A stretch of DNA of 64,000 nucleotides from Klenkia taihuensis. Lineage in GTDB: Bacteria; Actinomycetota; Actinomycetes; Mycobacteriales; Geodermatophilaceae. The notes below the pieces were generated by a model. That model saw nothing but the letters and a program-made list of their open reading frames with translations, was not told the origin of the DNA and searched no databases. Below are positions 1 through 64,000 of this stretch, piece by piece; positions within the stretch are counted from its first letter, which is position 1, and each line of letters opens with the position of its first letter. The DNA is taken from positions 558,001-622,000 of the forward strand of contig NZ_FOMD01000001.1 in the NCBI RefSeq assembly GCF_900112525.1, in the 5' to 3' direction. The position numbers and the translations under genes were made by a program.

Positions 1-41
1 CCCCAGCCACGGGTCGGCATCGCGACCCGGAGGAGATCCCC

Positions 42-1652
42 GTGCCCCACCTGACCGGCCCCGCCCGCTTCTGGGCCGACCGCAGCGTCCGCGTCAAGGT
101 CCTGACCGCCGTCACCGCGGCGTCGACCGTCGCCGTGACGATCGGCCTGGTGGGCGTCGACGCGCTGCAGGACAGCGCCAGCACCACCGAGCAGATGTAC
201 TCCGAGAGCCTCGTCGCGGTCAGCGCGATCGCCTCGCTGGAGAACGACGTCCAGTCCATCCGGGTGCAGAACCGCAACGCCATCCTGGCCGGCGACGCCG
301 CCGGGACGCGGGCCGCCCTGGACGCCGTCGACGCCGCCCGCGCCCAGTTCGACGAGACGGTCGAGGCCTACCGCGCCACCGGCCTGGACGCCGAGCAGGA
401 GCGCCTGGTCTCCGACGCGGTCTCGAAGCTCGACGACGCCGCTGCCGTCAGCGACCGGGTGCTCGTGCCCCTGGCCGAGGCCAAGGACTACGCCGGCTGG
501 GTCGACGCCAACTCCCAGCAGGTCGGCCCGCTGTTCGACGCCGCCCAGGACGACCTGCAGCAGCTGGACACCATGGAGAACGAGGCCGCGGCCCAGGCCG
601 CCGAGGACGCGCGGTCGTCGGCCACGTCGGCGCAGACCACCGACCTGGTGGTGCTGGTGCTCGGCGTGCTGCTCGCGCTGGCCATCGGCTGGTGGGTCGC
701 CGCCGGCGTGGCCGGCCGGGTCCGCCAGGTGCAGGTCGCGGCCGACCGGCTCGCGGCCGGCGACCTCACCGTGCAGGTGGGCCTGACCAGCAAGGACGAG
801 CTGGGCCGGATGGGGGCGTCGCTGGACCAGGCGCTGGCCCACCTGCGGGTGGTGATGGCCCAGGTCGCCGGGTCGGCCGACGCGGTGGCCGCCTCCAGCG
901 AGGAGCTGTCGGCCTCGGCGGCGCAGATCGCGGCGTCGTCGGAGGAGACGTCGGTGCAGTCCGGCGCGGTCTCCGGTGCCGCGGAGGAGGTCTCGCGCAG
1001 CGTCGCCACCGTCGCCGCCGGCGCGGAGGAGATGAACGCGTCGATCCGGGAGATCGCGCAGAACGCGAACCAGGCCGCCCGGGTCGCCGCCGAGGCGGTC
1101 ACCGAGGCCGAGGCGACCAACGCCACCATCACCAAGCTCGGCGTCTCCTCGAAGGAGATCGGCGACGTGGTCAAGGTGATCACCAGCATCGCGGAGCAGA
1201 CCAACCTGCTGGCGCTCAACGCCACCATCGAGGCCGCGCGGGCGGGCGAGGCGGGCAAGGGCTTCGCGGTGGTGGCGAACGAGGTCAAGGAGCTGGCGCA
1301 GGAGACCGCGCGGGCGACGGAGGACATCGCGCGGCGGGTGGAGGCGATCCAGGCCGACACCGGGGGTGCGGTGGCCGCGATCGGGCGGATCGGCGAGGTG
1401 ATCGGGCAGATCAACGACTACCAGCTGACCATCGCCAGCGCGGTCGAGGAGCAGACGGCGACCACCAACGAGATGTCGCGCAGCGTGGCCGAGGCCGCGG
1501 GCGGGACGACGGAGATCGCCGCCAACATCACCGGCGTCTCCACCGCCGCGGACTCCACCACCCAGGCGCTGTCGCAGACCCGGGTGGCCGTCGACGAGCT
1601 GTCCCGGATGGCCGCCGACCTGCGCACCAGCGTGGGCGCCTTCACCTACTGA
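42..1652 (+). CDS. methyl-accepting chemotaxis protein
   Basis: Transmembrane chemoreceptor that would signal to CheA/CheW. The 536 residues show a TM segment near 18-40, an extracytoplasmic helical region (about 45-200) of the four-helix-bundle type, a second TM near 202-224, a HAMP linker to about 275 and a long coiled-coil signalling domain. The hairpin tip [21 protein letters not shown]-like motif lies near residue 384 and is the diagnostic element. No C-terminal CheR-tethering pentapeptide is visible. GTG start preceded by GGAGGAG at 29-35. No chemotaxis genes are adjacent, so it is an orphan receptor; its ligand cannot be told from sequence. Confidence 0.95.
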
Positions 1653-1657
1653 GGCGC

Positions 1658-1960
1658 TCAGCCGCCGGGGCGGACCTCCACGTGGGCCCGCACCCGGCGG
1701 CCGGTGGTGTCCAGCCAGCCGGCCCCGGCGGCGTACTGCACCATCGCGGCGAACCCGTCCGCCCAGGCCGGGTCCCCGGTGTCGGCGCGGGAGCGCAGCT
1801 CGTCCACGTCGAGCCAGACGTGGTCCCCGTCCAGCTCGCCCAGCGGCCCGAGGGCGGCCTGCCACCCGTCGCCGTCGGGCGCGCTGACCCGCAGGTCGGT
1901 CAGGACGTCGGGGGCCTGCACGGTCACCGTCGTCCGGTCGTCGTCCACGTGCACGATCAC
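1658..1960 (-). CDS. hypothetical protein, 100 aa
   Basis: Small acidic protein I do not recognise. It has no signal peptide or membrane segment and looks like a mixed alpha/beta cytosolic protein, with a beta-rich N-terminus (IVHVDDDRTTVTV) and an Asp/Trp-rich middle. The GTG start has a GGAGG site about 7 bases upstream, which supports expression. It is the last gene on the minus strand after the lyase gene (56-base gap) and ends 5 bases from the end of the convergent chemoreceptor gene, so it may be the distal gene of the locus A transcript. Function unknown. Confidence 0.7.
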   Translation of the reverse strand: MIVHVDDDRTTVTVQAPDVLTDLRVSAPDGDGWQAALGPLGELDGDHVWLDVDELRSRADTGDPAWADGFAAMVQYAAGAGWLDTTGRRVRAHVEVRPGG

Positions 1961-2016
1961 GGGTGCCTCCAGGGGGATCGGCTGGACCCCGGGCCCTACC
2001 CCCGGTGGGGTGGGCC

Positions 2017-2901
2017 TCAGACGGCGAAGCGGGCCTCGTCCTCGCGGATCGCGGGCAGGCCGATGGTCTCCAGGAACCCGCCGAAGTCGCCCATCGGGGC
2101 GCCCTCGGTGGAGGAGGTCCGCTTCAGCGTCGACAGCGCCGTCTGCATGGCCTGGGTGGCGGCCAGCAGCGTGCTGATCGGGAACAGCACCAGCGAGAAG
2201 CCCAGCTCGGCGACGGTGTCCATGGTCAGGCCCTCGGTCGCACCGCCCTCCACCCAGTTGAACAGCAGGTGGTGGCCCTCGAGCTCGGTGGCGACCAGCT
2301 CGACGTCCTCGGCGGTGCGGGGGGCCTCGACGAACAGGACGTCGGCGCCGGCGTCGGCGAACCGCAGTGCCCGGTCGATCGCCGCGCGGGTGCCCTCGAC
2401 CTGCGCGACGTCGGTGCGGGCGATGACCACCAGGTCGGGGTCGGTCCGCGCGGCGACGGCGGCACGGACCTTCGACACCGCCTCCTCGACGTCGACCACG
2501 GCCTTGCCGGTCATGTGCCCGCAGCGCTTGGGCGAGACCTGGTCCTCCAGCTGCAGCCCGGCGACGCCGGCCTGCTCGTACTCCCGCACGGTGCGGACGA
2601 CGTTGAGCGCGTTGCCGTAGCCGGTGTCGGCGTCGGCGATGAGCGGGACCTCGACCGCCTGCGCCATCCGGCGGGCGTTGTCGGTCATCTCCGCCCCGCC
2701 GAGCAGGCCGATGTCGGGCCGGCCGAGCAGCGAGGCCGACGTCCCGAAGCCGGTCATGTAGACGACGTCGAAGCCGGCCTGCTGCACCAGCCGCGCGCTC
2801 AGCGCGTCGTAGGCGCCGGGGGCCACCAGCGGACCGGGGGCGGCCAGCAGCTCACGGAGCCGGGCGCGCGGGTTGGTGCGGGGGGCGACGAACGAGGTCA
2901 C
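2017..2901 (-). CDS. isocitrate lyase/PEP mutase-family carbon-carbon lyase
   Basis: Member of the ICL/PEP-mutase superfamily, which includes 2-methylisocitrate lyase, dimethylmalate lyase and oxaloacetate decarboxylase. The 294 residues form a single TIM barrel with the family motif KRCGH near residue 124, DADTGYGN and QLEDQ before it for Mg2+ binding, and IARTD after it. I chose the internal GTG at 2901 rather than GTG at 2916 because AAAGGA lies between them at ribosome-binding distance. It follows the RutA-like gene by 68 bases, with a strong hairpin between. In this context it probably cleaves a C4-C7 hydroxy- or keto-acid produced by the upstream enzymes. The substrate cannot be assigned from sequence. 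Confidence 0.85.
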   Translation of the reverse strand: MTSFVAPRTNPRARLRELLAAPGPLVAPGAYDALSARLVQQAGFDVVYMTGFGTSASLLGRPDIGLLGGAEMTDNARRMAQAVEVPLIADADTGYGNALNVVRTVREYEQAGVAGLQLEDQVSPKRCGHMTGKAVVDVEEAVSKVRAAVAARTDPDLVVIARTDVAQVEGTRAAIDRALRFADAGADVLFVEAPRTAEDVELVATELEGHHLLFNWVEGGATEGLTMDTVAELGFSLVLFPISTLLAATQAMQTALSTLKRTSSTEGAPMGDFGGFLETIGLPAIREDEARFAV

Positions 2902-2930
2902 GGAGGTCCTTTCCACGAGGAGCGGGCCGA

Positions 2931-2962
2931 CGGGGCTCCCGCACGGGGGAGCGGGAGCCCCG
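2931..2962. terminator. GC-rich stem-loop between rutA-like and lyase genes
   Basis: Perfect 10-bp inverted repeat (CGGGGCTCCC ... GGGAGCCCCG) with a 12-base loop. It sits just after the stop of the RutA-like gene and before the lyase gene, so it may be a partial terminator or an mRNA-processing hairpin that sets different expression levels. There is no T-tract on the minus strand. Confidence 0.45.
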
Positions 2963-2969
2963 CCGGCGT

Positions 2970-4022
2970 TCAGCCGAGCAGCGGCTTGACCTTCTCGCCG
3001 AAGGTCCTCACGCCCTGCTCGAAGTCGTCGAAGGTGAACATCATCCCCTTCACGCCGGGCATCTTGGCGACCTCGTCGATCTGCCGGGCGACGGTCTCCG
3101 GGGAGCCCACCAGGGTGGCCATGTTGAAGTTGACCGCGCCCTCGGGCAAGTTGATCGTCCGCGCGGTGCCGCCCTCGTCGGCGGTCGTGTCCTTCGAGCC
3201 CTCGTCGGCCATGTAGCCCAGCGCCGCCAGGTCAGCGCCGTCGTGGTAGCTCCTCCACTTGGCCTGGGCCTCCTCGTCGGTGTCGGCGATGATCGCCATG
3301 AACAGCGGCAGCGAGCCGACGTCCCGGCCGGTCTTCGCGGCCGCCTCGGCGAGCTTCTCGGTGGGCTCCCGGTAGGTCTCGGGGGTGTTGATGCCCGGGG
3401 AGAGGATGAAGTTGTAGTCGCCGTGCTCGGCGCAGAACCGCATCCCGCGCTCGCTCTGGCCGGCGCACACGATGTCCACGTGCCCGCTGGGCTTCGGGGA
3501 CAGCTTGCAGTCGGTCATCTGGAAGTACTGCCCGTCCAGGTCGCAGGTCCCCTTCTCCCAGAGGTCGCGCAGCACCTGGACGTACTCGGTGGAGTAGTCG
3601 TAGCGGTAGCCGAAGTAGTCGTCGCCGGGCCACAGGCCCATCTGCGAGTACTCACCCGACGCCCAGCCGGACACGATGTTGACGCCGAACCGGCCGGGGG
3701 CGATCGAGTCGATGGTGGTGGCCATCCGCGCCACCAGGGCCGGGGGCAGGGTGAGGACGGCGGTCGACGCGTAGAGCTTGATCCGCTCGGTGACGGCGGC
3801 GAGGCCGGCCATGAGGGTGAAGGACTCCAGGTTGTGGTCCCAGAACTCGGTCTTCCCGCCGAACCCGCGCAGCTTGATCATCGACAGCGCGAAGGCGAAG
3901 TCCTGCGCCTCGGCCTCCTGCACGATGCGCTTGTTGAGGTCGAAGCTCGGCATGTACTGGGGTGCGTTCTCGCTGATCAGCCAGCCGTTGTTCCCGATCG
4001 GGATGAAGACGCCGAAGTCCAT
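2970..4022 (-). CDS. RutA-like FMNH2-dependent monooxygenase (luciferase-like)
   Basis: Flavin monooxygenase of the bacterial luciferase superfamily, very similar along its 350 residues to RutA, which opens the uracil ring by N3-C4 oxygenolysis. RutA-type blocks I recognise are [34 protein letters not shown] near residue 60, [24 protein letters not shown] and the C-terminal [17 protein letters not shown]-like region. ATG start with GGAG about 11 bases upstream. It lies 62 bases after the MmgE/PrpD gene in the same direction. The classical rut partners (RutC, D, F, G) are absent, so the substrate may be uracil, thymine or another cyclic amide. It needs an external reduced-flavin supply. Confidence 0.9.
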
Positions 4023-4084
4023 GACCGTTGCTCCGCTTCTCTGGAAGGTGGGTGTTCCGGCGCCTGTGCCGGGGTCTGGGGCGA

Positions 4085-5455
4085 TCAGCCGGCGGCGCAG
4101 GCCTCGGCGAAGTCGCGGGCGGAGCCGCCGTCCCCGAGGGACAGGACGGCGGCGAGCACCCGCTCGGTGGTGGCGTCGTCGGCGACCGGGGCCATGGACT
4201 CCCGGTACTTGGCGACGACGTCGGCGTCGGTGAGCGGCCGGTCGGCGTGGCCGCGGTTGACCTGCTCGCGGTGGGTGAGCACCCGGCCATCGGCGGTGGT
4301 GACCTGCACCCAGCCGGAGTAGGCCTGCGGGAAGGCGCTCTCGTCGTCCGGGACGACCTCGACCTTCCGGGCCAGGGCGAGCACCTCGGGGTCGCGCAGC
4401 GCCTCGTCCGAGAGCTCGGCCAGGGTGAACCGGCCGCGGGCCAGGGCGGTGGAGACGATGTAGGGCAGCGAGAACTTGGCGTCGTACTCGTCGCGCGGCG
4501 CCCACTTGGCCGCGGCGGGCTCGCAGACCACCTTGCCCGGCACCGGGTGGATGGCGCACCGAACGGACGCGACGTCGGCGGCGGTGAGGCCGTGCTCGGC
4601 GCGCAGCAGGAGGACGGCGTCGGCGAAGGCGTGCGCGAAGTGGCAGACCGGGTAGGGCTTGACGGCCGTCTCGGGGGTCTCCCACCGCTGCCCGAGGCCG
4701 TCGGCGACCAGCTCGGGGTGGGTGTCCCGGCCCGCGAGGTGGCTGGCGAACAGGCCGAACCGCCCCTCGTACACCGCCTCGGGCCCGCTCCAGCCGGCCT
4801 TCGCGAAGGTGGCGGCGGTGATGCCGGACTGCGCGGCCCAGCCCGGGTGCAGCCGCTTGGTCCACGACCCGTCCTCGAGGAACTCCAGCAGCCCGGCGGC
4901 CATCGAGCCGACCACGCCCTGTGCGGCGACCAGCTGGTCGGCGTCGAGCCCGGCGATCTTCCCCGCGGCGACGGCGGAGCCGAACGCGCCAGCCACCGCG
5001 GTGGGGTGGAAGCCCAGGTCGTGGAAGGCGCCTGCCCCGGCCAGGCCGACTCTCGCTGCGACCTCCACGCCGAGCACGTAGCCCAGCAGGAGGTCGCGGG
5101 TGGAGGCGTCGGCGGCGACGGCCGCGCTGATGGCGGCGGGCAGGGCCGCGGCGGAGACGTGGGTGACGGCGCCGATGTGGGTGTCGTCGAAGTCCAGCCC
5201 GTGCACGAGGACGCCGTTGAGCACGGCGGCGTCGCGCGCGGACAGCCGCGTCCCCGAGCCGAGGGTGGGGACGTCGCCGGTGCCGAAGGTGGCCAGGGCG
5301 TCGGCGGCGACGTCGGCGAACGGGTGCGCGGACGAGGCGAAGGCCAGGCCCACGGCGTCGAGCACGAGGTGGCGGGCGCGCTGCAGCACGGGTGGGGGGA
5401 CGTCGTCCCAGGTGGTGCGGGCGACGACGTCGGCGACCTGTCGGGCGATGCTCAT
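4085..5455 (-). CDS. MmgE/PrpD-family protein
   Basis: 456-residue member of the family that includes 2-methylcitrate dehydratase, cis-aconitate decarboxylase and iminodisuccinate epimerase. Visible family residues are the acidic DFDDTH segment near residue 90 followed by a His (THVSAA), the FHPT histidine near 160 and the [11 protein letters not shown] lysine block near 200. These match the positions of the catalytic Asp, His and Lys in structurally known members. ATG start with a strong AGGAGGGAG site 6 bases upstream. An operator-like palindrome at 5479-5497 lies just upstream, so this gene may have its own promoter. The reaction (dehydration, decarboxylation or epimerisation) is unresolved. 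Confidence 0.87.
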
Positions 5456-5478
5456 GGGGCTCCCTCCTGTGATCGCGA

Positions 5479-5497
5479 CCATAGGTCAGACGTTTAG
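5479..5497. promoter_or_regulatory. operator-like palindrome, GTC-A-GAC core
   Basis: CCATAG-GTC-A-GAC-GTTTAG. It shares the GTC-A-GAC core and part of the outer arms (CCA, TT.G) with the better palindrome at 6742-6760. It overlaps the last codons of the isochorismatase gene and lies 24 bases before the MmgE/PrpD start. Inferred to be a second site for the neighbouring GntR regulator. Confidence 0.5.
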
Positions 5498-6099
5498 GGC
5501 TGGGAAGACCCCAGCGCCCGGAACCAGGCCACCCCGTCGGGCACGACGTCGGCGTACCGGGCGTCGAGGTCGACCAGCGCGGCGTCGTGGATGGCGGTAG
5601 ACCGGTCGGCCACCGCGTCGGCCAGGACGACGGGGGCGTAGTCCAGCGAGGCGGCGTCGACGACGGTGGCCCGCACGCAGCCGGCGGTGGTGAACCCGGC
5701 GACGGCGAGGGTGTGCACGTCCAGGTCGTGCAGCAGGTCGTCGAGGTCGGTGCGGACGAAGCCCGAGGCGCGCTTCTTGGTGACGACGGGCTCGCCCTCG
5801 GCGTAGCCGACGCGGGGGTCGAACCCCGCCAGGTCCGCGCCGGGGCGCAGCTGGGTGAGCGCGGGGGCCTTCGCCGTCCAGACCGGGCCGAGGTCCTCGC
5901 CCTCGTCGAAGACGACGCGCAGCCAGACGACGGGTACGCCGGCCTCCCGAGCCGCCGCGGCCGCCCGGCCGCAGGCCAGCGCGGCGTCGTCGACCGCGGG
6001 GTCGAGGGTGAACAGCTTCTGGCAGTCGACCAGGACCAGGCCGGGGCGCTCGGTGGTGTCCAGCCGGCCGACGCCGACCCGGACCGCCTCGGCGGTCAC
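5494..6099 (-). CDS. isochorismatase-family amidohydrolase (N-carbamoylsarcosine amidase/RutB-like)
   Basis: 201-residue cysteine hydrolase. The triad expected for this family is visible: Asp25 in LVDCQ, Lys108 in TKKRAS and Cys141 in [10 protein letters not shown]. The KRAS and GCVR spacing is closest to N-carbamoylsarcosine amidohydrolase and maleamate amidohydrolase, and RutB, the ureidoacrylate hydrolase that acts after RutA, belongs to the same fold. The GTG start overlaps the stop of the upstream flavodoxin gene (GTGA), showing translational coupling. With a RutA-like enzyme in the same cluster, a role hydrolysing the ring-opened carbamoyl or amide product is likely; the exact substrate is inference. 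Confidence 0.88.
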
Positions 6100-6710
6100 C
6101 CGGCGAGCCCGGTGGCCACGGCGCCGGCGAACCGGGCGAGGCGGACGCCCTGCAGCCGGCAGGCCTCCAGTGAGACGTCGTCGGGGGCGGCGCCGGAGCG
6201 GGAGACGAACGAGCCGCCATAGGGGTTGCCCGACTCCTTCATCAGGTGCCGCTCGCCGTAGCCGAGGGGCAGCACGAGCGAGCCCCAGTGGTAGAGCACG
6301 TTGTTCATCGCCAGGATCGTGGACTCCAGGCCGCCGTGGCCGGTGCTGGCGCTGGTGAAGGCGGTGCCGACCTTGTCCGCGAGCTTCCCCTGGAACCACA
6401 GGCCGCCGGTGGTGTCGAGGAACTCCTTGAGCTGGCCCGAGGGCAGGCCGAAGCGGGTGGGGCTGCCCAGTGCGATGCCGTTGGCCCACTCGAGGTCGTC
6501 GAGGGTGGCCGTCTCGTAGGTGGCCGCGTCGACGAAGGCCTGCCACCTCGGGTTGGCCGCGATGGCCTCGGCGGGGGCGAGCTCGGGGACGATGCGCAGC
6601 CGGACCTCGGCACCGGCCTCCTCCGCGCCCTTCCCGATCGCCTCCGCCATCGCGGCCAGGTTGCCGGTGGCGGAGTAGAAGACGACGGTGATGCGGGGGG
6701 TGACGGGCAC
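6096..6710 (-). CDS. WrbA-like flavodoxin-fold NAD(P)H:quinone oxidoreductase
   Basis: 204-residue flavodoxin-fold protein. It has an FMN phosphate-binding loop after the first strand (FYSATGN, residues about 9-15), the GSPTRFG loop near 83 and the GGLWFQGK/TSASTGHGG segment near 110-125, all typical of the WrbA family. GTG start with GAGGAG about 9 bases upstream. It is the first gene of locus A and is coupled to the hydrolase gene behind it. In the rut pathway a flavin reductase (RutF) feeds RutA; this protein could serve that role here, or only remove quinones. Neither is proven by the sequence. Confidence 0.87.
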   Translation of the reverse strand: MPVTPRITVVFYSATGNLAAMAEAIGKGAEEAGAEVRLRIVPELAPAEAIAANPRWQAFVDAATYETATLDDLEWANGIALGSPTRFGLPSGQLKEFLDTTGGLWFQGKLADKVGTAFTSASTGHGGLESTILAMNNVLYHWGSLVLPLGYGERHLMKESGNPYGGSFVSRSGAAPDDVSLEACRLQGVRLARFAGAVATGLAG

Positions 6711-6741
6711 CGGGGGAGCTCCTCTGCTCGGGAGGCTCCAT

Positions 6742-6760
6742 CCAAGTGTCAGACGATTGG
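6742..6760. promoter_or_regulatory. predicted GntR (FCD) operator
   Basis: 19-bp palindrome with pattern CCAA-NN-GTC-A-GAC-NN-TTGG, perfect in 14 of its 18 paired positions. It lies in the divergent intergenic region, 32 bases before the flavodoxin start and 62 bases before the GntR start. A GTC-N-GAC core is the usual operator form for FCD-type GntR regulators, so control of both directions by the adjacent GntR protein is the natural reading. Confidence 0.65.
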
Positions 6761-6821
6761 CGTCGTCAACGCCCCCGGTGTCAACACCGTGTGAACCCGT
6801 CCCGCTGGCAGACTGCGCAGG

Positions 6822-7523
6822 GTGACCGGCCCCGCGTACGCCGTGCTGGCGGGCAGCATCCGCGCCCGCATCCTGTCCGGCGAGCTCGTGCCGGGGGAGC
6901 GGCTGCCCAACGAGCAGGAGCTGTCGGCGGAGTTCGGGGTCGGCCGGTCCACGGTGCGCGAGGCGCTGCGGTCGCTGGCCTCGCAGGACCTGATCCAGAC
7001 CACCCGCGGGGTGTCCGGTGGCAGCTTCGTCAGCGTGCCGACCGCGGCGCACCTGTCGGCGCACCTGGAGACCGGGGTGGCGCTGATGGCGGCCGCCGAA
7101 CGGGTGACGGTCGGGCAGCTGATGTCGCTGCGCCACCTGCTGGAGGTGCCCGCGGCCGGCGAGGCGGCCAAGCACCGGACCGACGAGCAGCTCGACGACC
7201 TGCGCCGGGCCGAGTTCGACCCCTCCGTGGACTCCGGCGACGCGACCTACGCGGCGAACCAGGACTTCCACCTGGTGCTGCTGCGGGCCACCGGCAACCC
7301 GCTGCTGGAGGTCATCACCGCACCGCTGTTCCGGGTGCTGGCCACCCGGTTCGGCCGCGACCACGCCCCGGACGGCTTCTGGGCCTGCGTCGCCGACGAC
7401 CACGCGGAGCTGCACGACCTGGTCGCCGCCCGCGACGCCGACGGCGCGGTCACCGCGATGCGCCGCCACCTGGACCACCTGACCGGCGCGTACCAGCAGA
7501 TGGACCGCCTCAGCCGCGGGTGA
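6822..7523 (+). CDS. GntR-family transcriptional regulator, FCD subgroup
   Basis: 233-residue regulator. An N-terminal winged helix (RLPNEQELSAEFGVGRSTVR around residues 27-47, then the GG wing) is followed by an all-helical FCD ligand domain with the NQDFHLVLLRATGN block near residue 146, which carries metal or carboxylate-binding positions in this subgroup. FCD regulators often sense carboxylic acids. It is divergent from locus A and has a palindromic operator in the shared promoter region. Similar sites before the MmgE/PrpD gene and in locus B suggest a wider regulon. GTG start; AGG about 4 bases upstream is a weak ribosome-binding site. Confidence 0.93.
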   Translation: MTGPAYAVLAGSIRARILSGELVPGERLPNEQELSAEFGVGRSTVREALRSLASQDLIQTTRGVSGGSFVSVPTAAHLSAHLETGVALMAAAERVTVGQLMSLRHLLEVPAAGEAAKHRTDEQLDDLRRAEFDPSVDSGDATYAANQDFHLVLLRATGNPLLEVITAPLFRVLATRFGRDHAPDGFWACVADDHAELHDLVAARDADGAVTAMRRHLDHLTGAYQQMDRLSRG

Positions 7524-7526
7524 CCG

Positions 7527-8582
7527 TCACGTCGTCCGGGTGACCTTGGCGAGACCGGGCGGGTTGTCGGGGTCCAGACCGCGGCCCAGCGCGGCGGCGT
7601 GGGCCAGCAGCTGGAACGGGAGGATCTCCAGCAGCGGCAGCAAGGTCTCGTCGACGCCGTCGGGCAGCGGCACCTCGAACGAGGGCGCGAGCCGTGCCGC
7701 CGGGCCGACGGTGACGACGACCCCGCCCAGGTCCGCCGCCCGGCGTCCGAAGTCGACGACCGAGGCCCGGGTGGCCTCCCCGGCGGTCAGCAGCAGGACC
7801 AGCGTGCCCGGACCCACCTGGCCCAGCGGGCCGTGCGTTGCGTCGGCCGCGCTCCACCCCGACGCGGCTACCCGGTTGGTCTCCATCAGCTTCAGCGCAC
7901 CCTCGCGGGCGCTCGACATCGACAGGCCCCGCCCGACGACGACCATCCGGTCGGCGGTCAGTGCCGCGTCGAGCAGACCCGGCTCCGGGACGTCGTCGTG
8001 CAGCAGGTCCTCGGCCGCCTCGACGGCGGCGCCCACCCGTGCCCGCAGCGTCTCCCAGGCATCCCCGGCCGCCAGGCCGACCACGACGTGCAGGGCGAGC
8101 AGGCTGGCGGTGTAGGTCTTGGTCGCCGCCACCGAGAGCTCGGGGCCGCAGCCGAGGTCCAGGTGCAGGTCGCCGAGCCGGGCGACCGTGCTGCCCGGGG
8201 TGTTGGTGATCGCCAGGACGGTGACCCCGGCGGCCTTCGCCGACCGCACCGTCTCGATGAGGTCCGGCGACTCCCCGGACTGCGACACCGCGACCATCAA
8301 CGTGCGCGGGTAGCGCAGCTGCGCCCGGTAGGCGGTGAACGCGCTCGGCGTGGCCAGCATCGCCGGGACGCCGAGCCGGGAGTGGATCAGGTACTGGGCG
8401 TAGGTCGCGGCGTGGTCGCTGGTGCCCCGGGCGGCCAGCACGACCAGTTCGGGGTCGACGTCCCGGAGCAGGTCGGCGGCCGCCTGCAGGCCGGCGGCGC
8501 CCTCGCCGACCAGTCGCGCCCAGACCGCGGGCTGCTCCTCGATCTCCCGGCGCAGCAGGCCGCCGGGCAGCACGGCGGTCAC
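7527..8582 (-). CDS. double-SIS-domain sugar-phosphate isomerase/deaminase-like protein
   Basis: 351 residues made of two SIS domains, the architecture of the isomerase half of GlmS and of AgaS-type deaminases. First SIS: VLAARGTSDHAATYAQ near 50 and VSQSGESPD near 99. Second SIS: VVVGRGLSMSSAREGALKLMET near 216. There is no glutaminase domain and no lone Cys N-terminus. It is the last gene of the ABC-importer operon and its start overlaps the ATPase stop. It probably acts on an amino-sugar or amino-polyol phosphate produced by the ROK kinase in the same operon; the substrate is unknown. Confidence 0.85.
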   Translation of the reverse strand: MTAVLPGGLLRREIEEQPAVWARLVGEGAAGLQAAADLLRDVDPELVVLAARGTSDHAATYAQYLIHSRLGVPAMLATPSAFTAYRAQLRYPRTLMVAVSQSGESPDLIETVRSAKAAGVTVLAITNTPGSTVARLGDLHLDLGCGPELSVAATKTYTASLLALHVVVGLAAGDAWETLRARVGAAVEAAEDLLHDDVPEPGLLDAALTADRMVVVGRGLSMSSAREGALKLMETNRVAASGWSAADATHGPLGQVGPGTLVLLLTAGEATRASVVDFGRRAADLGGVVVTVGPAARLAPSFEVPLPDGVDETLLPLLEILPFQLLAHAAALGRGLDPDNPPGLAKVTRTT

Positions 8583-9325
8583 GACGAGAGCCCGGTGATC
8601 ATGCCGATGACCTCGTTCTTGTCGGTCCCCGCGGTGGGCCGGGTGCCCACCTGGGTGCCGCGGCGCAGCACGGTCACCCGGTCGGCGATGCGGAAGACCT
8701 GGTCCAGGTTGTGCGACACGATCAGCACGGCTGCCCCCCGCTGCTTGAGCTTGAGGATGACCTCCTCCACCTTGGCCGTCTCGGCCACGCCGAGGGCTGC
8801 TGTGGGCTCGTCCATCAGCACCAGGCCCGAGGCCCAGTGGGTGGCCCGGGCGATCGCGATGCCCTGCCGCTGCCCGCCCGAGAGGTCGCCGAGCAGGGCC
8901 CGGGCCGAGGGGATGCGGACGTCGAGGTCGTCGACCAGCTGCTGGGTCTGGCGGGCCATCTCCTTGCGGTCGAGCACCCGCAGTGGGCCCCGGCGCAGCT
9001 CCCGGCCGAGGAAGAGGTTCATGTAGACCGGCTGCAGGTCCACCAGCGCGAGGTCCTGGTAGACGACCTCGACGCCCTTGGCGCGGGCGTCGGCGGCGTC
9101 GCGGAAGGTGACCTGCTCGCCGTTGATCTCGATGCTGCCCTCGCTGGGCTGGTAGAGCCCCGAGATGATCTTCACCAGGGTGGACTTGCCCGCCCCGTTG
9201 TCGCCGACCAGCGCCACGATCTCACCGGGGGCGACCTCCAGGTCGAAGCGCTGGATGGCGGTCACGCCGCCGAAGTGCTTGCTGACGCCCTCGAGGCGGA
9301 GGGGTGCTGCGGTCGTGGTGGTCAT
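8579..9325 (-). CDS. ABC transporter ATP-binding protein, sugar type
   Basis: 248-residue single nucleotide-binding domain. Walker A is GDNGAGKST near residue 41, the Q-loop is VYQDLALVD, the signature is DLSGGQRQG near 148 and Walker B with the catalytic Glu is LVLMDEPTA near 168, with the switch His in VSHNLD. It resembles the half-size ATPases of the ribose/fructose importer group (FrcA-like) rather than the double-domain RbsA. It works with the permease and binding protein encoded upstream; two copies would be needed per transporter. Its start overlaps the YhfX-like gene stop by 4 bases. Confidence 0.93.
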   Translation of the reverse strand: MTTTTAAPLRLEGVSKHFGGVTAIQRFDLEVAPGEIVALVGDNGAGKSTLVKIISGLYQPSEGSIEINGEQVTFRDAADARAKGVEVVYQDLALVDLQPVYMNLFLGRELRRGPLRVLDRKEMARQTQQLVDDLDVRIPSARALLGDLSGGQRQGIAIARATHWASGLVLMDEPTAALGVAETAKVEEVILKLKQRGAAVLIVSHNLDQVFRIADRVTVLRRGTQVGTRPTAGTDKNEVIGMITGLSS

Positions 9326-10545
9326 GACGGCCTTCCGGTTCCCAGGGCTGCGGTGACGGTGAGGGGGGCGGACCCGTCGGCCGCCCAGATGCCGGCCAGC
9401 TCGGGCCGGCCGGTGGACAGGCCGCGGATGCCCGCGGTGAGCGCCCGGGTGACGAACACCTGGGGTCGGAAGCCGAAGAGCACGGTGTCGCCGGGGCGCG
9501 CCCGGCCGGCCGCCCCCGGGACGACGGCGTAGTAGTCGATGGCCGAGGGCGCCGGCATCTCGACGTCCAGCTCGGCGGCGTCGGCCACGTCGACGTCGTC
9601 GCCCAGCACGAGCGCCCGGGTCGGCACGTCACCGAGCACGGGGTCGACGTAGAGCCCGCCGCCGAAGACGTACGCGTCGCCGTCCCAGGTGTGCGAGACC
9701 TCCGAGAGGTAGACGATCGCGGGGTCCTCGACCAGGTCCTGCACCGCGTGCAGCGGCGTGGTGCCGGTCAGCCCGTGGCCGGGCTCGACCTGCGTGGCCC
9801 CGGCCTCGGCCAGCGTCTGCAGCACCGACACCGAGGTGGTGCCGGGGGCGTTGAGCTCGACGTCGGTGCGGCCGGCGGCCAGGAGGGCCCGCTTGACCCG
9901 GGTGAGCGTGCCCAGGTTGGGCGTCGAGCGCGCCGTGCCCGACCCCGGGTCGAACAGGGTGGCCGGGAAGCTGGTGACGCCGGCGAACCGTGCACCGGGC
10001 AGGCCGTCGACGAGGTCGGCCAGCGCGGCGACGTCCTCGGGGGCGATCCCGCCCTCGTGGCCCCGGTAGAAGCGGTCGCCGGGAGCGGCGACCCGGATCA
10101 GCAGGTCCTGCACCCGCCCTGCCCGCTCGGCCGCCGCAGCGGCCTCCCGGGCCTTGGCCTCGGAGAAGACCGTCCAGAAGGACGGCTCCAGTGCGGCGGC
10201 GTCGTCCGCCGAGTGCCGCGGGATCTGCACCAGGTGGCCGAGGTGGCCGATGCCCAGACCGCCGGCTGCGGCGGCGACCGCGCACTCCAGGTCGACCCCG
10301 ACGGCGTGGCTGATGCCGCCGGCGGCGATGGCCCGGGACGCGTCGGGGTTGCGGCCGATCTGCTTGGTCATCGCGAACGGTGTCAGGCCCAGACGCTGCG
10401 CCTCGGCGGTGACCGCCGCTGCGTTGCGCTCGACCGCGTCGAGGTCGAGCACGTAGGTGTTGGGCGGCAGCACACCGGCCCGGTGGAAGGCGTGGGCCGC
10501 GCGCAGCAGCGGGACCGCGCGCCGGCGGAGGAGGGGGAGGAACAC
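9322..10545 (-). CDS. YhfX-like PLP-dependent alanine racemase-family protein
   Basis: 407-residue protein with a fold-type III PLP barrel. TYVLDLDAVERNA near residue 30 and the PLP lysine in FAMTKQIGR near 60 mark the racemase-like N-terminal domain, and the C-terminal beta domain follows. The long insertions and the YLSEVSHTWDGDAYVFGGG block resemble the uncharacterised YhfX group of enterobacteria. In E. coli yhfX lies near a phosphotriesterase-homology gene, and here such a gene is again in the operon, so the pairing recurs. The gap to the permease gene is 3 bases. The reaction is unknown; racemase or aldolase chemistry on an amino compound is plausible. Confidence 0.8.
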   Translation of the reverse strand: MFLPLLRRRAVPLLRAAHAFHRAGVLPPNTYVLDLDAVERNAAAVTAEAQRLGLTPFAMTKQIGRNPDASRAIAAGGISHAVGVDLECAVAAAAGGLGIGHLGHLVQIPRHSADDAAALEPSFWTVFSEAKAREAAAAAERAGRVQDLLIRVAAPGDRFYRGHEGGIAPEDVAALADLVDGLPGARFAGVTSFPATLFDPGSGTARSTPNLGTLTRVKRALLAAGRTDVELNAPGTTSVSVLQTLAEAGATQVEPGHGLTGTTPLHAVQDLVEDPAIVYLSEVSHTWDGDAYVFGGGLYVDPVLGDVPTRALVLGDDVDVADAAELDVEMPAPSAIDYYAVVPGAAGRARPGDTVLFGFRPQVFVTRALTAGIRGLSTGRPELAGIWAADGSAPLTVTAALGTGRPS

Positions 10546-10548
10546 GGG

Positions 10549-11529
10549 TCAGCCCTGCTTCTTGCCGCGGAGGGACAGGGAAACCGCCAGCAGGATGATG
10601 ATCCCGCGGACGATCATCTGCTGGGACACGTTGAGCCCGGCCAGGATCAGGCCGTTGTTGATCATGCTGATGAGCAGAGAGCCGATCAGGGCGCCGACCA
10701 TCGAGCCCTTGCCGCCGGTCAACGCCGTGCCGCCCACGATGACCGCGGCCAGCACGGAGAGCAGGTCGCTCTCGCCGAGGGTGTAGCGGGCGCCCTGGAG
10801 GCGGCCGGAGTAGAGCAGCGCGGCCATCGCGGCGGTCATCCCGCTGAGCACGAACACCCACATCCGCACCCGGTCGACCCGCACGCCGCTGACGCGGGCC
10901 GCGGGCGTGTTGTTGCCGACGGCGAGCACGTGCGCGCCGAAGCGGCGCTGGCGCAGCAGGTGCGCGCCCACGATCGTCACCACGACGGTCCACCAGATGA
11001 TGGTGGGGACACCGAGCAGGTCGCCCCCGCCGAAGATCCACACGAACGCGTCGTCGGTGACCGGCACCGACTGCAGGTCGGTGAGCTGGCGGGCGATGCC
11101 GGTGACCAGCCCCATCGAGGCGAGCGTGACCAGGAACGACGGCAGCCGGACGTAGGTCACGAAGACCCCGTTGACCGCGCCGACCGCGGCGCCGACCGCG
11201 AGCCCGGCCGCTGCCCCCAGCAGCCAGTTGCCGGTGGACTCCAGCACCAGTGCGGCGCCCAGGGAGGCCAGCGCGACCGTCGAGCCGATCGACAGGTCGA
11301 TCTCACCGGTGCTCAGCACGAAGACGGCCCCGACCGCCATGATCGCGATCGGCGCGGCCTGGATCACGACGTTGGTCAGGTTGGTCGGCGTCAGGAAGTA
11401 CTGCGACTGGGTGACGGCGAAGAACAGGAAGGTCAGGACGAAGCCGACGTAGACGACGCTCGCGCGCCAGTCGACCGCCGGCAGCCTCCGGGTCGTGCCC
11501 TCGCGGGTGTCGGTGTCGGTGGTGCTCAT
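10549..11529 (-). CDS. ribose-type ABC transporter permease
   Basis: 326-residue integral membrane protein of the RbsC/branched permease family (BPD_transp_2). About eight to ten hydrophobic segments are visible, and AVGAVFVLSTGEIDLSIGS near residue 65 and VIVGGTALTGGKGSM near 262 are characteristic of this family. The ATG start overlaps the ROK kinase stop (ATGA), so it is translationally coupled. It forms the channel of the importer with the half-size ATPase and the lipoprotein binding protein of the same operon. Confidence 0.95.
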   Translation of the reverse strand: MSTTDTDTREGTTRRLPAVDWRASVVYVGFVLTFLFFAVTQSQYFLTPTNLTNVVIQAAPIAIMAVGAVFVLSTGEIDLSIGSTVALASLGAALVLESTGNWLLGAAAGLAVGAAVGAVNGVFVTYVRLPSFLVTLASMGLVTGIARQLTDLQSVPVTDDAFVWIFGGGDLLGVPTIIWWTVVVTIVGAHLLRQRRFGAHVLAVGNNTPAARVSGVRVDRVRMWVFVLSGMTAAMAALLYSGRLQGARYTLGESDLLSVLAAVIVGGTALTGGKGSMVGALIGSLLISMINNGLILAGLNVSQQMIVRGIIILLAVSLSLRGKKQG

Positions 11530-12440
11530 CGGGTTCCTTCCAGGGCGGGTCCGGGGGCGTGCGCGCGGGCGAGGTGGATGGCCCCGAGGACGGGGGCCTG
11601 CGGGCCGAGGGTGCTGGCCTGGACGGCGAGGTCGGCGGCGCCGAGCTCGCCGAGGGTGCGTCGCAGCGGGGGGAGGAGCTCCGGCCGGGACCCGATGCCG
11701 CCGGTCAGCACGACGACCTCGGGGTCCAGGACGGCGCGGACGGCGACCAGGGCCAGGGCCAACCAGTGGGCGTGCTCGGCGACGGCGTGCGCGGCGGCCC
11801 GGTCGCGCGCGGCCGCGTCGAAGATCTCCGTCGCCGTCCAGCTGCGTCCGTCGCCGGCACGCGGCGGGACCCGGCCGGCCAGCACGTCGCCGGCCACCGC
11901 CTCCTCGAGCGGACCGCGCCGGTGGTGGGCGGGGTCGAAGGGGTCGGTGCCCAGCGGCAGGAAGCCGATCTCGCCGGCTGCGCCGCGGGCTCCGCGCACC
12001 AGCCGGCGGTCGACCACGACCCCCATGCCGATCCCGGTGCCGGAGGCGACGACCACGAAGGAGTCGTGCCGGGTGCCCACGCCGTGGTGCAGCTCGCCGA
12101 GCGCGGCGACGTTGACGTCGTTCTCCAGCACCACCGGGTGGCCGAGGTGGCGGGCCAGGTCGGGGCCGAAGGACGCGCCGGTCGGCAGGTCGAGGTTGGG
12201 GTGCAGGTCGAACCCGTCGTCCTCGGCCGCACCCGCCCCGCCGACGGCGGTCACCTCGACCGCGGACAGCGGTACACCCACCTCGCGGACGAGGGCGTGC
12301 TCGACCTCCAGGATGCGGCCCGCAAGGTCGCCGTGGGTGGGCACGCGGGTCTCGGCCAGCAGGGCGCCGTCCGGGCCGGAGATCCCGGCGTGGATCTTCG
12401 TGCCGCCGAGGTCGACGCCGACCACGTAGCCGGCGCTCAC
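11526..12440 (-). CDS. ROK-family sugar kinase
   Basis: 304-residue kinase with the phosphate-binding motif GVDLGGTKIHAG at the N-terminus, ENDVNVAALGE near residue 104 containing the catalytic Asp, and GTGIGMGVVVD near 130. The Cys-rich zinc motif that many ROK kinases carry after the catalytic domain is missing: the segment reads LPLGTDPFDP with no cysteines. GTG start overlapping the stop of the hydrolase gene. It probably phosphorylates the sugar or amino-sugar brought in by the importer before the SIS protein acts. Confidence 0.9.
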   Translation of the reverse strand: MSAGYVVGVDLGGTKIHAGISGPDGALLAETRVPTHGDLAGRILEVEHALVREVGVPLSAVEVTAVGGAGAAEDDGFDLHPNLDLPTGASFGPDLARHLGHPVVLENDVNVAALGELHHGVGTRHDSFVVVASGTGIGMGVVVDRRLVRGARGAAGEIGFLPLGTDPFDPAHHRRGPLEEAVAGDVLAGRVPPRAGDGRSWTATEIFDAAARDRAAAHAVAEHAHWLALALVAVRAVLDPEVVVLTGGIGSRPELLPPLRRTLGELGAADLAVQASTLGPQAPVLGAIHLARAHAPGPALEGTR

Positions 12441-13450
12441 GCGGCGACCGCCAGCAGCCGGGCCGGGGTGTGCCGGAGGAGCTGCTCGACCTGCTCGTCG
12501 GTGACGCCGCGGTCGGTGAGCATGGGCACGAAGACGTCGGCGAGGTAGCGGTAGCCGGCGGTGCCGTGGGTGCCGGCGTTCATCCACGCCTCGGCGCCGG
12601 TGAGGTCCTGGGCGAGCACGACGCGGTCGCCGAACCCGTCGGCCACCAGCCCGGCGACGAGGTCGGCGCGGCCGGCGTCGGAGCGGTGGAAGCAGCGCTT
12701 GGCGAACTCGCCGTCGGCGCGGCCGGTCTGCGGCGGGCCGAGGAAGAACTCCCACTCCTGCTTGCCGATGGTGTCCACGGCGACGCAGGCACCGGTGGCC
12801 AGCACACGGCGCGGCAGGTCGGGGTCCAGTTGGGTGTCGAGGTGCCCGACGACGACACGGGACGGGTCCAGGCCCTCCGCCACGAGGAGGTCGACCTGGT
12901 CGAGGGCCAGGGTGCCGTGCGTGGTGTGGGTCATGAGGGCCGTGCCGGTGCGCAGCGCGGCGCGGGCCGAGGCGCGGAGGGCGCGCTCCTCGAAGGCGGA
13001 CATCTCGCCCAGGCCGGTGGCCTGCTCGCCGAGGACGCCGGCCCGGATGCCGGTGCCGCCGAAGCCGGTGGTGAGGTCGGCGACCAGCCGGTCGGTCAGC
13101 TGCTCGACGGTCGCCTCGCGGGCCCAGGCCGGAGCCCAGGACTCCAGGTAGAGGGCGGTGCCGCTGACCACGTGCAGGCCGCTGCGCCGGGAGACCTCGG
13201 CCAGCAGGGCCACGTTCTCGCCGTCGGCGTCGCGGCCCACCACGCCGTAGGGGGAGAGGTCGACGACGGTGCCGAACCCGCGGTCGGCGAGGCCGCGCAG
13301 CGCGTGCACGGCGAGCTCGACCGGGTCGCCCAGCGGGGCGTCGTCGGCGGTCCACGGACCGGGGGAGAGGGAGAGCAGGTGCTCGTGCGGCATGACGCGG
13401 CCGAGCTCGTCGGCCGGCACCGGGCCGAGGACGGTCTGTACGTGGGGCAT
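12437..13450 (-). CDS. phosphotriesterase-family metal hydrolase (PHP/lactonase-like)
   Basis: 337-residue amidohydrolase-superfamily barrel. Metal ligands are visible in order: HEH in VMPHEHLL near residue 24, Glu in AGVLGEQ near 150, His in THTTHG near 180, His in VVGHLDTQ near 208 and Asp in LAQDLTG near 278. A Glu in place of the carboxylated Lys is seen in the phosphotriesterase-homology protein group, which contains lactonases. ATG start, second gene of the operon. It may hydrolyse a lactone or a phosphodiester formed from the imported substrate; organophosphate activity should not be assumed. Confidence 0.87.
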   Translation of the reverse strand: MPHVQTVLGPVPADELGRVMPHEHLLSLSPGPWTADDAPLGDPVELAVHALRGLADRGFGTVVDLSPYGVVGRDADGENVALLAEVSRRSGLHVVSGTALYLESWAPAWAREATVEQLTDRLVADLTTGFGGTGIRAGVLGEQATGLGEMSAFEERALRASARAALRTGTALMTHTTHGTLALDQVDLLVAEGLDPSRVVVGHLDTQLDPDLPRRVLATGACVAVDTIGKQEWEFFLGPPQTGRADGEFAKRCFHRSDAGRADLVAGLVADGFGDRVVLAQDLTGAEAWMNAGTHGTAGYRYLADVFVPMLTDRGVTDEQVEQLLRHTPARLLAVAA

Positions 13451-13470
13451 GGGGTCCCTGCCTGTGGGGG

Positions 13471-13496
13471 TGGGGCGGCCCGGGCGGGCCGCCCCA
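13471..13496. promoter_or_regulatory. perfect stem-loop after the binding-protein gene
   Basis: TGGGGCGGCCC and GGGCCGCCCCA form an uninterrupted 11-bp stem with a 4-base loop, between the binding-protein stop (13504) and the hydrolase start (13450). Hairpins at this place in ABC operons commonly block 3' decay or partly terminate, so that binding protein is made in excess. Confidence 0.55.
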
Positions 13497-13503
13497 CCGG
13501 CGA

Positions 13504-14622
13504 TCAGTTGACGCTGTCGGGCAGGTCGGTGCCGTAGTCCTCGCGCCAGGCGTCCTCGAGGTTGTCGGTGGTCACCTTGACCGGCGGCGAGGCCACCAGT
13601 GCCGGGGCCTCCTTGTCCAGCACGCCGTAGGCGGCGGCCAGGGCCAGGCCGCGGCCGATGTCGATCGAGCCGTTGCCGACCAGGCCGACGACGTTGCCGC
13701 CGTCGACCATGTCCGCGGCGAGGGTGGCGTCCAGGTCGTTGGTCACGACCTTGATGTCCGAGCGGCCGGCGTTGCGCAGCGCCGAGACGACACCCTGGGC
13801 GGCGGTGGCCCAGGAGACGTAGATGCCGGTGATGTTCGGGTTGCGGGCGATCATCGCCTGCGCGATCTCCTCGGTGCGCGCCTCGTCGGCGAAGCCCTCC
13901 TCGGCCACGATCTCCATGCCGGGGTACTCGTAGCCCAGCCAGTTGCGGAAGGCCTCGTCGCGCTGGTTGGTGAACCAGAAGTCCGCGTCGTGGTAGATGT
14001 AGCCGACCTGCCCGGAGCCGTCGAGCGCGTCGCCCAGGATCTCCGCGTTCGCCCGCCCGGCCTCGGTCAGCGACTCGGTGACGATGGAGACGAACTGGTC
14101 GCCCGCGGTGTAGCCGGCCGGCGGCGTGGTCATGACGACCAGGGTCTTGCCGGCGTCGACGGCGGGCTGGAAGGCCGCTGCGGCCGAGGTCGGGTCGACC
14201 GCGATGGTCACGATGATGTCGGGGTCCAGGGCCAGCACGCTCTGCACGTTGTTGGCCTGGGTGGCGGCGTCGAAGTCGGCCTGGGTGCTCGCGACGACGT
14301 CGATGCCGAGGTCCTCGAACTCCTGGCGGGCGCCGTCCTCGACGGCGGAGACGAACTCCGACGACGTGTGCCACACGAAGGCCGCGGTGTAGGAGCCGCC
14401 GCGGACGGTGGCCTCCTCCTCGTCGGTGAGCGACAGCTCGTCGAGGTCCCCGGGCTGCTCCCCGTTGGGACCCTGGAACTCCAGGCTCGGCTCGCTCGCC
14501 GGTGCGGCGTCGCTCGACGAGGACGGGGTGTCGCCACCGCCGGAGCAGGCGCTGAGGGCCAGGGTCGTGCCGACGAGCGCGGCGGCCAGGGGCCGCAGCC
14601 GCCGGGAACGGGAGAGCTGCAT
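13504..14622 (-). CDS. sugar ABC transporter substrate-binding lipoprotein
   Basis: 372-residue extracytoplasmic binding protein of the RbsB/periplasmic-binding-protein-4 type. An N-terminal signal ends in the lipobox LSAC with Cys26 as the lipidation site, followed by a low-complexity Gly/Ser linker. The mature part shows the two-lobe pattern, with DIIVTIAVDPTSA, LVVMTTPPAGY and ITGIYVSWATAAQG segments. I chose ATG at 14622, which is followed directly by the signal peptide and has GAGAGG about 7 bases upstream. First gene of the operon, with a dyad element in its promoter region. The ligand is not known. Confidence 0.92.
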   Translation of the reverse strand: MQLSRSRRLRPLAAALVGTTLALSACSGGGDTPSSSSDAAPASEPSLEFQGPNGEQPGDLDELSLTDEEEATVRGGSYTAAFVWHTSSEFVSAVEDGARQEFEDLGIDVVASTQADFDAATQANNVQSVLALDPDIIVTIAVDPTSAAAAFQPAVDAGKTLVVMTTPPAGYTAGDQFVSIVTESLTEAGRANAEILGDALDGSGQVGYIYHDADFWFTNQRDEAFRNWLGYEYPGMEIVAEEGFADEARTEEIAQAMIARNPNITGIYVSWATAAQGVVSALRNAGRSDIKVVTNDLDATLAADMVDGGNVVGLVGNGSIDIGRGLALAAAYGVLDKEAPALVASPPVKVTTDNLEDAWREDYGTDLPDSVN

Positions 14623-14663
14623 GGGGGACCTCTCGAAGGGGTGTGCTGGGTGGTGCTGCGGAG

Positions 14664-14686
14664 TTTGCTTTCTGCTCGCAAGCAAA
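14664..14686. promoter_or_regulatory. predicted operator of the ROK repressor
   Basis: Inverted repeat TTTGCTT-N9-AAGCAAA, in an unusually A/T-rich patch between the binding-protein gene and the divergent ROK repressor gene. TTxGC-type arms with long spacers are common for NagC/XylR-like repressors, so this is the best candidate for the operon's operator. Confidence 0.6.
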
Positions 14687-14787
14687 GTCAAGGTCGAATG
14701 TCGTAACGATCACGTTGCAGGCGGGTGCGACTAGGTGATCCGGGTCGATCCCGATACTTTTGCTCTCACATCGAGTGGAGTGGAGCC

Positions 14788-15924
14788 ATGACCGACCTGC
14801 GTGAGGCCAACCGTGGTGCCGTGCTGTCGGACCTGCTCGTGCACCGGCCGACCACCCGGACGGCCATCGCGCAGCGCACCGGGCTCTCGGCCGCGACCAT
14901 CTCCCGCGCGGTCGAGGTCCTGGTCGCCGACGGTGTCGTCCGCGAGGTGTCGGAGGTCGTGTCCGCCAACCGCGGTCGCCGCGCGGTCGCCCTCGACCTC
15001 GTGGGCGAGCGCAGCGTCGTGGCCGGCGTCGACCTCGGCGCCAGCACCACCCGTGTCGTGCTGGCCGACTTCGCCGGGGCCGAGCTGCGGCGGTGGGAGG
15101 AGCCGACCCGGAGCGACCTGCCGGCGGCGGCCCTGGCCGACTGGTTGGCCGGGATGGTGACCGGGCGGTCGGCCGGTCTCGGTGCCGGCCTGGCGGCGGT
15201 CTCGGTGGGCCTCCCGGGAGCGGTGGCCGAGTCGGGGGCGGTGTCGAACGCCCCGAACCTGCCCCAGGTGATGGACGCCGAGTTCACCTCCGGCCTGCGC
15301 CGGGCCGGCGCAGTCGGCATCCGGGTGGACAACGACGTCAACTACGCGCTGCTCGGCGAGCAGCGTCGCGGCGCCGCCGCCGACGCGGGGGACGCCGCGA
15401 TGGTCACCATCGGGGCGGGGCTCGGCGCCGCGCTGGCCATCGACGGCCGCATCCTGCACGGCCGGCACGGGCTGATCGGGGAGTTCGGGCAGCTCCCGGC
15501 CGGGCCCATGGGTACCCGGCTCGAGCACATGGTCACCGGCCCGGGCATCCTGCGCCGGGCGGAGGAGGCCGGAGTGCCGCTCGCCCGGCCGCAGGACCTC
15601 TTCGACGACGAGCACCGGCTCTCACCGCTGCGCACCCAGTTCGACCACGCACTGCAGATCGTGCTGACCGCGGTCGCGGTGGCCAGCGAGCCGGAGGTCG
15701 TCGTCCTCGGCGGGGGCATCGCCGAGTCGCTGGCCGGTGACCTGGACCGGTACCAGGCCACGCTCGGCGCCACGCTGCAGGTCGCGCCGCGGCTGGTGCC
15801 GGCAGCGCTGGGCTCGTTCTCCGGTGCGATCGGTGCCGCGATCGACGCCGTCCACTCCCTCTACGCCGACCTGGGGGCCGAGCCCGGCTTCGGGGGCGGC
15901 CACGGCCGCAGTGCTGCGTCCTGA
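14788..15924 (+). CDS. ROK-family transcriptional repressor
   Basis: 378-residue NagC/XylR-type regulator. The N-terminal winged helix (RTAIAQRTGLSAATISRAVE around residues 28-47) is followed by a ROK ligand domain with AGVDLGASTTRVVLAD near 80 and VDNDVNYALLGE near 180. The zinc-binding cysteines of classical ROK proteins are missing, as in the kinase of the adjacent operon. ATG start with GGAG 6 bases upstream. It is divergent from the importer operon and very probably represses it through the TTTGCTT dyad, released by a sugar or sugar phosphate. Confidence 0.92.
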   Translation: MTDLREANRGAVLSDLLVHRPTTRTAIAQRTGLSAATISRAVEVLVADGVVREVSEVVSANRGRRAVALDLVGERSVVAGVDLGASTTRVVLADFAGAELRRWEEPTRSDLPAAALADWLAGMVTGRSAGLGAGLAAVSVGLPGAVAESGAVSNAPNLPQVMDAEFTSGLRRAGAVGIRVDNDVNYALLGEQRRGAAADAGDAAMVTIGAGLGAALAIDGRILHGRHGLIGEFGQLPAGPMGTRLEHMVTGPGILRRAEEAGVPLARPQDLFDDEHRLSPLRTQFDHALQIVLTAVAVASEPEVVVLGGGIAESLAGDLDRYQATLGATLQVAPRLVPAALGSFSGAIGAAIDAVHSLYADLGAEPGFGGGHGRSAAS

Positions 15925-15964
15925 GCGGGTTCCCCGCACGGGCCCCCGGCACTACGGTGCCGGG

Positions 15965-17053
15965 ATGGCGGACCCGGACGACGGCTGGCGGACCCTCGAC
16001 GGCGACGTGACGGGCTGGTCCGCCACGCCCTCGCTGCGGGAGTCGGTGGAGCTGGCGCGCGTCGTGCTGGAGCAGGCGCCGGACGCCGCGCTCGACCTGC
16101 GGGCCACCGGCGTCCTGGTGCGGACCTCCGCCGCGCTGCCCGTGCTCGTCGACCCGGCCGGCCTGCAGCGGCTCGGCGTCGTCCTGGAGGCGGCGGACCC
16201 CGCCGCGGCGGCGGGCTTCTGGGGTCCGGTGCTCGGCCGGGCCGACCTCGTCGACCCGTTCCGGCGCGAGCCGTCGTTCCAGGTCGTCCCGTCGGGCGAG
16301 CACCGGCCGCTGCGGCAGCGGGCGCACCTGGACGTCGTCCGGCCGGCCGGCGTGGTCGAGCAGCTCGGGCTGGGCGAGGCGGGCGGCCCGTACGGGGTCC
16401 GGCACGCCGACCCGGAGGGCAACGAGGTCGACGTGGTGCCCGGCGGGCCGCTCGGCGAGGGCGCCGAGGACTGGCAGGCCGTGTTCAGCGCGATGGCCGT
16501 CTACCGGACGCCGGAGCCCGCCCGGCTGGCCGCGGCCGTCGCCGAGCTGGTCGGCGACCTGCCGCTGGGCATCGACCTCCGCCCGGGCCTGGTCGTGCTG
16601 GACAGCGGCAAGGACCAGTGGGAGGACGGCGTGGTCGCGCCCGCCGCCGACGTCCTCGCCGTCGCCTCCCGCATCCAGGCCGCCGCCCGCGACCTGGGCG
16701 CGGTGGCCGACCCGGCGGCGCCGGTGTTCGTGCAGCTGTTCCTGGACGCCGCCGACGTCCCTGCCGTGCAGGCGTTCTGGGCCGCGGCGCTGGGCTACGT
16801 CGCCGACCCCCGGCCAGGGCTCACCGAGATCCACGACCCGCGCCGGGTCGGCCCCGTCGTCGTGTTCCAGCCCCTGGACCCGGCCGAGGGGGACCGCCGT
16901 CGCCAGCGCAACCGCACCTCGTTCGTGCTCACCGTCCCGGCCGACGCCGTCGAGGAACGGCTCGCGACGGCCGAGGTCGCCGGGGGGCGGCTGCTGGGCG
17001 GCGGGCGGGTCGCCGACCCGGAGGGCAACGAGCTGGTCATCCGCGCCGGCTGA
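15965..17053 (+). CDS. tandem VOC/glyoxalase-like protein with a PCD-like N-terminus
   Basis: 362-residue protein with two glyoxalase-like modules. The first (about 68-160) ends in HADPEGNEVDVV and the second (about 255-362) ends in VADPEGNELVIRA, the recurring C-terminal VOC signature. The N-terminal 60 residues (GWSATPSLRESVELARVVL) look like the pterin-carbinolamine dehydratase fold that is often annotated in such fusions, but its catalytic histidines are not visible. The centre (about 165-250) is a diverged region. ATG start 40 bases after the ROK repressor stop. No substrate can be inferred. Confidence 0.75.
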   Translation: MADPDDGWRTLDGDVTGWSATPSLRESVELARVVLEQAPDAALDLRATGVLVRTSAALPVLVDPAGLQRLGVVLEAADPAAAAGFWGPVLGRADLVDPFRREPSFQVVPSGEHRPLRQRAHLDVVRPAGVVEQLGLGEAGGPYGVRHADPEGNEVDVVPGGPLGEGAEDWQAVFSAMAVYRTPEPARLAAAVAELVGDLPLGIDLRPGLVVLDSGKDQWEDGVVAPAADVLAVASRIQAAARDLGAVADPAAPVFVQLFLDAADVPAVQAFWAAALGYVADPRPGLTEIHDPRRVGPVVVFQPLDPAEGDRRRQRNRTSFVLTVPADAVEERLATAEVAGGRLLGGGRVADPEGNELVIRAG

Positions 17054-17089
17054 CCCTCGGGCGTCCCCGCGGGAACGCCGTCGCGCCTG

Positions 17090-17160
17090 TTGATCATCGC
17101 CAGGTGCAGCTGGGACACGCCGCGGGCCGGCGTGCCCGACCTGCCGATGACGATGATCAA
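17090..17160. repeat. long intergenic hairpin with TTGATCA ends
   Basis: TTGATCATCG at 17090-17099 is the exact reverse complement of CGATGATCAA at 17151-17160. Inside lie CAGGT/ACCTG and a near-complementary CACGCCG/CGGCGTG stem with a small loop, so most of the 71 bases can fold. It fills the gap between two convergent genes and touches the amidase stop codon. It shares its TTGATCA-type ends and fold with the element at 43019-43114. Confidence 0.65.
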
Positions 17161-18359
17161 CTGGGAGGCAGTGCCGGCCCGGCCGGTGGGCGGCGGGTGT
17201 GCCACGCGGTCTGCTGCTGGTACCACTCGCCGGCGGCGAACAGGACGTCCTCGGCGTCCTCCGGGGCGGTGAGCTGGACGCCGACCGGCATCCCCGACAC
17301 CGGGTGAAAGCCGACCGGCAGCGCCAGCGTCGGGCCGGCGTGCAGGGACCACGGGTAGGTCAGCGACCCCAGCCGGCGGGACACCCGCAGGACGTCGTCG
17401 GGGTCGGCGCGGGGGACGTCGACCGGCAGCGTCGGCGTCAGGAACAGGTCGACGCCGTCCAGCGCGGCGGAGATGCGGGACTGCAGACCCCGTCGGGCCT
17501 CGACGGCAGCGGCGTGGTCCAAGGAGGTCAGGTCCCGGCCCAGGCCGATCCGCACCAGGCTGTCGGGGTGGAACCGCTGCGGTTCCGACGCGAGCCGGCC
17601 GGCGTGGATGCGCGCCAGGTCGGCGTAGACCAGCGTGTAGACGATGTCCTGCGCGTCCAGCAGACCCTCGACCTCCACCGGCACGACCTCGGCGCCGAGC
17701 ACCGCGACCGCCGCGTCGACCACCTGCTGCACGCCCGGGTCGACGTCGGTCAGCAGCTGCACCGGGATGCCGATCCGCCTCGGGGCGGCCGCAGCAGGCA
17801 GGGGCGCCGACGACCCGGTCAGCACCCGCTGCGCCCGGGCCACCAGGTCGACGGTGCGCGCCAGGGGTCCCACGGTGTCCACGTCGTCGCAGACCGGGAA
17901 GACGCCGTCCATCGGGATCGAGCCGTGCGTCGGTCGCAGTCCCACCACCCCGCAGGCCGACGCGGGCAGCCGGATCGAGCCGCCGGTGTCGGTGCCCAGC
18001 GCCAGGTCCACGATCCCCGCCGCCACGGCGGCCCCCGACCCGCCGCTCGACCCACCCGGGATGCGGGCGAGGTCCCACGGGTTCCGGCACGGCCCGGCCG
18101 CGGAGTTCTGGTTGGTCACCCCGACGGCGAACTCGCTCAGGTTCAGCGTCGCCACGACCGAGGCCCCGGCGTCGGACAGTCGGCGCACGACCTCGGCGTC
18201 GTGCGACGGGACCCGGTCGGCGAAGAACGCGGACGCGCACGTGGTGGGCCCGCCGGCGATGTCCACGTTGTCCTTGACGCCCACCCGGACCCCGGCGAGC
18301 GGGCCGGGGCCGCCGGGACGGTCGACCCACCGGATCACCGCGTTCACGTGGTCGTCCAC
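17157..18359 (-). CDS. amidase-signature-family hydrolase
   Basis: 400-residue amidase (GatA/acylamidase type) with the Ser-cisSer-Lys triad context: Lys in VGVKDN near residue 29, the glycine/serine loop GGSSGGSG near 103 and TDTGGSIRLP near 124. It releases ammonia from a carboxamide. A longer reading frame begins at TTG 18407, inside the palindrome at 18393-18411. I prefer GTG at 18359, which has TGGAG 6 bases upstream and leaves the operator outside the gene. It is divergent from the MaoC-CoA-transferase operon and probably delivers that pathway its free acid. Confidence 0.85.
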   Translation of the reverse strand: MDDHVNAVIRWVDRPGGPGPLAGVRVGVKDNVDIAGGPTTCASAFFADRVPSHDAEVVRRLSDAGASVVATLNLSEFAVGVTNQNSAAGPCRNPWDLARIPGGSSGGSGAAVAAGIVDLALGTDTGGSIRLPASACGVVGLRPTHGSIPMDGVFPVCDDVDTVGPLARTVDLVARAQRVLTGSSAPLPAAAAPRRIGIPVQLLTDVDPGVQQVVDAAVAVLGAEVVPVEVEGLLDAQDIVYTLVYADLARIHAGRLASEPQRFHPDSLVRIGLGRDLTSLDHAAAVEARRGLQSRISAALDGVDLFLTPTLPVDVPRADPDDVLRVSRRLGSLTYPWSLHAGPTLALPVGFHPVSGMPVGVQLTAPEDAEDVLFAAGEWYQQQTAWHTRRPPAGPALPPS

Positions 18360-18392
18360 CGGCACTCCAGACGTCGCAGGGGGCTTGCGCTC

Positions 18393-18411
18393 CGAATCAT
18401 CAGACAATTAG
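18393..18411. promoter_or_regulatory. operator-like palindrome shared with locus A
   Basis: CGAATC-ATC-A-GAC-AATTAG, matching the pattern of the sites at 6742 and 5479 (core GTC-A-GAC with A/T-rich outer arms). It lies 34 bases before the amidase start and 27 bases before the MaoC start, in the only divergent promoter region of locus B. Binding by the GntR regulator at 6822 is inferred. Confidence 0.55.
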
Positions 18412-18437
18412 CGTGCGGCTGTCGAGGGAGGTCCATC

Positions 18438-18962
18438 ATGGCCACGCACCCCGCCGTCCTGGGGCGGTTCTTCGAGGACTACGTCGTCGGCGACGTCTAC
18501 CAGCACCCGCTCGGCCGCACGATCTCCGAGGCCGACAACACCTGGCTGACGATGCTGACGATGAACACCAACCAGCAGCACGTCAACGCGCACCTGGCCG
18601 CGCAGAACCCGATCACCGGGGGCCGGGTCATCGTCAACTCCGGGCTGACGATCGCGCTGGTGCTGGGCCTGAGCGTGCTGGACATGAGCCAGAACGCCGT
18701 GGCCAACCTGGAGATGACCGACGTCAAGCTGACCCACCCGGTCTACGTCGGCGACACCCTCTACGCCGAGAGCCTCTGCACCGCGCTGCGGGCGTCGAGG
18801 TCCCGGCCGTACGCGGGGATCGTCTCGATGGTCACCCGCGGCCTGAACGCCGAGGGCGACGAGTGCATCTCCCTCAAGCGGTCGGTCATGGTCGCGACGA
18901 GGGAGTCCGGCATCGGGCAGGGCCACTTCCCGACGGCGAAGAACGGGCCGATCACCGCATGA
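18438..18962 (+). CDS. MaoC-family enoyl-CoA hydratase, itaconyl/mesaconyl-CoA hydratase-like
   Basis: 174-residue single hot-dog hydratase. The segments DYVVGDVYQHPLGRTI, MNTNQQHVNAH, SQNAVANL and KLTHPVYVGDTLYAESL strongly recall the mycobacterial itaconyl-CoA hydratase (Rv2499c type), from memory of that family. The catalytic Asp/His pair would be in the DNTWLT...H region around residues 34-54. ATG start with GGGAGG about 6 bases upstream. It is the first gene of a four-gene operon whose last product is a CitE-like lyase, as expected for hydration to citramalyl-CoA followed by cleavage. Confidence 0.88.
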   Translation: MATHPAVLGRFFEDYVVGDVYQHPLGRTISEADNTWLTMLTMNTNQQHVNAHLAAQNPITGGRVIVNSGLTIALVLGLSVLDMSQNAVANLEMTDVKLTHPVYVGDTLYAESLCTALRASRSRPYAGIVSMVTRGLNAEGDECISLKRSVMVATRESGIGQGHFPTAKNGPITA

Positions 18963-20164
18963 GGCCGCTCGAGGACGTCCGGATCATCGCGCTCGAGCAG
19001 TACGGCGCCGGTCCCTTCGGCAGCGTGCACCTGGCCGACCTCGGCGCCGAGGTCATCAAGATCGAGGACCCGCGCACCGGAGGCGACATCGGCCGCTACG
19101 TCCCGCCCTACGTGCACGGCGAGGACTCGTTGTTCTACGAGACCTTCAACCGCAACAAGCAGAGCCTGTCCCTGGACATCTCCACCCCCGCCGGCCGCGC
19201 GGTCTTCGAGGACCTGGTGCGCACCAGCGACGCGGTCTGGTCCAACCTGCGCGGCGACGTCCCGGCCAAGATCGGCATCCGGTACGCCGACCTCGCCCAC
19301 CTCAACCCGGCGATCGTCTGCTGCAGCCTCACCGGGTTCGGCATGACCGGCCCCAGGCGGAACGAGCCCGGCTACGACTACGTGCTGCAGGGCATCGCCG
19401 GCTGGATGAGCCTCACCGGCGACCCGGACGGCCCGCCCACCAAGACCGGGCTGAGCCTCGTCGACTTCTCCAGCGGCTTCGTCGCCGCGCTCAGCCTGCT
19501 GGCCGGCCTGCACGTCGCGCGGCGGGACGGCGTGGGCGGGGACTGCGACGTCTCCCTCTACGACACCGCCGTCTCCCTGCTGACCTACCCGGCGACCTGG
19601 GCGATGACGGCGGGGTACGAACCGGTCCGCACCGTCGACTCCGCGCACCCCTCGCTGGTGCCCTTCCAGGCCTTCGCCGCCTCCGACGGCTGGCTGGTCG
19701 TCGGCTGCGCCAAGGAGAAGTTCTGGCAGCGGCTGGTCGCCGTGATCGGCCGGCCCGACCTGGGGGACGACGCACGGTTCGCCACCTTCGCGCTGCGCGA
19801 CCGCAACCGGGAGGCCCTCCTGCCGCAGCTCAAGGAGGCCTTCCTCGGCGACACCGTCGAGCACTGGCTGGCGCAGCTGCAGGCCGCCGGGGTGCCGTCG
19901 TCCCCGATCAACGACGTCGGCCAGGCCCTGGCCGACCCGCAGGCCGCCGCCCGCGGCCTGCTGCTGGAGACCGAGCACCCGCACTGGGGCACCGTGAAGC
20001 AGGTGGGCAGCCCCGTCCGGTTCGGCCCCCAGCGCACCGACCACGTGCGGGCGCCGCACCGCAACGAGCACCAGGACCGCATCACCCGCGACCTGCTCGG
20101 CTACTCGGCCGAGCGCGTGGCCGAGCTCGAGGCCGCCGGCGCGTTCGGACAGCAGGGGAGCTGA
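18959..20164 (+). CDS. family III (CaiB/BaiF) CoA-transferase
   Basis: 401-residue class III CoA-transferase. The N-terminal half carries the nucleotide-like fold with DLGAEVIKIEDPRTGGD near residue 28-45, and the catalytic Asp is expected in GYDYVLQGIAGWM near 140. The GxGPxR-like linker GFGMTGPRRNEPGYD is typical. The ATG overlaps the MaoC stop (ATGA), so the genes are coupled. It would activate a free dicarboxylic acid with CoA from succinyl-CoA or acetyl-CoA; itaconate, mesaconate or methylsuccinate fit its neighbours best. Confidence 0.9.
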   Translation: MRPLEDVRIIALEQYGAGPFGSVHLADLGAEVIKIEDPRTGGDIGRYVPPYVHGEDSLFYETFNRNKQSLSLDISTPAGRAVFEDLVRTSDAVWSNLRGDVPAKIGIRYADLAHLNPAIVCCSLTGFGMTGPRRNEPGYDYVLQGIAGWMSLTGDPDGPPTKTGLSLVDFSSGFVAALSLLAGLHVARRDGVGGDCDVSLYDTAVSLLTYPATWAMTAGYEPVRTVDSAHPSLVPFQAFAASDGWLVVGCAKEKFWQRLVAVIGRPDLGDDARFATFALRDRNREALLPQLKEAFLGDTVEHWLAQLQAAGVPSSPINDVGQALADPQAAARGLLLETEHPHWGTVKQVGSPVRFGPQRTDHVRAPHRNEHQDRITRDLLGYSAERVAELEAAGAFGQQGS

Positions 20165-20167
20165 CCG

Positions 20168-21331
20168 GTGGACTTCACCCTCAACGAGGAGCAGCGCGAC
20201 TTCCAGCAGACGCTGCGCCGCTTCGTCGACCGCGAGATCGTGCCGGTGGCCTCGGACTGGGAGCGCACCGGCCGCTACCCGACCGAGATCGTCGACCACC
20301 TCAAGGCCCTCGGCCTGTTCGGGCTCACCACGCCCGAGGAGTACGGCGGCCTGGCGCTGGACATGGTCAGCTTCACGCTGGTCTACGAGGAGATCAGCCG
20401 CGGCTGGATGGGCATCGCCGGCATCCTCGGCAGCCACGGCCTCTCGGCCTGGATGATCGCCAAGCACGGCACCGAAGAGCAGAAGCAGCACTACCTGCCC
20501 AAGCTGGCCAGCGGCGAGTGGCGCACCGGGGTCGGCCTGACCGAGCCCGGCGCCGGCACGGACCTGCAGGGCATCGCCACCCGCGCGGTCCGCGACGGCG
20601 ACAGCTACGTCGTCAACGGCACCAAGACGTGGATCACCAACGCCCGGCACGCCGACGTCCTGCCGGTCCTGGTCAAGACCGACCCCGACGCGCAGCCCCG
20701 GCACCGCGGCATGTCCCTGCTGCTGATCCCGACCGGCACCCCCGGCTTCGAGGTCAGCCGCGACCTGGGCAAGCTCGGCTACAAAGGCACCGAGTCCTGC
20801 GAGATCAACCTGGTCGACGTCCGGGTGCCGGTGGACGCCGTGCTCGGCGGGGTCGAGGGCCGCGGCATGCAGCAGGCGCTGTCCGGCCTGGAGATCGGCC
20901 GGCTCAACATCGCCGGGCGCAGCGTCGGGGTCGCGCAGGCCGCCTACGACGCGGCACTGAAGTACGCCGGCGAGCGGGAGGCGTTCGGGCACCCGATCGC
21001 GGAGTTCCAGGCCATCGCGCTCAAGCTCGCCGAGATGGCCACCCAGCTGCAGGCCGCCCGGCTGCTCACCTACTGGGCCGCCTCGCAGGCCGACGCCGGG
21101 AAGCGGGTGGACGCCGAGTCCGGCATGGCCAAGGTCTTCGCCTCCGAGACCGCGCTGGCGCTGTCCCTGGAGGCGATGCGCATCCACGGCGGCTACGGCT
21201 ACTCCACCGAGTTCGTCGTCGAGCGGCTCTACCGCGACGCCCCGCTGATGGCGATCGGCGAGGGCACCAACGACGTCCTGCGCACCGTCATCGCCAAGTC
21301 CCTGGTGGCGGGGAAGACGGTCGTCGGGTGA
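20168..21331 (+). CDS. acyl-CoA dehydrogenase
   Basis: 387-residue FAD-dependent acyl-CoA dehydrogenase with the three usual domains. VGLTEPGAGTDLQGI near residue 120 and TWITNARHAD near 155 bind FAD and substrate, and the C-terminal domain ends in MRIHGGYGYSTEFVVERLYRDAPLMAIGEGTNDV-like sequence, where the Glu in YRDAPLMAIGEGT is the expected general base. GTG start, 3 bases after the CoA-transferase. In this operon it may desaturate a branched C5 acyl-CoA, such as methylsuccinyl-CoA, to the substrate of the MaoC hydratase. Confidence 0.9.
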   Translation: MDFTLNEEQRDFQQTLRRFVDREIVPVASDWERTGRYPTEIVDHLKALGLFGLTTPEEYGGLALDMVSFTLVYEEISRGWMGIAGILGSHGLSAWMIAKHGTEEQKQHYLPKLASGEWRTGVGLTEPGAGTDLQGIATRAVRDGDSYVVNGTKTWITNARHADVLPVLVKTDPDAQPRHRGMSLLLIPTGTPGFEVSRDLGKLGYKGTESCEINLVDVRVPVDAVLGGVEGRGMQQALSGLEIGRLNIAGRSVGVAQAAYDAALKYAGEREAFGHPIAEFQAIALKLAEMATQLQAARLLTYWAASQADAGKRVDAESGMAKVFASETALALSLEAMRIHGGYGYSTEFVVERLYRDAPLMAIGEGTNDVLRTVIAKSLVAGKTVVG

Positions 21332-22164
21332 CCGTCCGGTCCTGGCTCTACGTGCCCGGCGACCGGCCCGACCGGTTCGCGAAGGCCGTGGCCACCGGCG
21401 CCGGCGCCGTCGTCCTGGACCTGGAGGACGCCGTCGCCCCGGCCGGCAAGGACGACGCCCGCGCCGCCGTCGTGGACTGGCTGGCCGGCCCGCGCGAGGA
21501 CGTGCAGGTCTGGGTGCGGGTGAACACCGGGCAGCGGGGTGCCGACGACGTCGCCGCGGTCGCCCGGGGCGCCCGGCTCACCGGGGTGGTGCTGCCCAAG
21601 GCGTCGTCCCGGGCGCTGCTGGAGCGGGTGCACGACCAGCTGCTGGCCGCCGAGGCCGCGACCGGCCGGGCCCCGTGCAGCCTGGGCGTGAGCCCGCTGG
21701 TGGAGAGCGCGGCCGGCGTGCTGGCCGCGCCGGCGCTGGCCGGCGGTCCGCGGGTGCGCTGCCTGCAGCTGGGTGAGGTCGACCTGGCCGCCGACCTCGG
21801 CGTCGTCCCCGGACCGGACGGCGCCGAGCTGCTGCTGGCCCGGTCGTCGGTGGTGCTGGCCTCGGCCGCGGCCGGGATCGCGCCGCCGCCGGCCGCGGTG
21901 TCGACGCAGTTCCGCGACCTGGCCGCCTTCGAGGCCGAGACCCGCCGGCTGGCGGCCCTCGGCTTCCGGGGGAGGGCCTGCATCCACCCCGCCCAGGTCG
22001 AGGTGGTCGAGCGGGTCTGCCGGCCAACGGCCGAGGACGTCGCCACCGCCCGGGACGTCCTCGCCCGCCTGGAGGCCTCACCCGGGGTCGCGGTCGGCGC
22101 CGACGGGAAGCTGCTCGACGAGGCCGTCGCCCGCCAGGCCCGCGCCACCCTCGGCCTCGCCTGA
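21328..22164 (+). CDS. CitE-like HpcH/HpaI-family lyase (citramalyl-CoA or malyl-CoA lyase type)
   Basis: 278-residue beta-barrel lyase of the citrate lyase beta-subunit family. Visible features are SWLYVPGDRPDRF at the N-terminus, VVLDLEDAVAP near residue 30, the Arg-containing VWVRVNTG near 55, LPKASS near 90, PLVESAAGV near 130, the metal Glu/Asp in LQLGEVDLAADLG near 149 and CIHPAQVEVV near 215. GTG start overlapping the dehydrogenase stop. There are no citrate lyase alpha or gamma genes, so it acts alone on a CoA ester, most likely cleaving citramalyl-CoA to pyruvate and acetyl-CoA. Its last 87 bases overlap the convergent WYL gene. Confidence 0.88.
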   Translation: MTVRSWLYVPGDRPDRFAKAVATGAGAVVLDLEDAVAPAGKDDARAAVVDWLAGPREDVQVWVRVNTGQRGADDVAAVARGARLTGVVLPKASSRALLERVHDQLLAAEAATGRAPCSLGVSPLVESAAGVLAAPALAGGPRVRCLQLGEVDLAADLGVVPGPDGAELLLARSSVVLASAAAGIAPPPAAVSTQFRDLAAFEAETRRLAALGFRGRACIHPAQVEVVERVCRPTAEDVATARDVLARLEASPGVAVGADGKLLDEAVARQARATLGLA

Positions 22165-23118
22165 CCCGCCCGGCTGCGCGGCCGCGGACAACCGGGCGGC
22201 CGTGTGCGCCATCGCGTCGCGCAGCTCGGCGGGGGCCACGTCGGTGAGGTCGGCGTCGAAGGTGGCCAGGATGCCCACGACGCCGGCCCACGACCAGGCG
22301 CCGAGGGTGACCCGGCACCGGTCGCCCAGCGCCTCGACGACGGCGCCGGCCGGCACCCAGCGGGCCACCACGTCGGCCGGCAGCGCCATGGTGACCCGGC
22401 CGGTGCAGGGCCAGGCCCCGACGGTGTCCCCGCGGTCGTGCCGGCCCATCACGTACTCGGCGACGTCGTCGGCCGGCAGCGCCCGCCGGGCGAAGGGCAG
22501 CCCGGTCGGGCCGTGGACGTGCAGGGCGTCGACCCGGTGCACCCACCAGCCCGACGGCCCGTGCGCGACCAGGTACCAGCGGCCGGCCCACACGACCAGG
22601 TGGTGCGGCTCGACCAGCACGGGGTCGCCAGCACCCGGGAGCCGGACCCGCAGCAGGTGCCCGCGGCGGACGGCGTCGCCCACCGCGGCCAGCACGGACT
22701 GCTCGACCGGTGGGGCGCCGAAGTCCCAGGCGTTGGGCACCGCGGTGACCCGCAGCGCGTCGACCTGCGGCTGCAGCCGGGCCGGCATGACCTGGCGCAG
22801 GGTGGCCAGGGCGCGGGCCGCGCCGTCCCCTGTCCCGGTCACCGTGACCGGCGCGGTCTGCAGCGCGAGGGTGACCGCGACCGCCTGCTCGTCGTCGAAC
22901 AGCAGCGGCGGCAGGGTGCTGCCCGCCCGCAGCTGGTAGCGCCCGGTCGGGCCCGGGGTGCCGGCGACCGGGAAGCCGAGGGACCGCAGCATCTCGACGT
23001 CCCGGCGCACCGTGCGCTCGCTGACCTCCAGCCGCCCGGCGAGCTCGGCGCCGGTGCGCGGTCGACCGGTGGCCAGCAAGGAGAGCAGGGTGAGCGCCCG
23101 GGCGGATGTGGTCGGCAC
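22078..23118 (-). CDS. WYL-domain HTH transcriptional regulator
   Basis: 346-residue regulator. An N-terminal HTH_11-type winged helix (TGAELAGRLEVSERTVRRDVE near 20-40) is followed by a WYL sensor domain with HHLVVWAGRWYLVAHG near 180 and a WCX-like C-terminal extension. GTG start at 23118; the frame stays open further upstream but would run into the divergent VOC promoter. The C-terminus (GGSGEAEGG... onward) is read antisense to the end of the lyase gene and looks like late drift of the stop codon. It is divergent from a VOC gene with a palindrome between them. Confidence 0.9.
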   Translation of the reverse strand: MPTTSARALTLLSLLATGRPRTGAELAGRLEVSERTVRRDVEMLRSLGFPVAGTPGPTGRYQLRAGSTLPPLLFDDEQAVAVTLALQTAPVTVTGTGDGAARALATLRQVMPARLQPQVDALRVTAVPNAWDFGAPPVEQSVLAAVGDAVRRGHLLRVRLPGAGDPVLVEPHHLVVWAGRWYLVAHGPSGWWVHRVDALHVHGPTGLPFARRALPADDVAEYVMGRHDRGDTVGAWPCTGRVTMALPADVVARWVPAGAVVEALGDRCRVTLGAWSWAGVVGILATFDADLTDVAPAELRDAMAHTAARLSAAAQPGGSGEAEGGAGLAGDGLVEQLPVGADRDPG

Positions 23119-23129
23119 GCGGTCAGTGT

Positions 23130-23150
23130 CGCGGACAACCGGTGTCCGCG
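23130..23150. promoter_or_regulatory. palindrome between WYL regulator and VOC gene
   Basis: CGCGGACA-N5-TGTCCGCG, a perfect 8-bp inverted repeat centred in the 52-base divergent intergenic region. The position suits an operator through which the WYL regulator controls itself and the VOC gene. Confidence 0.6.
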
Positions 23151-23170
23151 ATGCCTCCGAAGGTGATCGC

Positions 23171-23581
23171 ATGACCGACCGCTCCGGATCCCGCATCGAC
23201 CACCTCAACATCGCCGTCCCCGACATCCGGGCGGCCATGGCCTTCTACCGGCCCGTCCTCGCCTCCATCGGCATCGCGCAGATGCTGGTCGTCCCCGCCG
23301 GTGACCACGGCCCGGCGATGACCGGCTACGGCTGGCCCGACCGCAAGCCCTACTTCTGGCTGGTCGACGGCGGGACCGTCGGCACCAACATGCACCTGGC
23401 GTTCACCGTGGACACCCGCGCGGAGGTCGACACCTTCCACCGCGCGGCCCTGGCCGCCGGGGCCACCGCGCGCGAGGCGCCGGCCGTGCGCACGGAGTAC
23501 CACCCGGACTACTACGGCGGCTTCGTCGACGACCCGCACGGGATCAACCTGGAGGCGGTGTGCCACCACCCGGCCGCCTGA
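23171..23581 (+). CDS. VOC-family (glyoxalase-like) protein
   Basis: 136-residue single-module vicinal-oxygen-chelate protein. It begins with IDHLNIAVPDIRAAMAFYRP and ends with EYHPDYYGGFVDDPHGINLEAV, the typical metal-site strands, with His near residue 11 and Glu near the C-terminus as possible ligands. ATG start 53 bases from the WYL regulator and probably under its control. A paralogue with a similar EYHP.YYG.F.DP segment lies at 57694-58077. Members of this subgroup include lactoylglutathione lyase-like and resistance proteins; the actual substrate is unknown. Confidence 0.88.
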   Translation: MTDRSGSRIDHLNIAVPDIRAAMAFYRPVLASIGIAQMLVVPAGDHGPAMTGYGWPDRKPYFWLVDGGTVGTNMHLAFTVDTRAEVDTFHRAALAAGATAREAPAVRTEYHPDYYGGFVDDPHGINLEAVCHHPAA

Positions 23582-23604
23582 CCGGGTCTCCGTAGCCTGC
23601 GGGG

Positions 23605-24993
23605 GTGGCGGGCGAGGGGTGGGGACGGCGGCTGCCCGACCGGGCGCGGCGGGCGGTCAGCGGCTCCGGCCCGCCCACCGAGCCGCTGGCGCTGCGGGCC
23701 GGGCCCGGCGGGGTGGACGAGGACACCGCCCGCTCCGTGCTCTCCCTCGGCCTGCGGGTCGGCGAGGCGATGATGGCCGTCGGGGCGTCGGCGGCCGACG
23801 TCACCGCCGGCGTGCTGCGGGTGGCCGCCGCCTACGGCCTCACCGACTGCCAGGTGGACATGACGTTCACCTCGCTGACCATCGGCTACGACCCCGACGA
23901 CGTCCCGCCGCTGGTGCTCATGCGGATCGTCCGGCCGCGCGGCGTCGACTACACCCGGCTGCAGGGCGTCGCCGACCTCACCGCGGAGGTCACCGCCGGC
24001 CGGGTCGGCCTGGACGAGGCGCACCGCCGGCTCGACGACGTCCTCGCCGCGCCGCACCCCTACCGGCGGGCGCTGCACGCACTGGGCTGGCCCGGGGTGG
24101 CCGGCAGCGTGGCCTTCCTGCTCGGGGGCGGCTGGCTGGTCGCCCTCGTCGCCGCCGTCACCACCGCGGTGGTCGAGCGGACCATCCGGGCGCTCAACCG
24201 GCGCGGGCTGCCGGTGTTCTTCCAGCAGGCCGCGGGCGCCGCGATCGCGACGGGCACCGCGGTCGGGCTGGTGGTCGCCGGGGTGGAGATCCGCGCGTCG
24301 CTGGTGGTCGCCGCCGGGATCGTGGTGCTGCTGGCCGGGCTCTCGCTGGTCGGCGCCGCGGAGGACGCCATCAGCGGCTTCCCGGTCACCGCCGCCGCCC
24401 GCGCCTTCGAGGTGGTCACCCTGACCACCGGCATCGTCGTCGGCATCGCCGCGGTGCTGGACGTCGCCCGCCGGTTCGAGGTGCCGCTGCGGGTGGTCGA
24501 CCCCGCCACGGTCAGCGTTCCCTTCGCCGTCTCCCTGGCCGCCGCCGCGGTGATGGGCGGGGCGTGGGCGCTGGCCTCCTACGCCGGCCCGCGCGGGCTC
24601 GCCGTCGCCGTCCTCGCCGGCGGGCTGGCCTGGGCCACCACCACCGGCGCCGCGGTCCTCGGCGCCGGGCCCGCCGTGTCCAGCGCGGTCGCCGCCGCCG
24701 TCGTCGGGTTCGCCGGGGAGGCGCTGGGCGACCGGCTCCGGGTGCCGCCCCTCCTGGTCGCGGTCTGCGGCATCGTGCCGCTGCTGCCGGGGCTGGCCAT
24801 CTACCGCGGGCTGTTCGCCGTCGTCGTGGACGGCGACGTCCCCGCCGGCACCTCCGGCCTGGTCGGCGCGGCCGCCGTCGGGCTGGCCCTGGCCGCCGGC
24901 GTCGTGCTCGGCCGCTACCTCGGCCGCCCCCTCGGCGGGCGGCTGGACCGCTTCGAGCGGCGGGTCCGCCGGCGCGCCACGCTGCGGGACTGA
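23605..24993 (+). CDS. ThrE-type threonine/serine exporter family protein
   Basis: 462-residue membrane protein of the ThrE/DUF1212 family with the two-part architecture typical of actinobacteria. The hydrophilic N-terminal domain (about 40-150; RVGEAMMAVGASAADVTAGV, VDMTFTSLTIGYD) is followed by about ten TM segments, including the second DUF3815-like half from about 300 on. The family exports small amino acids by the proton motive force. GTG start; it follows the VOC gene by 23 bases and is followed by an Lrp-type regulator, which would fit amino-acid-dependent control. Confidence 0.9.
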   Translation: MAGEGWGRRLPDRARRAVSGSGPPTEPLALRAGPGGVDEDTARSVLSLGLRVGEAMMAVGASAADVTAGVLRVAAAYGLTDCQVDMTFTSLTIGYDPDDVPPLVLMRIVRPRGVDYTRLQGVADLTAEVTAGRVGLDEAHRRLDDVLAAPHPYRRALHALGWPGVAGSVAFLLGGGWLVALVAAVTTAVVERTIRALNRRGLPVFFQQAAGAAIATGTAVGLVVAGVEIRASLVVAAGIVVLLAGLSLVGAAEDAISGFPVTAAARAFEVVTLTTGIVVGIAAVLDVARRFEVPLRVVDPATVSVPFAVSLAAAAVMGGAWALASYAGPRGLAVAVLAGGLAWATTTGAAVLGAGPAVSSAVAAAVVGFAGEALGDRLRVPPLLVAVCGIVPLLPGLAIYRGLFAVVVDGDVPAGTSGLVGAAAVGLALAAGVVLGRYLGRPLGGRLDRFERRVRRRATLRD

Positions 24994-25061
24994 GCCACCC
25001 GGGACGGCTACGATTCCCGTCGTCCGGGCACGGTGGGACGACGGGATCCGTAGGGGGAAGC

Positions 25062-25535
25062 ATGGCCGAGCGGCACGCGGTGGCCCTGGACGACACGTCG
25101 CGGGCGATCATCGAGCAGCTCCAGCAGGACGGCCGCCGTCCCTACGCCCGGATCGCCGAGGCCGTCGGGCTCAGCGAGGCCGCCGTCCGGCAGCGGGTGC
25201 AGCGGCTGCTGGACGCCGGGGTCATGCAGATCGTCGCCGTCACCGACCCCCGCCAGGTCGGGTTCCCGCGGCAGGCGATGGTCGGCGTGCGGGTGCGCGG
25301 GGACAGCCGGGTGGTCGCCGACGCGCTGGCCGCCTTCGACGAGGTCGACTACGTCGTCATCTCCGCGGGCTCGCTGGACCTGCTGGTCGAGGTGGTCTGC
25401 GTCGACGACACCCAGCTGCTGGACGTCGTCAGCCGGATCCGGGCGGTGGAGGGCGTGGAGTCCACCGAGACCTTCCTCTACCTGGGCCTGGCCAAGCAGA
25501 CCTACGCCTGGGGCACCCGTCCCCCGGAGGCCTGA
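25062..25535 (+). CDS. Lrp/AsnC-family transcriptional regulator
   Basis: 157-residue regulator with an N-terminal AsnC-type helix-turn-helix (YARIAEAVGLSEAAVRQRVQ near 27-46) and a C-terminal RAM ligand-binding domain (VGVRVRGD, VVISAGSLDLLVEVVC). ATG start with AGGGGGA about 4 bases upstream. It is 68 bases downstream of the ThrE-like exporter gene in the same direction; Lrp proteins often control adjacent amino-acid transporters, which is the likely role here. Confidence 0.92.
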   Translation: MAERHAVALDDTSRAIIEQLQQDGRRPYARIAEAVGLSEAAVRQRVQRLLDAGVMQIVAVTDPRQVGFPRQAMVGVRVRGDSRVVADALAAFDEVDYVVISAGSLDLLVEVVCVDDTQLLDVVSRIRAVEGVESTETFLYLGLAKQTYAWGTRPPEA

Positions 25536-25598
25536 GCTCCCGGTAGCCCAGCCTTCCCTCGCTGGCACGGTGATCATCCGCGACCTACCGTCGCCGCC

Positions 25599-26321
25599 GT
25601 GACCACGCAGGACGCACCGACCCACGAGGGCGAGCCGCACGCCGGCGCCCTGAGCTCCCGGCTGAACTGGCTGCGCGCCGGCGTGCTCGGCGCCAACGAC
25701 GGCATCGTCTCCACGGCCGGCCTGGTCGTCGGCGTCGCCGGGGCGACCGCCGCCGACGGCCCGGTGCTCACCGCCGGCGCCGCGGGCCTGGTCGCCGGTG
25801 CGGTGTCGATGGCCCTGGGCGAGTACGTGTCGGTGAGCAGCCAGCGCGACAGCGAGCGCGCGCTGGTGCGCAAGGAGAAGCGCGAGCTGGCCGAGATGCC
25901 CGAGCAGGAGCTCGAGGAGCTGGCCGCGATCTACGAGACGAAGGGCCTGTCGCCGGGCACCGCGCGCCGGGTCGCCGAGGAGCTCACCGAGCACGACGCG
26001 CTGGCCGCCCACGTCGAGGCCGAGCTGGGCATCGACCCCGACGAGCTGACCAACCCGTGGCAGGCCGCCGGCGCCTCCGCGCTGTCGTTCACGCTCGGCT
26101 CGCTGCTGCCGCTGGCCGCGATCCTGCTCGCCCCCACCGGCGTCCGGGTGCCGGTCACCTTCGTCGTGGTGCTGCTGGCCCTGGCGCTCACCGGTGCGGT
26201 CAGCGCGACGCTGGGCGGGTCCAGGGTGCGCACCGCCGTCGTCCGGCTGGTGGTCGGCGGGGCCATCGCGATGGCCGTGACGTTCGGGATCGGCGCCCTG
26301 GTGGGCGGCGCGGTCGGGTAG
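25599..26321 (+). CDS. VIT1/CCC1-family transporter
   Basis: 240-residue membrane protein of the vacuolar iron transporter family. The first TM carries LRAGVLGANDGIVSTAGLVVG near residue 24, the family hallmark, followed by AGAVSMALGEYVSVSSQRD near 67-86. A hydrophilic helical region with acidic residues (about 90-150) could bind metal, and three TM segments close the protein. Bacterial members probably move Fe2+ or Mn2+. GTG start. It is convergent with the ureohydrolase gene with 1 base between the stops. Confidence 0.92.
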   Translation: MTTQDAPTHEGEPHAGALSSRLNWLRAGVLGANDGIVSTAGLVVGVAGATAADGPVLTAGAAGLVAGAVSMALGEYVSVSSQRDSERALVRKEKRELAEMPEQELEELAAIYETKGLSPGTARRVAEELTEHDALAAHVEAELGIDPDELTNPWQAAGASALSFTLGSLLPLAAILLAPTGVRVPVTFVVVLLALALTGAVSATLGGSRVRTAVVRLVVGGAIAMAVTFGIGALVGGAVG

Positions 26322-26322
26322 C

Positions 26323-27267
26323 TCAGCGGCGGTTGAGCGCCAGGACGCTGAGCAGCTCGTAGGCGGTGTGCGAGGCCGCCACCGCGGTGAGCTCGGCGTG
26401 GTCGTAGGCGGGGGAGACCTCGACGACGTCCGCGCCGACCACGTCCAGGCCGACCAGCCCGCGCAGGGTGTGCAGCAGCTCGCGGCTGGTCAGCCCGCCG
26501 GCCTCCGGGGTCCCGGTGCCCGGCGCGTGCGCGGGGTCGAGCACGTCGATGTCCACCGACACGTAGACCGGCCCGTCGCCCAGCCGGCGGCGCATCCGCT
26601 CCACCACGCTGGCGACGCCGTCGACCTCGTAGTCGTCGCTGCGCACCACCTGGAAGCCGAGGACGGCGTCGTCCTCGAGGTCCTGCTTCGAGTACAGCGG
26701 GCCGCGGATGCCGATGTGCATCGACCGCTCCAGGTCGATCAGCCCCTCCTCGCTGGCCCGCCGGAACGGGGTGCCGTGCGTGTAGGGCGCGCCGAAGTAG
26801 GTGTCCCAGGTGTCCAGGTGCGCGTCGAGGTGCAGCACGGCGACCGGGCCGTGGTCGCGGGCCACCGAGCGCAGGATCGGCAGCGCCACCGTGTGGTCAC
26901 CGCCCAGGGTGAGCACCTGGGCGCCGTCGGCCCGCAGCGCGGAGATGCCGTCGTCGATGGTCTGGATGGCCTCCTCGATGTCGAACGGGTTCACCCCCAG
27001 GTCACCGGCGTCGGCGACCTGCTGGGTGCCGAAGGGCATCGCGTCCAGCGCCGGGTTGTAGGGCCGCAGCAGCTTCGAGCCCGCCCGCACGTGGCCGGGG
27101 CCGAACCGGGCGCCGGGCCGGTAGCTGACGCCCGAGTCGAACGGGATGCCGACGACGGCGACGTCGGCGCGGGACACCTCGTCCAGCCGGGGGAGCCGGG
27201 CGAAGGTGGCCGGGCCGCCGTAGCGGGGGACCTTCGTCGCGTCGACCGGGCCGATGGGGGTGGTCAC
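26323..27267 (-). CDS. speB: ureohydrolase (agmatinase/guanidino-acid hydrolase family)
   Basis: 314-residue member of the arginase superfamily. The binuclear Mn2+ ligands are visible: GGDHTVALP near residue 124, [10 protein letters not shown] near 147 and [19 protein letters not shown] near 230. It would release urea from agmatine, guanidinobutyrate or a related guanidino compound. GTG start overlapping the stop of the SnoaL-like gene, so it is the third gene of a unit behind an NCS1 permease. The symbol is a family label only; a second ureohydrolase at 33837 makes different substrates likely. Confidence 0.88.
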
Positions 27268-27644
27268 TGCGCTGCTCCAGACGGTGAGAGGTGCTCGTGG
27301 ACGACCAGCCAGCGGTCGCCGTCCGGGACGAGGACGACGGTCTCCCGCTCGTGCGTCGTCACCTCGCCCCCGTGGGTGGCGACCGTGGTGAGGACGGCGT
27401 GGGTCGCCACCGCAGTCTTCCCGACCCGCTGCACGTGCTGGTCGGCGGAGGTGCAGGCCAGCACCCGGAAGCCGTCGTCGGCCACCCACGACCGCCAGGC
27501 CGTCCGGTACTCCTCGCGGGAGCCGAACCGCGGGCTGCCGGGCAGCACGAAGGTGGCGTCGGGGTGCATCCAGGCGAAGTAGGCGTCCTCGTCGGAGGAG
27601 GCGAACGCCGCGACCAGGCCGTCCAGGGCCTCCAGCGGGGTCAC
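27264..27644 (-). CDS. SnoaL/NTF2-like domain protein
   Basis: 126-residue small alpha+beta-barrel protein. It has the pattern of the SnoaL-like/DUF4440 group: [27 protein letters not shown] at the N-terminus and long strands ending in [13 protein letters not shown]. No catalytic residues can be assigned. Both ends overlap its neighbours by 4 bases (permease stop and ureohydrolase start), which shows that it is co-translated with them and serves the same pathway. Its function is unknown. Confidence 0.82.
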
Positions 27645-29167
27645 GCCGGGGTCTCGGCGCCGGCGGGGCGGACCGGGTCGGTGATCGGCGGCGCCTCGCC
27701 GGGCGTGCTGGGCACCCACCGCGGGCCCTGCGGGCCGAAGACGTAGCGCGGCTCGGGGAAGGCGTACAGCGACCCCAGGTAGATGACCGCGGCCAGCAGC
27801 AGCGCCACCGGCAGGCTGACGTCGACCCCGCCGAAGGCGTTCGTGAACGGCCCGACGATCAGCGGCGGGTAGTTGGCGAACAGCAGGCCGATGACCGCCG
27901 AGGGGATCCAGGCGACCATGCCCCGCCAGTTGACCCCGCCGGAGAACCAGTAGATGCCGCCCTCGCGGCCCTGGTTGAACACCTGGACGGCGGCCGGGTC
28001 GTAGAAGCCGCGGCGCACCACGTAGCCCAGCGCCATGATCACCATCCACGGCGTGGTGCAGATGACGATCGCGCCGATGAAGGCGTTCACGCTGCCGACC
28101 AGGTCGAAGGCCAGCCGGCCGACCAGGATGAAGGCGAAGCTGAGCGCGCCGATGACCAGCGAGGCGCGCACCCGGCCCAGCCGCGGGAAGACCGAGGAGA
28201 AGTCCAGCCCGGTGCCGTAGAGGGAGGTCACGCCGGTGGACAGGCCACCGAGGACGGCGACCACCATGAGCAGCAGGGCATACCAGAGCGGGGAGAGCTG
28301 GACCAGCGCGAACACGTAGTCGACCTCGCCGGCCACCAGCGTCGCCGTCGCCACGCCGAAGAGGAACGGCACCAGCGTGGCCAGCTGCGCGGCGACCGTG
28401 GCGCCCAGCAGCCGGGTCCGGGACGTCGCGGCCGGGATGTAGCGCGACCAGTCGCCGAGGAAGGCGCCGAAGGACACCGGGTTGCCCATCACGATGAGCA
28501 CGCTGAGCACGAAGGTCGGCAGGAACGAGCCCAGCGCGTAGGCGTCCGGGCCGGGGTCGTAGCCGGCGTCGAAGACGCCCGCGTAGGCGACGAGGCCGAG
28601 CAGGATCAGCACGGTGTTGCCGATGACCACGACCTTGTTGACCAGCAGCATGAACTGGTAGCCGTAGACCACGACCACGATGACCAGGCCGCCGAGCAGG
28701 GCGTAGACCAGCGCGCGGGTGAGGTCGCCGTCCGGCAGGCCGAACAGCCGGTTGCCGGCCGCGACCAGGGCGTCGCCGGAGACCCACACCGAGATCGAGT
28801 AGAAGGCGATGGCGGTCAGCAGCGACAGGAACGACCCGACGATCCGCCCGCGGACGCCGAAGTGCGCCGAGGAGGACACCGCGTTGTTGGTGCCGGTGCG
28901 CGGCCCGAACAGGCCCATCGGCGAGAGGATCAGCCCGCCGAGGACCACGCCGAGCACGGTGGCCGCGGCGGCCTGGGCGAAGGACAGGCCCAGCAGCACC
29001 GGGAAGGTGCCCAGGATGATGGTGGCGAAGGTGTTGGCCCCGCCGAACTGGATGCGCAGCAGGTCCAGCGGCCGCGACGTCCGTTCGGCGTCGGGGATGG
29101 TGTCGATGCCGTGCTGTTCGACCTCCAGCGCCCGCGGGCGGCGGGTCGGGGTGGGCGTACTGGCCAT
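27641..29167 (-). CDS. NCS1-family nucleobase/cation symporter-like permease
   Basis: 508-residue transporter with twelve predicted TM segments of the cytosine/purine/uracil/allantoin permease family. Family features include [20 protein letters not shown] near residue 34, [18 protein letters not shown] near 82 and [17 protein letters not shown] near 224. ATG start with GAGGAG 7 bases upstream. It leads an operon with a SnoaL-like protein and a ureohydrolase, so it probably imports the guanidino or ureido substrate of that enzyme rather than a nucleobase, but that is inference. Confidence 0.92.
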
Positions 29168-29223
29168 CGCGGCTCTCCTCGCTCGGGGTGACGGGGGCCA
29201 CCGAGCGGTACCGTAGAGCCCCG

Positions 29224-29240
29224 GTTGCCCTGTAGGCAAC
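29224..29240. promoter_or_regulatory. palindrome in the permease/cyclase divergent promoter
   Basis: GTTGCC-N5-GGCAAC, a perfect 6-bp inverted repeat, 56 bases before the permease start and 29 bases before the cyclase start. The XRE-cupin regulator encoded two genes downstream is the obvious candidate to bind it. Confidence 0.5.
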
Positions 29241-29269
29241 GAAAGTTCACCAGCGCGAAACGAGGACAC

Positions 29270-29932
29270 GTGCGCGTCACACGGCTGGTCGACCTCTCCG
29301 TGCCCGTGGACACCGGCACCCAGGTCTACCCGGGTGACCCGGTGTTCAGCTCGCACCCGCACGCCACCGTCGCCGCCGACGGCTTCCACGTGCAGGCCAT
29401 CAGCATGGGCTCGCAGACCGGCACGCACGTCGACGCGCCGTTCCACTTCGCCGACGACGGCCCGCGCATCGACCAGCTGGACCTGGCCCTGTTCACCGGC
29501 CCGGCGGTGCTGCTCGACGTCCGCGGCCGGGCCCCCCGCACCCGGCTGACCTGGGCCGACCTCGGCGAACCCGACCTGGCCCCCGGCACCCTGGTGCTGC
29601 TGCACACCGGCTGGTCGGCGCACTACGGCACCCCGGCCTACTTCGACCACCCGTACCTCGACGCCGGGGCCGCCCGCCGGCTGCTGGAGGCCGGGGTGCG
29701 CACGATCGGCCTGGACGCGCCCAACCTCGACCTCACCCCGACCGACGACGACCCCGGCGAGGGCTACCCGGTGCACCACCTGCTCGCCGCGGCCGGCGGC
29801 GTCATCTGCGAGAACCTGACGAACCTGGCCGCGGTCGACTTCGCCGACCCCTTCGTCTCGCTGCTGCCGCTGCGGCTGACCGGGGCCGACGGCGCCCCCG
29901 TCCGCGCGGTGGCGATGGAGCTGGCCCCGTGA
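29270..29932 (+). CDS. cyclase/kynurenine formamidase-family metal hydrolase
   Basis: 220-residue protein with the metal motif HxGTHxDxPxH, here SQTGTHVDAPFHFAD near residue 47, characteristic of the cyclase family (PF04199). The family includes bacterial kynurenine formamidases and isatin hydrolase, so hydrolysis of an amide or cyclic amide is likely. GTG start preceded by GAGGA. It is divergent from the permease operon and overlaps the XRE-cupin regulator gene by 4 bases. The C-terminal part (EGYPVHHLLAAAGGVICENL) is also family-typical. Confidence 0.9.
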   Translation: MRVTRLVDLSVPVDTGTQVYPGDPVFSSHPHATVAADGFHVQAISMGSQTGTHVDAPFHFADDGPRIDQLDLALFTGPAVLLDVRGRAPRTRLTWADLGEPDLAPGTLVLLHTGWSAHYGTPAYFDHPYLDAGAARRLLEAGVRTIGLDAPNLDLTPTDDDPGEGYPVHHLLAAAGGVICENLTNLAAVDFADPFVSLLPLRLTGADGAPVRAVAMELAP

Positions 29933-30480
29933 CCCCGCCGGAGGCCCGGATCGGCGGCCGGCTGCGGGCCGCCCGGCAGGCCCGCGGGCTGACCCTGGAG
30001 CAGGTCGCCGCCGCGGCCGAGCTCACCAAGGGGTTCCTGTCCCGGCTGGAGCGCGACGAGGTGTCGCCGTCGGTGGCCTCGCTGGTCGCCGTCGCCGGCG
30101 TCCTCGGCATCAGCATGGGCGAGCTGTTCGACCCGCCGACCACCCAGCTGGTGCGGGCCGGCACCGGCCCGCCGATCGCCTTCGGCGGCCAGCGGGTGCA
30201 CGAGACGCTGCTCACCCCCGGCACCCAGCGCGAGCTGCAGGTCATCCACTCCCGCCTCGACCCCGGCGGTACCGGTGGCGCCGACCTGTACACGCTGCGC
30301 TCCACGATGGAGTTCGTCTACGTCGTCGCAGGTCGGCTGGACGTCGTCCTCGCGGACGAGACGGTCTCGTTGGGCCCCGGCGACGCGCTGACCTTCCCCG
30401 GGCGCACCCCGCACACCTGGCGCAACGGGTCGACCGACGAGCCCGCCGAGGTGCTCTGGGTGCTCAGCCCGGCCCCCTGA
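29929..30480 (+). CDS. XRE-family regulator with C-terminal cupin domain
   Basis: 183-residue regulator. The N-terminal XRE helix-turn-helix (GLTLEQVAAAAELTKGFLSR near 20-39) is joined to a cupin_2 barrel (MEFVYVVAGRLDVVL near 124; PGDALTFPGRTPHTW near 150). Regulators of this shape often control polyamine, amino-acid or small-acid catabolism. The GTG start overlaps the cyclase stop. It probably acts at the GTTGCC palindrome at 29224-29240, controlling the cyclase and the divergent permease-ureohydrolase genes. Confidence 0.92.
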   Translation: MTPPEARIGGRLRAARQARGLTLEQVAAAAELTKGFLSRLERDEVSPSVASLVAVAGVLGISMGELFDPPTTQLVRAGTGPPIAFGGQRVHETLLTPGTQRELQVIHSRLDPGGTGGADLYTLRSTMEFVYVVAGRLDVVLADETVSLGPGDALTFPGRTPHTWRNGSTDEPAEVLWVLSPAP

Positions 30481-30578
30481 CCCACCCCCACCGGGTCGCA
30501 CCCGCGCCCGGCGCGCGGGCGACGGCGCACCCTGGCTGGTCTACTGATCACCGGCCGCAGGGTGCGGCCGGGACGGGG

Positions 30579-31451
30579 GTGGACGTGGCGCTGTCGCTGC
30601 ACGCGTCCGCCCGCTCGCACACCGGGCCGCGGCCGGACAACCAGGACTCCGGGCTGGTCTCCCCGGCCCTGGTCGCGGTCGCCGACGGCGTCGGCGGCAA
30701 CGTCGGCGGTGCGGCGGCGTCCGGCCTGGTCGTCTCCTGGCTCGCGCCGTTGGGCACGGGGCTGATGGCCGACGAGCCCGACGGCGGCCTGGCCCGGCTG
30801 ATCGCCGCCGCCAACGAGCGCATCCGCACCGCGGTCACCCACCGGCCCCGGCTGGAGGGCATGGCCACCACGCTGTGCGCCGTCGGGGTGCAGGGCGACA
30901 CCGCCGTGCTCGCCCACATCGGGGACTCCCGGGCCTACCGCTGGCGCGCGCCCGAGCTGGTGCAGCTCACCCGCGACCACACCCTGGTGCAGGCCCTCAT
31001 GGACGCCGGCTCGATCACCGCCGAGGAGGCGCTGGTGCACCCGCAGCGCTCGGCGGTCTACGCGGCGCTGCACGGCGGCACCGACGACGTCGAGGGCCTG
31101 GAGGTCCTCGCCCTGGACGTCCGCCCCGGCGACCGGCTGCTGGTCTGCTCCGACGGCCTGTCGGGCGCGCTGCCCGCGCAGGTCATCGCCGAGCTGCTGG
31201 CGGTGGCCGAGAACGCCGACCAGGCGGCGGCCACCCTGCTCGGCGCCGCGCTCGCCGCCCCCGCCTCGGACAACGTCACCGTCGTGGTCGCCGACGTCCT
31301 CGACGACATGGTCGACGGCCGGCCGCCCACCCGGTACCGCACGGTCGGCGCCGCCTCCGCGTCGCGCGACGAGACCGTCGAGGTGCTCGAGGCCCTGTGG
31401 CCCGGCCCCGCCACCGGCGCGTTCCGCCCGGTCACCGCCTCCTCCGACTGA
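30579..31451 (+). CDS. PP2C-family protein serine/threonine phosphatase
   Basis: 290-residue PPM-type phosphatase. Metal-binding motifs are RPDNQDSG near residue 19, VADGVGGN near 34, HIGDSRAYRW near 112, CSDGLSG near 192 and DNVTVVVAD near 230. A C-terminal tail of about 55 residues after the catalytic core is polar and probably flexible; there is no TM helix. GTG start, with a second in-frame GTG two codons later. No kinase gene is adjacent. A lone degenerate GGDEF protein follows in the same direction. Confidence 0.9.
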   Translation: MDVALSLHASARSHTGPRPDNQDSGLVSPALVAVADGVGGNVGGAAASGLVVSWLAPLGTGLMADEPDGGLARLIAAANERIRTAVTHRPRLEGMATTLCAVGVQGDTAVLAHIGDSRAYRWRAPELVQLTRDHTLVQALMDAGSITAEEALVHPQRSAVYAALHGGTDDVEGLEVLALDVRPGDRLLVCSDGLSGALPAQVIAELLAVAENADQAAATLLGAALAAPASDNVTVVVADVLDDMVDGRPPTRYRTVGAASASRDETVEVLEALWPGPATGAFRPVTASSD

Positions 31452-31508
31452 TCACCCCTGCGGGGGATGCGCCCTGCAGGACCCGCGCGACGGGCCGACA
31501 TCTCCGGC

Positions 31509-31946
31509 GTGACCGCTCTTCTCGACGTCGACGCCACCACGCTGCTGCCCGGCCGGGCAGCGCTGCTGGACGTGCTCGCCCTGCGCCGGCCCACCCCGCC
31601 GGCGACCCCCACGACCGGCCTGGTGCTGGTCGGCCTGCCGGCCCCGGCCGGCCTGCCGCTGGGCGCCGCCCAGCTGGTCGAGGCCGCCGCCGCGCTGTCG
31701 GCCGCGCTGCTGCCCGGCGAGTGGCTGGCCCGGCACGGCGCCGACGCGTTCGCCGTCGTCACCGAGGAACCGATGCCGGCCACCGCCGCGCGGCTGCTGG
31801 CGGCGCTGCCGTCGGGGGCGTCGGCCGGGCTGTGCCCGGTGACCGCCGACCGGGCCGCCCCCGACGTCCTCCGCCTGGCCGCGCTCGGCCTGGTGCTGGC
31901 CCGCCTCGGCGAGCCCGGCGCGGTGGTCCGCTACCCCACCGCCTGA
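31509..31946 (+). CDS. stand-alone degenerate GGDEF-like protein
   Basis: 145-residue cytosolic protein that reads like a shortened diguanylate-cyclase domain. TTLLPGRAALLDVL near residue 10 matches the LTGLPNR entry motif, and RHGADAFAVVTEE near 77 stands where R(V)GGDEF should be. The GG and both acidic catalytic residues of the signature are lost (GADAF), so cyclase activity is very unlikely. No PAS, REC or TM sensor is fused. I chose GTG at 31509 because the frame upstream is not domain-like. It may be a c-di-GMP/GTP-binding relic or a protein-protein module linked to the PP2C gene before it. Confidence 0.65.
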   Translation: MTALLDVDATTLLPGRAALLDVLALRRPTPPATPTTGLVLVGLPAPAGLPLGAAQLVEAAAALSAALLPGEWLARHGADAFAVVTEEPMPATAARLLAALPSGASAGLCPVTADRAAPDVLRLAALGLVLARLGEPGAVVRYPTA

Positions 31947-31953
31947 CCCGGGC

Positions 31954-33840
31954 TCAGTGGCAGTGCGGCTTGCCCGACGCCGACGGGGGCATGGCCAACG
32001 TGGGGTTGCGGTCGAAGAACCCGGTGGGCTTGAGCTCGAACCGCACGACGTCCACCGGCATGACCGGCCAGTCCTCCACCCGCGGCACGTGGTGCAGGCC
32101 GAACACGTGCCACAGCACCACGTCGGTGGCCTCCACCGAGCGCCCGGCCCTGGTCCACTCCGGCAGGCCGGCGTCCCGGGAGCTCTGGTTGCAGAACTCG
32201 CCCGACGGCCAGCGCTCCTCGGGGTCGAACGGGCTGACCCACACCGGGTGGGCCACCACGCCGGCCCGCTGCATGAGCGGTGACTCCGGCCCGGCCAGCG
32301 CCGGGATCGCCGCCGTCGGCACCAGCTTGTAGGACGTCGGCGCGCCCCACGCGTTCCGCCGCGACGCCGAGGTGACCGAGAACCCGCGCTGCGAGGCCCA
32401 GTCCAGGTCGAACCCGCCCTCGGTGGTGATCGGCTGCTTCCGCGGGGTCAGCGCCATCCCGTAGGGGTTGTCCGGGCCGATCGGCGGCACCTCGGTGTGC
32501 GACTGCACCACCGTGTTGTCGGGGGTGTCGACCTCCAAGTCCAGCCGCGCCACGATGAAGTGCTGGTGGGCGGGGGCGTAGGTGTGGTCGTCGACGACGG
32601 TGCCGTGCTCGGGCGGGGTGCCCTCGAACGCCGAGGTGACCATGATGCCGGTCGCGCGGACCTCGCACTCGATCTGGCCGTCGGGGTAGAAGCGCCAGTA
32701 GGTCAGGTACTCGTAGTTGGCCACGGTCGCGTGGAAGCTGACCACCAGCCGCCGCGAGCGCCGCACCTCGGCGCCGGCGTGCTCGTCGACGTGCTTCCAC
32801 AGCACGCCGTCGTCCTCCTCGTGGATGCACACGGCGTTGGTGATCGTGTACGGCTCGCCGTGGCTGTCGTGCAGCACGGCGTCGAGGTAGGTGATCTCGC
32901 CCAGGCAGTCGCAGCCCAGCTCCAGCGAGGTGGTCATGAAGCCCAGGCCCCACTCGCCGATGTCGAAGGCGGTGCGCCGGTAGTGGTCGGTGCTGGGGTC
33001 GCGGTAGGGCACGACCATCTCGGCGAAGCTCATCCGGTGGGCCACCGAGCGGCCGTCGATCGACACCCGGTGCAGCACCAGGCCCTCGCGGTGGTTGAAC
33101 CCGATGCGCATCGACCAGTCCAGCCAGCGCAGCTCGTTGCCCTCCATCGACAGCGAGACGCCCTCGGGCTGGGTGAGCTCGAAGGGCTTCACGTCGGTGC
33201 GCTCGACGAGGCCGGGCACGAGGGAGGGGACGTACTCGCCCATCGCGCCGGTCGGGGCCTCGACGCGGAAGGTGTCCTCGATGTCCAGCAGCTCCATGGT
33301 GTTGAGGTCCACCACGTGGTGCAGGCCGTTGACCGGGTGCGCGTAGGGGTTGCCGTTCGGGGTCTCGCGCACCCAGACGTCGGTCCAGCCGACCCGGCGG
33401 CCGGCGAACTGCTGCGGGATGAGCGAGTGCCCGTAGGCCCAGGTGTCGATGAGCACCAGCTCGGGGTCGGTGATGCCGCGCCCGGCCAGCGAGGCCAGCA
33501 CCCGTTCGTCGCGGATGAGGGTCTCGTGCGCCTCGTGCCACTCGTCGACGGTCATGTTCGGCTGCTCGCCCGGGACGGGCGTCCACTCGAGGACGGCGTC
33601 GTCGGTGAGCGAGACGACGGCCTTGTAGGCGGAGTTGGACGCCCGGTCGAAGCAGGTCACCCGCGCCTCGCGGGGGACGACGGTGCCCGGCACCCAGCTG
33701 CGGACGACGTCCTTGGCGGGCTCGCGCAGCTCGATGCCGGCGAACCGCCAGCCGTCGCCGACCCCCCTGTCGCGGCGGAGCACCGCCGCGGCGGCGCGGA
33801 ACTCGTCGGCGGACAGCGGGTCGAGCGGGTGTGCGGTCAC
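31954..33840 (-). CDS. copper-containing primary-amine oxidase
   Basis: 628-residue copper amine oxidase. The topaquinone precursor Tyr is in VANYEYLTYW near residue 373; the general-base Asp is expected around 290-300 (FDIGEWGLGF region). Copper ligands are in HQHFIVARLD near 440 and a C-terminal His (LWHVFGLHHVP) near 590. It converts primary amines to aldehydes with release of NH3 and H2O2. GTG start overlapping the stop of the ureohydrolase gene. With the ureohydrolase and the divergent aldehyde dehydrogenase it could oxidise agmatine, putrescine or a related amine. Confidence 0.94.
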   Translation of the reverse strand: MTAHPLDPLSADEFRAAAAVLRRDRGVGDGWRFAGIELREPAKDVVRSWVPGTVVPREARVTCFDRASNSAYKAVVSLTDDAVLEWTPVPGEQPNMTVDEWHEAHETLIRDERVLASLAGRGITDPELVLIDTWAYGHSLIPQQFAGRRVGWTDVWVRETPNGNPYAHPVNGLHHVVDLNTMELLDIEDTFRVEAPTGAMGEYVPSLVPGLVERTDVKPFELTQPEGVSLSMEGNELRWLDWSMRIGFNHREGLVLHRVSIDGRSVAHRMSFAEMVVPYRDPSTDHYRRTAFDIGEWGLGFMTTSLELGCDCLGEITYLDAVLHDSHGEPYTITNAVCIHEEDDGVLWKHVDEHAGAEVRRSRRLVVSFHATVANYEYLTYWRFYPDGQIECEVRATGIMVTSAFEGTPPEHGTVVDDHTYAPAHQHFIVARLDLEVDTPDNTVVQSHTEVPPIGPDNPYGMALTPRKQPITTEGGFDLDWASQRGFSVTSASRRNAWGAPTSYKLVPTAAIPALAGPESPLMQRAGVVAHPVWVSPFDPEERWPSGEFCNQSSRDAGLPEWTRAGRSVEATDVVLWHVFGLHHVPRVEDWPVMPVDVVRFELKPTGFFDRNPTLAMPPSASGKPHCH

Positions 33841-34850
33841 GGCAGGTTCCGATCTGCGAGCAGGGGGAGCGAGGGGTCGAACGGGGGGAGGGCCGAGCGG
33901 CGGCGGGCGATGGCGGACAGCGCCTCGAGCACCACCCGGTTGGCCAGGGCGGCGGTGATGTCGGCGTGGTCGTAGGGCGGGGAGACCTCGACGACGTCGA
34001 TGCCGACCACCGGCAGCTCCAGGCAGATCCGGCGCACCGAGTCCAGCAGCTCGCGGGCGGTGAGGCCGCCGGGCTCGGGGGTGCCGGTGCCCGGGGCGTG
34101 GCCGGGGTCGCAGACGTCGATGTCGACGGAGAGGAAGACGCCGTCGCACTCGTCGGTGGCGATCGAGAACGCCTCGGTCAGGCAGGTCTGCAGGCCGCGG
34201 TGGCCGATCTCGGTCATCTCGTAGGAGCGCATCCGCTGGGCTGCCATCCAGTCCAGCGTCTCCGGCGGCGGCCAGTAGCCGCGCAGCCCGATCTGCAGGA
34301 ACCGGTCGCCGCGCAGCGCGCCGCTCTCGATGAGCCGGCGCATCGGCTGGCCGTGGCCCCACAGCGAGCCGAACTCGATGTCCCCGGTGTCGGCGTGCGC
34401 GTCGAAGTGGATCATCGAGACCCGGCCGTGGCCGAGGACGTCGGCCACCCCGCCGGCGTCGGGGAAGGCGATGGAGTGGTCACCGCCCAGCACCACCGGG
34501 ATCGCCCCGGCCCGGACGACGTCGGCCACCGCGGCGCGCAGCGCGGGCAGGGCGGTCTCGATGTCGCCGGAGTACATCTCGACGTCCCCGGCGTCCAGCA
34601 CGCGCAGGTCGCGCAGCCCGTCGGTGCGCAGCGCCAGGGAGGGCCGCGAGCCGTCGTGCGGCAGGTAGTCGGTCATCCGGATCGCCTGCGGGCCGAACCG
34701 GGTGCCCGGGCGGTGGGAGGTGCCGCCGTCGAACGGGGCGCCGAGGACGACGACGTCGGCGCCGGCCATCGAGGCGGGGTCGGTGTGGTCGCACCGGTCG
34801 ACGCCGAGGTAGGTGATGTCCGGGCCGAACTGCGGACCGTAGCGCGCCAT
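33837..34850 (-). CDS. second ureohydrolase (agmatinase/guanidinobutyrase-like)
   Basis: 337-residue arginase-superfamily protein with GGDHSIAFP near residue 120, HFDAHADTGD near 145 and [22 protein letters not shown] near 232 as Mn2+ ligands. It is paralogous to the one at 26323 but longer, with an extra N-terminal strand and a different substrate loop. ATG start with GGGGAG very close. First gene of a two-gene unit with copper amine oxidase. A pair of ureohydrolases fits agmatine hydrolysis by one and guanidinobutyrate hydrolysis (after amine oxidase and aldehyde dehydrogenase) by the other. Confidence 0.9.
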   Translation of the reverse strand: MARYGPQFGPDITYLGVDRCDHTDPASMAGADVVVLGAPFDGGTSHRPGTRFGPQAIRMTDYLPHDGSRPSLALRTDGLRDLRVLDAGDVEMYSGDIETALPALRAAVADVVRAGAIPVVLGGDHSIAFPDAGGVADVLGHGRVSMIHFDAHADTGDIEFGSLWGHGQPMRRLIESGALRGDRFLQIGLRGYWPPPETLDWMAAQRMRSYEMTEIGHRGLQTCLTEAFSIATDECDGVFLSVDIDVCDPGHAPGTGTPEPGGLTARELLDSVRRICLELPVVGIDVVEVSPPYDHADITAALANRVVLEALSAIARRRSALPPFDPSLPLLADRNLP

Positions 34851-34958
34851 CTCTCCCCCTAGCTCACGACGGAAACCGTCGATACGGTGTGCTGCAGCGA
34901 CGCTATCCGTTGCCAGCGGCGGCGTCGAGCCGCGTCGTCCCCCCGATCGGAGCCCACC

Positions 34959-36329
34959 ATGAGCGAGTACGCCGTCGTCGACCCCGCCACCGGCGAGACC
35001 GTGGCCAGCTACCCCACCGCCACTGACGAGCAGGTCGAGGCAGCGATCGCCGCGGCCACCGCCGCCCACCGGGGCTGGTCGCGCAGCTCCACCGCCGCCG
35101 AGCGCGGCGAGCTGGTGCGCCGGGTCGCGCAGCTGCACCGGGAGCGCAGGGCCGAGCTGGCCGCGCTCATCGTCCGCGAGATGGGCAAGACGATCACCGC
35201 CGCCGAGGGCGAGGTCGACTTCGCCGCCGACATCTACGAGTACTACGCCGACGTCGCCGAGCGGATCACCGCCGACCAGCCCATCGACCTGGCCGAGGGC
35301 TCGCAGGGCACCGCGGTCATCCGGCGGGCCTCGCTCGGCCCGCTGCTGGGCGTCATGCCGTGGAACTTCCCGTACTACCAGGTGGCCCGGTTCGCCGGCC
35401 CGAACCTGGTGGTCGGCAACACGATCATCCTCAAGCACGCCCCGCAGTGCCCGGAGTCCGCCGCGGCGATCGAGCAGGTCTTCCTCGACGCCGGGTTCCC
35501 CGAGGGTGCCTACGTCAACGTCTACGCCAGCAACGACCAGGCCGCGACGATCATCGGCGACCCCCGGGTGCAGGGCGTCTCGCTCACCGGCTCCGAGCGC
35601 GCGGGCACCGCGGTGGCCGAGGTCGCCGGGCGGAACCTGAAGAAAGTGGCACTCGAGCTGGGCGGGTCCGACCCGTTCATCCTGCTGTCCACCGACGACC
35701 TGGACGCCGCCGTCGGCTCGGCCGTGGACGCCCGGATGGACAACAGCGGGCAGTCCTGCAACGCGGCCAAGCGGTTCGTGGTGCACGCCGACCTGTACGA
35801 CGAGTTCTTGGCCAAGCTCACCGAGCGGATGACCGCCATCCGGCCCGGCGACCCGACGCAGCCCGCGACCGAGCTGGGCCCGCTGTCCTCGCTGCGTGCC
35901 GCGGAGACCCTGGACCAGCAGGTGCAGCGGGCGGTGGCCGCCGGCGCCACCCTGGTCGCCGGCGGGAAGCGGGAGGGTGCGTTCTTCGAGCCCACCGTGC
36001 TCACCGGCGTCGGCCCGGACAACCCGGCCTACGGCGAGGAGTTCTTCGGCCCGGTCGCGGTCGTGCACTCCGTCCCCGACGAGGACGCCGCGGTGGAGCT
36101 GGCCAACGACACCGGCTTCGGCCTGGGCTCCTACGTGTTCACCACGGACGCCGATCAGGGCGAGCGGGTGGCGAACCGGATCGAGGCCGGCATGGTCTAC
36201 GTCAACCTGGTGCTCGCCGACTCCCCGGAGCTGCCCTTCGGCGGGATCAAGCGCAGCGGCACCTCCCGCGAGATGGGCCTGCTGGCCGCCGAGGAGTTCG
36301 TGAACAAGAAGCTGGTGCGCATCGGCTGA
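34959..36329 (+). CDS. aldehyde dehydrogenase (succinate-semialdehyde dehydrogenase-like)
   Basis: 456-residue NAD(P)+-dependent aldehyde dehydrogenase of the short GabD/YneI type. Catalytic Asn is in MPWNFPYYQ near residue 134, the Glu in LELGGSD near 233 and the nucleophile Cys in NSGQSCNA near 266; the C-terminal PFGGIKRSG block is present. ATG start 109 bases from the divergent ureohydrolase. It would oxidise succinic semialdehyde, 4-aminobutanal or 4-guanidinobutanal formed by the amine oxidase. The exact aldehyde is not fixed by sequence. Confidence 0.93.
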   Translation: MSEYAVVDPATGETVASYPTATDEQVEAAIAAATAAHRGWSRSSTAAERGELVRRVAQLHRERRAELAALIVREMGKTITAAEGEVDFAADIYEYYADVAERITADQPIDLAEGSQGTAVIRRASLGPLLGVMPWNFPYYQVARFAGPNLVVGNTIILKHAPQCPESAAAIEQVFLDAGFPEGAYVNVYASNDQAATIIGDPRVQGVSLTGSERAGTAVAEVAGRNLKKVALELGGSDPFILLSTDDLDAAVGSAVDARMDNSGQSCNAAKRFVVHADLYDEFLAKLTERMTAIRPGDPTQPATELGPLSSLRAAETLDQQVQRAVAAGATLVAGGKREGAFFEPTVLTGVGPDNPAYGEEFFGPVAVVHSVPDEDAAVELANDTGFGLGSYVFTTDADQGERVANRIEAGMVYVNLVLADSPELPFGGIKRSGTSREMGLLAAEEFVNKKLVRIG

Positions 36330-36415
36330 GCCCGGGCGATGAGTTCTCGGCGGTGGGCCCGTCAGAGGGTGTGACGGGGCCGGGAGGGCCGGCCCGAGCA
36401 TCCGAGGAGCACCCC

Positions 36416-36823
36416 GTGCGCATGATCTTCGTGAACCTGCCCGTGTCCGACGTCGACGCGGCCCGGACGTTCTACGCCGGCCTCGGGTGGCAGCTCAACG
36501 AGCAGTTCTCCGACGAGACCACGGCGTCCTTCGTCGTCTCCGACACGATCACCGCGATGGTGCTCAGCCGCGAGAAGTTCGCCGGCTTCCTGCCCGAGGG
36601 CGTGACGGCGGGCGACCCGGCGCAGCACGTGTCGGTGATGAACGCGCTGTCGGCCGACAGCAGCGAGGAGTGCGACGACCTGCTCGCGAAGGCGGTGGCC
36701 CACGGCGGCCGGCAGTTCAACCAGCCGCAGGACCACGGCTTCATGTACGGCACCAGCTTCGCCGACCCCAGCGGCAACGTCTGGGAGGCGGTCTGGATGG
36801 ACCCGTCGGCCCTGCAGGGCTGA
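36416..36823 (+). CDS. VOC-family glyoxalase-like protein
   Basis: 135-residue single VOC module of the type often annotated as extradiol dioxygenase-like or PhnB-like. It begins with FVNLPVSDVDAARTFYAGLGW and ends with FADPSGNVWEAVWMDP. His is absent from the first strand, so metal binding is doubtful. GTG start with GGAG about 6 bases upstream; ATG two codons later is an alternative. A strong bidirectional terminator follows it. Function unknown. Confidence 0.88.
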   Translation: MRMIFVNLPVSDVDAARTFYAGLGWQLNEQFSDETTASFVVSDTITAMVLSREKFAGFLPEGVTAGDPAQHVSVMNALSADSSEECDDLLAKAVAHGGRQFNQPQDHGFMYGTSFADPSGNVWEAVWMDPSALQG

Positions 36824-36832
36824 CGGCGGAAG

Positions 36833-36886
36833 GGCCCCCTCGCCCCCGACCCGAGCACGCTCGCGGCGGGGCCCTGCGAGGGGGCC
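36833..36886. terminator. bidirectional intrinsic terminator
   Basis: GGCCCCCTCGC at 36833-36843 and GCGAGGGGGCC at 36876-36886 are exact reverse complements and flank a GC-rich loop that can fold further. It lies between two convergent genes (VOC and PRC-barrel). It has no U-tract, as is usual in actinobacteria. Confidence 0.7.
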
Positions 36887-36897
36887 GTCCCCTCAGC

Positions 36898-37257
36898 TCA
36901 GCGGCGGGCCAGCTGGCGCTCGCCGTTGGGGCCGGTGGCGTAGGGCAGCTGGTAGTGCGCGAAGACGTTCGGCTCGTCGGCGGCGGTGAGCTCGCCGTCG
37001 GTGTCGATGCTCGGCGCGGCCTTGGCCAGGTCGCGGGAGTAGGCCACCCGGACCTCGCGCGGGCCGACGGTGGAGTCCTTGAGCGGGATGAACACCAGCG
37101 ACTTCCCGCCGATCAACCCGCCGACCTCGACCCCGATGAACGAGGGCTCGTCGCTGACGACGTCGACGTAGATCGACTCGAGCGTGCCGATCTTGTGGCC
37201 CTCGGGGTCGACGACGTTCTCGCCGCGCCAGTCGCGGATGTTGCCAGCGGGGATCAT
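36898..37257 (-). CDS. PRC-barrel domain protein
   Basis: 119-residue protein with one PRC-barrel domain: DWRGENVVDPEGHKIGTLESIY near residue 9 and FIGVEVGGLIGGKSLVFIPL near 40. A C-terminal tail carries an extra short region. Such small actinobacterial PRC proteins are cytosolic and linked to stress conditions, but no biochemical role is known. ATG start; GAGG lies 7 bases upstream. It is isolated from its neighbours by a 96-base gap and a terminator. Confidence 0.9.
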   Translation of the reverse strand: MIPAGNIRDWRGENVVDPEGHKIGTLESIYVDVVSDEPSFIGVEVGGLIGGKSLVFIPLKDSTVGPREVRVAYSRDLAKAAPSIDTDGELTAADEPNVFAHYQLPYATGPNGERQLARR

Positions 37258-37353
37258 GGACGGGGCCTCCGTGTTCGCGGGCCCCTGGTCCGGGGCCGGT
37301 CCCCGCGCCCATGCCCCGGATGGGTCGCGCGCAATCGTCCGCGGCGAGGTGAC

Positions 37354-37848
37354 TTACGTCGTCAGCAGGCCCTCGATCGCGGCGCGGACCTCGGGTGCGG
37401 TGGGCTCGGTGCGCGGCCGGAACCGGGCGACGACCTCGCCGTCCGCGCTCACCAACCACTTCTCGAAGTTCCACTGCACGTCCCCGGCCTCGCCGGCGGC
37501 GTCCGGGGCGGCAGTCAGCGACCGGAACAGCGGGTCGGCGTCCGGGCCGTTGACCTCGACCTTCGCCGTCATCGGGAAGGTGACCCCGTAGGTGGCCGAG
37601 CAGAACTCCTCGATCTCCTCGGCCGTGCCCGGCTCCTGGCCGGCGAACTGGTTGCACGGGACGCCGATGACGGTGAACCCGCGGTCGCCGTACTCCTGCT
37701 GCAGCTGCTCGAGCTGGGTGTACTGCGGGGTCAGCCCGCACCGGCTGGCCACGTTCACCACCAGCGCCGGACGGCGGCCGGTCAGCTCGCCGAGGGTGGT
37801 CGGCTCGCCCTGCAGGGTGGTGACGGGTGCGGCGTTCAGGTCGGTCAT
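37354..37848 (-). CDS. glutathione peroxidase-family thiol peroxidase
   Basis: 164-residue peroxidase of the GPx family with a Cys instead of selenocysteine: Cys37 in ASRCGLT. The Gln and Trp of the catalytic tetrad are in QFAGQEPG near residue 75 and WNFEKWLV near 130. A resolving Cys may be the one in EEFCSATYG near 90. In actinobacteria such enzymes use thioredoxin rather than glutathione. ATG start directly after the DUF2237 gene, in an operon headed by glucose-6-phosphate dehydrogenase, which could supply NADPH for peroxide removal. Confidence 0.93.
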   Translation of the reverse strand: MTDLNAAPVTTLQGEPTTLGELTGRRPALVVNVASRCGLTPQYTQLEQLQQEYGDRGFTVIGVPCNQFAGQEPGTAEEIEEFCSATYGVTFPMTAKVEVNGPDADPLFRSLTAAPDAAGEAGDVQWNFEKWLVSADGEVVARFRPRTEPTAPEVRAAIEGLLTT

Positions 37849-37850
37849 GG

Positions 37851-38285
37851 TCAGGGCGAACCCGCGGGGGGCGGCGGCGATTCCAGCCCGGACAGGTCGT
37901 CGGGGACGTCGACCGCCTGCGCCCGCAGCATCTCCAGCGGCACGACCTCCAGCGCGGCGATGTTGGTCGCGGCCAGCACCACCCCGGCCGGGACGCCGGC
38001 CTCGTAGGCCTGCCGCCACCGGACGGCGACCACGCACCACCGGTCCCCGGGCTCGAGCCCCGGGAAGCCGAACTCCGGCCGCGGCGTGGTCAGGTCGTTG
38101 CCGAGGCCGGCCTGGAGCGCGAGGAACTCCGCGGACACCACCGCGCACACGGTGTGGCTGCCGATGTCCTCGGTGCCGGTGCAGCACCAGCCGTCGCGGT
38201 AGAAGCCGGTCACCGGGTCGGTGCCGCACTGCTCCAGCGGCCCGCCCAGCACGTTGAGCTGACCGGGCACGAACGGGCCGCTCAC
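37851..38285 (-). CDS. DUF2237 family protein
   Basis: 144-residue protein matching the DUF2237 pattern: NVLGGPLEQCGTDPVTGFYRDG at the N-terminus with GWCCTG following, HTVCAVVSAEFL and GDRWCVVAVRWRQA. The conserved cysteines (near residues 20, 34, 35, 47 and 84) suggest a metal or redox role, but the function is undescribed. The GTG start overlaps the G6PD stop, and its stop lies 2 bases before the peroxidase start, so all three are made together. Confidence 0.9.
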   Translation of the reverse strand: MSGPFVPGQLNVLGGPLEQCGTDPVTGFYRDGWCCTGTEDIGSHTVCAVVSAEFLALQAGLGNDLTTPRPEFGFPGLEPGDRWCVVAVRWRQAYEAGVPAGVVLAATNIAALEVVPLEMLRAQAVDVPDDLSGLESPPPPAGSP

Positions 38286-39625
38286 GCCGGGCCGTCCGAG
38301 CCGGCCGGGTAGTCGACCATCGGCACGCGGTCGGCGGCCCAGGCGTCGAGCACCGGCTGCACGATCCGCCAGCCCTGCTCGGCCTCCACGTCGGAGATGG
38401 ACAGCGTCGGGTCACCGGCCAGCATCTCGCGCAGCAGCAGGCCGTAGGCGGGCAGGTCCTGCTCCGGCGAGGCCGCCCGCAGCACCTCCCGCTCCAGGTC
38501 GAACGGGTCGCCGGCGCCGTTGAGGTTGATCTCCAGCGCGATGCCGTCGGGGGACAGCTGCAGGCGCAGCACGTCGGGCTGGGGCTGCTCGTCGGTGAAG
38601 GCGAGGTGCGGGACCGGCTTGAAGCGGACCACGATCTCCTTGCGCTTGGTCCCGAGCGCCTTGCCGGTGCGCAACCGGAACGGGACCCCGCTCCACCGCC
38701 AGTTCTCCACGGTGACGGTGAACTCGGCGAAGGTCTCGGTCATCCGCGCCGGGTCCACGCCGTCCTCGTCCACGTAGGCGGGCAGCTCCCGGTCCCCGAT
38801 CCGGCCGGCGGTGTACCGGCCGCGCACGCTGTGCGCCGGGTCGGCCCGCACCGCGCGCAGCACGTCGGCCTTGCGGGCCTGCAGGGTGGCGGCGTCCAGG
38901 GCCTGCGGCGGCTCCATGGCGACGACGGCGAGCAGCTGCAGCAGGTGGTTCTGCAGCATGTCCCGCAGCGCACCGGCCTTGTCGTAGTAGCCGGCGCGGC
39001 CCTCCAGCCCCAGGTCCTCGTCGAACACGACGTCCACCGACTCGACGTGCTGGGCGTTCCACACCGGTTCGAAGATCCGGTTGGCGAACCGCAGGCCCAG
39101 CACGTTGAGCACGGTCTGCTTGGCCAGGAAGTGGTCGATCCGGAAGACCGCCTCCTCGGGCACCAGGCCGTGCAGCACCTCGTTGAGCTCGTGGGCGTCC
39201 TCGATGCCGGTGCCGAAGGGCTTCTCCACGACCACCCGCGCGCCCTCGGGCAGCCCCACCTCCCGCAGCGCGGTCAGGGTGGGCAGGAAGACGGTGTTGG
39301 GCAGCGCCAGGTACACCACGGGGACGCCGTCCACCCGGGCCAGCGCCGTCCGCAGGTCGTCGGGGGAGGTGACGTCGCCGGGCTGGTGGCCGAGCTGGGC
39401 GACCACCCGTTCCCGGGCGTCCTCGGCGAGGTCGGCGGCGTGCGCGGTGAGCCGCTCCCGCGCCCACTCCCGGTACCGCTCGTCGTCCCACTCCTGCTGG
39501 CTGACCGCGAGGACCTCGACGTCGCCGTCGAGCACGCCGAGCTCGTACAGCTCGGCCAGGCTGGGCAGCAGCAACCGCCCGGTCAGGTCTCCGGAACCAC
39601 CGAGCACGACGAAGGAGCGCTTCAC
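38282..39625 (-). CDS. glucose-6-phosphate dehydrogenase, short variant
   Basis: 447-residue member of the G6PD family. The N-terminal NADP-binding motif GGSGDLTGRLL differs slightly from the usual GASGDL, and VVVEKPFG near residue 125 and RIDHFLAK near 155 correspond to the catalytic RIDHYLGK region with the His kept. It is about 40-60 residues shorter than standard bacterial G6PD. GTG start at 39625; the frame is open further upstream but lacks family sequence. It is in operon with DUF2237 and peroxidase genes, not with other pentose-phosphate genes, which suggests a redox-supply paralogue. Confidence 0.88.
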   Translation of the reverse strand: MKRSFVVLGGSGDLTGRLLLPSLAELYELGVLDGDVEVLAVSQQEWDDERYREWARERLTAHAADLAEDARERVVAQLGHQPGDVTSPDDLRTALARVDGVPVVYLALPNTVFLPTLTALREVGLPEGARVVVEKPFGTGIEDAHELNEVLHGLVPEEAVFRIDHFLAKQTVLNVLGLRFANRIFEPVWNAQHVESVDVVFDEDLGLEGRAGYYDKAGALRDMLQNHLLQLLAVVAMEPPQALDAATLQARKADVLRAVRADPAHSVRGRYTAGRIGDRELPAYVDEDGVDPARMTETFAEFTVTVENWRWSGVPFRLRTGKALGTKRKEIVVRFKPVPHLAFTDEQPQPDVLRLQLSPDGIALEINLNGAGDPFDLEREVLRAASPEQDLPAYGLLLREMLAGDPTLSISDVEAEQGWRIVQPVLDAWAADRVPMVDYPAGSDGPA

Positions 39626-39686
39626 GGCCAGCCCCTGCCCGGGTGAGGGCCTCCCGAACCGCCGCGGTTCTGGCAGGGTGCCCGGG

Positions 39687-41651
39687 GTGACGCTGTGGTC
39701 CCCGACACCCGAGTCCGCCGCCGCCTCCCAGCTGGGCCGTTTCGCCGCCTGGGTCGACCGGCGCCGCGGGCTCTCGCTCGGCACCGACTACGACGCGGTC
39801 TGGGCATGGTCGACGCAGCACCTCGACCAGTTCTGGGCCGACGTCGCCACCTGGTTCGAGGTCTTCGACACCCCGGTGGACGACGACGAGGTGCTCGGGT
39901 CCCGGGCCATGCCCGGGGCCGAGTGGTTCCCCGGCCGGACGACGAACCTGGCCCGGCTCGCGCTGCGGCACGGGGTGGCCGACCGGCCGGCGATCGTGTC
40001 GGTGCGGGAGACCGCCGACGGCCTGTCCGCCCCCGAGGAGCTGTCCTGGGCGGACCTGCGCGGCCAGGTCGGCGCGTTCGCCGCGACCCTGCGCCGGCTC
40101 GGCGTGCAGCGCGGGGACCGGGTGGCCGGTTACCTGCCCAACGTGCCCGAGGCCGTCGTCGCGTTCCTCGGCTGCGCCTCCGTCGGCGCGGTCTGGTCGG
40201 CCTGCGCGCCCGACTTCGGCCCCCGCGCCGTCCTCGACCGGTTCGCCCAGATCGAGCCGGTGGTGCTGGTCGCCGTCGACGGCTACCGGTTCGGCGGCCG
40301 CGAGCACGACCGGCGCGACGTCGTCGAGCAGCTGCGCAGCTCGCTGTCCACGGTGCGGACGACGATCGCGCTGCCCCGCCTGCGCGACGAACTCCCGGAC
40401 GGCGCGCTGGCCTGGTCCGAGGCGGTGGCCGACGTCCAGGAGCCGGTGTTCGAGGAGCTGCCCTTCGACCACCCGCTGTGGATCGTCTACTCCTCGGGCA
40501 CCACCGGGCTGCCCAAGGGCATCGTGCACGGGCACGGCGGGGTGGCCCTCGAGCAGCTCAAGCAGGGTGGCCTGCACCTGGACGTCGGGGCCGGCGACCG
40601 GTTCTCCTGGTACGCCTCCACCGCCTGGATCATGTGGAACATCGCCTCCTGCTCGCTGCTGACCGGCGCGACGCTGGTGGTGCACGACGGCGCCCCCGGG
40701 TTCCCGACGCTGGACGCGCAGTTCGCCGTCGCGGCGGCCTGCCGGACCACCTACCTGGGCACCAGCGCGGGCTACCTGACCGCGTGCGAGAAGGCCGGCC
40801 TGCGCCCCGGCGACGACCACGACCTGTCGGCGCTGCGGGGCATCGGGTCGACCGGGTCACCGCTGCCGGCCTCGACCTTCGAGTGGGTGTACGCCGCGGT
40901 CGAGCCCGACGTGTTCCTGGGGTCGCTGTCCGGCGGCACCGACGTCGCCACCGGGTTCATCGGCTCGTCGGTGCTCCTGCCGGTGGTGGCCGGGGAGCTG
41001 CAGCGGCCGATGCTCGGGGTGGCCGCGGCGTCCTGGGACGAGGACGGGCACCCGGTGGTGGGCGAGCTCGGCGAGCTGGTGGTCACCGAGCCGATGCCGA
41101 CCATGCCGCTGCGGTTCTGGGGCGACGAGGACGGCTCGCGCTACCGGGAGGCCTACTTCGAGCCCTGGCCCGGGGTGTGGCGGCACGGCGACTGGCTGGA
41201 GATCACCCCCACCGGCAGCTGCATCATCACCGGCCGCTCGGACTCCACCCTCAACCGCGGCGGCGTCCGGATGGGGACGGCGGACCTCTACGCCGCGGTG
41301 GAGAGCATCCCGGCGATCGCCGACTGCGTCGTCCTCGGCGTGGAGCAGCGCGACGGCGGCTACTGGATGCCGCTGTTCGTCCAGCTCGCGCCGGGGTTCG
41401 AGCTCACCGAGGCGCTGGTCGCCGAGATCCGCGGGGCGGTGAAGCGGGAGGCCAGCCCCCGGCACGTGCCCGACGAGGTGGTCGTCGTCCCCGGCGTGCC
41501 GCACACCCGCACCGGCAAGCGGCTGGAGGTCCCGCTCAAGCGGCTGTTCCAGGGCGTCCCGCCGGAGAAGGCGCTCAACCTCGGCGCCGTTGACGACGCC
41601 GACGTGGTCCAGCACTACGTGCAGCTCGCCCGGGAGCGCGGCGCCCGCTGA
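39687..41651 (+). CDS. acetoacetate--CoA ligase
   Basis: 654-residue ANL-superfamily enzyme of the length and pattern of acetoacetyl-CoA synthetase. N-terminal ACAS_N-like segment includes YDAVWAWSTQHLDQFWADV near residue 35; the P-loop is YSSGTTGLPKG near 270; STAWIMWN near 312 and GSLSGGTDVATGF near 412 are typical; the C-terminal catalytic Lys lies in TRTGKRLEVP near 611. It activates acetoacetate with ATP and CoA. GTG start 61 bases from the divergent G6PD gene. It probably acts in ketone-body, leucine or butyrate-related metabolism. Confidence 0.93.
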   Translation: MTLWSPTPESAAASQLGRFAAWVDRRRGLSLGTDYDAVWAWSTQHLDQFWADVATWFEVFDTPVDDDEVLGSRAMPGAEWFPGRTTNLARLALRHGVADRPAIVSVRETADGLSAPEELSWADLRGQVGAFAATLRRLGVQRGDRVAGYLPNVPEAVVAFLGCASVGAVWSACAPDFGPRAVLDRFAQIEPVVLVAVDGYRFGGREHDRRDVVEQLRSSLSTVRTTIALPRLRDELPDGALAWSEAVADVQEPVFEELPFDHPLWIVYSSGTTGLPKGIVHGHGGVALEQLKQGGLHLDVGAGDRFSWYASTAWIMWNIASCSLLTGATLVVHDGAPGFPTLDAQFAVAAACRTTYLGTSAGYLTACEKAGLRPGDDHDLSALRGIGSTGSPLPASTFEWVYAAVEPDVFLGSLSGGTDVATGFIGSSVLLPVVAGELQRPMLGVAAASWDEDGHPVVGELGELVVTEPMPTMPLRFWGDEDGSRYREAYFEPWPGVWRHGDWLEITPTGSCIITGRSDSTLNRGGVRMGTADLYAAVESIPAIADCVVLGVEQRDGGYWMPLFVQLAPGFELTEALVAEIRGAVKREASPRHVPDEVVVVPGVPHTRTGKRLEVPLKRLFQGVPPEKALNLGAVDDADVVQHYVQLARERGAR

Positions 41652-41686
41652 CCGGTGTGATCCTCGCCGGAGCGGGTGCCCGGACG

Positions 41687-41702
41687 GTTACCCGCCGGTA
41701 AC
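41687..41702. promoter_or_regulatory. palindrome upstream of acyl-CoA dehydrogenase gene
   Basis: GTTACC-N4-GGTAAC, a perfect 6-bp inverted repeat 40 bases before the dehydrogenase start, in an otherwise unstructured 90-base gap. It may be an operator or overlap the promoter. No adjacent regulator gene is present to assign it to. Confidence 0.4.
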
Positions 41703-41741
41703 TTGGCACCGACCCCGCCCGACGACGTGCAGGAGACCGCT

Positions 41742-42995
41742 GTGACGACCGACGAGACCACCACCGGCACCGTCGAGATGGAGCCGCGCCGGCCCGACCT
41801 GCTGCCGCCGTGGCACACCCCCGAGCGCGAGGCGCTGCAGTTGCAGGCCCGGGCGTTCGCGATGGACGAGGTGCTCCCGGTCGCCGACGAGCTCGACCCG
41901 CAGAAGGGCGAGATCCCGCAGCACCTGCTGGAGCGCCTCGGCGAGCTGGGCTACTTCGGCATCACGATCGACCGCGAGCACGGCGGGATGGGCCTCGGCG
42001 TCTTCGAGTACTGCATGGTCAGCGAGGAGCTGGCCCGCGCCTGGATGAGCGTGGCCTCGATCCTGGCCCGCTCGCAGGGCATGGGGACGTCGGTCGCCGA
42101 CCCCACCCGGCGCGCGGAGCTGCTGGCGAAGTCGGCCGCGGGCTCCTGGATCGGGGCCGTGGCGCTGAGCGAGCCCGACGCCGGCTCGGACCTGGCCAAC
42201 GTGCAGACCCGCGCCGTCCGCGACGGCGACGAGTGGGTGATCACCGGGCACAAGCGCTGGTGCGGCAACGCCAAGGCCGCCGACTTCATCCAGGTGCTGG
42301 TGCGGGTGGCCGACCCGCAGCCGGGGGAGTCCCGTTCCCGCGGGCTGCGCAACGTGCTGCTGGCCAAGGAGCGCGGCTCCTTCCCGGAGGGCCTGTCCGG
42401 CTACCCGATCGACAAGGTCGGCTACCACGGCTTCCTGACCTGGGACCTGCGGTTCGACGGCGTCCGCATCCCCGCCGACGACCTGATCGTGGGCCCCGGG
42501 GACGGCGACGGCGACGGCGGGTCCAGGGCCGGGTTCGCCGAGGCGCAGGCCTTCCTCAACACCGCCCGGGTGCACACCGCCGCCCGCGCGGTGGGCCTGG
42601 CTCGCGCGGCGGTCGAGGACTCCACGACCTACCTGCAGGAGCGCGAGCAGTTCGGCCACCCGATCGGCGACTTCCAGGCGCTGCGCTTCGCCCTGGCCGA
42701 GATGGCCGCCCAGGTGGAGGAGTCACGGGCGTTCTACCGGCAGGTGGCGCACCTGCTCGACGTCGGCGTCCCGTGCGAGCGCGAGGCCGCGATGGTGAAG
42801 CTGCAGGCCACCGAGATGGCGGTGCGGGTGACCAACCAGGCCATGCAGCTGCACGGCGGCAACGGCTACACCACCGAGCGGCAGGTGGAGCGGCACTGGC
42901 GCGACGCCCGGCTGACCACGATCTTCGAGGGCACCAGCGAGATCCAGAAGCGGATCATCAGCGACCGGATGCTCCCGCGCTCCCCCCTCACCTGA
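41742..42995 (+). CDS. acyl-CoA dehydrogenase (glutaryl-CoA dehydrogenase-like)
   Basis: 417-residue flavoprotein. LSEPDAGSDLANVQTRA near residue 145 and ITGHKRWCGNAKAADF near 168 form the FAD/substrate core; the C-terminal domain ends in HGGNGYTTERQVERHWRDARLTTI-like sequence with IFEGTSEIQKRI at the FAD site. An unusual GDGDGDGG loop lies near residue 255. Good AGGAG site before the GTG start. Monocistronic between acetoacetyl-CoA synthetase and a hairpin element. Likely in branched or dicarboxylic acyl-CoA oxidation; the substrate is unresolved. Confidence 0.9.
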   Translation: MTTDETTTGTVEMEPRRPDLLPPWHTPEREALQLQARAFAMDEVLPVADELDPQKGEIPQHLLERLGELGYFGITIDREHGGMGLGVFEYCMVSEELARAWMSVASILARSQGMGTSVADPTRRAELLAKSAAGSWIGAVALSEPDAGSDLANVQTRAVRDGDEWVITGHKRWCGNAKAADFIQVLVRVADPQPGESRSRGLRNVLLAKERGSFPEGLSGYPIDKVGYHGFLTWDLRFDGVRIPADDLIVGPGDGDGDGGSRAGFAEAQAFLNTARVHTAARAVGLARAAVEDSTTYLQEREQFGHPIGDFQALRFALAEMAAQVEESRAFYRQVAHLLDVGVPCEREAAMVKLQATEMAVRVTNQAMQLHGGNGYTTERQVERHWRDARLTTIFEGTSEIQKRIISDRMLPRSPLT

Positions 42996-43018
42996 CGCCC
43001 CGCCCTCCTGCTCCCTGG

Positions 43019-43114
43019 CCAGCGTTGATCAGGGAGGTTGATCCAACTCCGTCCTGGTCCACCAGATCTCGTGCACCAGGACGGACGTCGATCAATTCCC
43101 CTGATCAACGCTGG
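43019..43114. repeat. long inverted-repeat hairpin between convergent genes
   Basis: CCAGCGTTGATCAGGG at 43019-43034 pairs exactly with CCCTGATCAACGCTGG at 43099-43114. Within it TTGATC/GATCAA and the exact TCCGTCCTGGT (43048-43058)/ACCAGGACGGA (43075-43085) continue the stem to a 16-base loop, so about 33 of 40 stem positions pair. This is far longer than a normal terminator. It lies between convergent genes and resembles the element at 17090-17160. Confidence 0.75.
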
Positions 43115-43127
43115 GCCGGCGGACCGT

Positions 43128-43535
43128 TCAGGTGAGCTGGGCGCGCAGCTGGCGGCAGCGGTGCGCGGTCTCCGCGGCGGCCTCGGCCTGCAACCGGCAG
43201 GTGCGCCACTCCAGGTTCTGCGCGCCCAGGTGCGCGGCGCGGTCCAGCGCGTGCACGGTCGTGCCCAGCACCGAGCGCCACACCGCGCTGGCGGCCGGGG
43301 TGTTGCGGGCCAGCACCCGGCGGCACACCGCGGCCAGGTCGGCGGCGTCCTGGGTGGCGGCGACGCAGGTGCGCAGCTCGGCCACCCTCGGGTCGCCCAT
43401 CAGCGTGGCGACGCTGGTCAGCGCCACCTGCTCGTAGCCGGCCAGCGCGTCCAGGGTGGCGGCGAGCTGGTCGGGGGCGGTGCCCAGCGGGACGACGCGG
43501 GCCTCTTCGCGCAGCATCGTGGTGGTCGACTGCAT
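43128..43535 (-). CDS. hypothetical helical protein, 135 aa
   Basis: Unrecognised protein that is almost entirely alpha-helical, with many Ala, Leu, Arg and Glu residues and repeated LDALAGYEQVAL and RVLARNTPAASAVW helices, compatible with a four-helix bundle. It has two or three cysteines (residues near 57, 72 and 116). There is no signal peptide or TM helix. ATG start with a good GAGGGAGGA site supports a real gene. It is divergent from the DUF1624-like membrane protein gene. Function unknown. Confidence 0.75.
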   Translation of the reverse strand: MQSTTTMLREEARVVPLGTAPDQLAATLDALAGYEQVALTSVATLMGDPRVAELRTCVAATQDAADLAAVCRRVLARNTPAASAVWRSVLGTTVHALDRAAHLGAQNLEWRTCRLQAEAAAETAHRCRQLRAQLT

Positions 43536-43653
43536 GACGTCCTCCCTCGGATCGGTGGTACGGGTCAACCTGACGCCCCGGACCCGGGAACGGGCTGTGA
43601 ACCTGCTCCGAGCTCGCTGCCGGGCCGGTGCAGGACGCCTGTGCGCGCACACG

Positions 43654-44676
43654 ATGGGGACCGTGGAACGCACACGGCTGCACGGGGTGGACGTCGCCCG
43701 CGGCCTCGCCGTCGTCGGCATGCTGTTCGTCGACAACCGCGGCAACGCGCAGATCGGCGAGCAGCTGGTGCACGCGCCGTGGCACGGGCTGCACCTGGCC
43801 GACGTGGTGTTCCCGGTGTTCCTGCTGGTCGTCGGGGTGTCGATGCCGTTCTCCCGGCGCGGCGACCGGTCCCGCGCCGTCCTGGTCCGGGTGCTCAAGC
43901 TCGGCCTGCTCGGCTGGGGGGTGGTCACCGCCAAGTACGGGTTCGGGGCCGTCGGCGCCGGCGTGCTCGGGCACGTCGCCGGGGCCTACCTGCTGTGCTG
44001 GCTGCTGCTGCGGCTGCCCCGGCGGGCGCAGGTGCCCGCGGCCGCGGCGGTGCTCGCCGTCCTCACCGCGGTCGCGGTGTGGGTGCCGGTCCCCGGCAGC
44101 GGCCGGACGGCGGTCGACCCCGACCTGTCGTGGGCGCACTGGTTCGACCAGACCCTCGGGTTGGACTTCTCCGCCGAGGCCCCGCACTCCTACCTGCCCA
44201 GCGCGGTGACCGTGTTCATCGGCGTGCTGGCCGGCCGGGTGCTGCTCGAGCGCGGGGTGCGGGCCACGCTCCCGCGGATGCTGGCCGGCGCCGCCGTCCT
44301 GCTGGTGCTCGGCCTGGCGCTGGCCCCCCTGCTGCCGGTGAACAAGCGGCTCTGGACGCCGTCGTTCGTGCTGGTCACCGGCGGGATCGGGCTGGTGGTG
44401 CTGGCCGCGGCGCTCTGGCTGGTCGACGTCCGCGGGGTGCGCCGGCCCGTCCGTCCCGCCGAGGTGCTGGGCCTGAACGCGATCGTGGCGTTCGTGACCT
44501 CGGAGCTGCTGTTCCGTGCGGTGCTCCGGCACGACGTGCAGCCCGCCGTCGACCGGTGGCTGACCGACCTGGCCGGCGCGACGGCGTCGGCCTACCTGTA
44601 CGCCGCGTTCTCCGTCGTCGTGGTGTGGGCGGTGTGCCAGGTGCTGGCCCGGCGAGGGGTCGTCGTCCGGGTCTGA
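43654..44676 (+). CDS. DUF1624/DUF5009-type heparan-alpha-glucosaminide acetyltransferase-like membrane protein
   Basis: 340-residue integral membrane protein with eight to ten TM segments. The N-terminus RLHGVDVARGLAVVGMLFVDN, then HAPWHGLHLADVVFPVFLLVVGVSM-like sequence around residues 40-65, matches the HGSNAT catalytic region, including the conserved His-containing loop. The C-terminus has LNAIVAFVTSELL. Bacterial members may acetylate cell-wall or other sugars across the membrane. ATG at 43654 or GTG at 43663 could be the start; GGGGA precedes the latter. Confidence 0.82.
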   Translation: MGTVERTRLHGVDVARGLAVVGMLFVDNRGNAQIGEQLVHAPWHGLHLADVVFPVFLLVVGVSMPFSRRGDRSRAVLVRVLKLGLLGWGVVTAKYGFGAVGAGVLGHVAGAYLLCWLLLRLPRRAQVPAAAAVLAVLTAVAVWVPVPGSGRTAVDPDLSWAHWFDQTLGLDFSAEAPHSYLPSAVTVFIGVLAGRVLLERGVRATLPRMLAGAAVLLVLGLALAPLLPVNKRLWTPSFVLVTGGIGLVVLAAALWLVDVRGVRRPVRPAEVLGLNAIVAFVTSELLFRAVLRHDVQPAVDRWLTDLAGATASAYLYAAFSVVVVWAVCQVLARRGVVVRV

Positions 44677-44701
44677 GCCGGGCCCGGTCGCCCCCCGGCG
44701 A

Positions 44702-45187
44702 TCAGCGAACCGCGTCGCGGTTGCGGGTCAGCGGGAACGCGGCGGCCCGGAACCCCAGGACGGCGGCCGCGGCGCAGCCGAGCAGGGCGAGGGGCAGACC
44801 CGGGTGCCCGCCCACGACGTCGTCGTCGACCGCCACACCCAGGACGACCAGCAGCAGCGCCAGCGTGGCGGCGACGCCCAGTCCGGCCAGTGCCCGGCAG
44901 CGCCGCCGGCCCGGGTCGTTCGACACCAGGCCGGCGGCCACGGCGGTGGCCAGCACCAGCACGGGCGGCAGCGACGACGCCAGTGCCGCGGCGACCGACC
45001 CGTCGGCGTCCCGCGCGCTCGCGGCCGGGCCGTAGCCCAGCCCGAGCACGTCCTGGACGGGCTCGGCCGAGGTGTCGGTCAGCCACGTCGAGAACAGCGA
45101 GACCACCAGCAGCAGGCCCAGGACGGCGGCCACGGCCCGGACGGCTGCTCGACGTTCGGCGTTGCGGGCGTGGTCCCAGGTGCTCAC
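44702..45187 (-). CDS. small membrane protein, 161 aa
   Basis: Hypothetical protein with four predicted TM segments: VRAVAAVLGLLLVVSLFSTW near 16-35, LPPVLVLATAVAAGLV near 74-90, LAGLGVAATLALLLVVLGVA near 100-120 and LALLGCAAAAVLGFRAAAF near 132-150. The loop between TM1 and TM2 is about 35 residues. No known domain recognised. GTG start. It is followed by a short GC-rich gap and convergent with the acyltransferase-like gene. Confidence 0.72.
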   Translation of the reverse strand: MSTWDHARNAERRAAVRAVAAVLGLLLVVSLFSTWLTDTSAEPVQDVLGLGYGPAASARDADGSVAAALASSLPPVLVLATAVAAGLVSNDPGRRRCRALAGLGVAATLALLLVVLGVAVDDDVVGGHPGLPLALLGCAAAAVLGFRAAAFPLTRNRDAVR

Positions 45188-45212
45188 CGCGCCATCGTGC
45201 CCCGGGCAGGCG

Positions 45213-45638
45213 TCACCAGGAGGCGGCGACGTCCAGGACCCAGGTCACGCCGAAGCGGTCGGTCACCATGCCGTACAGCGGGGAGAACCCGGCCGGGCCC
45301 AGGTCGGCGCGCACGGTGCCGCCCTCGGCCAGGCCGCGGAAGAACCGGGTGATCTCCTCCGGGTCGTCCCCGCGCACGGAGACGTAGACCGCGTCGGTGC
45401 CCGGGTCGTACGAGCGGCCGGGCGGCACGTCGAAGGCCATGACGGAGAACCCGTTCGGCGCGGTCACCCCGCCCCAGATGACCTGGTCGTCGACGGCGCC
45501 GTCGGCGCGGTCCCGGTCGGTGCCGCCCTGGGCGAACGTGAAGGCCTGCACCTGGCCGCCGAACACGTCGGCGTAGTGCTCCAGGGCCGCCCGGGCCTGG
45601 CCGCGGAAGTTGAGGTGGGTGGTCGTCGTGATGCTCAT
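45213..45638 (-). CDS. PhnB-like VOC-family protein
   Basis: 141-residue protein of the PhnB/DUF1338-like glyoxalase group. It opens with THLNFRGQARAALEHYADVFGG, has VIWGGVTAPNGFSVMAFDVPPG in the centre and ends with MVTDRFGVTWVLDV, the standard pattern. ATG start. It is divergent from a WYL regulator, with a perfect palindrome between the genes, repeating the layout at 22078-23581. Role unknown; the pair suggests an inducible detoxification or small-molecule response. Confidence 0.88.
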   Translation of the reverse strand: MSITTTTHLNFRGQARAALEHYADVFGGQVQAFTFAQGGTDRDRADGAVDDQVIWGGVTAPNGFSVMAFDVPPGRSYDPGTDAVYVSVRGDDPEEITRFFRGLAEGGTVRADLGPAGFSPLYGMVTDRFGVTWVLDVAASW

Positions 45639-45659
45639 GCACCCAGCCTGACGGCAGTG

Positions 45660-45678
45660 TAGGTCAGGTCCTGACCTA
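45660..45678. promoter_or_regulatory. perfect palindrome between VOC gene and WYL regulator
   Basis: TAGGTCAG-N3-CTGACCTA, 8-bp arms, 22 bases before each of the two divergent start codons (45638 and 45700). Its symmetry and central position make it a likely operator of the WYL regulator. This type of palindrome is common for YafY-like regulators. Confidence 0.7.
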
Positions 45679-45699
45679 TACGTGCGCGATCCTGGACCG

Positions 45700-46695
45700 G
45701 TGAGCGGAACCCCCGGCCGGCTGCTGTCCCTGCTGTCGCTGCTGCAGTCCCGTCGCGACTGGCCGGGCTCGCTGCTGGCGCAGCGGCTGGAGGTCAGCCC
45801 CCGCACGGTGCGCCGGGACGTCGACCGGCTGCGCGACCTGGGCTACCCGGTGCAGGCCACCATGGGCCCGGACGGCGGCTACCGGCTCGCCGCGGGGGCC
45901 GACCTGCCGCCGCTGCTGCTGGACGACGAGCAGGCCGTCGCGGTCGCGCTCGCGCTGCAGCTGTCCGCCGACGACGCCGCGCACCGCGCGCTGGCCGTGC
46001 TGCGCCAGGTCATGCCGTCGCGGCTGCGGCACCGGCTGGACGCCGTGCAGGTCGCCGCCGTCCCGGGCCGGCCGGTCGCCGAGGTGGACCAGGAGGTGCT
46101 GGTCGCGGTCACCGCCGCGGTGCGGGCCCGGCAGGAGCTGCGCTTCGACCTGGGCGACGCGGTGCGCCGCACCCAGCCGCACGCCGTCCTCGCCCGGGAG
46201 GGTCGCTGGTACCTGCTGGCCTGGGACCTCGACCGCGACGACTGGCGGACCTTCCGGCTGGACCGGATCACCCCGCGCACCCCGCTGGGCGCCCGGTTCA
46301 CCCCGCGCGAGGTGCCCGGCGGGGACCCCGGCGCGTTCGTCGCCGCGCTCTTCCGCGGCTCGCGCGACCCGGCCGCCGGGTGGCCGTGCCGGGGCCGGGT
46401 GGTGCTGGCCGCGCCGGCTGAGGCGGTCGCGCCGTACCTGGGGGACGGCGCCGTCGAGCCGCTGGACGGCGGCCGCTGCCGGGTCTCGGCCGGCTCCTGG
46501 TCCTGGGTGGGCCTGGCGGCCGCGCTGCTGCGCCTGGACGCCGACGTCTCCGACGTCCGACCGCCGGAGCTGGCCCGGGCGTTCGCCGACCTGGGGGCCC
46601 GCTGCGCCGCGGTCAGTCGACCGTCGTCGCCGGCTGGCCGCCGACCGGCTCGGCCTCGCTCATCGCCAGCAGCCGGTTCGCGCTCATCAGGGTGA
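45700..46695 (+). CDS. WYL-domain HTH transcriptional regulator (YafY-like)
   Basis: 331-residue regulator with an N-terminal HTH_11 domain (LAQRLEVSPRTVRRDVDRL near 27-45), a WYL domain (AREGRWYLLAWDLDRDDWR near 164) and a WCX-like extension. It is clearly paralogous to the regulator at 22078-23118, sharing the LPPLLxDDEQAVAVxLALQ block. GTG start directly behind the palindrome. The last 83 bases overlap the convergent deacetylase gene; the tail (SSPAGRRPARPR...) is low complexity and probably not functional. Confidence 0.91.
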   Translation: MSGTPGRLLSLLSLLQSRRDWPGSLLAQRLEVSPRTVRRDVDRLRDLGYPVQATMGPDGGYRLAAGADLPPLLLDDEQAVAVALALQLSADDAAHRALAVLRQVMPSRLRHRLDAVQVAAVPGRPVAEVDQEVLVAVTAAVRARQELRFDLGDAVRRTQPHAVLAREGRWYLLAWDLDRDDWRTFRLDRITPRTPLGARFTPREVPGGDPGAFVAALFRGSRDPAAGWPCRGRVVLAAPAEAVAPYLGDGAVEPLDGGRCRVSAGSWSWVGLAAALLRLDADVSDVRPPELARAFADLGARCAAVSRPSSPAGRRPARPRSSPAAGSRSSG

Positions 46696-47518
46696 TGCCG
46701 CGGTCGGCGATCTGCTGCAGCGCCGAGGGCAGCGCCCGCACCTCGAGCTCGCGCCGCTCCGACAGCGCCTGCGCGAAGGAGGCGGTGGGGTCGAAGGTGC
46801 CCTGGCCGATGCCGTCGTGCAGGCCCAGCACGTCGCCGGCGACCACCGTCGCGCCCATGTAGTCACCGATCTCGCGCACCTCCTTCTTGTCCCCGGGGCC
46901 GCGGGTGACCGACCAGATGTAGGTGTCGTAGCCCAGCTCGGCGGCGACCCGCAGCGCGTAGCCGGTGATCTCCCCGCGCGGGGGCCGGAAGCTGGTGAAC
47001 GGCTGGTCGACCAGCGCGGCGACCTCGTCGCGGCAGCGCACCAGCTCGTCGCGGGTCTGCGCCGCGGTGAGCGTGGTCAGGTCCTTGTGCGTCCAGGTGT
47101 GGTTGCCGATCTCGTGCCCGGCGGCCAGCACCTCGCGCAGCAGGTCGGGGTGCTGCACGGCGTTGTAGCCCATCACGTTGAACGTCGCCGTCACCCCGGC
47201 GGCGGCCAGCGCCTCCAGGATGCGCGGCGTGAACTCCGGCGTCGGGCCGTCGTCGAAGCTGATGCAGGCGACGGGTGAGGTCACCGTCGTGCTCCAGACG
47301 ACGCGGTGCGTGCCCAGCCGGGCGACCGCCTCGCCCTCGTCGGCGGCGCCGCCGGCCTCGGCGAAGCGGGCCTCGGCCGCCTGCCGGGCCTCGTCGCGGA
47401 CCTGGTCGTCGTCGCGGGCCACGACCGTGCCGATCGTCCCGCCGGCCGCCGCGCCGACCACCAGGCCGCCGATCCCGAGCCCGGCGCGGCCCAGGAACTG
47501 CCTCCTGCTGCTGCTCAT
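46613..47518 (-). CDS. secreted polysaccharide deacetylase
   Basis: 301-residue protein with a twin-arginine signal (SRRQFLG near residue 4, hydrophobic GLGIGGLVVGAAAGG after it) and a NodB-homology domain. The metal and catalytic motifs are visible: ISFDDGPTPEF near residue 86, NHTWTHKDL near 137 and RPPRGEITG near 175; HDG in LGLHDGIG is near 225. It would remove acetyl groups from peptidoglycan, chitin or another surface polysaccharide. ATG start. Tat export suggests that it folds or binds metal in the cytoplasm. It is divergent from the MprF-like genes. Confidence 0.92.
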   Translation of the reverse strand: MSSSRRQFLGRAGLGIGGLVVGAAAGGTIGTVVARDDDQVRDEARQAAEARFAEAGGAADEGEAVARLGTHRVVWSTTVTSPVACISFDDGPTPEFTPRILEALAAAGVTATFNVMGYNAVQHPDLLREVLAAGHEIGNHTWTHKDLTTLTAAQTRDELVRCRDEVAALVDQPFTSFRPPRGEITGYALRVAAELGYDTYIWSVTRGPGDKKEVREIGDYMGATVVAGDVLGLHDGIGQGTFDPTASFAQALSERRELEVRALPSALQQIADRGITLMSANRLLAMSEAEPVGGQPATTVD

Positions 47519-47631
47519 GGCCCCGTTCTACCGCCCGGGGCCTGGGAGAACGCTGCCAACCGGGCAGATCCGGCTGTGGGTCTCCTGGGAGCGGGCGTCG
47601 AACGGCTGCGCGCGACCTACCGTCGCCCGAC

Positions 47632-48645
47632 GTGAGCGCACGGGGGACGACGACGGGCCGGCGGCTGGCCGTCGCCGCGGTCGTCACCGCCGTGGTGCTC
47701 GGTGCGGCCTGGACCCAGCGGCGCGACCTGGCCGGCGTCGTCCGCGGGGTGCACCTGGCCGACCCGCGCTGGCTGCTGGTCCTCGGCGCCGCGCTGCTGC
47801 TGTGGTGGGCCGCCTGGACCGCGCTGCACGCCGCCGCGCTGGCCGGGGTCACCCGGGTGCGCGCCGCCGACCTGCCCGCGGTCGCCGGCGGCGCGGTCGC
47901 CGCCGTCGCGCTGAACTCCGTCGTCACCTCCGCCGGGCTGGCCGGGCTGGCCGCGATGACCCGGGCCGGACGGCGCCGCGGGATGCCCGGCCCGCAGGTG
48001 GCCACCGGGTACCTGCTGGCCGCCACCGTCACCGACCTGGGCTTCCTGCTGGTGATGCTGGCCGGGTTCGGGGTGCTGGGCGCCCGCGGCGAGCTGACCG
48101 GCCTGGACCGGCTGGCCGGCGGGCTGTTCGGCCTGCTGTCGGTCGCCCGGGTCGCGCTCACCGTGCTGGCCGTCCGCCGCCCGGCCGCCCTGGAGGCGCT
48201 GGCCGCCCGGGCCGCGCGGGTGCGGGCCGCCGTGCTGCGCCGTCCGGCCGCTCCGCCGGACCAGGCGCGCACCCGGGAGCTGGTCGAGGCCGCCGACGTG
48301 CTGACCCGCCGCCCGGTGCGGGCGGTGCCGCCGCTGCTGGCGGCGACCGCGGTCGACGTGGCCGGGGTGCTCATGCTCTGGGCGGCGCTGGCTGCCGTCG
48401 GCGGACCCCGCGACCTGGGCCTGGCCCTGTCGGCCTACGTGCTGGCCTCGGTCGCGGCGATCCTCGGCCCGCTGCCCGGCGGCATCGGCGCGGCCGAGCT
48501 GGGCGCGGCCGCCGCGCTCGCCGTCGCCGGGGTGCCGCTGGGCACCGCCGCCGCGGCCACCCTGCTGTTCCGGGTCGCCGAGTTCTGGGTCCCGCTCGCC
48601 GTCGGCGGGCTGGCCTGGGTCGCGCTGCGCGAGGAGGAGTCGTGA
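47632..48645 (+). CDS. MprF-like flippase (lysylphosphatidylglycerol synthase TM region)
   Basis: 337-residue integral membrane protein with about eight TM segments, belonging to the LPG_synthase_TM/UPF0104 family. LNSVVTSAGLAGLAAMTRAG near residue 90 and the C-terminal ILGPLPGGIGAAELGAAAAL near 275 with AATLLFRVAEFWVPL near 305 are family hallmarks. It has no synthase domain; that activity lies in the next gene, which overlaps by 4 bases. Together they correspond to a split MprF, moving aminoacylated lipids across the membrane. GTG start. Confidence 0.9.
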   Translation: MSARGTTTGRRLAVAAVVTAVVLGAAWTQRRDLAGVVRGVHLADPRWLLVLGAALLLWWAAWTALHAAALAGVTRVRAADLPAVAGGAVAAVALNSVVTSAGLAGLAAMTRAGRRRGMPGPQVATGYLLAATVTDLGFLLVMLAGFGVLGARGELTGLDRLAGGLFGLLSVARVALTVLAVRRPAALEALAARAARVRAAVLRRPAAPPDQARTRELVEAADVLTRRPVRAVPPLLAATAVDVAGVLMLWAALAAVGGPRDLGLALSAYVLASVAAILGPLPGGIGAAELGAAAALAVAGVPLGTAAAATLLFRVAEFWVPLAVGGLAWVALREEES

Positions 48646-50969
48646 ACGTCGTGTCCGCCGGCCGCTGGGTCCGGCGCAGCAACGCCGTGGTGGCGCTGGT
48701 CGTGGGCCTGTCCGCGCTGGCCTCGGTGGCCGCCGTGCTGCCGCAGCCGCACCACCGCCGCCCCCCGGGCCTGCGGCCCCTCGACAGCGCCGTGGCCGCC
48801 GTCGACGGCGGGCGGTACCTGCTGCTGGGCGCCGGGCTGGTGCTGCTGCTGGTGGTCCGGGCGCTGCTGCGCGGCCGCCGGGCCGCCTGGGTGGCCGCCG
48901 TCGCGGCGCTGGTGGCCGCCACCGCCGGGTCGCTGGTGGTGCACCGGCACCTCCCCGTGTCGGTGGTGCTCGCGCTGCTCACCGTCGGGGTCGCGCTCAA
49001 CGGCCGGTCGTTCGTGGCCCGCGGCGACCCGATGCTGGTCCGGCGCGGCGGCGCCGTGCTGGTCGGCGGCGCGGCGCTGGTGGGCGTCGTCGCCACCGTC
49101 GGGCTCTACGAGCTGGACGGCCAGTTCCGCGGCGGGACGACGTTCCTGGGCTCGGTCCGCTCGGCCGCCCGGCTGCTGCTCATGCTGCCGGTGGACGACG
49201 AACCGCTGACCCGGCACGCCGAGTGGCTGGTGTCGGCCTCCCGCGGCGCGGCGCTGGCCGTGGTGCTGGTGGGTGCGGGGCTGCTGGTGGCCGCGGTCTC
49301 CGGCGGCCGGCAGCACGGCGCCGACCGGGCGGTGGTCGCCCGGCTGCTGGCCGAGCACGCCACCACCTCGCTGGCGCACTTCCAGCTGCTGCCGGACAAG
49401 CGGTGGCTGATCGGCCGGGACGGGCAGGCCTTCGTCGGCTACGGCCTGCGCGGCCGGACGGCGGTCGCGCTCGGCGGGCCGGTCGGCGCCCCGGGCAGCC
49501 GGCGCGCGGTGGCCGGGGAGTTCCTCGAGCTGTGCCGCCGCAACGGGTGGACCGCGGGGTTCCACCAGGTCACCGGTGACGAGCTCGACGACCTGGCCGC
49601 GCTGGGCCTACGCGCGTACAAGATCGGCGAGGAGGCCGTCGTCCCGCTGGACGCCGAGGTGCCCCCGGCCGGGCGGCTCGGCAAGTCCATCCGCTCCGCA
49701 GTGCGCCGCTGCGAGCGGGCCGGCTACCGGGTGGTCGCGCTCGAGCACCCGCTCACCGACGCCGACCTGGCCCGGCTGCGCGAGGTCTCCGACGCCTGGT
49801 CGGCCGACGGCGAGCACCGCGAGCGCACCTTCACCCTCGGCCAGTTCGACGCCGACCAGCTGCGCGCCACCCCCGTGCTCGCCGTCGTCGACGCGGAGGA
49901 CCGGGTGCAGGCCTTCGCCAACACGCTGCCGCCCTACCGCGGCCGCGAGCGCAGCTTCGACCTGATGCGCCGCCGGCCCGGCTCGGTCAACGGCGTGATG
50001 GACCAGCTCTTCGTGGCCATGGCCGACCGGTTCCGCGCCGACGGCGGCACCGGCATGAACCTGGGGCTGGCCCCGTTCACCGGCCTGGAGGGCCAGCCCG
50101 GGGTGCCCGCCCGGGTGATGCGCCTGCTCTACGAGCACGGCGGCGCGCTGCTGGACTACGCCGGCCTGCGGTCGTTCAAGGACAAGTGGGCGCCGCGCTG
50201 GGAGCCCCGCTACCTGGTGACGACGTCGGAGAGCGCGCTGCCGCGGGTGGCCGTGGCGGTCGCCCGGCTCGGCGAGCTCCCCGACCGCCGCAACCCGCTG
50301 GTGCGGGCCGCCGACCTGGCGCGCCGGTTCCCGGTCACCGCGGCGGCCGTCGCCGTCCAGCTGTGGCTGATGCTGTCCAGCGCCTACGACCCGCAGGTGC
50401 ACCAGCAGCTCTTCCAGGCCGCCGGGTCGTCGTGGGACCTGCTGACCCACGGCCAGGTCTGGCGGCTGCTCACCTCACCGGTCGTGCAGGCCAGCCCCGG
50501 TCTGGTGTGGGTGAACGTGCTGCTCCTGGCGGTGCTCCCGGTGGCCGAGGCGCGGCTGGGCAGCCGGTGGACCGCCGTCGGGTTCTTCGCCGGCGACCTG
50601 CTGGGCTCCGTGCCGGTGCTGGTGGGCACCCGGGTGGCCGCGGCGCTGGGCTTCGACCCGGCCCGGCTGCAGCTGCACGAGGTCGACGGCGGCACCTCGG
50701 CCGGCTGCTGGGCGCTGGTCGCCGCGCTGGTGGTGACCCTGCCGGCCGGGCGGTGGCGGCGGTGGGCCGGGGCGGCGCTGGCGCTGGTGATGGTCGGCGG
50801 GCTGGTGCTGGACCAGGGCATCGCCGACGTGCAGCACGCGGTGTCGGTGGCCGGGGTGGTGCTGGTGCTGACCGTGGGGCGGCGGCTGCTGGAGGCCCGG
50901 CGGAGACCGGCGGAGACCGCCGACGTCCGTCCTGGGGCGCCGGAGCCGGTGACCCAGGACGCACGCTGA
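48642..50969 (+). CDS. aminoacyl-phospholipid synthase (DUF2156) fused to a rhomboid-like domain
   Basis: 775-residue fusion protein. TM helices occupy about 1-230. Next is the soluble DUF2156/LPG-synthase C-terminal domain (about 240-550), with FLELCRRNGWTAGFHQV, GEEAVVPLDAE, GKSIRSAVRRCERAGY and FDLMRRRPGSVNGVMDQL. After a linker, a rhomboid-like TM domain (about 570-750) begins with GQVWRLLTSPVV and VNVLLLAVLPVAEARLGSRW, carries the nucleophile-like GTSAG near 686 and HAVSVAG near 729. Both residues of a Ser-His dyad are therefore present. The synthase part would transfer an amino acid from tRNA to a lipid; no lysyl-tRNA synthetase domain is attached. GTG start overlaps the flippase stop. 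Confidence 0.87.
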   Translation: MNVVSAGRWVRRSNAVVALVVGLSALASVAAVLPQPHHRRPPGLRPLDSAVAAVDGGRYLLLGAGLVLLLVVRALLRGRRAAWVAAVAALVAATAGSLVVHRHLPVSVVLALLTVGVALNGRSFVARGDPMLVRRGGAVLVGGAALVGVVATVGLYELDGQFRGGTTFLGSVRSAARLLLMLPVDDEPLTRHAEWLVSASRGAALAVVLVGAGLLVAAVSGGRQHGADRAVVARLLAEHATTSLAHFQLLPDKRWLIGRDGQAFVGYGLRGRTAVALGGPVGAPGSRRAVAGEFLELCRRNGWTAGFHQVTGDELDDLAALGLRAYKIGEEAVVPLDAEVPPAGRLGKSIRSAVRRCERAGYRVVALEHPLTDADLARLREVSDAWSADGEHRERTFTLGQFDADQLRATPVLAVVDAEDRVQAFANTLPPYRGRERSFDLMRRRPGSVNGVMDQLFVAMADRFRADGGTGMNLGLAPFTGLEGQPGVPARVMRLLYEHGGALLDYAGLRSFKDKWAPRWEPRYLVTTSESALPRVAVAVARLGELPDRRNPLVRAADLARRFPVTAAAVAVQLWLMLSSAYDPQVHQQLFQAAGSSWDLLTHGQVWRLLTSPVVQASPGLVWVNVLLLAVLPVAEARLGSRWTAVGFFAGDLLGSVPVLVGTRVAAALGFDPARLQLHEVDGGTSAGCWALVAALVVTLPAGRWRRWAGAALALVMVGGLVLDQGIADVQHAVSVAGVVLVLTVGRRLLEARRRPAETADVRPGAPEPVTQDAR

Positions 50970-51509
50970 TCAGCCGGGCTGGTCCGTGCCGAGCGGGAGG
51001 TGCATGAGCAGCTCGTCGCGCAGCTCGCCGTCGCCCAGCCGGATCGCGCCCGGCCACCGGCCCACCTCGCGGTAGCCGTACCGGGCGTAGAAGCCGTCGG
51101 CGCCCGTGCCCGCCCGGACGGTCAGGTGCAGGGAGTGCAGGCCCAGCCCCCGCGCCCGGTCGGCGGCCGCGGTCAGCAGGCGGCCGCCGACACCGGTGCC
51201 CCGGGCCGTCGGGTGCGTCTGCACCCGCTTCAGCGTGGCCCAGTGCGCGAAGATCGGCTGCGGGTTGCGCTCGAGCACCAGCCACCCGGCCAGGCCGCCG
51301 TCCCCGGTCGCGACCAGCAGCTGGACGCCGCCGGACAGCGAGCCGACCAGCGCGTCGAGCACCGGGGCGACGGTCGCGTCGTCCACCGGGACGACGGGGA
51401 ACCCGACGGCGCCGCCGGTGTTGGTGACGTCCCGCCAGCAGGCCAGCAGCGCCGCGCGCAGCGACGGGTCCACCTCGGCCGGGTCGGTCAGCCAGCGCAG
51501 CTCGCTCAC
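50970..51509 (-). CDS. GNAT-family N-acetyltransferase
   Basis: 179-residue GNAT protein. Motif A, the acetyl-CoA pyrophosphate loop, is VQTHPTARGTGVGGRLLTAA around residue 105, followed by LHSLHLTVRAGTGADGFYARYGYREVG-like sequence for motif B near 130-150. The GTG start overlaps the stop of the ArgO/LysE exporter gene, so the two are coupled. The substrate is unknown; an amino acid or its derivative would suit the exporter. Confidence 0.88.
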   Translation of the reverse strand: MSELRWLTDPAEVDPSLRAALLACWRDVTNTGGAVGFPVVPVDDATVAPVLDALVGSLSGGVQLLVATGDGGLAGWLVLERNPQPIFAHWATLKRVQTHPTARGTGVGGRLLTAAADRARGLGLHSLHLTVRAGTGADGFYARYGYREVGRWPGAIRLGDGELRDELLMHLPLGTDQPG

Positions 51510-52126
51510 CCGGTGATCCCACCAGGCCCGACCAGCAGCGAGACCGCGAGGGTGGCCATGACGACGGCGATGACGCCGTCGAGGACCCGCCAGGCCGCGG
51601 GGCGGGCGAACACCGGGCGCAGCACGCGGGCGCCGGAGCCCAGCCCGGTGAACCACAGCAGGCTGGCCGCGCAGGCGCCGGCGGCGAACCACCAGCGGTC
51701 CCCGCCGTGCGTGCCGGCGACGCTGCCGAGCAGCAGCACGGTGTCCAGGTAGACGTGCGGGTTCAGCCAGGTCAGCGCCAGCGCCGTGCCCACCACCGCA
51801 CCCGCCCCGGCCCGGGAGCCACCGGCGTCGGCGGCCAGCGCGGCCGGTCGCAGCGCACGCCGGGCGGCGAGCACCGCGTAGCCCCCGAGGAACAGCGCCC
51901 CGGCCACCCGGACCACGTCCACCAGCCACGGCACCCGGGTCAGCACCGCCCCGGTCCCGCCGACGCCGGCGAGGATGAGCACCACGTCGGAGACCGCGCA
52001 GACGGCCACGACGGCGGCCACGTGCTCCCGGCGCAGGCCCTGGCGCAGCACGAAGGCGTTCTGCGCCCCGATGGCGACGATCAGCGACAGACCCAGGCCC
52101 AGCCCGGCGAGCACAGCGGTTCCCAC
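51506..52126 (-). CDS. LysE/ArgO-family basic amino acid exporter
   Basis: 206-residue membrane protein with six TM segments. LSLIVAIGAQNAFVLRQGLRRE near residue 14 is the hallmark of the family, and LTWLNPHVYLDTVLLLGS near 120 is also typical. It exports lysine or arginine when cytosolic levels are high. GTG start at 52126. It is divergent from a LysR-type regulator, the usual lysE-lysG (argO-argP) arrangement, and coupled to a GNAT gene. Confidence 0.93.
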   Translation of the reverse strand: MGTAVLAGLGLGLSLIVAIGAQNAFVLRQGLRREHVAAVVAVCAVSDVVLILAGVGGTGAVLTRVPWLVDVVRVAGALFLGGYAVLAARRALRPAALAADAGGSRAGAGAVVGTALALTWLNPHVYLDTVLLLGSVAGTHGGDRWWFAAGACAASLLWFTGLGSGARVLRPVFARPAAWRVLDGVIAVVMATLAVSLLVGPGGITG

Positions 52127-52197
52127 GGGCCCGACGCTAGGCGGCCCGGCGCAACAGTTCCGCGCACGGTTCTGCGGCACCGTAAGCTGTGCTGTCG

Positions 52198-53064
52198 ATG
52201 GACCTGGCCCAGCTGCAGGCGCTCGCCGCCGCCGTCGAGGCGGGCACCCTCGACGGCGCCGCCCGGCTGCTGCACGTCACGCCGTCCGCGGTCAGCCAGC
52301 GGCTGCGGGCCCTGGAGTCCGCGACCGGCCAGGTGCTGCTGGTCCGCAGCCGGCCCGTCGTCCCCACCGAGGCCGGTGCCGCGGTGCTCCGGCTGGCTCG
52401 GCAGGTGGAGCTGCTGGTCGCCGACACCACCGCGCAGCTCGGCGGCAGCACCGCGCCCGGGGCGCCCGCGCTCCCGGTCGCGGTCAACGCCGACTCGCTG
52501 GCCACCTGGTTCCTGCCGGCGGTCGCGCCGCTGGCCGACCGGGTGCAGCTCGACCTCCGGGTCGCCGACCAGTCGCTGACCAGCGCGCTGCTGCGCGACG
52601 GCACGGTGATGGCCGCGGTCACCGCCGACCCGGTCGCCGTCCCCGGGTGCTCGGTGCACCGGCTGGGGTCGATGACCTACCGGCCGATGGCCACCGCCGC
52701 CTTCGCCCGCGCCTGGTTCCCCGGCGGTGCGACGCCGGGTGAGCTGCGGCGGGCGCCGGTGGTGGTGTTCGACCGCACCGACGACCTGCAGGCGGCCTAC
52801 CTGCGCCGGCGCACCCACGACCGGCCCACCCCGCCCACGCACTTCGTGCCGGCCAGCGCGGACTACCTGGCCGCCGTCCGGCTCGGCCTGGGCTGGGGCA
52901 TGGTGCCCGACCTGCAGACCGGCCCGGACGACGGCCTGGTGGAGCTCGACCCGGCCGGTGCGGTGGACGTCGTCCTGTGGTGGCAGCAGTGGAAGCTGCG
53001 CTCGCCCAGCCTGGACGCGCTCGCCGACGCCGTCCGCGCCGCCGCCCGGGCCGCCCTGGGCTGA
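52198..53064 (+). CDS. LysR-family regulator, ArgP/LysG type
   Basis: 288-residue LysR-type regulator of the ArgP/LysG group. The N-terminal helix-turn-helix (LDGAARLLHVTPSAVSQRLR near 19-38) is followed by the effector domain with LPVAVNADSLATWFLPA near 92, a characteristic ArgP segment, and LGLGWGMVPDLQ near 232. It most likely activates the divergent exporter in response to lysine or arginine. ATG start; the intergenic region is 71 bases. Confidence 0.93.
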   Translation: MDLAQLQALAAAVEAGTLDGAARLLHVTPSAVSQRLRALESATGQVLLVRSRPVVPTEAGAAVLRLARQVELLVADTTAQLGGSTAPGAPALPVAVNADSLATWFLPAVAPLADRVQLDLRVADQSLTSALLRDGTVMAAVTADPVAVPGCSVHRLGSMTYRPMATAAFARAWFPGGATPGELRRAPVVVFDRTDDLQAAYLRRRTHDRPTPPTHFVPASADYLAAVRLGLGWGMVPDLQTGPDDGLVELDPAGAVDVVLWWQQWKLRSPSLDALADAVRAAARAALG

Positions 53065-53070
53065 GCCGGG

Positions 53071-53961
53071 TCAGTCGTCGCCGGTGTGGCGGCCGGCCAG
53101 GCGGGCCAGCACGCGGCCGCCCTCCTGCTTCACCAGCAGCTTCTCCTGCGGGACGGCGACCGGGCCGCGGGTGGGCTGGCCGGCGTCGAGCTCGAAGGCC
53201 GAGTCGTGCCACGGGCACACCAGGCAGTCCCGGCCGCGGACCTGCTCGACCGCGCCGTCGGACAGCTGCCCGCCCAGGTGGGCGCAGGCGTCGAGGAACA
53301 CGTCCACCCGGTCGCCGCGGCGGACGACGGCCAGCGGCACCGGGGTGCCCTGGCCCGGGCCGGTGCGGCGGGCGGGCCGGCCGTCGGGCAGGTCCTCCAG
53401 CGGGCCGAGGTCCACCCAGTCGTGGCCGAGCGAGCGGGCGGCGGTGGCGGCGTGGGAGACCCCGGAGCTCTGCGCGTAGCTCATGTGCCCGCCGACCGCG
53501 GCCGAGCCGCCGGCCAGCGCCAGCCCGGCGTAGGCGAGCACCCGCCCCGCCGTCCCCGCGCCGCGCCTGCGGGCGACCAGCGACCCGGCGTAGAGGCCCA
53601 GCGCGACGGAGTTCAGCGCGGCGTGCACCAGCCCGACCCGGCGCACGCCCACCTCCTGCTGCGACCAGTCGGCCGACCCGGCCAGGGCGGTGGGGACGGC
53701 GGCGGCCACCCCGGTGCCGATGAGCAGGGTCGCGGCCGGCCGCAGGGGAGGGACGGCGTCCAGCAGGCCGGCGGCCACCCAGCTGCCGACCGGCACCTGG
53801 GCCAGCACCGGGTGCAGCGGGTGGCCGAGCCAGGTGCCGTGCAGCGCGTCCTCGACCGCGCGCGGCCGCAGCGCCCGCTGCACGGCGGCGCGGGCGGGGC
53901 GGTCGGCGCCGTCGAGGGCGGGGGAGTCGGCGATGCGGTCGAGGAAGCCCAGGAGACTCAT
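53071..53961 (-). CDS. Rieske 2Fe-2S protein fused to a DUF2231-like membrane domain
   Basis: 296-residue protein. The N-terminal part (about 40-165) has the DUF2231 pattern, GTWLGHPLHPVLAQVPVGSWVAAG near 42 and three further hydrophobic helices. The C-terminal part (about 185-290) is a Rieske domain with cluster ligands CAHLGG near 230 and CPWHDS near 252. An anchored electron carrier or oxidoreductase partner is likely. No oxygenase gene is adjacent. ATG start with a good context. The combination is known in actinobacteria but its function is not. Confidence 0.9.
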   Translation of the reverse strand: MSLLGFLDRIADSPALDGADRPARAAVQRALRPRAVEDALHGTWLGHPLHPVLAQVPVGSWVAAGLLDAVPPLRPAATLLIGTGVAAAVPTALAGSADWSQQEVGVRRVGLVHAALNSVALGLYAGSLVARRRGAGTAGRVLAYAGLALAGGSAAVGGHMSYAQSSGVSHAATAARSLGHDWVDLGPLEDLPDGRPARRTGPGQGTPVPLAVVRRGDRVDVFLDACAHLGGQLSDGAVEQVRGRDCLVCPWHDSAFELDAGQPTRGPVAVPQEKLLVKQEGGRVLARLAGRHTGDD

Positions 53962-54014
53962 CGCCCGGGCCTACCCGGACCCCCGGGGTTCGGAACCGGT
54001 CCGGACGGATCGGG

Positions 54015-54902
54015 TCAGATGCCGGTGGGCGGCGGGGTGAGGAGCTCGGCGTCCTCGGTGGGCGGGGGCAGGTGGTGCGCGCCGGTCTCCAGCATCGTCT
54101 GCAGCCGGTCGAGCAGGCTCTCCAGCGACTCCTCGAACTCGGTGAGGGTCTCGTCCAGGGACAGCAGCGGCTGCAGCTCGGTGATCAGCGGGAACTCGAC
54201 CAGGTCCAGCTGCTTGGTCGACGGCTTGCCGTCCGGGTCGTCCTCCGGGTGCACCGACACCCCGCGCTGGGCCACCTCGAGCAGCAGGTGCCCGAGCAGG
54301 AAGCTGGTGTAGGCACGGTAGGCCACCACGGCCTGCACGCTGGTGAACCCGTGCGTGTGCAGGGCGCGCAGCAGCGACTCGACCCACTTCAGGCTGCGCA
54401 GCGGCGGGCGCACCCACGGGGCGGCCGGCGGGCGGGTGGCCACCAGCGGGAACAGCGCCGGGTGGGCCAGGGCGATGCGCCGGACGCCGTGGGCCAGCCG
54501 CTGGAGGTAGTCCTGCCAGCCGAACCTCGGCTCGAAGAGCACCTCCTCGTCGGCGAACAGCTCGTCGACGACGGTGTCCACCACGCCGTCGAGCAGGTCG
54601 TCGCGGCCGGGCACGTACCGGTACAGGCTCATCGCCTCGACCCCGAGCGCGGACCCCAGGCGGCGCATGGTCAGCAGGGGCAGGCCGTGGGCGTCGATGT
54701 AGTCGATGGCCGCGGAGATGATCCGCTCCCGGTCCAGCGGCACCCGGGTGCCCAGGCTGGGGGGCCCGGTGGCGTCCTCGGCCGCGCGTCGACCCCGGTT
54801 CTCGGGCAGGTCGGGGTCGTCCGGGTGGTCGGGCGCCTCGAGCCCGCCGTCCTGGATCGCACCCACGTCCGTACCCGGCTGGTCGTCCCCGGGGGCTGCC
54901 AC
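54015..54902 (-). CDS. TetR-family transcriptional regulator
   Basis: 295-residue regulator with a long, acidic, probably disordered N-terminal extension (about 1-50), then the TetR helix-turn-helix (LTMRRLGSALGVEAMSLYRYV near 77-97) and a helical C-terminal domain of the TetR_C_1 type with EVAQRGVSVHPEDDPDG near 212. I chose GTG at 54902, with GGTGGA upstream; the frame is open further but crosses the operator region. Two tandem operator-like palindromes at 55012 and 55045 lie between it and the CsbD gene. Confidence 0.87.
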   Translation of the reverse strand: MAAPGDDQPGTDVGAIQDGGLEAPDHPDDPDLPENRGRRAAEDATGPPSLGTRVPLDRERIISAAIDYIDAHGLPLLTMRRLGSALGVEAMSLYRYVPGRDDLLDGVVDTVVDELFADEEVLFEPRFGWQDYLQRLAHGVRRIALAHPALFPLVATRPPAAPWVRPPLRSLKWVESLLRALHTHGFTSVQAVVAYRAYTSFLLGHLLLEVAQRGVSVHPEDDPDGKPSTKQLDLVEFPLITELQPLLSLDETLTEFEESLESLLDRLQTMLETGAHHLPPPTEDAELLTPPPTGI

Positions 54903-55007
54903 TGGTCCACCTTCCGTCGTGCCGTCCGGTCGAGGTTGCCTTGCACACGGGGGCGCCGCACGTCGAGACGCGGGGGGTGTGATCTGTCCCGCACATGTTT
55001 GGCCGGC

Positions 55008-55054
55008 GCGCTTACGGCGTAATGAAGCCCTGTCCGCAGGGCGCTTACGACGTA
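55008..55054. promoter_or_regulatory. tandem TetR-type operators
   Basis: Two copies of GCGCTTACGNCGTA start at 55008 and 55041, 33 bases apart, which is about three helical turns. The first contains the perfect 11-bp palindrome TTACG-G-CGTAA, the second TTACGACGTAG. They lie 106 bases upstream of the TetR start and 115 bases before the CsbD start. The TTACGNCGTAA form is typical of TetR-type operators. Confidence 0.65.
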
Positions 55055-55168
55055 GGAACCATTGCGGACGATCCGGTTGCGGACTCATCCGTCCCTCCGG
55101 GCCCGGCAGGGCGACCGCTCTGCCGGAACCGGCACCACCCACGGTGCCCGACCCACGGGAGCAACGCC

Positions 55169-55339
55169 ATGAGCGGTCTCGACAAGATCAAGAACAAGGC
55201 CGAGGAGCTGGTCGGGGAGGCCAAGGAGGCCATCGGCAAGGCCACCGACAACGAGAAGCTCCAGGCCGAGGGCCAGGCGGACCAGACCTCCGCCAACACC
55301 AAGCAGGCCGGCGAGAAGGTCAAGGACGTCTTCAAGTAG
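55169..55339 (+). CDS. CsbD-family stress protein
   Basis: 56-residue CsbD family protein: GLDKIKNKAEELVGEAKEAIG at the N-terminus, then a Gln/Lys-rich helical tail ending in GEKVKDVFK. Such proteins are small, highly charged and induced by general stress (sigma-B regulon in Bacillus). ATG start. It has a 100-base leader that contains none of the operator copies, so TetR control would act on a promoter further upstream. Confidence 0.92.
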   Translation: MSGLDKIKNKAEELVGEAKEAIGKATDNEKLQAEGQADQTSANTKQAGEKVKDVFK

Positions 55340-55440
55340 GCCGCCCTCGGGGCCGGGCGACGACCGCCCGGCCCCGGCCCCGCACCACCCGTCCACCCGT
55401 CCACCCCCGCCCGGAGCGGGAACCCGTCCCAGGAGTGACC

Positions 55441-56088
55441 GTGTCCATCGACCCGAACCCCCGCCCCGCGACCACGCCGGGCGCCCACGCCGCGCCCGCC
55501 GACACCACCGTGGCCGCCACCCCCACCCGTCGTGACGTCGTCGCCGCGGAGAAGCAGCGCGCCGGCGGCGTGAAGATCGGCTCGGCCTTCTTCGGCTGGC
55601 TGACCGCCACCGGCATGGCCGTGCTGCTGACCGCCCTCGTCGCCGCCGCCGGCACCGCCGTCGGCCTGGCCACCGACACCTCGCTGTCGCAGGCCGCCGA
55701 CGACGCCACGAACAACCCGCAGGCCGTGGGCTGGGCCGGGGGCATCGCCCTCCTGGTGATCCTGTTCCTCTCCTACTACTCCGGTGGCTACGTGGCCGGC
55801 CGCATGGCCCGCTTCCACGGCGCCCGCCAGGGCATCGCGGTGTGGGTCTGGGCCGTCGTCGTCGCGGTCGTCGTCGCGGTGCTGGCCGCCGTCGCCGGCA
55901 ACCAGTACGACGTGCTGGGCCAGCTCAACGCCTTCCCCCGACTGCCCGTCAACGAGGGTGACCTGAGCACCACCGCGATCGTCGTGGCGCTGGTCGTCGC
56001 CGGTGTCGCCCTGGTCGGCTCGGTCCTCGGTGGCCTGGCCGGCATGCGGTTCCACCGCAAGGTCGACCGCGCCGGGCTCGGCGACTGA
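55441..56088 (+). CDS. membrane protein, 215 aa
   Basis: Four predicted TM segments: FFGWLTATGMAVLLTALVAAAG near 50-71, AVGWAGGIALLVILFLSYYSGGYVAG near 98-123, GIAVWVWAVVVAVVVAVLAAVAG near 132-155 and STTAIVVALVVAGVALVGSVLGG near 180-202. The Pro/Thr-rich N-terminus is cytoplasmic. It resembles the YrzE/TIGR04086 type of stress-associated membrane protein. GTG start with AGGAG 6 bases upstream. It follows CsbD by 101 bases and may share its regulation. Confidence 0.8.
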   Translation: MSIDPNPRPATTPGAHAAPADTTVAATPTRRDVVAAEKQRAGGVKIGSAFFGWLTATGMAVLLTALVAAAGTAVGLATDTSLSQAADDATNNPQAVGWAGGIALLVILFLSYYSGGYVAGRMARFHGARQGIAVWVWAVVVAVVVAVLAAVAGNQYDVLGQLNAFPRLPVNEGDLSTTAIVVALVVAGVALVGSVLGGLAGMRFHRKVDRAGLGD

Positions 56089-56101
56089 TCCACCCCCTGC
56101 G

Positions 56102-56137
56102 CTCCGGCCCGGCCCCCGCACGGGGGCCGGGGCGGAG
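56102..56137. terminator. bidirectional intrinsic terminator
   Basis: CTCCG.CCCGGCCCCCG and CGGGGGCCGGG.CGGAG form a near-perfect stem of 16 pairs with a 2-base loop, located in the 55-base gap between convergent genes. No U-tract follows. Confidence 0.7.
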
Positions 56138-56143
56138 GCGTGC

Positions 56144-57136
56144 TCAGGTGCGGAAGTTGGCCTGGATGCGACGCAGCAGGAAGTCCCCGGCGGTGATCGG
56201 CTCCTCGCCCGGGGCCTCGATCACCGCGTCCTTGTCGGCCTGGGCGAAGTAGGCGATCGAGAAGCGCGGGTCGGTCGGGTCCCCGGGGCCGGGTGCGGCC
56301 ACCCGGTGGAAGTTCGACGGCAGCCGCCCGCCCGACCAGCGCTCCAGCATGTCCCCGATGTTGCAGGTGATGGCCTCGTCGGTGGCCGGCACCGGCGTCC
56401 AGGCGTACCCGACCGCCGAGGGCCGGGCCGCCTCGGCGCCCGGGAGCACCTGCAGGCCGTCCTGCCCGGCCCGCTGGAAGAGCAGGGTCAGGCAGTCGAA
56501 GTCGGTGTGCGCGCCGGCCCGCCAGGTGCCCGGGACGCCGACCAGCTCGTCCGGGAACGCCATGTAGTGGATCAGCCGCAGGCACGACTGGTACTGCGGG
56601 TTCGCCGGGTCGTGCACGCCGGCGAAGAAGTCGCGCGGCAGCTCGAGCACGTCGGCGAAGCAGGACAGCACGGTCATGGCCACCTCGTGGCAGTGCGCCT
56701 CGAAGGCCAGCACGGTGTCGCGGAACCCGGCCACCTCGCCGTCGGTGGGCCACAGCCCCTCCATGTGCGGGCGGGTGAGCTGCCAGGACTCCTTCTGGTC
56801 CGGCGTCCCGACCGAGGGTCGCACCTGGGACTTGAACTCGTAGCCGGCGTTGAGGCCCTTCTTCATCGGGTAGCGCGCCTTGACCTCGGCGGGCAGCGCG
56901 AAGAACGCCCGCGCGGCGGCGAAGGCGCCGTCCACCTCCGCGGGGGTGATGCCGTGGTCGACGACCTGGAAGAAGCCGATGTCGGTCGCGGCCGACCACA
57001 GCTGCTCGGTGACCTCGGCCCGGCGGGTGGCCAGGTCGGCGAGGGAGATGCGGCGGACCTCGCGGTCGGTCGTCAGGGTGCCGGGGGCACCCATCCGGGA
57101 CTCGCGGGCCAGCTCGGACAGGGTGGGCGTGCTCAT
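56144..57136 (-). CDS. isopenicillin N synthase-like 2OG-Fe(II) oxygenase
   Basis: 330-residue oxygenase. It has the N-terminal DIOX_N region (ISLADLATRRAEVTEQLW near 30, GFFQVVDHGI near 55) and the Fe(II)/2-oxoglutarate core with HTDFD near residue 215 and the second His in LPSNFHRV near 277, followed by the Arg in PRFSIAYF. Family members act on small molecules such as gibberellins, flavonoids or beta-lactam precursors; actinobacterial ones are mostly unstudied. ATG start. Not linked to a biosynthetic cluster, so the substrate is unknown. Confidence 0.91.
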   Translation of the reverse strand: MSTPTLSELARESRMGAPGTLTTDREVRRISLADLATRRAEVTEQLWSAATDIGFFQVVDHGITPAEVDGAFAAARAFFALPAEVKARYPMKKGLNAGYEFKSQVRPSVGTPDQKESWQLTRPHMEGLWPTDGEVAGFRDTVLAFEAHCHEVAMTVLSCFADVLELPRDFFAGVHDPANPQYQSCLRLIHYMAFPDELVGVPGTWRAGAHTDFDCLTLLFQRAGQDGLQVLPGAEAARPSAVGYAWTPVPATDEAITCNIGDMLERWSGGRLPSNFHRVAAPGPGDPTDPRFSIAYFAQADKDAVIEAPGEEPITAGDFLLRRIQANFRT

Positions 57137-57319
57137 GGTGGGGACCCCCGAGGGGTGGCCGCACGGCAGCTGCCGCGGCTCTGCGGCCCATTCGAACCGG
57201 GGTCCCGGCAGCCGGCAAGGCCCCGCGACCAGACGTAACGCAGGCTTCACACCGGCAGGTCTGGTTGGGTGGTCCACGGACGCCGGGACCTCCCCGGCAC
57301 CCGACCCGAGGAGAACCGC

Positions 57320-57697
57320 GTGGCCGAGCTGACCCGTCCCGACGTCGAGCCCCCCACCGGCCCGGCCCCCGACGACCTCGTCGTCGAGGACATCACCGTC
57401 GGCGACGGCGCCGAGGCCACCCCCGGCAGCCTGGTGTCCGCGCACTACGTGGGCGTGACCCACGACGGCGGCGAGCAGTTCGACGCCTCCTGGGACCGCG
57501 GCGACCCGCTGGAGTTCCGCCTCGGCGTCGGCATGGTCATCACCGGCTGGGACGAGGGCATCGCCGGCATGAAGGTCGGCGGCCGCCGCCGGCTGACCAT
57601 CCCGCCGCACAAGGCCTACGGCGACCGCGGCGCGGGCGGGGTCATCAAGCCCGGCGCCACGCTGGTCTTCGTCGTCGACCTCGTCGGCGTGCGCTAG
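57320..57697 (+). CDS. FKBP-type peptidyl-prolyl cis-trans isomerase
   Basis: 125-residue cytosolic FKBP with one domain: GSLVSAHYVGVTHDGGEQFDASWDRG, FRLGVGMVITGWDEGIAGMKVGGRRRLTIPP and GDRGAGGVIKPGATLVFVVDLVG in typical order. The active-site pocket residues (Tyr, Phe, Asp, Ile, Trp) are conserved. GTG start with GAGGAGAA 5 bases upstream. It helps protein folding. Its stop overlaps the stop of the convergent VOC gene by 4 bases. Confidence 0.95.
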   Translation: MAELTRPDVEPPTGPAPDDLVVEDITVGDGAEATPGSLVSAHYVGVTHDGGEQFDASWDRGDPLEFRLGVGMVITGWDEGIAGMKVGGRRRLTIPPHKAYGDRGAGGVIKPGATLVFVVDLVGVR

Positions 57698-58077
57698 CCG
57701 ACGGAGTGGTGCACGGCCTCGGCGTTGTTGCCGTCGGGGTCGCGCAGGAACGTGCCGTAGTAGCCGGGGTGGTACTCGGGCCACACCCGCGGCGCGTGCA
57801 GCACCTCGAAGCCGGCCGCGACCGCAGCGGCGTGCACGGCGTCGACCGCGGCCCGGTCCGGCGCGGTGAACGCCAGGTGCACCTCGCCGTCGGTGCGGCC
57901 CCCGTGCGGGGCCAGCCAGAAGTGCGGGACGCCGTCGGCGCCGGCGACGCCGATCACCGGCCCGGCGGGGGTGCCGAACCGCGCCGCCTCCCGGAACCCG
58001 AGCGGGGCGAACGCGGTCAGGTAGAAGCGCAGCGCGGCCTCGGGGTCGGCGCAGGGGATGCCCAGGTGGTCCAGCAC
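57694..58077 (-). CDS. VOC-family (glyoxalase-like) protein
   Basis: 127-residue single VOC module. LDHLGIPCADPEAALRFYL at the N-terminus and WPEYHPGYYGTFLRDPDGNNAEAVHH at the C-terminus hold the His and Glu expected in the metal site. It is a paralogue of the VOC protein at 23171-23581 but without a WYL regulator. GTG start at 58077, chosen because the domain begins there and AGGA lies 8 bases upstream. Substrate unknown. Confidence 0.88.
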   Translation of the reverse strand: MLDHLGIPCADPEAALRFYLTAFAPLGFREAARFGTPAGPVIGVAGADGVPHFWLAPHGGRTDGEVHLAFTAPDRAAVDAVHAAAVAAGFEVLHAPRVWPEYHPGYYGTFLRDPDGNNAEAVHHSVG

Positions 58078-58131
58078 GGCCCCGATCCTGGCCCGGGGAA
58101 CACCGCGGGCGGAAGGGGTGTTGGGCCGCGC

Positions 58132-58824
58132 GTGAAGGTGGAGATCTGGTCCGACGTCGTGTGCCCCTGGTGCTACATCGGCAAGCGCCGGTTCGAGACC
58201 GCCCTGTCGCGGTTCGAGCACGCCGACGCCGTCGAGGTGGTCTGGCGCAGCTTCCAGCTCGACCCCACCGTCGCCGAGGGCGACGTGCACCCGACCCTGC
58301 CGGCGCTGGCCCGCAAGTACGGCCGCTCCGAGGACGAGATGCGCGAGCAGATGACCTCGCTGGACGCGCTGGCGCTGCGCGAGGGCCTGCACTACGACCT
58401 GGCGAACGGGGTCAGCGGCAACACCCTGCTCGCCCACCAGCTCATCCACCTGGCCGCCGAGCAGGGGAAGCAGGACGCCATGAAGGAGCGCCTGCTGCAC
58501 GCCCACTTCGAGCAGCAGGTGTCGGTCTTCGACCTGGACTCGCTGGTGGGCCTGGGCGCCGAGGTCGGCCTGGACGCCGACGAGGTGCGCGCCGCGCTGA
58601 CCGACCGCCGGTACCTGGACGCCGTCCGCGAGGACATCGCCACCGCGCAGGCCCTCGGCGCCACCGGCGTGCCGTTCTTCGTGGTCGACCGCACCTACGG
58701 CGCCGCGGGCGCCCAGGACCCGTCGGTGCTGCTGCAGCTGCTGGAGCGGGCCTGGGCCGACAGCCACCCGCTGGCCACCGTGCCGCCGGCCGCGGGCTGC
58801 GAGGGCGACAGCTGCACCGTGTGA
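58132..58824 (+). CDS. DsbA-family oxidoreductase, FrnE-like
   Basis: 230-residue thioredoxin-fold protein with CPWC at Cys11-Cys14 and the helical insertion of the FrnE/2-hydroxychromene-2-carboxylate isomerase-like group. TGVPFFVVDRTYGAAGAQ near residue 182 holds the cis-Pro loop. A second cysteine pair ends the protein in GCEGDSC, an extension that may be part of the redox relay. There is no signal peptide, so it is cytosolic. GTG start 55 bases from the VOC gene. FrnE proteins protect against oxidative stress in Deinococcus. Confidence 0.92.
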   Translation: MKVEIWSDVVCPWCYIGKRRFETALSRFEHADAVEVVWRSFQLDPTVAEGDVHPTLPALARKYGRSEDEMREQMTSLDALALREGLHYDLANGVSGNTLLAHQLIHLAAEQGKQDAMKERLLHAHFEQQVSVFDLDSLVGLGAEVGLDADEVRAALTDRRYLDAVREDIATAQALGATGVPFFVVDRTYGAAGAQDPSVLLQLLERAWADSHPLATVPPAAGCEGDSCTV

Positions 58825-58839
58825 CCTAGGGTCGCGGTC

Positions 58840-59463
58840 ATGGAGGGGACGCCGCGGATCCGTATCTCGGACGCCGACCGGGAGCGGGCCGCGCAGCGGC
58901 TGCACACCGCCATGGCCGAGGGGCGGATCAGCTTCGCCGAGCTCGACGAGCGGCTGACCACCGTCTACGCCGCCCGGTACGCCGAGGACCTCCAGCCACC
59001 GCTGGCCGACCTCCCGCCCGAGCACCCCCCGGCGCCGTCGGGCCTGGCCGTCGTACCCCCGGCCACCCCGACCACCTGGCAGCCCGCGCCCCCCGCGGGC
59101 CCCGCGCCGGTGGTGCTGAAGTCCGGGATGGGCGACATCAAGCGCACCGGCGCCTGGCAGGTGCCCCCGGTCCTCGAGGTGCAGAGCACGATGGGCGACG
59201 CCGTCCTGGACTTCACCCGGGCGGTGCTGCCCCAGCAGGTGGTCGAGGTCCGGGTCAAGCTCGGCGCCGGCACCGCCAGGTTCATCCTCCCCGACGGCGC
59301 GACCGCGGACGTCGACGGCGTCTCGGCGGGGATGGGCAGCGTGAAGAGCAAGGTGCCCGCCGGGCCGCAGCACGGGCAGCTGCACCTGGTGGTGCGCGGC
59401 AAGGTCTCGATGGGCGACGTCGTCGTCCGGTACCCGTACGAGGTCGGCCGCTTCCGGTTCTGA
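58840..59463 (+). CDS. DUF1707 domain protein with beta-helix-like C-terminus
   Basis: 207-residue protein. The N-terminal DUF1707 module (IRISDADRERAAQRL, FAELDERLTTVYAARY) is followed by a Pro-rich linker and a C-terminal domain with repeated GMGDIKRTG, STMGDAVLDF, AGMGSVKSK and SMGDVVVRY strands, resembling the DUF2154/LiaF-type cell-wall-active domain. There is no TM segment. Proteins like this are common in actinobacteria and may sense envelope stress; the function is unproven. ATG start. Confidence 0.9.
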   Translation: MEGTPRIRISDADRERAAQRLHTAMAEGRISFAELDERLTTVYAARYAEDLQPPLADLPPEHPPAPSGLAVVPPATPTTWQPAPPAGPAPVVLKSGMGDIKRTGAWQVPPVLEVQSTMGDAVLDFTRAVLPQQVVEVRVKLGAGTARFILPDGATADVDGVSAGMGSVKSKVPAGPQHGQLHLVVRGKVSMGDVVVRYPYEVGRFRF

Positions 59464-59484
59464 GCCGCCGGGTAGTGGCCGACG

Positions 59485-60240
59485 GTGCTGAACCGAGCCG
59501 ACCCCTTCCCCGACCGGCCCGGCCCGGTCGTCGTCCTGCTGCCGGCCTTCCCGCTGGACCACCGCCTGTGGGACGACGTCGCGGCCCTGCTGCCGGCCCC
59601 GCTGCGGCCGGTCGCCGTCGACCTGCCCGGCCTGGGCTCCCCGGCCTCCGGCGAGCCGTCGCTGGAGCTCGCCGTCGACGGCGTCCTCGAACTGCTCGAC
59701 GAGCTCGGCGCCGACCGGGCGGTCGTGGCCGGGCTCTCCACCGGCGGGTACGTCGCCGCGATGCTGGCCGGCCGCGCCCCGGAGCGGGTGGCGGCCCTGG
59801 CGCTGTGCGACACCACCACCGAGGTCGGCCCGCCCGACGTGCCCGCCGACCGCCTCGCCGTCGCCGACGACCTGGAGCAGCACGGGATCGGGGCGGTGCT
59901 GGACTCCGTCGCCGAGGGCCTGGGCCCGCACGCCGGCCCGGAGCTGGCCGAGCGGGTGGCCACGATGATCCGCTCGCAGGACCCGGCGGACGTCGCCTGG
60001 GTCTGCCGCGCGCTGGCCGCGCGGCCGGACACCTCGGCCGCCGTCCGGGACCTCCCGGCGCCGGTGCTGCTGCTCTTCGGCGAGCACGACGCGCCCACCC
60101 CGCCGGAGGACCGGCTGGCGGAGCTGCGCGCGCTGCGGCCCGACGCGACCGCGGTGGTGGTGCCCGGCTCCGGGCACCTGACCGCGCTGGAGGCCCCGGC
60201 CGAGGTGGCCGGGGCGCTCGCGGCGCTGGCCCGGGCCTAG
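59485..60240 (+). CDS. alpha/beta-fold hydrolase
   Basis: 251-residue hydrolase with VLLPAFPLDHRLW near residue 15 (oxyanion side), the nucleophile Ser in VAGLSTGGYVAAM near 80, the acid in LLLFGEHDAPTPP near 195 and the catalytic His in GSGHLTALEAP near 228. It most resembles 3-oxoadipate enol-lactonase-like and esterase families. It starts at an in-frame GTG with no clear ribosome-binding site. Substrate unknown. Confidence 0.9.
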   Translation: MLNRADPFPDRPGPVVVLLPAFPLDHRLWDDVAALLPAPLRPVAVDLPGLGSPASGEPSLELAVDGVLELLDELGADRAVVAGLSTGGYVAAMLAGRAPERVAALALCDTTTEVGPPDVPADRLAVADDLEQHGIGAVLDSVAEGLGPHAGPELAERVATMIRSQDPADVAWVCRALAARPDTSAAVRDLPAPVLLLFGEHDAPTPPEDRLAELRALRPDATAVVVPGSGHLTALEAPAEVAGALAALARA

Positions 60241-60434
60241 CCCGGGGGCTGCTGCTCGGTCAGCTGCTCGTCGGCCTCGCCGGCCGGGTCGTCGGACAGC
60301 TCGTCCTCGCCGGCGGCCAGGTCGTCGTCCTCGGCGGAGGCGAGGTCGGCGCCCTCGGCGAGGGCGCCGGGGTCGGCCTGGGTGGTGCGCGGGTCGGCGG
60401 CGGGGTCGGGGACGTCGGGGTCGGTGACGGTCAT
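60237..60434 (-). CDS. small acidic hypothetical protein, 65 aa
   Basis: Very acidic, proline- and aspartate-rich protein with no fold prediction possible from the sequence. It starts at ATG 60434 and its stop overlaps the hydrolase stop by 4 bases. The composition (many DP, DD, AE repeats) is like small acidic proteins of unknown role. It may also be a spurious frame; the low-complexity content reduces confidence. Confidence 0.4.
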   Translation of the reverse strand: MTVTDPDVPDPAADPRTTQADPGALAEGADLASAEDDDLAAGEDELSDDPAGEADEQLTEQQPPG

Positions 60435-60478
60435 GGCCGACCCCGTGCCCGCGCAGGGCCGTCGCCAACCGGACCTGC

Positions 60479-60524
60479 AAGACGTCCCAGACGTCTGGTC
60501 ACGGACAAGACGTCAGATACGTCT
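60479..60524. promoter_or_regulatory. GACGTC repeat cluster upstream of pckG
   Basis: Three full GACGTC copies (60481, 60490, 60509) and a half site ACGTCT at 60519 in a 46-base A/T-richer stretch, about 95-140 bases before the PEP carboxykinase start. Repeats of a palindromic hexamer before a gluconeogenic gene suggest cooperative binding of a transcription factor, but no known regulator is assigned. Confidence 0.5.
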
Positions 60525-60617
60525 CACCCGTTCCATCTGTCCGTGGCCCTGCTGCGGCGCTAGCCTCGTCCGATCGCACCAGCGCCGGGGCGAGCTCCGC
60601 ACCGGCGGCAACGATGG

Positions 60618-62444
60618 ATGGAGACGCCCGTGACGTCCGTGGCCACCCCCGGTCTGGAGAACGCCCCCACCACCCACTCCCGGCTGCTGGCCTGGGTGGC
60701 CGAGATGGCGGAGCTGACCACCCCGGACCGCGTGGTGTGGGTGGACGGCAGCGACGAGGAGTGGACCCGGCTCACCGAGCAGCTGGTGGCCGCGGGCACC
60801 TTCACCCGGCTGGCCGCCAAGCCCAACTCCTTCCTGGCCCAGTCCGACCCCAGCGACGTCGCCCGGGTCGAGGACCGCACCTACATCTGCTCCGTCGACG
60901 AGGCCGACGCCGGTCCCACCAACAACTGGATGGACCCGGCCGAGATGAAGTCGGTCATGACCGGGCTGTACCGCGGCTGCATGCGCGGCCGCACCATGTA
61001 CGTCATCCCGTTCTGCATGGGCCCCATCGACGCCGAGTCGCCGATGTTCGGCGTCGAGCTCACCGACTCCGAGTACGTCGTGGTCTCCATGCGGGTCATG
61101 GCCCGCATCGGCACCGCAGCGCTGCAGGCCATGGGCACCGACCGGCCCTTCGTGCCGGCCATGCACTCCCTCGGCGCCCCGCTGGAGCCCGGCCAGGCCG
61201 ACGTCCCGTGGCCGTGCAGCACGACCAAGTACATCGTCCAGTTCCCCGAGGAGCGGATGATCTGGTCCTACGGGTCGGGCTACGGCGGCAACGCCCTGCT
61301 GGGCAAGAAGTGCTACTCGCTGCGGATCGCCTCGGTCATGGCCCGCGACGAGGGCTGGCTGGCCGAGCACATGCTGATCCTCAAGCTCACCAACCCCGAG
61401 GGCGCGGTGCACTACATCGCCGCCGCGTTCCCCAGCGCCTGCGGCAAGACCAACCTGGCGATGCTGGAGCCCACCATCCCGGGCTGGAAGGTCGAGACCC
61501 TCGGCGACGACATCGCCTGGATGCGGTTCGGCGAGGACGGCCGGCTCTACGCCCTCAACCCCGAGTTCGGCCTGTTCGGCGTCGCGCCGGGCACGGGCTG
61601 GGACACCAACCCCAACGCGATGCGCACCATCGAGCAGGGCAACTCGGTGTTCACCAACGTGGCGCTCACCGACGACGGCGACGTCTGGTGGGAGGGCATG
61701 ACCGACGAGCCCCCGGCCCACCTCACCGACTGGAAGGGCCGCGACTGGACGCCGGAGTCCGACGAGCCCTCCAGCCACCCGAACAGCCGGTTCTGCACCC
61801 CGATCACTCAGTGCCCGATCCTCGCCCCCGAGTGGGACGACCCGAAGGGCGTGCCGATCTCGGCGATCCTGTTCGGCGGCCGCCGCAAGACCACCATCCC
61901 GCTGGTCACCCAGGCCCGGGACTGGAACCACGGCGTGTTCATGGGCGCGACGCTGTCCTCGGAGACCACCGCGGCGGCCACCGGCGCCGTCGGCGTCATC
62001 CGCCGCGACCCGTTCGCGATGCTGCCCTTCATCGGCTACAACGCCGGCGACTACTTCAACCACTGGGTGGAGACCGGCAAGTCCGCCGACGCCACCAAGC
62101 TGCCGGCGATCTTCTACGTCAACTGGTTCCGCCGGGACGACGAGGGCGGCTTCCTGTGGCCGGGCTTCGGCGAGAACTCCCGCGTGCTCAAGTGGGTCGT
62201 CGAACGGCTGGAGGGCACCGCCTCGGCCGTGGAGACCCCGGTCGGCCACGTGCCCACCGCCGACTCCCTCGACGTCGAGGGCCTGGGCATGACCCCCGAG
62301 CAGGTCGAGGCCGCGCTCGCGGTGCGGCCCGAGGAGTGGCGCGAGGAGATCCCGCAGATCACCGAGTGGTTCGAGAAGTTCGGCGACAAGCTCCCCACCA
62401 CGATGTGGGACGAGCTGGAGATCCTCCGGAGCCGCCTCGCCTGA
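60618..62444 (+). CDS. pckG: phosphoenolpyruvate carboxykinase (GTP)
   Basis: 608-residue GTP-dependent PEP carboxykinase. Substrate and metal loops include TNNWMDP near residue 100, [20 protein letters not shown] near 216, the kinase P-loop [11 protein letters not shown] near 273 and the Arg-rich [11 protein letters not shown] near 420. It decarboxylates oxaloacetate to PEP, the first step of gluconeogenesis. ATG start with a good context. The promoter region contains repeated GACGTC sites. It is monocistronic. Confidence 0.97.
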
Positions 62445-62507
62445 CCGCCACGCCGGGCCGGGCCGTTCGCGTCGACGGTCGGGCCCGGCGCGGCTACGGT
62501 CCGTCGC

Positions 62508-63038
62508 ATGAGGCATGTCGCCGGCTTCGTCCTCGGGCTCGTCCTCGCCGCGGGCGCCCTGCTGGCCGTCGGGCAGGGCGTGGTGCGGCTGGCGACCGCC
62601 GTGGCGGCGAACGCCACGAGCACCGAGGGCTTCGTCTGGCTCGCCGTCGGGGCGGGGGTCCTCGGGCTGGCCGCGGCCGCGCGCCGGGTGTCCCCGCTCG
62701 TGCCCTTCCTCGCCGGCGCCCCGTTCCTCGCCCTCGGCGTGCTCGCCCAGGTGGCCCCGGGGACCCTGTCCGGGACCGAGCTCCCCGCGGCCGGCGCGGC
62801 GCTGGACGGGCTCCGCACCTTCGGCGCCCTCGGCGGTGCGCTGGTGGTCGGCGGCGTCCTCGTCCTGCTGTCGCTGGTCCCGCAGGGGCGTCGTCCCCGC
62901 CGCCGGGACGACGACGAGGACGACGGGTTCACCGCGGTGCCCGACGGCCAGCCGCAGGCCTGGCGCTCACCCGAGTCCAGCACGAACGCCTACCCGCGGG
63001 CCGAGCCCTACCAGCGCCCGCCGCTGCCGCCGTCCTGA
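62508..63038 (+). CDS. membrane protein, 176 aa
   Basis: Four predicted TM segments: VAGFVLGLVLAAGALLAVGQG near 4-24, FVWLAVGAGVLGLAAAARR near 42-60, LVPFLAGAPFLALGVLAQVA near 64-83 and FGALGGALVVGGVLVLLSLV near 105-124. A charged cytoplasmic tail of about 50 residues has an acidic cluster (DDDEDD) and ends in proline-rich sequence. ATG start. It resembles other small actinobacterial membrane proteins; function unknown. Confidence 0.78.
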   Translation: MRHVAGFVLGLVLAAGALLAVGQGVVRLATAVAANATSTEGFVWLAVGAGVLGLAAAARRVSPLVPFLAGAPFLALGVLAQVAPGTLSGTELPAAGAALDGLRTFGALGGALVVGGVLVLLSLVPQGRRPRRRDDDEDDGFTAVPDGQPQAWRSPESSTNAYPRAEPYQRPPLPPS

Positions 63039-63116
63039 CCCTCCTGCGGGCACCGGGCCCGCCCGGCGGTTAGCGTCGGGTCCGCATCCCCCACCCCCGC
63101 CGGAGGCCACCTCCCC

Positions 63117-64000
63117 GTGCCCAACCCGTACCTGCACGTGCTGCGCACGCCGCACGTGCTGCCGATGGTGGCGGCGGCGTTCATCGGGCGCCTGCCGCTG
63201 TCGATGATCGGGCTGGGCAGCGTGCTGCTGGTGCAGGACTACACCGGCTCGTACGCCCTGGGCGGCGGTGTGGCCGCGGCCGGTGCGGTGGCCACCGCGA
63301 TCAGCGGCCCGGTCCTGGGCCGGCTGGCCGACACCCTCGGCCAGCGCCGGGTGCTGCTGCCGGTGCTCGTGGTCTTCGTGCTGGCCGGCTTCGGCTTCCT
63401 GTTCTCGGTGCGCGAGGGCTGGCCGCTGTGGGTCGTGTTCGCCACCGGCGCCCTGGCCGGGGCCTGCATCCCGCCGGTGGGGTCGATGATCCGGGTGCGC
63501 TGGACCCACCTGCTGCGCGGCACGCCGCGGCTGCCCACCGCGCTGGCGATGGAGTCGGTGGTCGACGAGTTCGTGTTCATCGTCGGCCCGGTGCTCGTCA
63601 CGTTCCTGTCCACCACCGGGCACACGACCTCCGGCGTGGTCACCGCGTTCACCCTCGCCGTCGTCGGCAGCCTCGCCTTCGCCGCGCAGGGCCGCACCGA
63701 GCCGCCGGCGCACGGCCACGAGTCCCGGCAGGGTCCCTCGGCGATGCGCACCGCCGGGCTGCGGGTGCTCTTCGTCGTCGGCCTGGCCGTGGGCACCATG
63801 CTCGGCACGCTGGAGATCGCGCTGGTCGCCTTCGCCGACGAGGTGGGCGCCAAGTCCTACTCGGGCGTGCTCATCGCCGCGCTGGCCATCGGGTCCATGG
63901 TGTCGGGGATCGGCTGGGGCACCGTGCACTTCCGATCCCCGGTGCGCCGCCGGCTGCTCGCCGTCCTCGGGCTGTTCGTGCTCACCAGCCTGCCGCTGCT
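63117..64000 (+). CDS. MFS transporter (N-terminal part; continues past the window)
   Basis: The first 294 codons of an MFS permease. The first TM helices and a GxLaDrxGrrxv-like motif (GRLADTLGQRRVLLPVLV near 67) between TM2 and TM3 mark the major facilitator superfamily. A central loop (RTEPPAHGHESRQGPS) separates the two six-helix halves; the second half is cut by the window end. GTG start with GGAGG 9 bases upstream. The arrangement suits a drug or sugar exporter, but the substrate is unknown. Confidence 0.88.
   Translation, partial: MPNPYLHVLRTPHVLPMVAAAFIGRLPLSMIGLGSVLLVQDYTGSYALGGGVAAAGAVATAISGPVLGRLADTLGQRRVLLPVLVVFVLAGFGFLFSVREGWPLWVVFATGALAGACIPPVGSMIRVRWTHLLRGTPRLPTALAMESVVDEFVFIVGPVLVTFLSTTGHTTSGVVTAFTLAVVGSLAFAAQGRTEPPAHGHESRQGPSAMRTAGLRVLFVVGLAVGTMLGTLEIALVAFADEVGAKSYSGVLIAALAIGSMVSGIGWGTVHFRSPVRRRLLAVLGLFVLTSLPL

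Follow-up and report, generated by a model that had tools for sequence, protein, structure and literature searches.

A conserved actinobacterial operon that joins a YhfX-like enzyme and a phosphotriesterase-family hydrolase to a CUT2 importer, with a proposed role in the use of amino-sugar conjugates

Introduction

Which compound is taken up and degraded by an operon that couples a sugar-type ABC importer to a YhfX-like PLP enzyme and a phosphotriesterase (PTE)-family hydrolase? Such an operon is present in the window analysed here, a stretch of 64,000 nucleotides from Klenkia taihuensis (contig NZ_FOMD01000001.1, positions 558,001 to 622,000). An assigned role for the Escherichia coli homologues, YhfX and PHP, could not be found in the searchable literature. 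A sequence-only reading of the window had suggested an amino-sugar-like or amino-polyol substrate and considered the pathway to be undescribed. The latter agrees with our search of the accessible literature, which covered YhfX, the yhf operon and PTE in combination with SIS, ROK or NagB and gave no paper describing this gene set.

Results

Operon architecture and regulation

The seven genes assigned to the operon by the sequence-only reading are all present on the minus strand and are transcribed in the order binding protein, PTE, ROK kinase, permease, YhfX, ABC ATPase and double-SIS protein. The junctions between them measure +53, -4, -4, +3, -4 and -4 bp, so that the tight coupling described earlier, mostly by 4-base overlaps, is seen at four of the six. 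The region 7527-15924, previously described as a seven-gene operon, also holds a divergently transcribed ROK-family repressor gene (14788-15924, plus strand), whose product matches the Pfam ROK model (106.5 bits) and HTH models. This gene is a conserved partner of the operon in relatives.

Located between the repressor gene and the operon is the palindrome TTTGCTT-N9-AAGCAAA (14664-14686, no strand assigned). It is the sole match in the window when up to two mismatches are allowed (0 expected) and a single site in the 4.3-Mb genome with up to one mismatch, and it is kept at the same position in the loci of relatives. Its sequence suggests an operator-like site that is probably dedicated to the divergent ROK repressor. 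A GntR gene (6822-7523) was considered as a regulator of the operon and rejected, being convergent with the operon and adjoining it in Klenkia loci only.

Conservation and exchange of genes in relatives

We compared 80 loci, in which genes were called with per-locus training, notably for the lower-GC loci. The search for conserved neighbourhoods of YhfX and PHP genes, as proposed in the sequence-only reading, reveals that the operon recurs across Actinobacteria with its order mostly kept. Gene set and order persist even where the proteins of relatives are only about 45-65% identical. Together with the conserved, genome-unique palindrome, this indicates that the operon is more than a chance arrangement.

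Exchange of genes is observed at the positions of the hydrolase and the deaminase and, as described below, of the importer. In the hydrolase slot, PTE is present in 39 of the 80 loci (26 of these also have SIS) and an M20 deacylase in 18, never alongside PTE. One YhfX operon (L019) contains a D-aminoacylase-type amidohydrolase, and in Firmicutes an amidase-signature-like gene adjoins php. The deaminase slot is occupied by NagB-I, a glucosamine-6-phosphate deaminase, in 15 of the 80 loci, never together with SIS, while locus L115 has AgaS with PfkB and a class II aldolase (tagatose-type genes) in place of the double-SIS protein. NagB (307 bits against a curated cut-off of 236.9) is also found in a Firmicute yhf operon (L107; php, yhfS, yhfX, yhfW), the single case among about nine yhf-type operons of Firmicutes. 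No deaminase lies nearby in 31 of the 80 loci, including seven from Micromonosporaceae, and a contig end explains some of these. The mutually exclusive exchanges go back to few events, with at least three changes of hydrolase and at least two of deaminase on the YhfX tree, so that the locus counts are not independent.

SIS protein and ROK kinase

The double-SIS protein (7527-8582, minus strand; SIS, PF01380, 108.6 bits) scores 183 and 177 bits with the GlmS and NagB-II models. Its score of 177.4 bits lies below the cut-off of the NagB-II equivalog (NF046059, 430 bits). The protein is 351 aa long and aligns only from about residue 253 of GlmS onward, the N-terminal glutaminase domain of GlmS being absent. 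Residues S55, S100-Q101-S102, K231, E234, H250 and K346 are invariant among 27 relatives and align with the isomerase site of GlmS. The SIS protein thus retains the catalytic set of GlmS/NagB-II. It resembles FrlB only over part of the sequence, with 23% identity and a score of 40 bits, and the GlmS-type lysine K231 corresponds to Thr in FrlB. We propose that the protein is a glucosamine-6-phosphate deaminase.

The ROK-family sugar kinase (11526-12440, minus strand; PF00480, 130 bits) is a proposed hexosamine 6-kinase. Its ROK domain contains the ATP-binding and catalytic Asp motifs (DLGGT at 10, ENDVN at 106), and the CxCGxxGC zinc motif is absent from the sequence.

PTE-family hydrolase

The PTE-family hydrolase (12437-13450, minus strand; PF02126, 176.9 bits) belongs to a family whose members include lactonases and phosphotriesterases. 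Residues H22, H24, E142, H175, H203 and D282 are invariant among 33 sequences including E. coli PHP, and form a metal-ligand set of the PHP/PTER type, that is HxH, Glu replacing the carboxylated Lys, His, His and Asp. The protein is 28% identical to E. coli PHP, for which the structures 1bf6 and 4lef have been solved, and it scores below the cut-off of the PHP equivalog (NCBIfam NF007373; 141.7 against 486 bits). Mammalian PTER has been reported to be an N-acetyltaurine amide hydrolase (PMC11374699). E169 of PTER sits at the modelled metal site, and the operon's PTE shares the Glu ligand of PHP. By analogy, we propose that it is an amide hydrolase.

YhfX

The fold-III PLP enzyme (9322-10545, minus strand) is a member of the YhfX family (PF21279; 77.6 bits, gathering cut-off 27) and also matches Ala_racemase_N. 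It has an alanine-racemase-type barrel and a C-terminal YhfX domain, and is 35% identical to E. coli YhfX, the solved structure of which is 4kbx; the predicted model matches 4kbx with 36% identity and a Z score of 50.4. Residues K61, E254, H285, R360 and Q362 are invariant among 63 relatives. In fold, the enzyme is similar to D-threonine aldolase and D-serine dehydratase. The Pfam search gave no match to PF14031, the family of these two enzymes, and a weak global hhalign alignment (local hhalign probability 60%) places R360-x-Q362 opposite the SHPC segment of that family. The His-x-Cys/Asp metal ligands of PF14031 are absent from the C-terminal domain of YhfX, where Arg-x-Gln is present instead. 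The position of this motif and the fold match suggest that Arg-x-Gln may replace the metal ligands. No relatives of the window's YhfX were found in viral contigs.

Importer

The importer consists of a solute-binding lipoprotein (13504-14622; Peripla_BP_4, PF13407, 119 bits), a permease of the BPD_transp_2 type (10549-11529; PF02653, 131.7 bits; closest models GguB, AraH and RbsC) and an ABC ATPase (8579-9325; ABC_tran, 105 bits), all on the minus strand. Profiles place it in the CUT2 class, in keeping with the ribose-type importer named in the sequence-only reading. However, the ATPase departs from that description, as it has a single ABC domain (248 aa) aligning to the first half of CUT2 ATPases, and the usual double-domain ATPase, as in RbsA, is absent. 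The model of the binding protein groups with many CUT2 sugar-binding proteins (Z 29-32), among which the fold search does not distinguish a ligand. Out of the eight ribose-contacting residues of RbsB, which we take to be N13, N64, D89, R90, R141, N190, D215 and Q235, only D215 is retained (as D296, hhalign). The uptake slot of YhfX loci holds a CUT2 ABC importer in most cases and an amino-acid permease (APC) in some, which fits a molecule of both sugar and amino-acid character.

Discussion

Our analysis suggests that the operon may serve the self-regulated catabolism of a hexosamine with an acyl or amino-acid part, that is an N-acylated or amino-acid-conjugated glucosamine, a reading to which we give an even chance of being correct. 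The CUT2 importer would bring the conjugate into the cell, where the PHP/PTER-type metal hydrolase would cut its amide bond. YhfX, with its alanine racemase/D-threonine aldolase fold, may then racemise or cleave the part that resembles an amino acid. The ROK kinase would form glucosamine-6-phosphate, which the double-SIS enzyme would convert to fructose-6-phosphate and ammonia, and the divergent ROK repressor would leave the palindrome on binding the sugar or its phosphate. What we observe are the gene set, its conservation, the palindrome, the active-site residues and the NagB-I/AgaS and amide-hydrolase replacements in relatives; from these we infer the chemistry and order of the steps from hydrolase to deaminase, the binding of the repressor and the ligand. 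With regard to the substrate, the earlier suggestion is supported in its amino-sugar part by the GlmS/NagB-II active site of the SIS protein and its exchange for NagB-I or AgaS, while no support was found for an amino-polyol. Several findings speak against the proposed reading: the exchanges go back to few events, 31 loci have no nearby deaminase, the scores lie below the cut-offs of the NagB-II and PHP equivalogs, and PTE has lactonases and phosphotriesterases among its relatives. Nor does the role of YhfX follow from the remaining steps of the pathway.

Among known systems, the alf-2 cluster of Lactobacillus casei for a glycoamino acid likewise combines a permease, an amide hydrolase (glycosylasparaginase), an M20 peptidase, a ROK kinase and a PLP amino-acid enzyme with its own regulator, and leads the sugar part to a hexosamine phosphate (PMC6960285). 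However, alf-2 has an MFS permease and a fucosidase where the present operon has a CUT2 importer, lacks YhfX, PTE and SIS, and contains an aspartate decarboxylase as its PLP enzyme and a GntR-type regulator (PMC6960285).

The ong pathway for N-acetylglucosaminic acid (PMC9537276) also places a fold-III PLP enzyme, from the D-serine/D-threonine group, after an amide hydrolase, and YhfX shares the fold of OngC. The substrate could then be N-acetylglucosaminic acid derived from oxidised chitin, or another N-acyl-2-amino-2-deoxy-aldonic acid; PTE would deacetylate it and YhfX would deaminate the resulting amino acid. The D-aminoacylase-type gene in L019 would suit this. We consider it unlikely. 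It leaves no role for the ROK kinase or for the deaminase slot with its SIS, NagB-I or AgaS, YhfX has Arg-x-Gln at the position of the dehydratases' metal ligands, and no genes for KDG kinase, KDPG aldolase or RidA were seen in the operons examined. The ong pathway itself has an SSS transporter, KDG kinase and RidA, is without a glucosamine-6-phosphate deaminase or ROK kinase, and its hydrolase and PLP enzyme belong to families other than PTE and YhfX (PMC9537276). The frl operon for fructoselysine also pairs a double-SIS protein with a sugar kinase, and its APC permease, FrlA, has counterparts in the YhfX loci where APC replaces the importer. An Amadori or Heyns compound, that is a sugar-amino acid adduct, could thus be split by an FrlB-like SIS deglycase, which would release an amino acid along with a hexose phosphate; racemisation of this amino acid would give YhfX a purpose. 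But the SIS protein is much nearer to GlmS/NagB-II than to FrlB and keeps K231, the slot is shared with NagB-I, the kinase is ROK and not PfkB, FrlC- and FrlD-like genes are absent from the operon and the amide hydrolase has no clear role, so that this substrate too appears improbable.

Catabolism of GlcNAc or glucosamine through NagB-II resembles the proposed route in using a kinase and a GlmS-like double-SIS deaminase to reach fructose-6-phosphate, but the operon is without NagA, has an importer, PTE and YhfX in addition, and its SIS protein scores below the NagB-II cut-off. Adjacent nagA-like and nagB-like genes are present elsewhere in the genome, so plain GlcNAc needs no such operon. A simple or N-acylated amino sugar, such as an N-acyl mannosamine, would agree with monosaccharides being the usual cargo of CUT2 importers. 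It would use every gene, with PTE or M20 as deacylase and YhfX engaging the 2-amino group of the free hexosamine to epimerise or otherwise process it, would leave the kinase and deaminase steps unchanged and would need no amino acid. However, we know of no case in which a fold-III PLP enzyme uses a free hexosamine as its substrate, and the APC permeases of some loci suit an amino acid better; we give this explanation a small chance. Less probable still is an operon for a nitrogen-free sugar or sugar acid, with PTE as a sugar lactonase and SIS as an aldose-ketose isomerase. The ribose-like importer, the several lactonases of the PTE family and a score of 71.8 bits with the NCBIfam phospho-furanose lactonase model speak for it. 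Against it stand the PHP-type Glu ligand, the exchange of PTE for amide hydrolases such as M20, the presence of NagB-I where the isomerase would stand and the loss of ribose contacts in the binding protein, and the PLP enzyme would be left without a substrate.

Co-occurrence of YhfX and PTE homologues in the yhf region of E. coli, pointed out earlier, is confirmed. In the yhfS-yhfZ operon, YhfX (35% identical) adjoins PHP (28%, same metal ligands), although YhfS, YhfT, YhfU and YhfW are present there and the CUT2 importer, ROK kinase and SIS here. It is conceivable, though we regard it as rather doubtful, that hexosamine-amino acid conjugates are taken apart by a widespread module of YhfX and PHP-type hydrolases in which YhfX carries out an undescribed metal-free PLP reaction. 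The E. coli yhf operon, whose YhfW is phosphomutase-like and of which one Firmicute relative contains NagB, would then represent another form of this pathway.

The exchanges seen in relatives narrow the function of the operon to a few candidate activities, namely amide hydrolysis by PTE, deamination of glucosamine-6-phosphate by SIS and action of YhfX on amino acids or glycoamino acids. The relatives of the operon also provide a concrete lead that ties E. coli yhfX and php to the use of amino sugars. If the proposed reading is true, soil actinobacteria would possess a route for amino-sugar conjugates, and an orphan operon of E. coli would have an explanation.

Conservation and regulation of the operon

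The seven minus-strand genes at 7527–14622 and the divergent ROK repressor gene (14788–15924, plus strand) were all recovered by gene and domain searches where the sequence-only reading had placed them, and the tight coupling that it had described is seen in junctions of +53, −4, −4, +3, −4 and −4 bp in transcription order. In that order they encode a solute-binding protein (SBP, 13504–14622), a phosphotriesterase-like hydrolase (PTE, 12437–13450), a ROK kinase (11526–12440), a permease (10549–11529), the PLP enzyme YhfX (9322–10545), an ATPase (8579–9325) and a double-SIS protein (7527–8582). YhfX is rare, being present in 9 of 399 sampled genomes of the host's order and in 8 of 299 genomes in each of two further phyla sampled; the K. 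taihuensis protein (host genome 4.3 Mb) shares 95% identity with its Klenkia brasiliensis counterpart. A genome-wide scan gave 471 YhfX relatives, and the best 80 loci were taken with their flanks. Among the fetched loci, the order from SBP to ATPase and the divergent ROK repressor are kept across Actinobacteria (Leifsonia, Agromyces, Mycetocola, Arthrobacter, Aeromicrobium, Blastococcus and Micromonospora among others). The double-SIS gene is the final one in most actinobacterial loci, Micromonosporaceae excepted, PTE is located at the operon end in a few, and extra genes within these operons are few. The operon is a real, conserved and self-contained unit. A second YhfX paralogue (43–46% identical to that of the window) and/or a second SBP is present in or beside the same operon in eight loci (L045, L050, L055, L060, L069 and L121–L123), perhaps for two related ligands.

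A predicted operator, TTTGCTT-N9-AAGCAAA, is located at 14664–14686 between the repressor and SBP genes, and the pattern recurs in this intergenic region in 13 further fetched loci (two from one genome), including those of Leifsonia, Herbiconiux, Agromyces and Arthrobacter. No occurrence is expected by chance in the window, and at up to one mismatch it is the single site in the whole host genome. A palindrome that is single in the host genome and has the same place in relatives suggests a regulator with one target, presumably the repressor bound to this site, and hence an operon that is a closed unit.

Different enzyme families in the hydrolase and deaminase slots

The metal ligands of PTE (H22, H24, E142, H175, H203 and D282) do not vary across 33 sequences, E. 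coli PHP among them; like PHP and mammalian PTER, it has Glu at the carboxylated-lysine position. Mammalian PTER, with E169 at its modelled metal site, hydrolyses the amide of N-acetyltaurine (PMC11374699). In other lineages this slot is filled by an M20 deacylase that retains the conserved motifs of its family. Among the best 80 loci PTE is found in 39 and M20 in 18, never both together, a distribution requiring at least three changes on the YhfX tree; in Planosporangium the M20 case is nested within PTE-bearing relatives (L050). In one further locus (L019), a D-aminoacylase-type amidohydrolase occurs together with a NagK-like kinase, and an amidase-signature-like gene adjoins php in Firmicute yhf operons. 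That several unrelated amide hydrolase families share one slot is our main argument for amide chemistry.

The double-SIS protein contains no glutaminase domain and can be aligned to NagB-II and to the isomerase half of GlmS. Its Ser-Gln-Ser loop, K231, E234, H250 and K346 are kept in all 27 aligned relatives; we take these four residues to correspond to K485, E488, H504 and K603 of GlmS. In Acidimicrobiia-type loci the deaminase slot holds NagB-I, with LLDEY and NGHIAFNEP motifs. SIS is present in 34 and NagB-I in 15 of the best 80 loci, with no locus having both, which we treat as few events because at least two changes only are required on the YhfX tree. In the host genome about four genes match SIS and one is nagB-like, from which we estimate that a random point has about a 2% chance of lying within 20 kb of such a gene; the observed figure is 49 of 80 loci. 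In L115, an AgaS-family gene next to PfkB and class II aldolase genes makes a set that looks galactosamine-like. The distant YhfX genes of L020 and L115 both adjoin SIS-domain proteins (GlmS-like in L020, AgaS family in L115), with PfkB kinase and class II aldolase also present in both (a tagatose-like set); a dimethylformamidase-like large subunit is encoded in L020 as well.

YhfX and PHP had been said to occur together in the enterobacterial yhf region, and they are indeed near neighbours in E. coli K-12 yhfS–yhfZ, with yhfW between. In the Firmicute yhf operon of L107, a NagB scoring above the curated cut-off (7635–8390, minus strand) adjoins yhfW, which hints at a hexosamine phosphate as a possible substrate of the phosphopentomutase-like YhfW. 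Since this is one case, any tie between amino sugars and the E. coli operon is a lead rather than an established finding. Firmicute yhf operons encode a protein of about 365 aa, absent from E. coli, whose gene is located between php and yhfT (L107 12841–13929, L108 12855–13964, L109 13012–14124); Pfam Amidase matches the core motif region of this protein in L107 and L109, the two scanned. The frl fructoselysine operon adjoins the yhf operon in E. coli K-12 (L021 1911–14345), and in a Chloroflexi MAG (L116 6414–8499) an MttB-type methyltransferase and an apparent corrinoid protein stand beside yhfW-yhfX-yhfS.

YhfX, importer and kinase

The best structural match of the YhfX model (mean pLDDT 94) is E. 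coli YhfX (Z 50.4), followed by D-threonine aldolase (Z 27.9, 3.5 Å over 348 residues) and, at Z of about 26.5 to 24, by beta-hydroxyaspartate aldolase, diaminopimelate decarboxylases, D-threo-3-hydroxyaspartate dehydratase, D-serine dehydratase and alanine racemases; Foldseek gave the same top matches. Because aldolases, decarboxylases, dehydratases and racemases score so close together, the fold does not fix the reaction type. By analogy, the invariant K61 would be the lysine that binds PLP, and the likewise invariant E254 (in EPGH) the partner of the pyridine ring. A global profile alignment, itself weak, places the invariant R360-x-Q362 where the aldolases and dehydratases carry their metal pair, which makes metal-assisted retro-aldol cleavage or dehydration unlikely; contact of this motif with an anionic group appears likelier.

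The importer is of CUT2 type but its ATPase is single-domain. Many CUT2 sugar-binding proteins match the SBP model (mean pLDDT 91) at Z 29–32, which does not discriminate the ligand, and only one of the eight residues that contact ribose is retained. An APC-type amino-acid permease replaces or accompanies the CUT2 importer in five loci (L014, L052, L070, L087 and L095), and neighbours of the L020 gene, read from sequence, resemble a branched-chain-amino-acid-type ABC system; both fit a molecule that combines features of a sugar and an amino acid. The CxCGxxGC zinc motif found in many ROK kinases is absent from that of the operon.

Flanking gene clusters

A GntR/FCD-type regulator (6822–7523, plus strand; nearest model NanR, below cut-off) is divergent from FMN reductase, isochorismatase, MmgE/PrpD, luciferase-like monooxygenase and PEP-mutase/isocitrate-lyase-type genes (2017–6710, minus strand). 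Shared with Klenkia brasiliensis, the region 2017–7523 looks like another catabolic cluster. At 17157–22164, there are a minus-strand amidase-signature gene and a plus-strand run encoding a mesaconyl-CoA-hydratase-like MaoC protein, a family III CoA-transferase, an acyl-CoA dehydrogenase and an HpcH/CitE-type lyase, which suggests that a branched dicarboxylic acid is processed by a CoA pathway.

Proposed pathway

The simplest account of the operon is catabolism of a hexosamine conjugate, which would be imported and hydrolysed at its amide bond; YhfX would handle the amino-acid-like part, and phosphorylation by the ROK kinase and deamination would lead to fructose-6-phosphate. The L. casei alf-2 cluster, which degrades a glycoamino acid, resembles the operon in its activities: an amide hydrolase, an M20 peptidase, a PLP amino-acid enzyme, a ROK kinase and a permease (PMC6960285). 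The main rival takes the ong pathway for N-acetylglucosaminic acid (PMC9537276) as the model for the role of YhfX; however, such a pathway leaves the deaminase and the ROK kinase without a place. Elsewhere in the host genome, nagA-like and nagB-like genes are adjacent, both below curated cut-offs. The operon would represent a novel form of amino-sugar or glycoamino-acid breakdown, and its PLP enzyme is an orphan.
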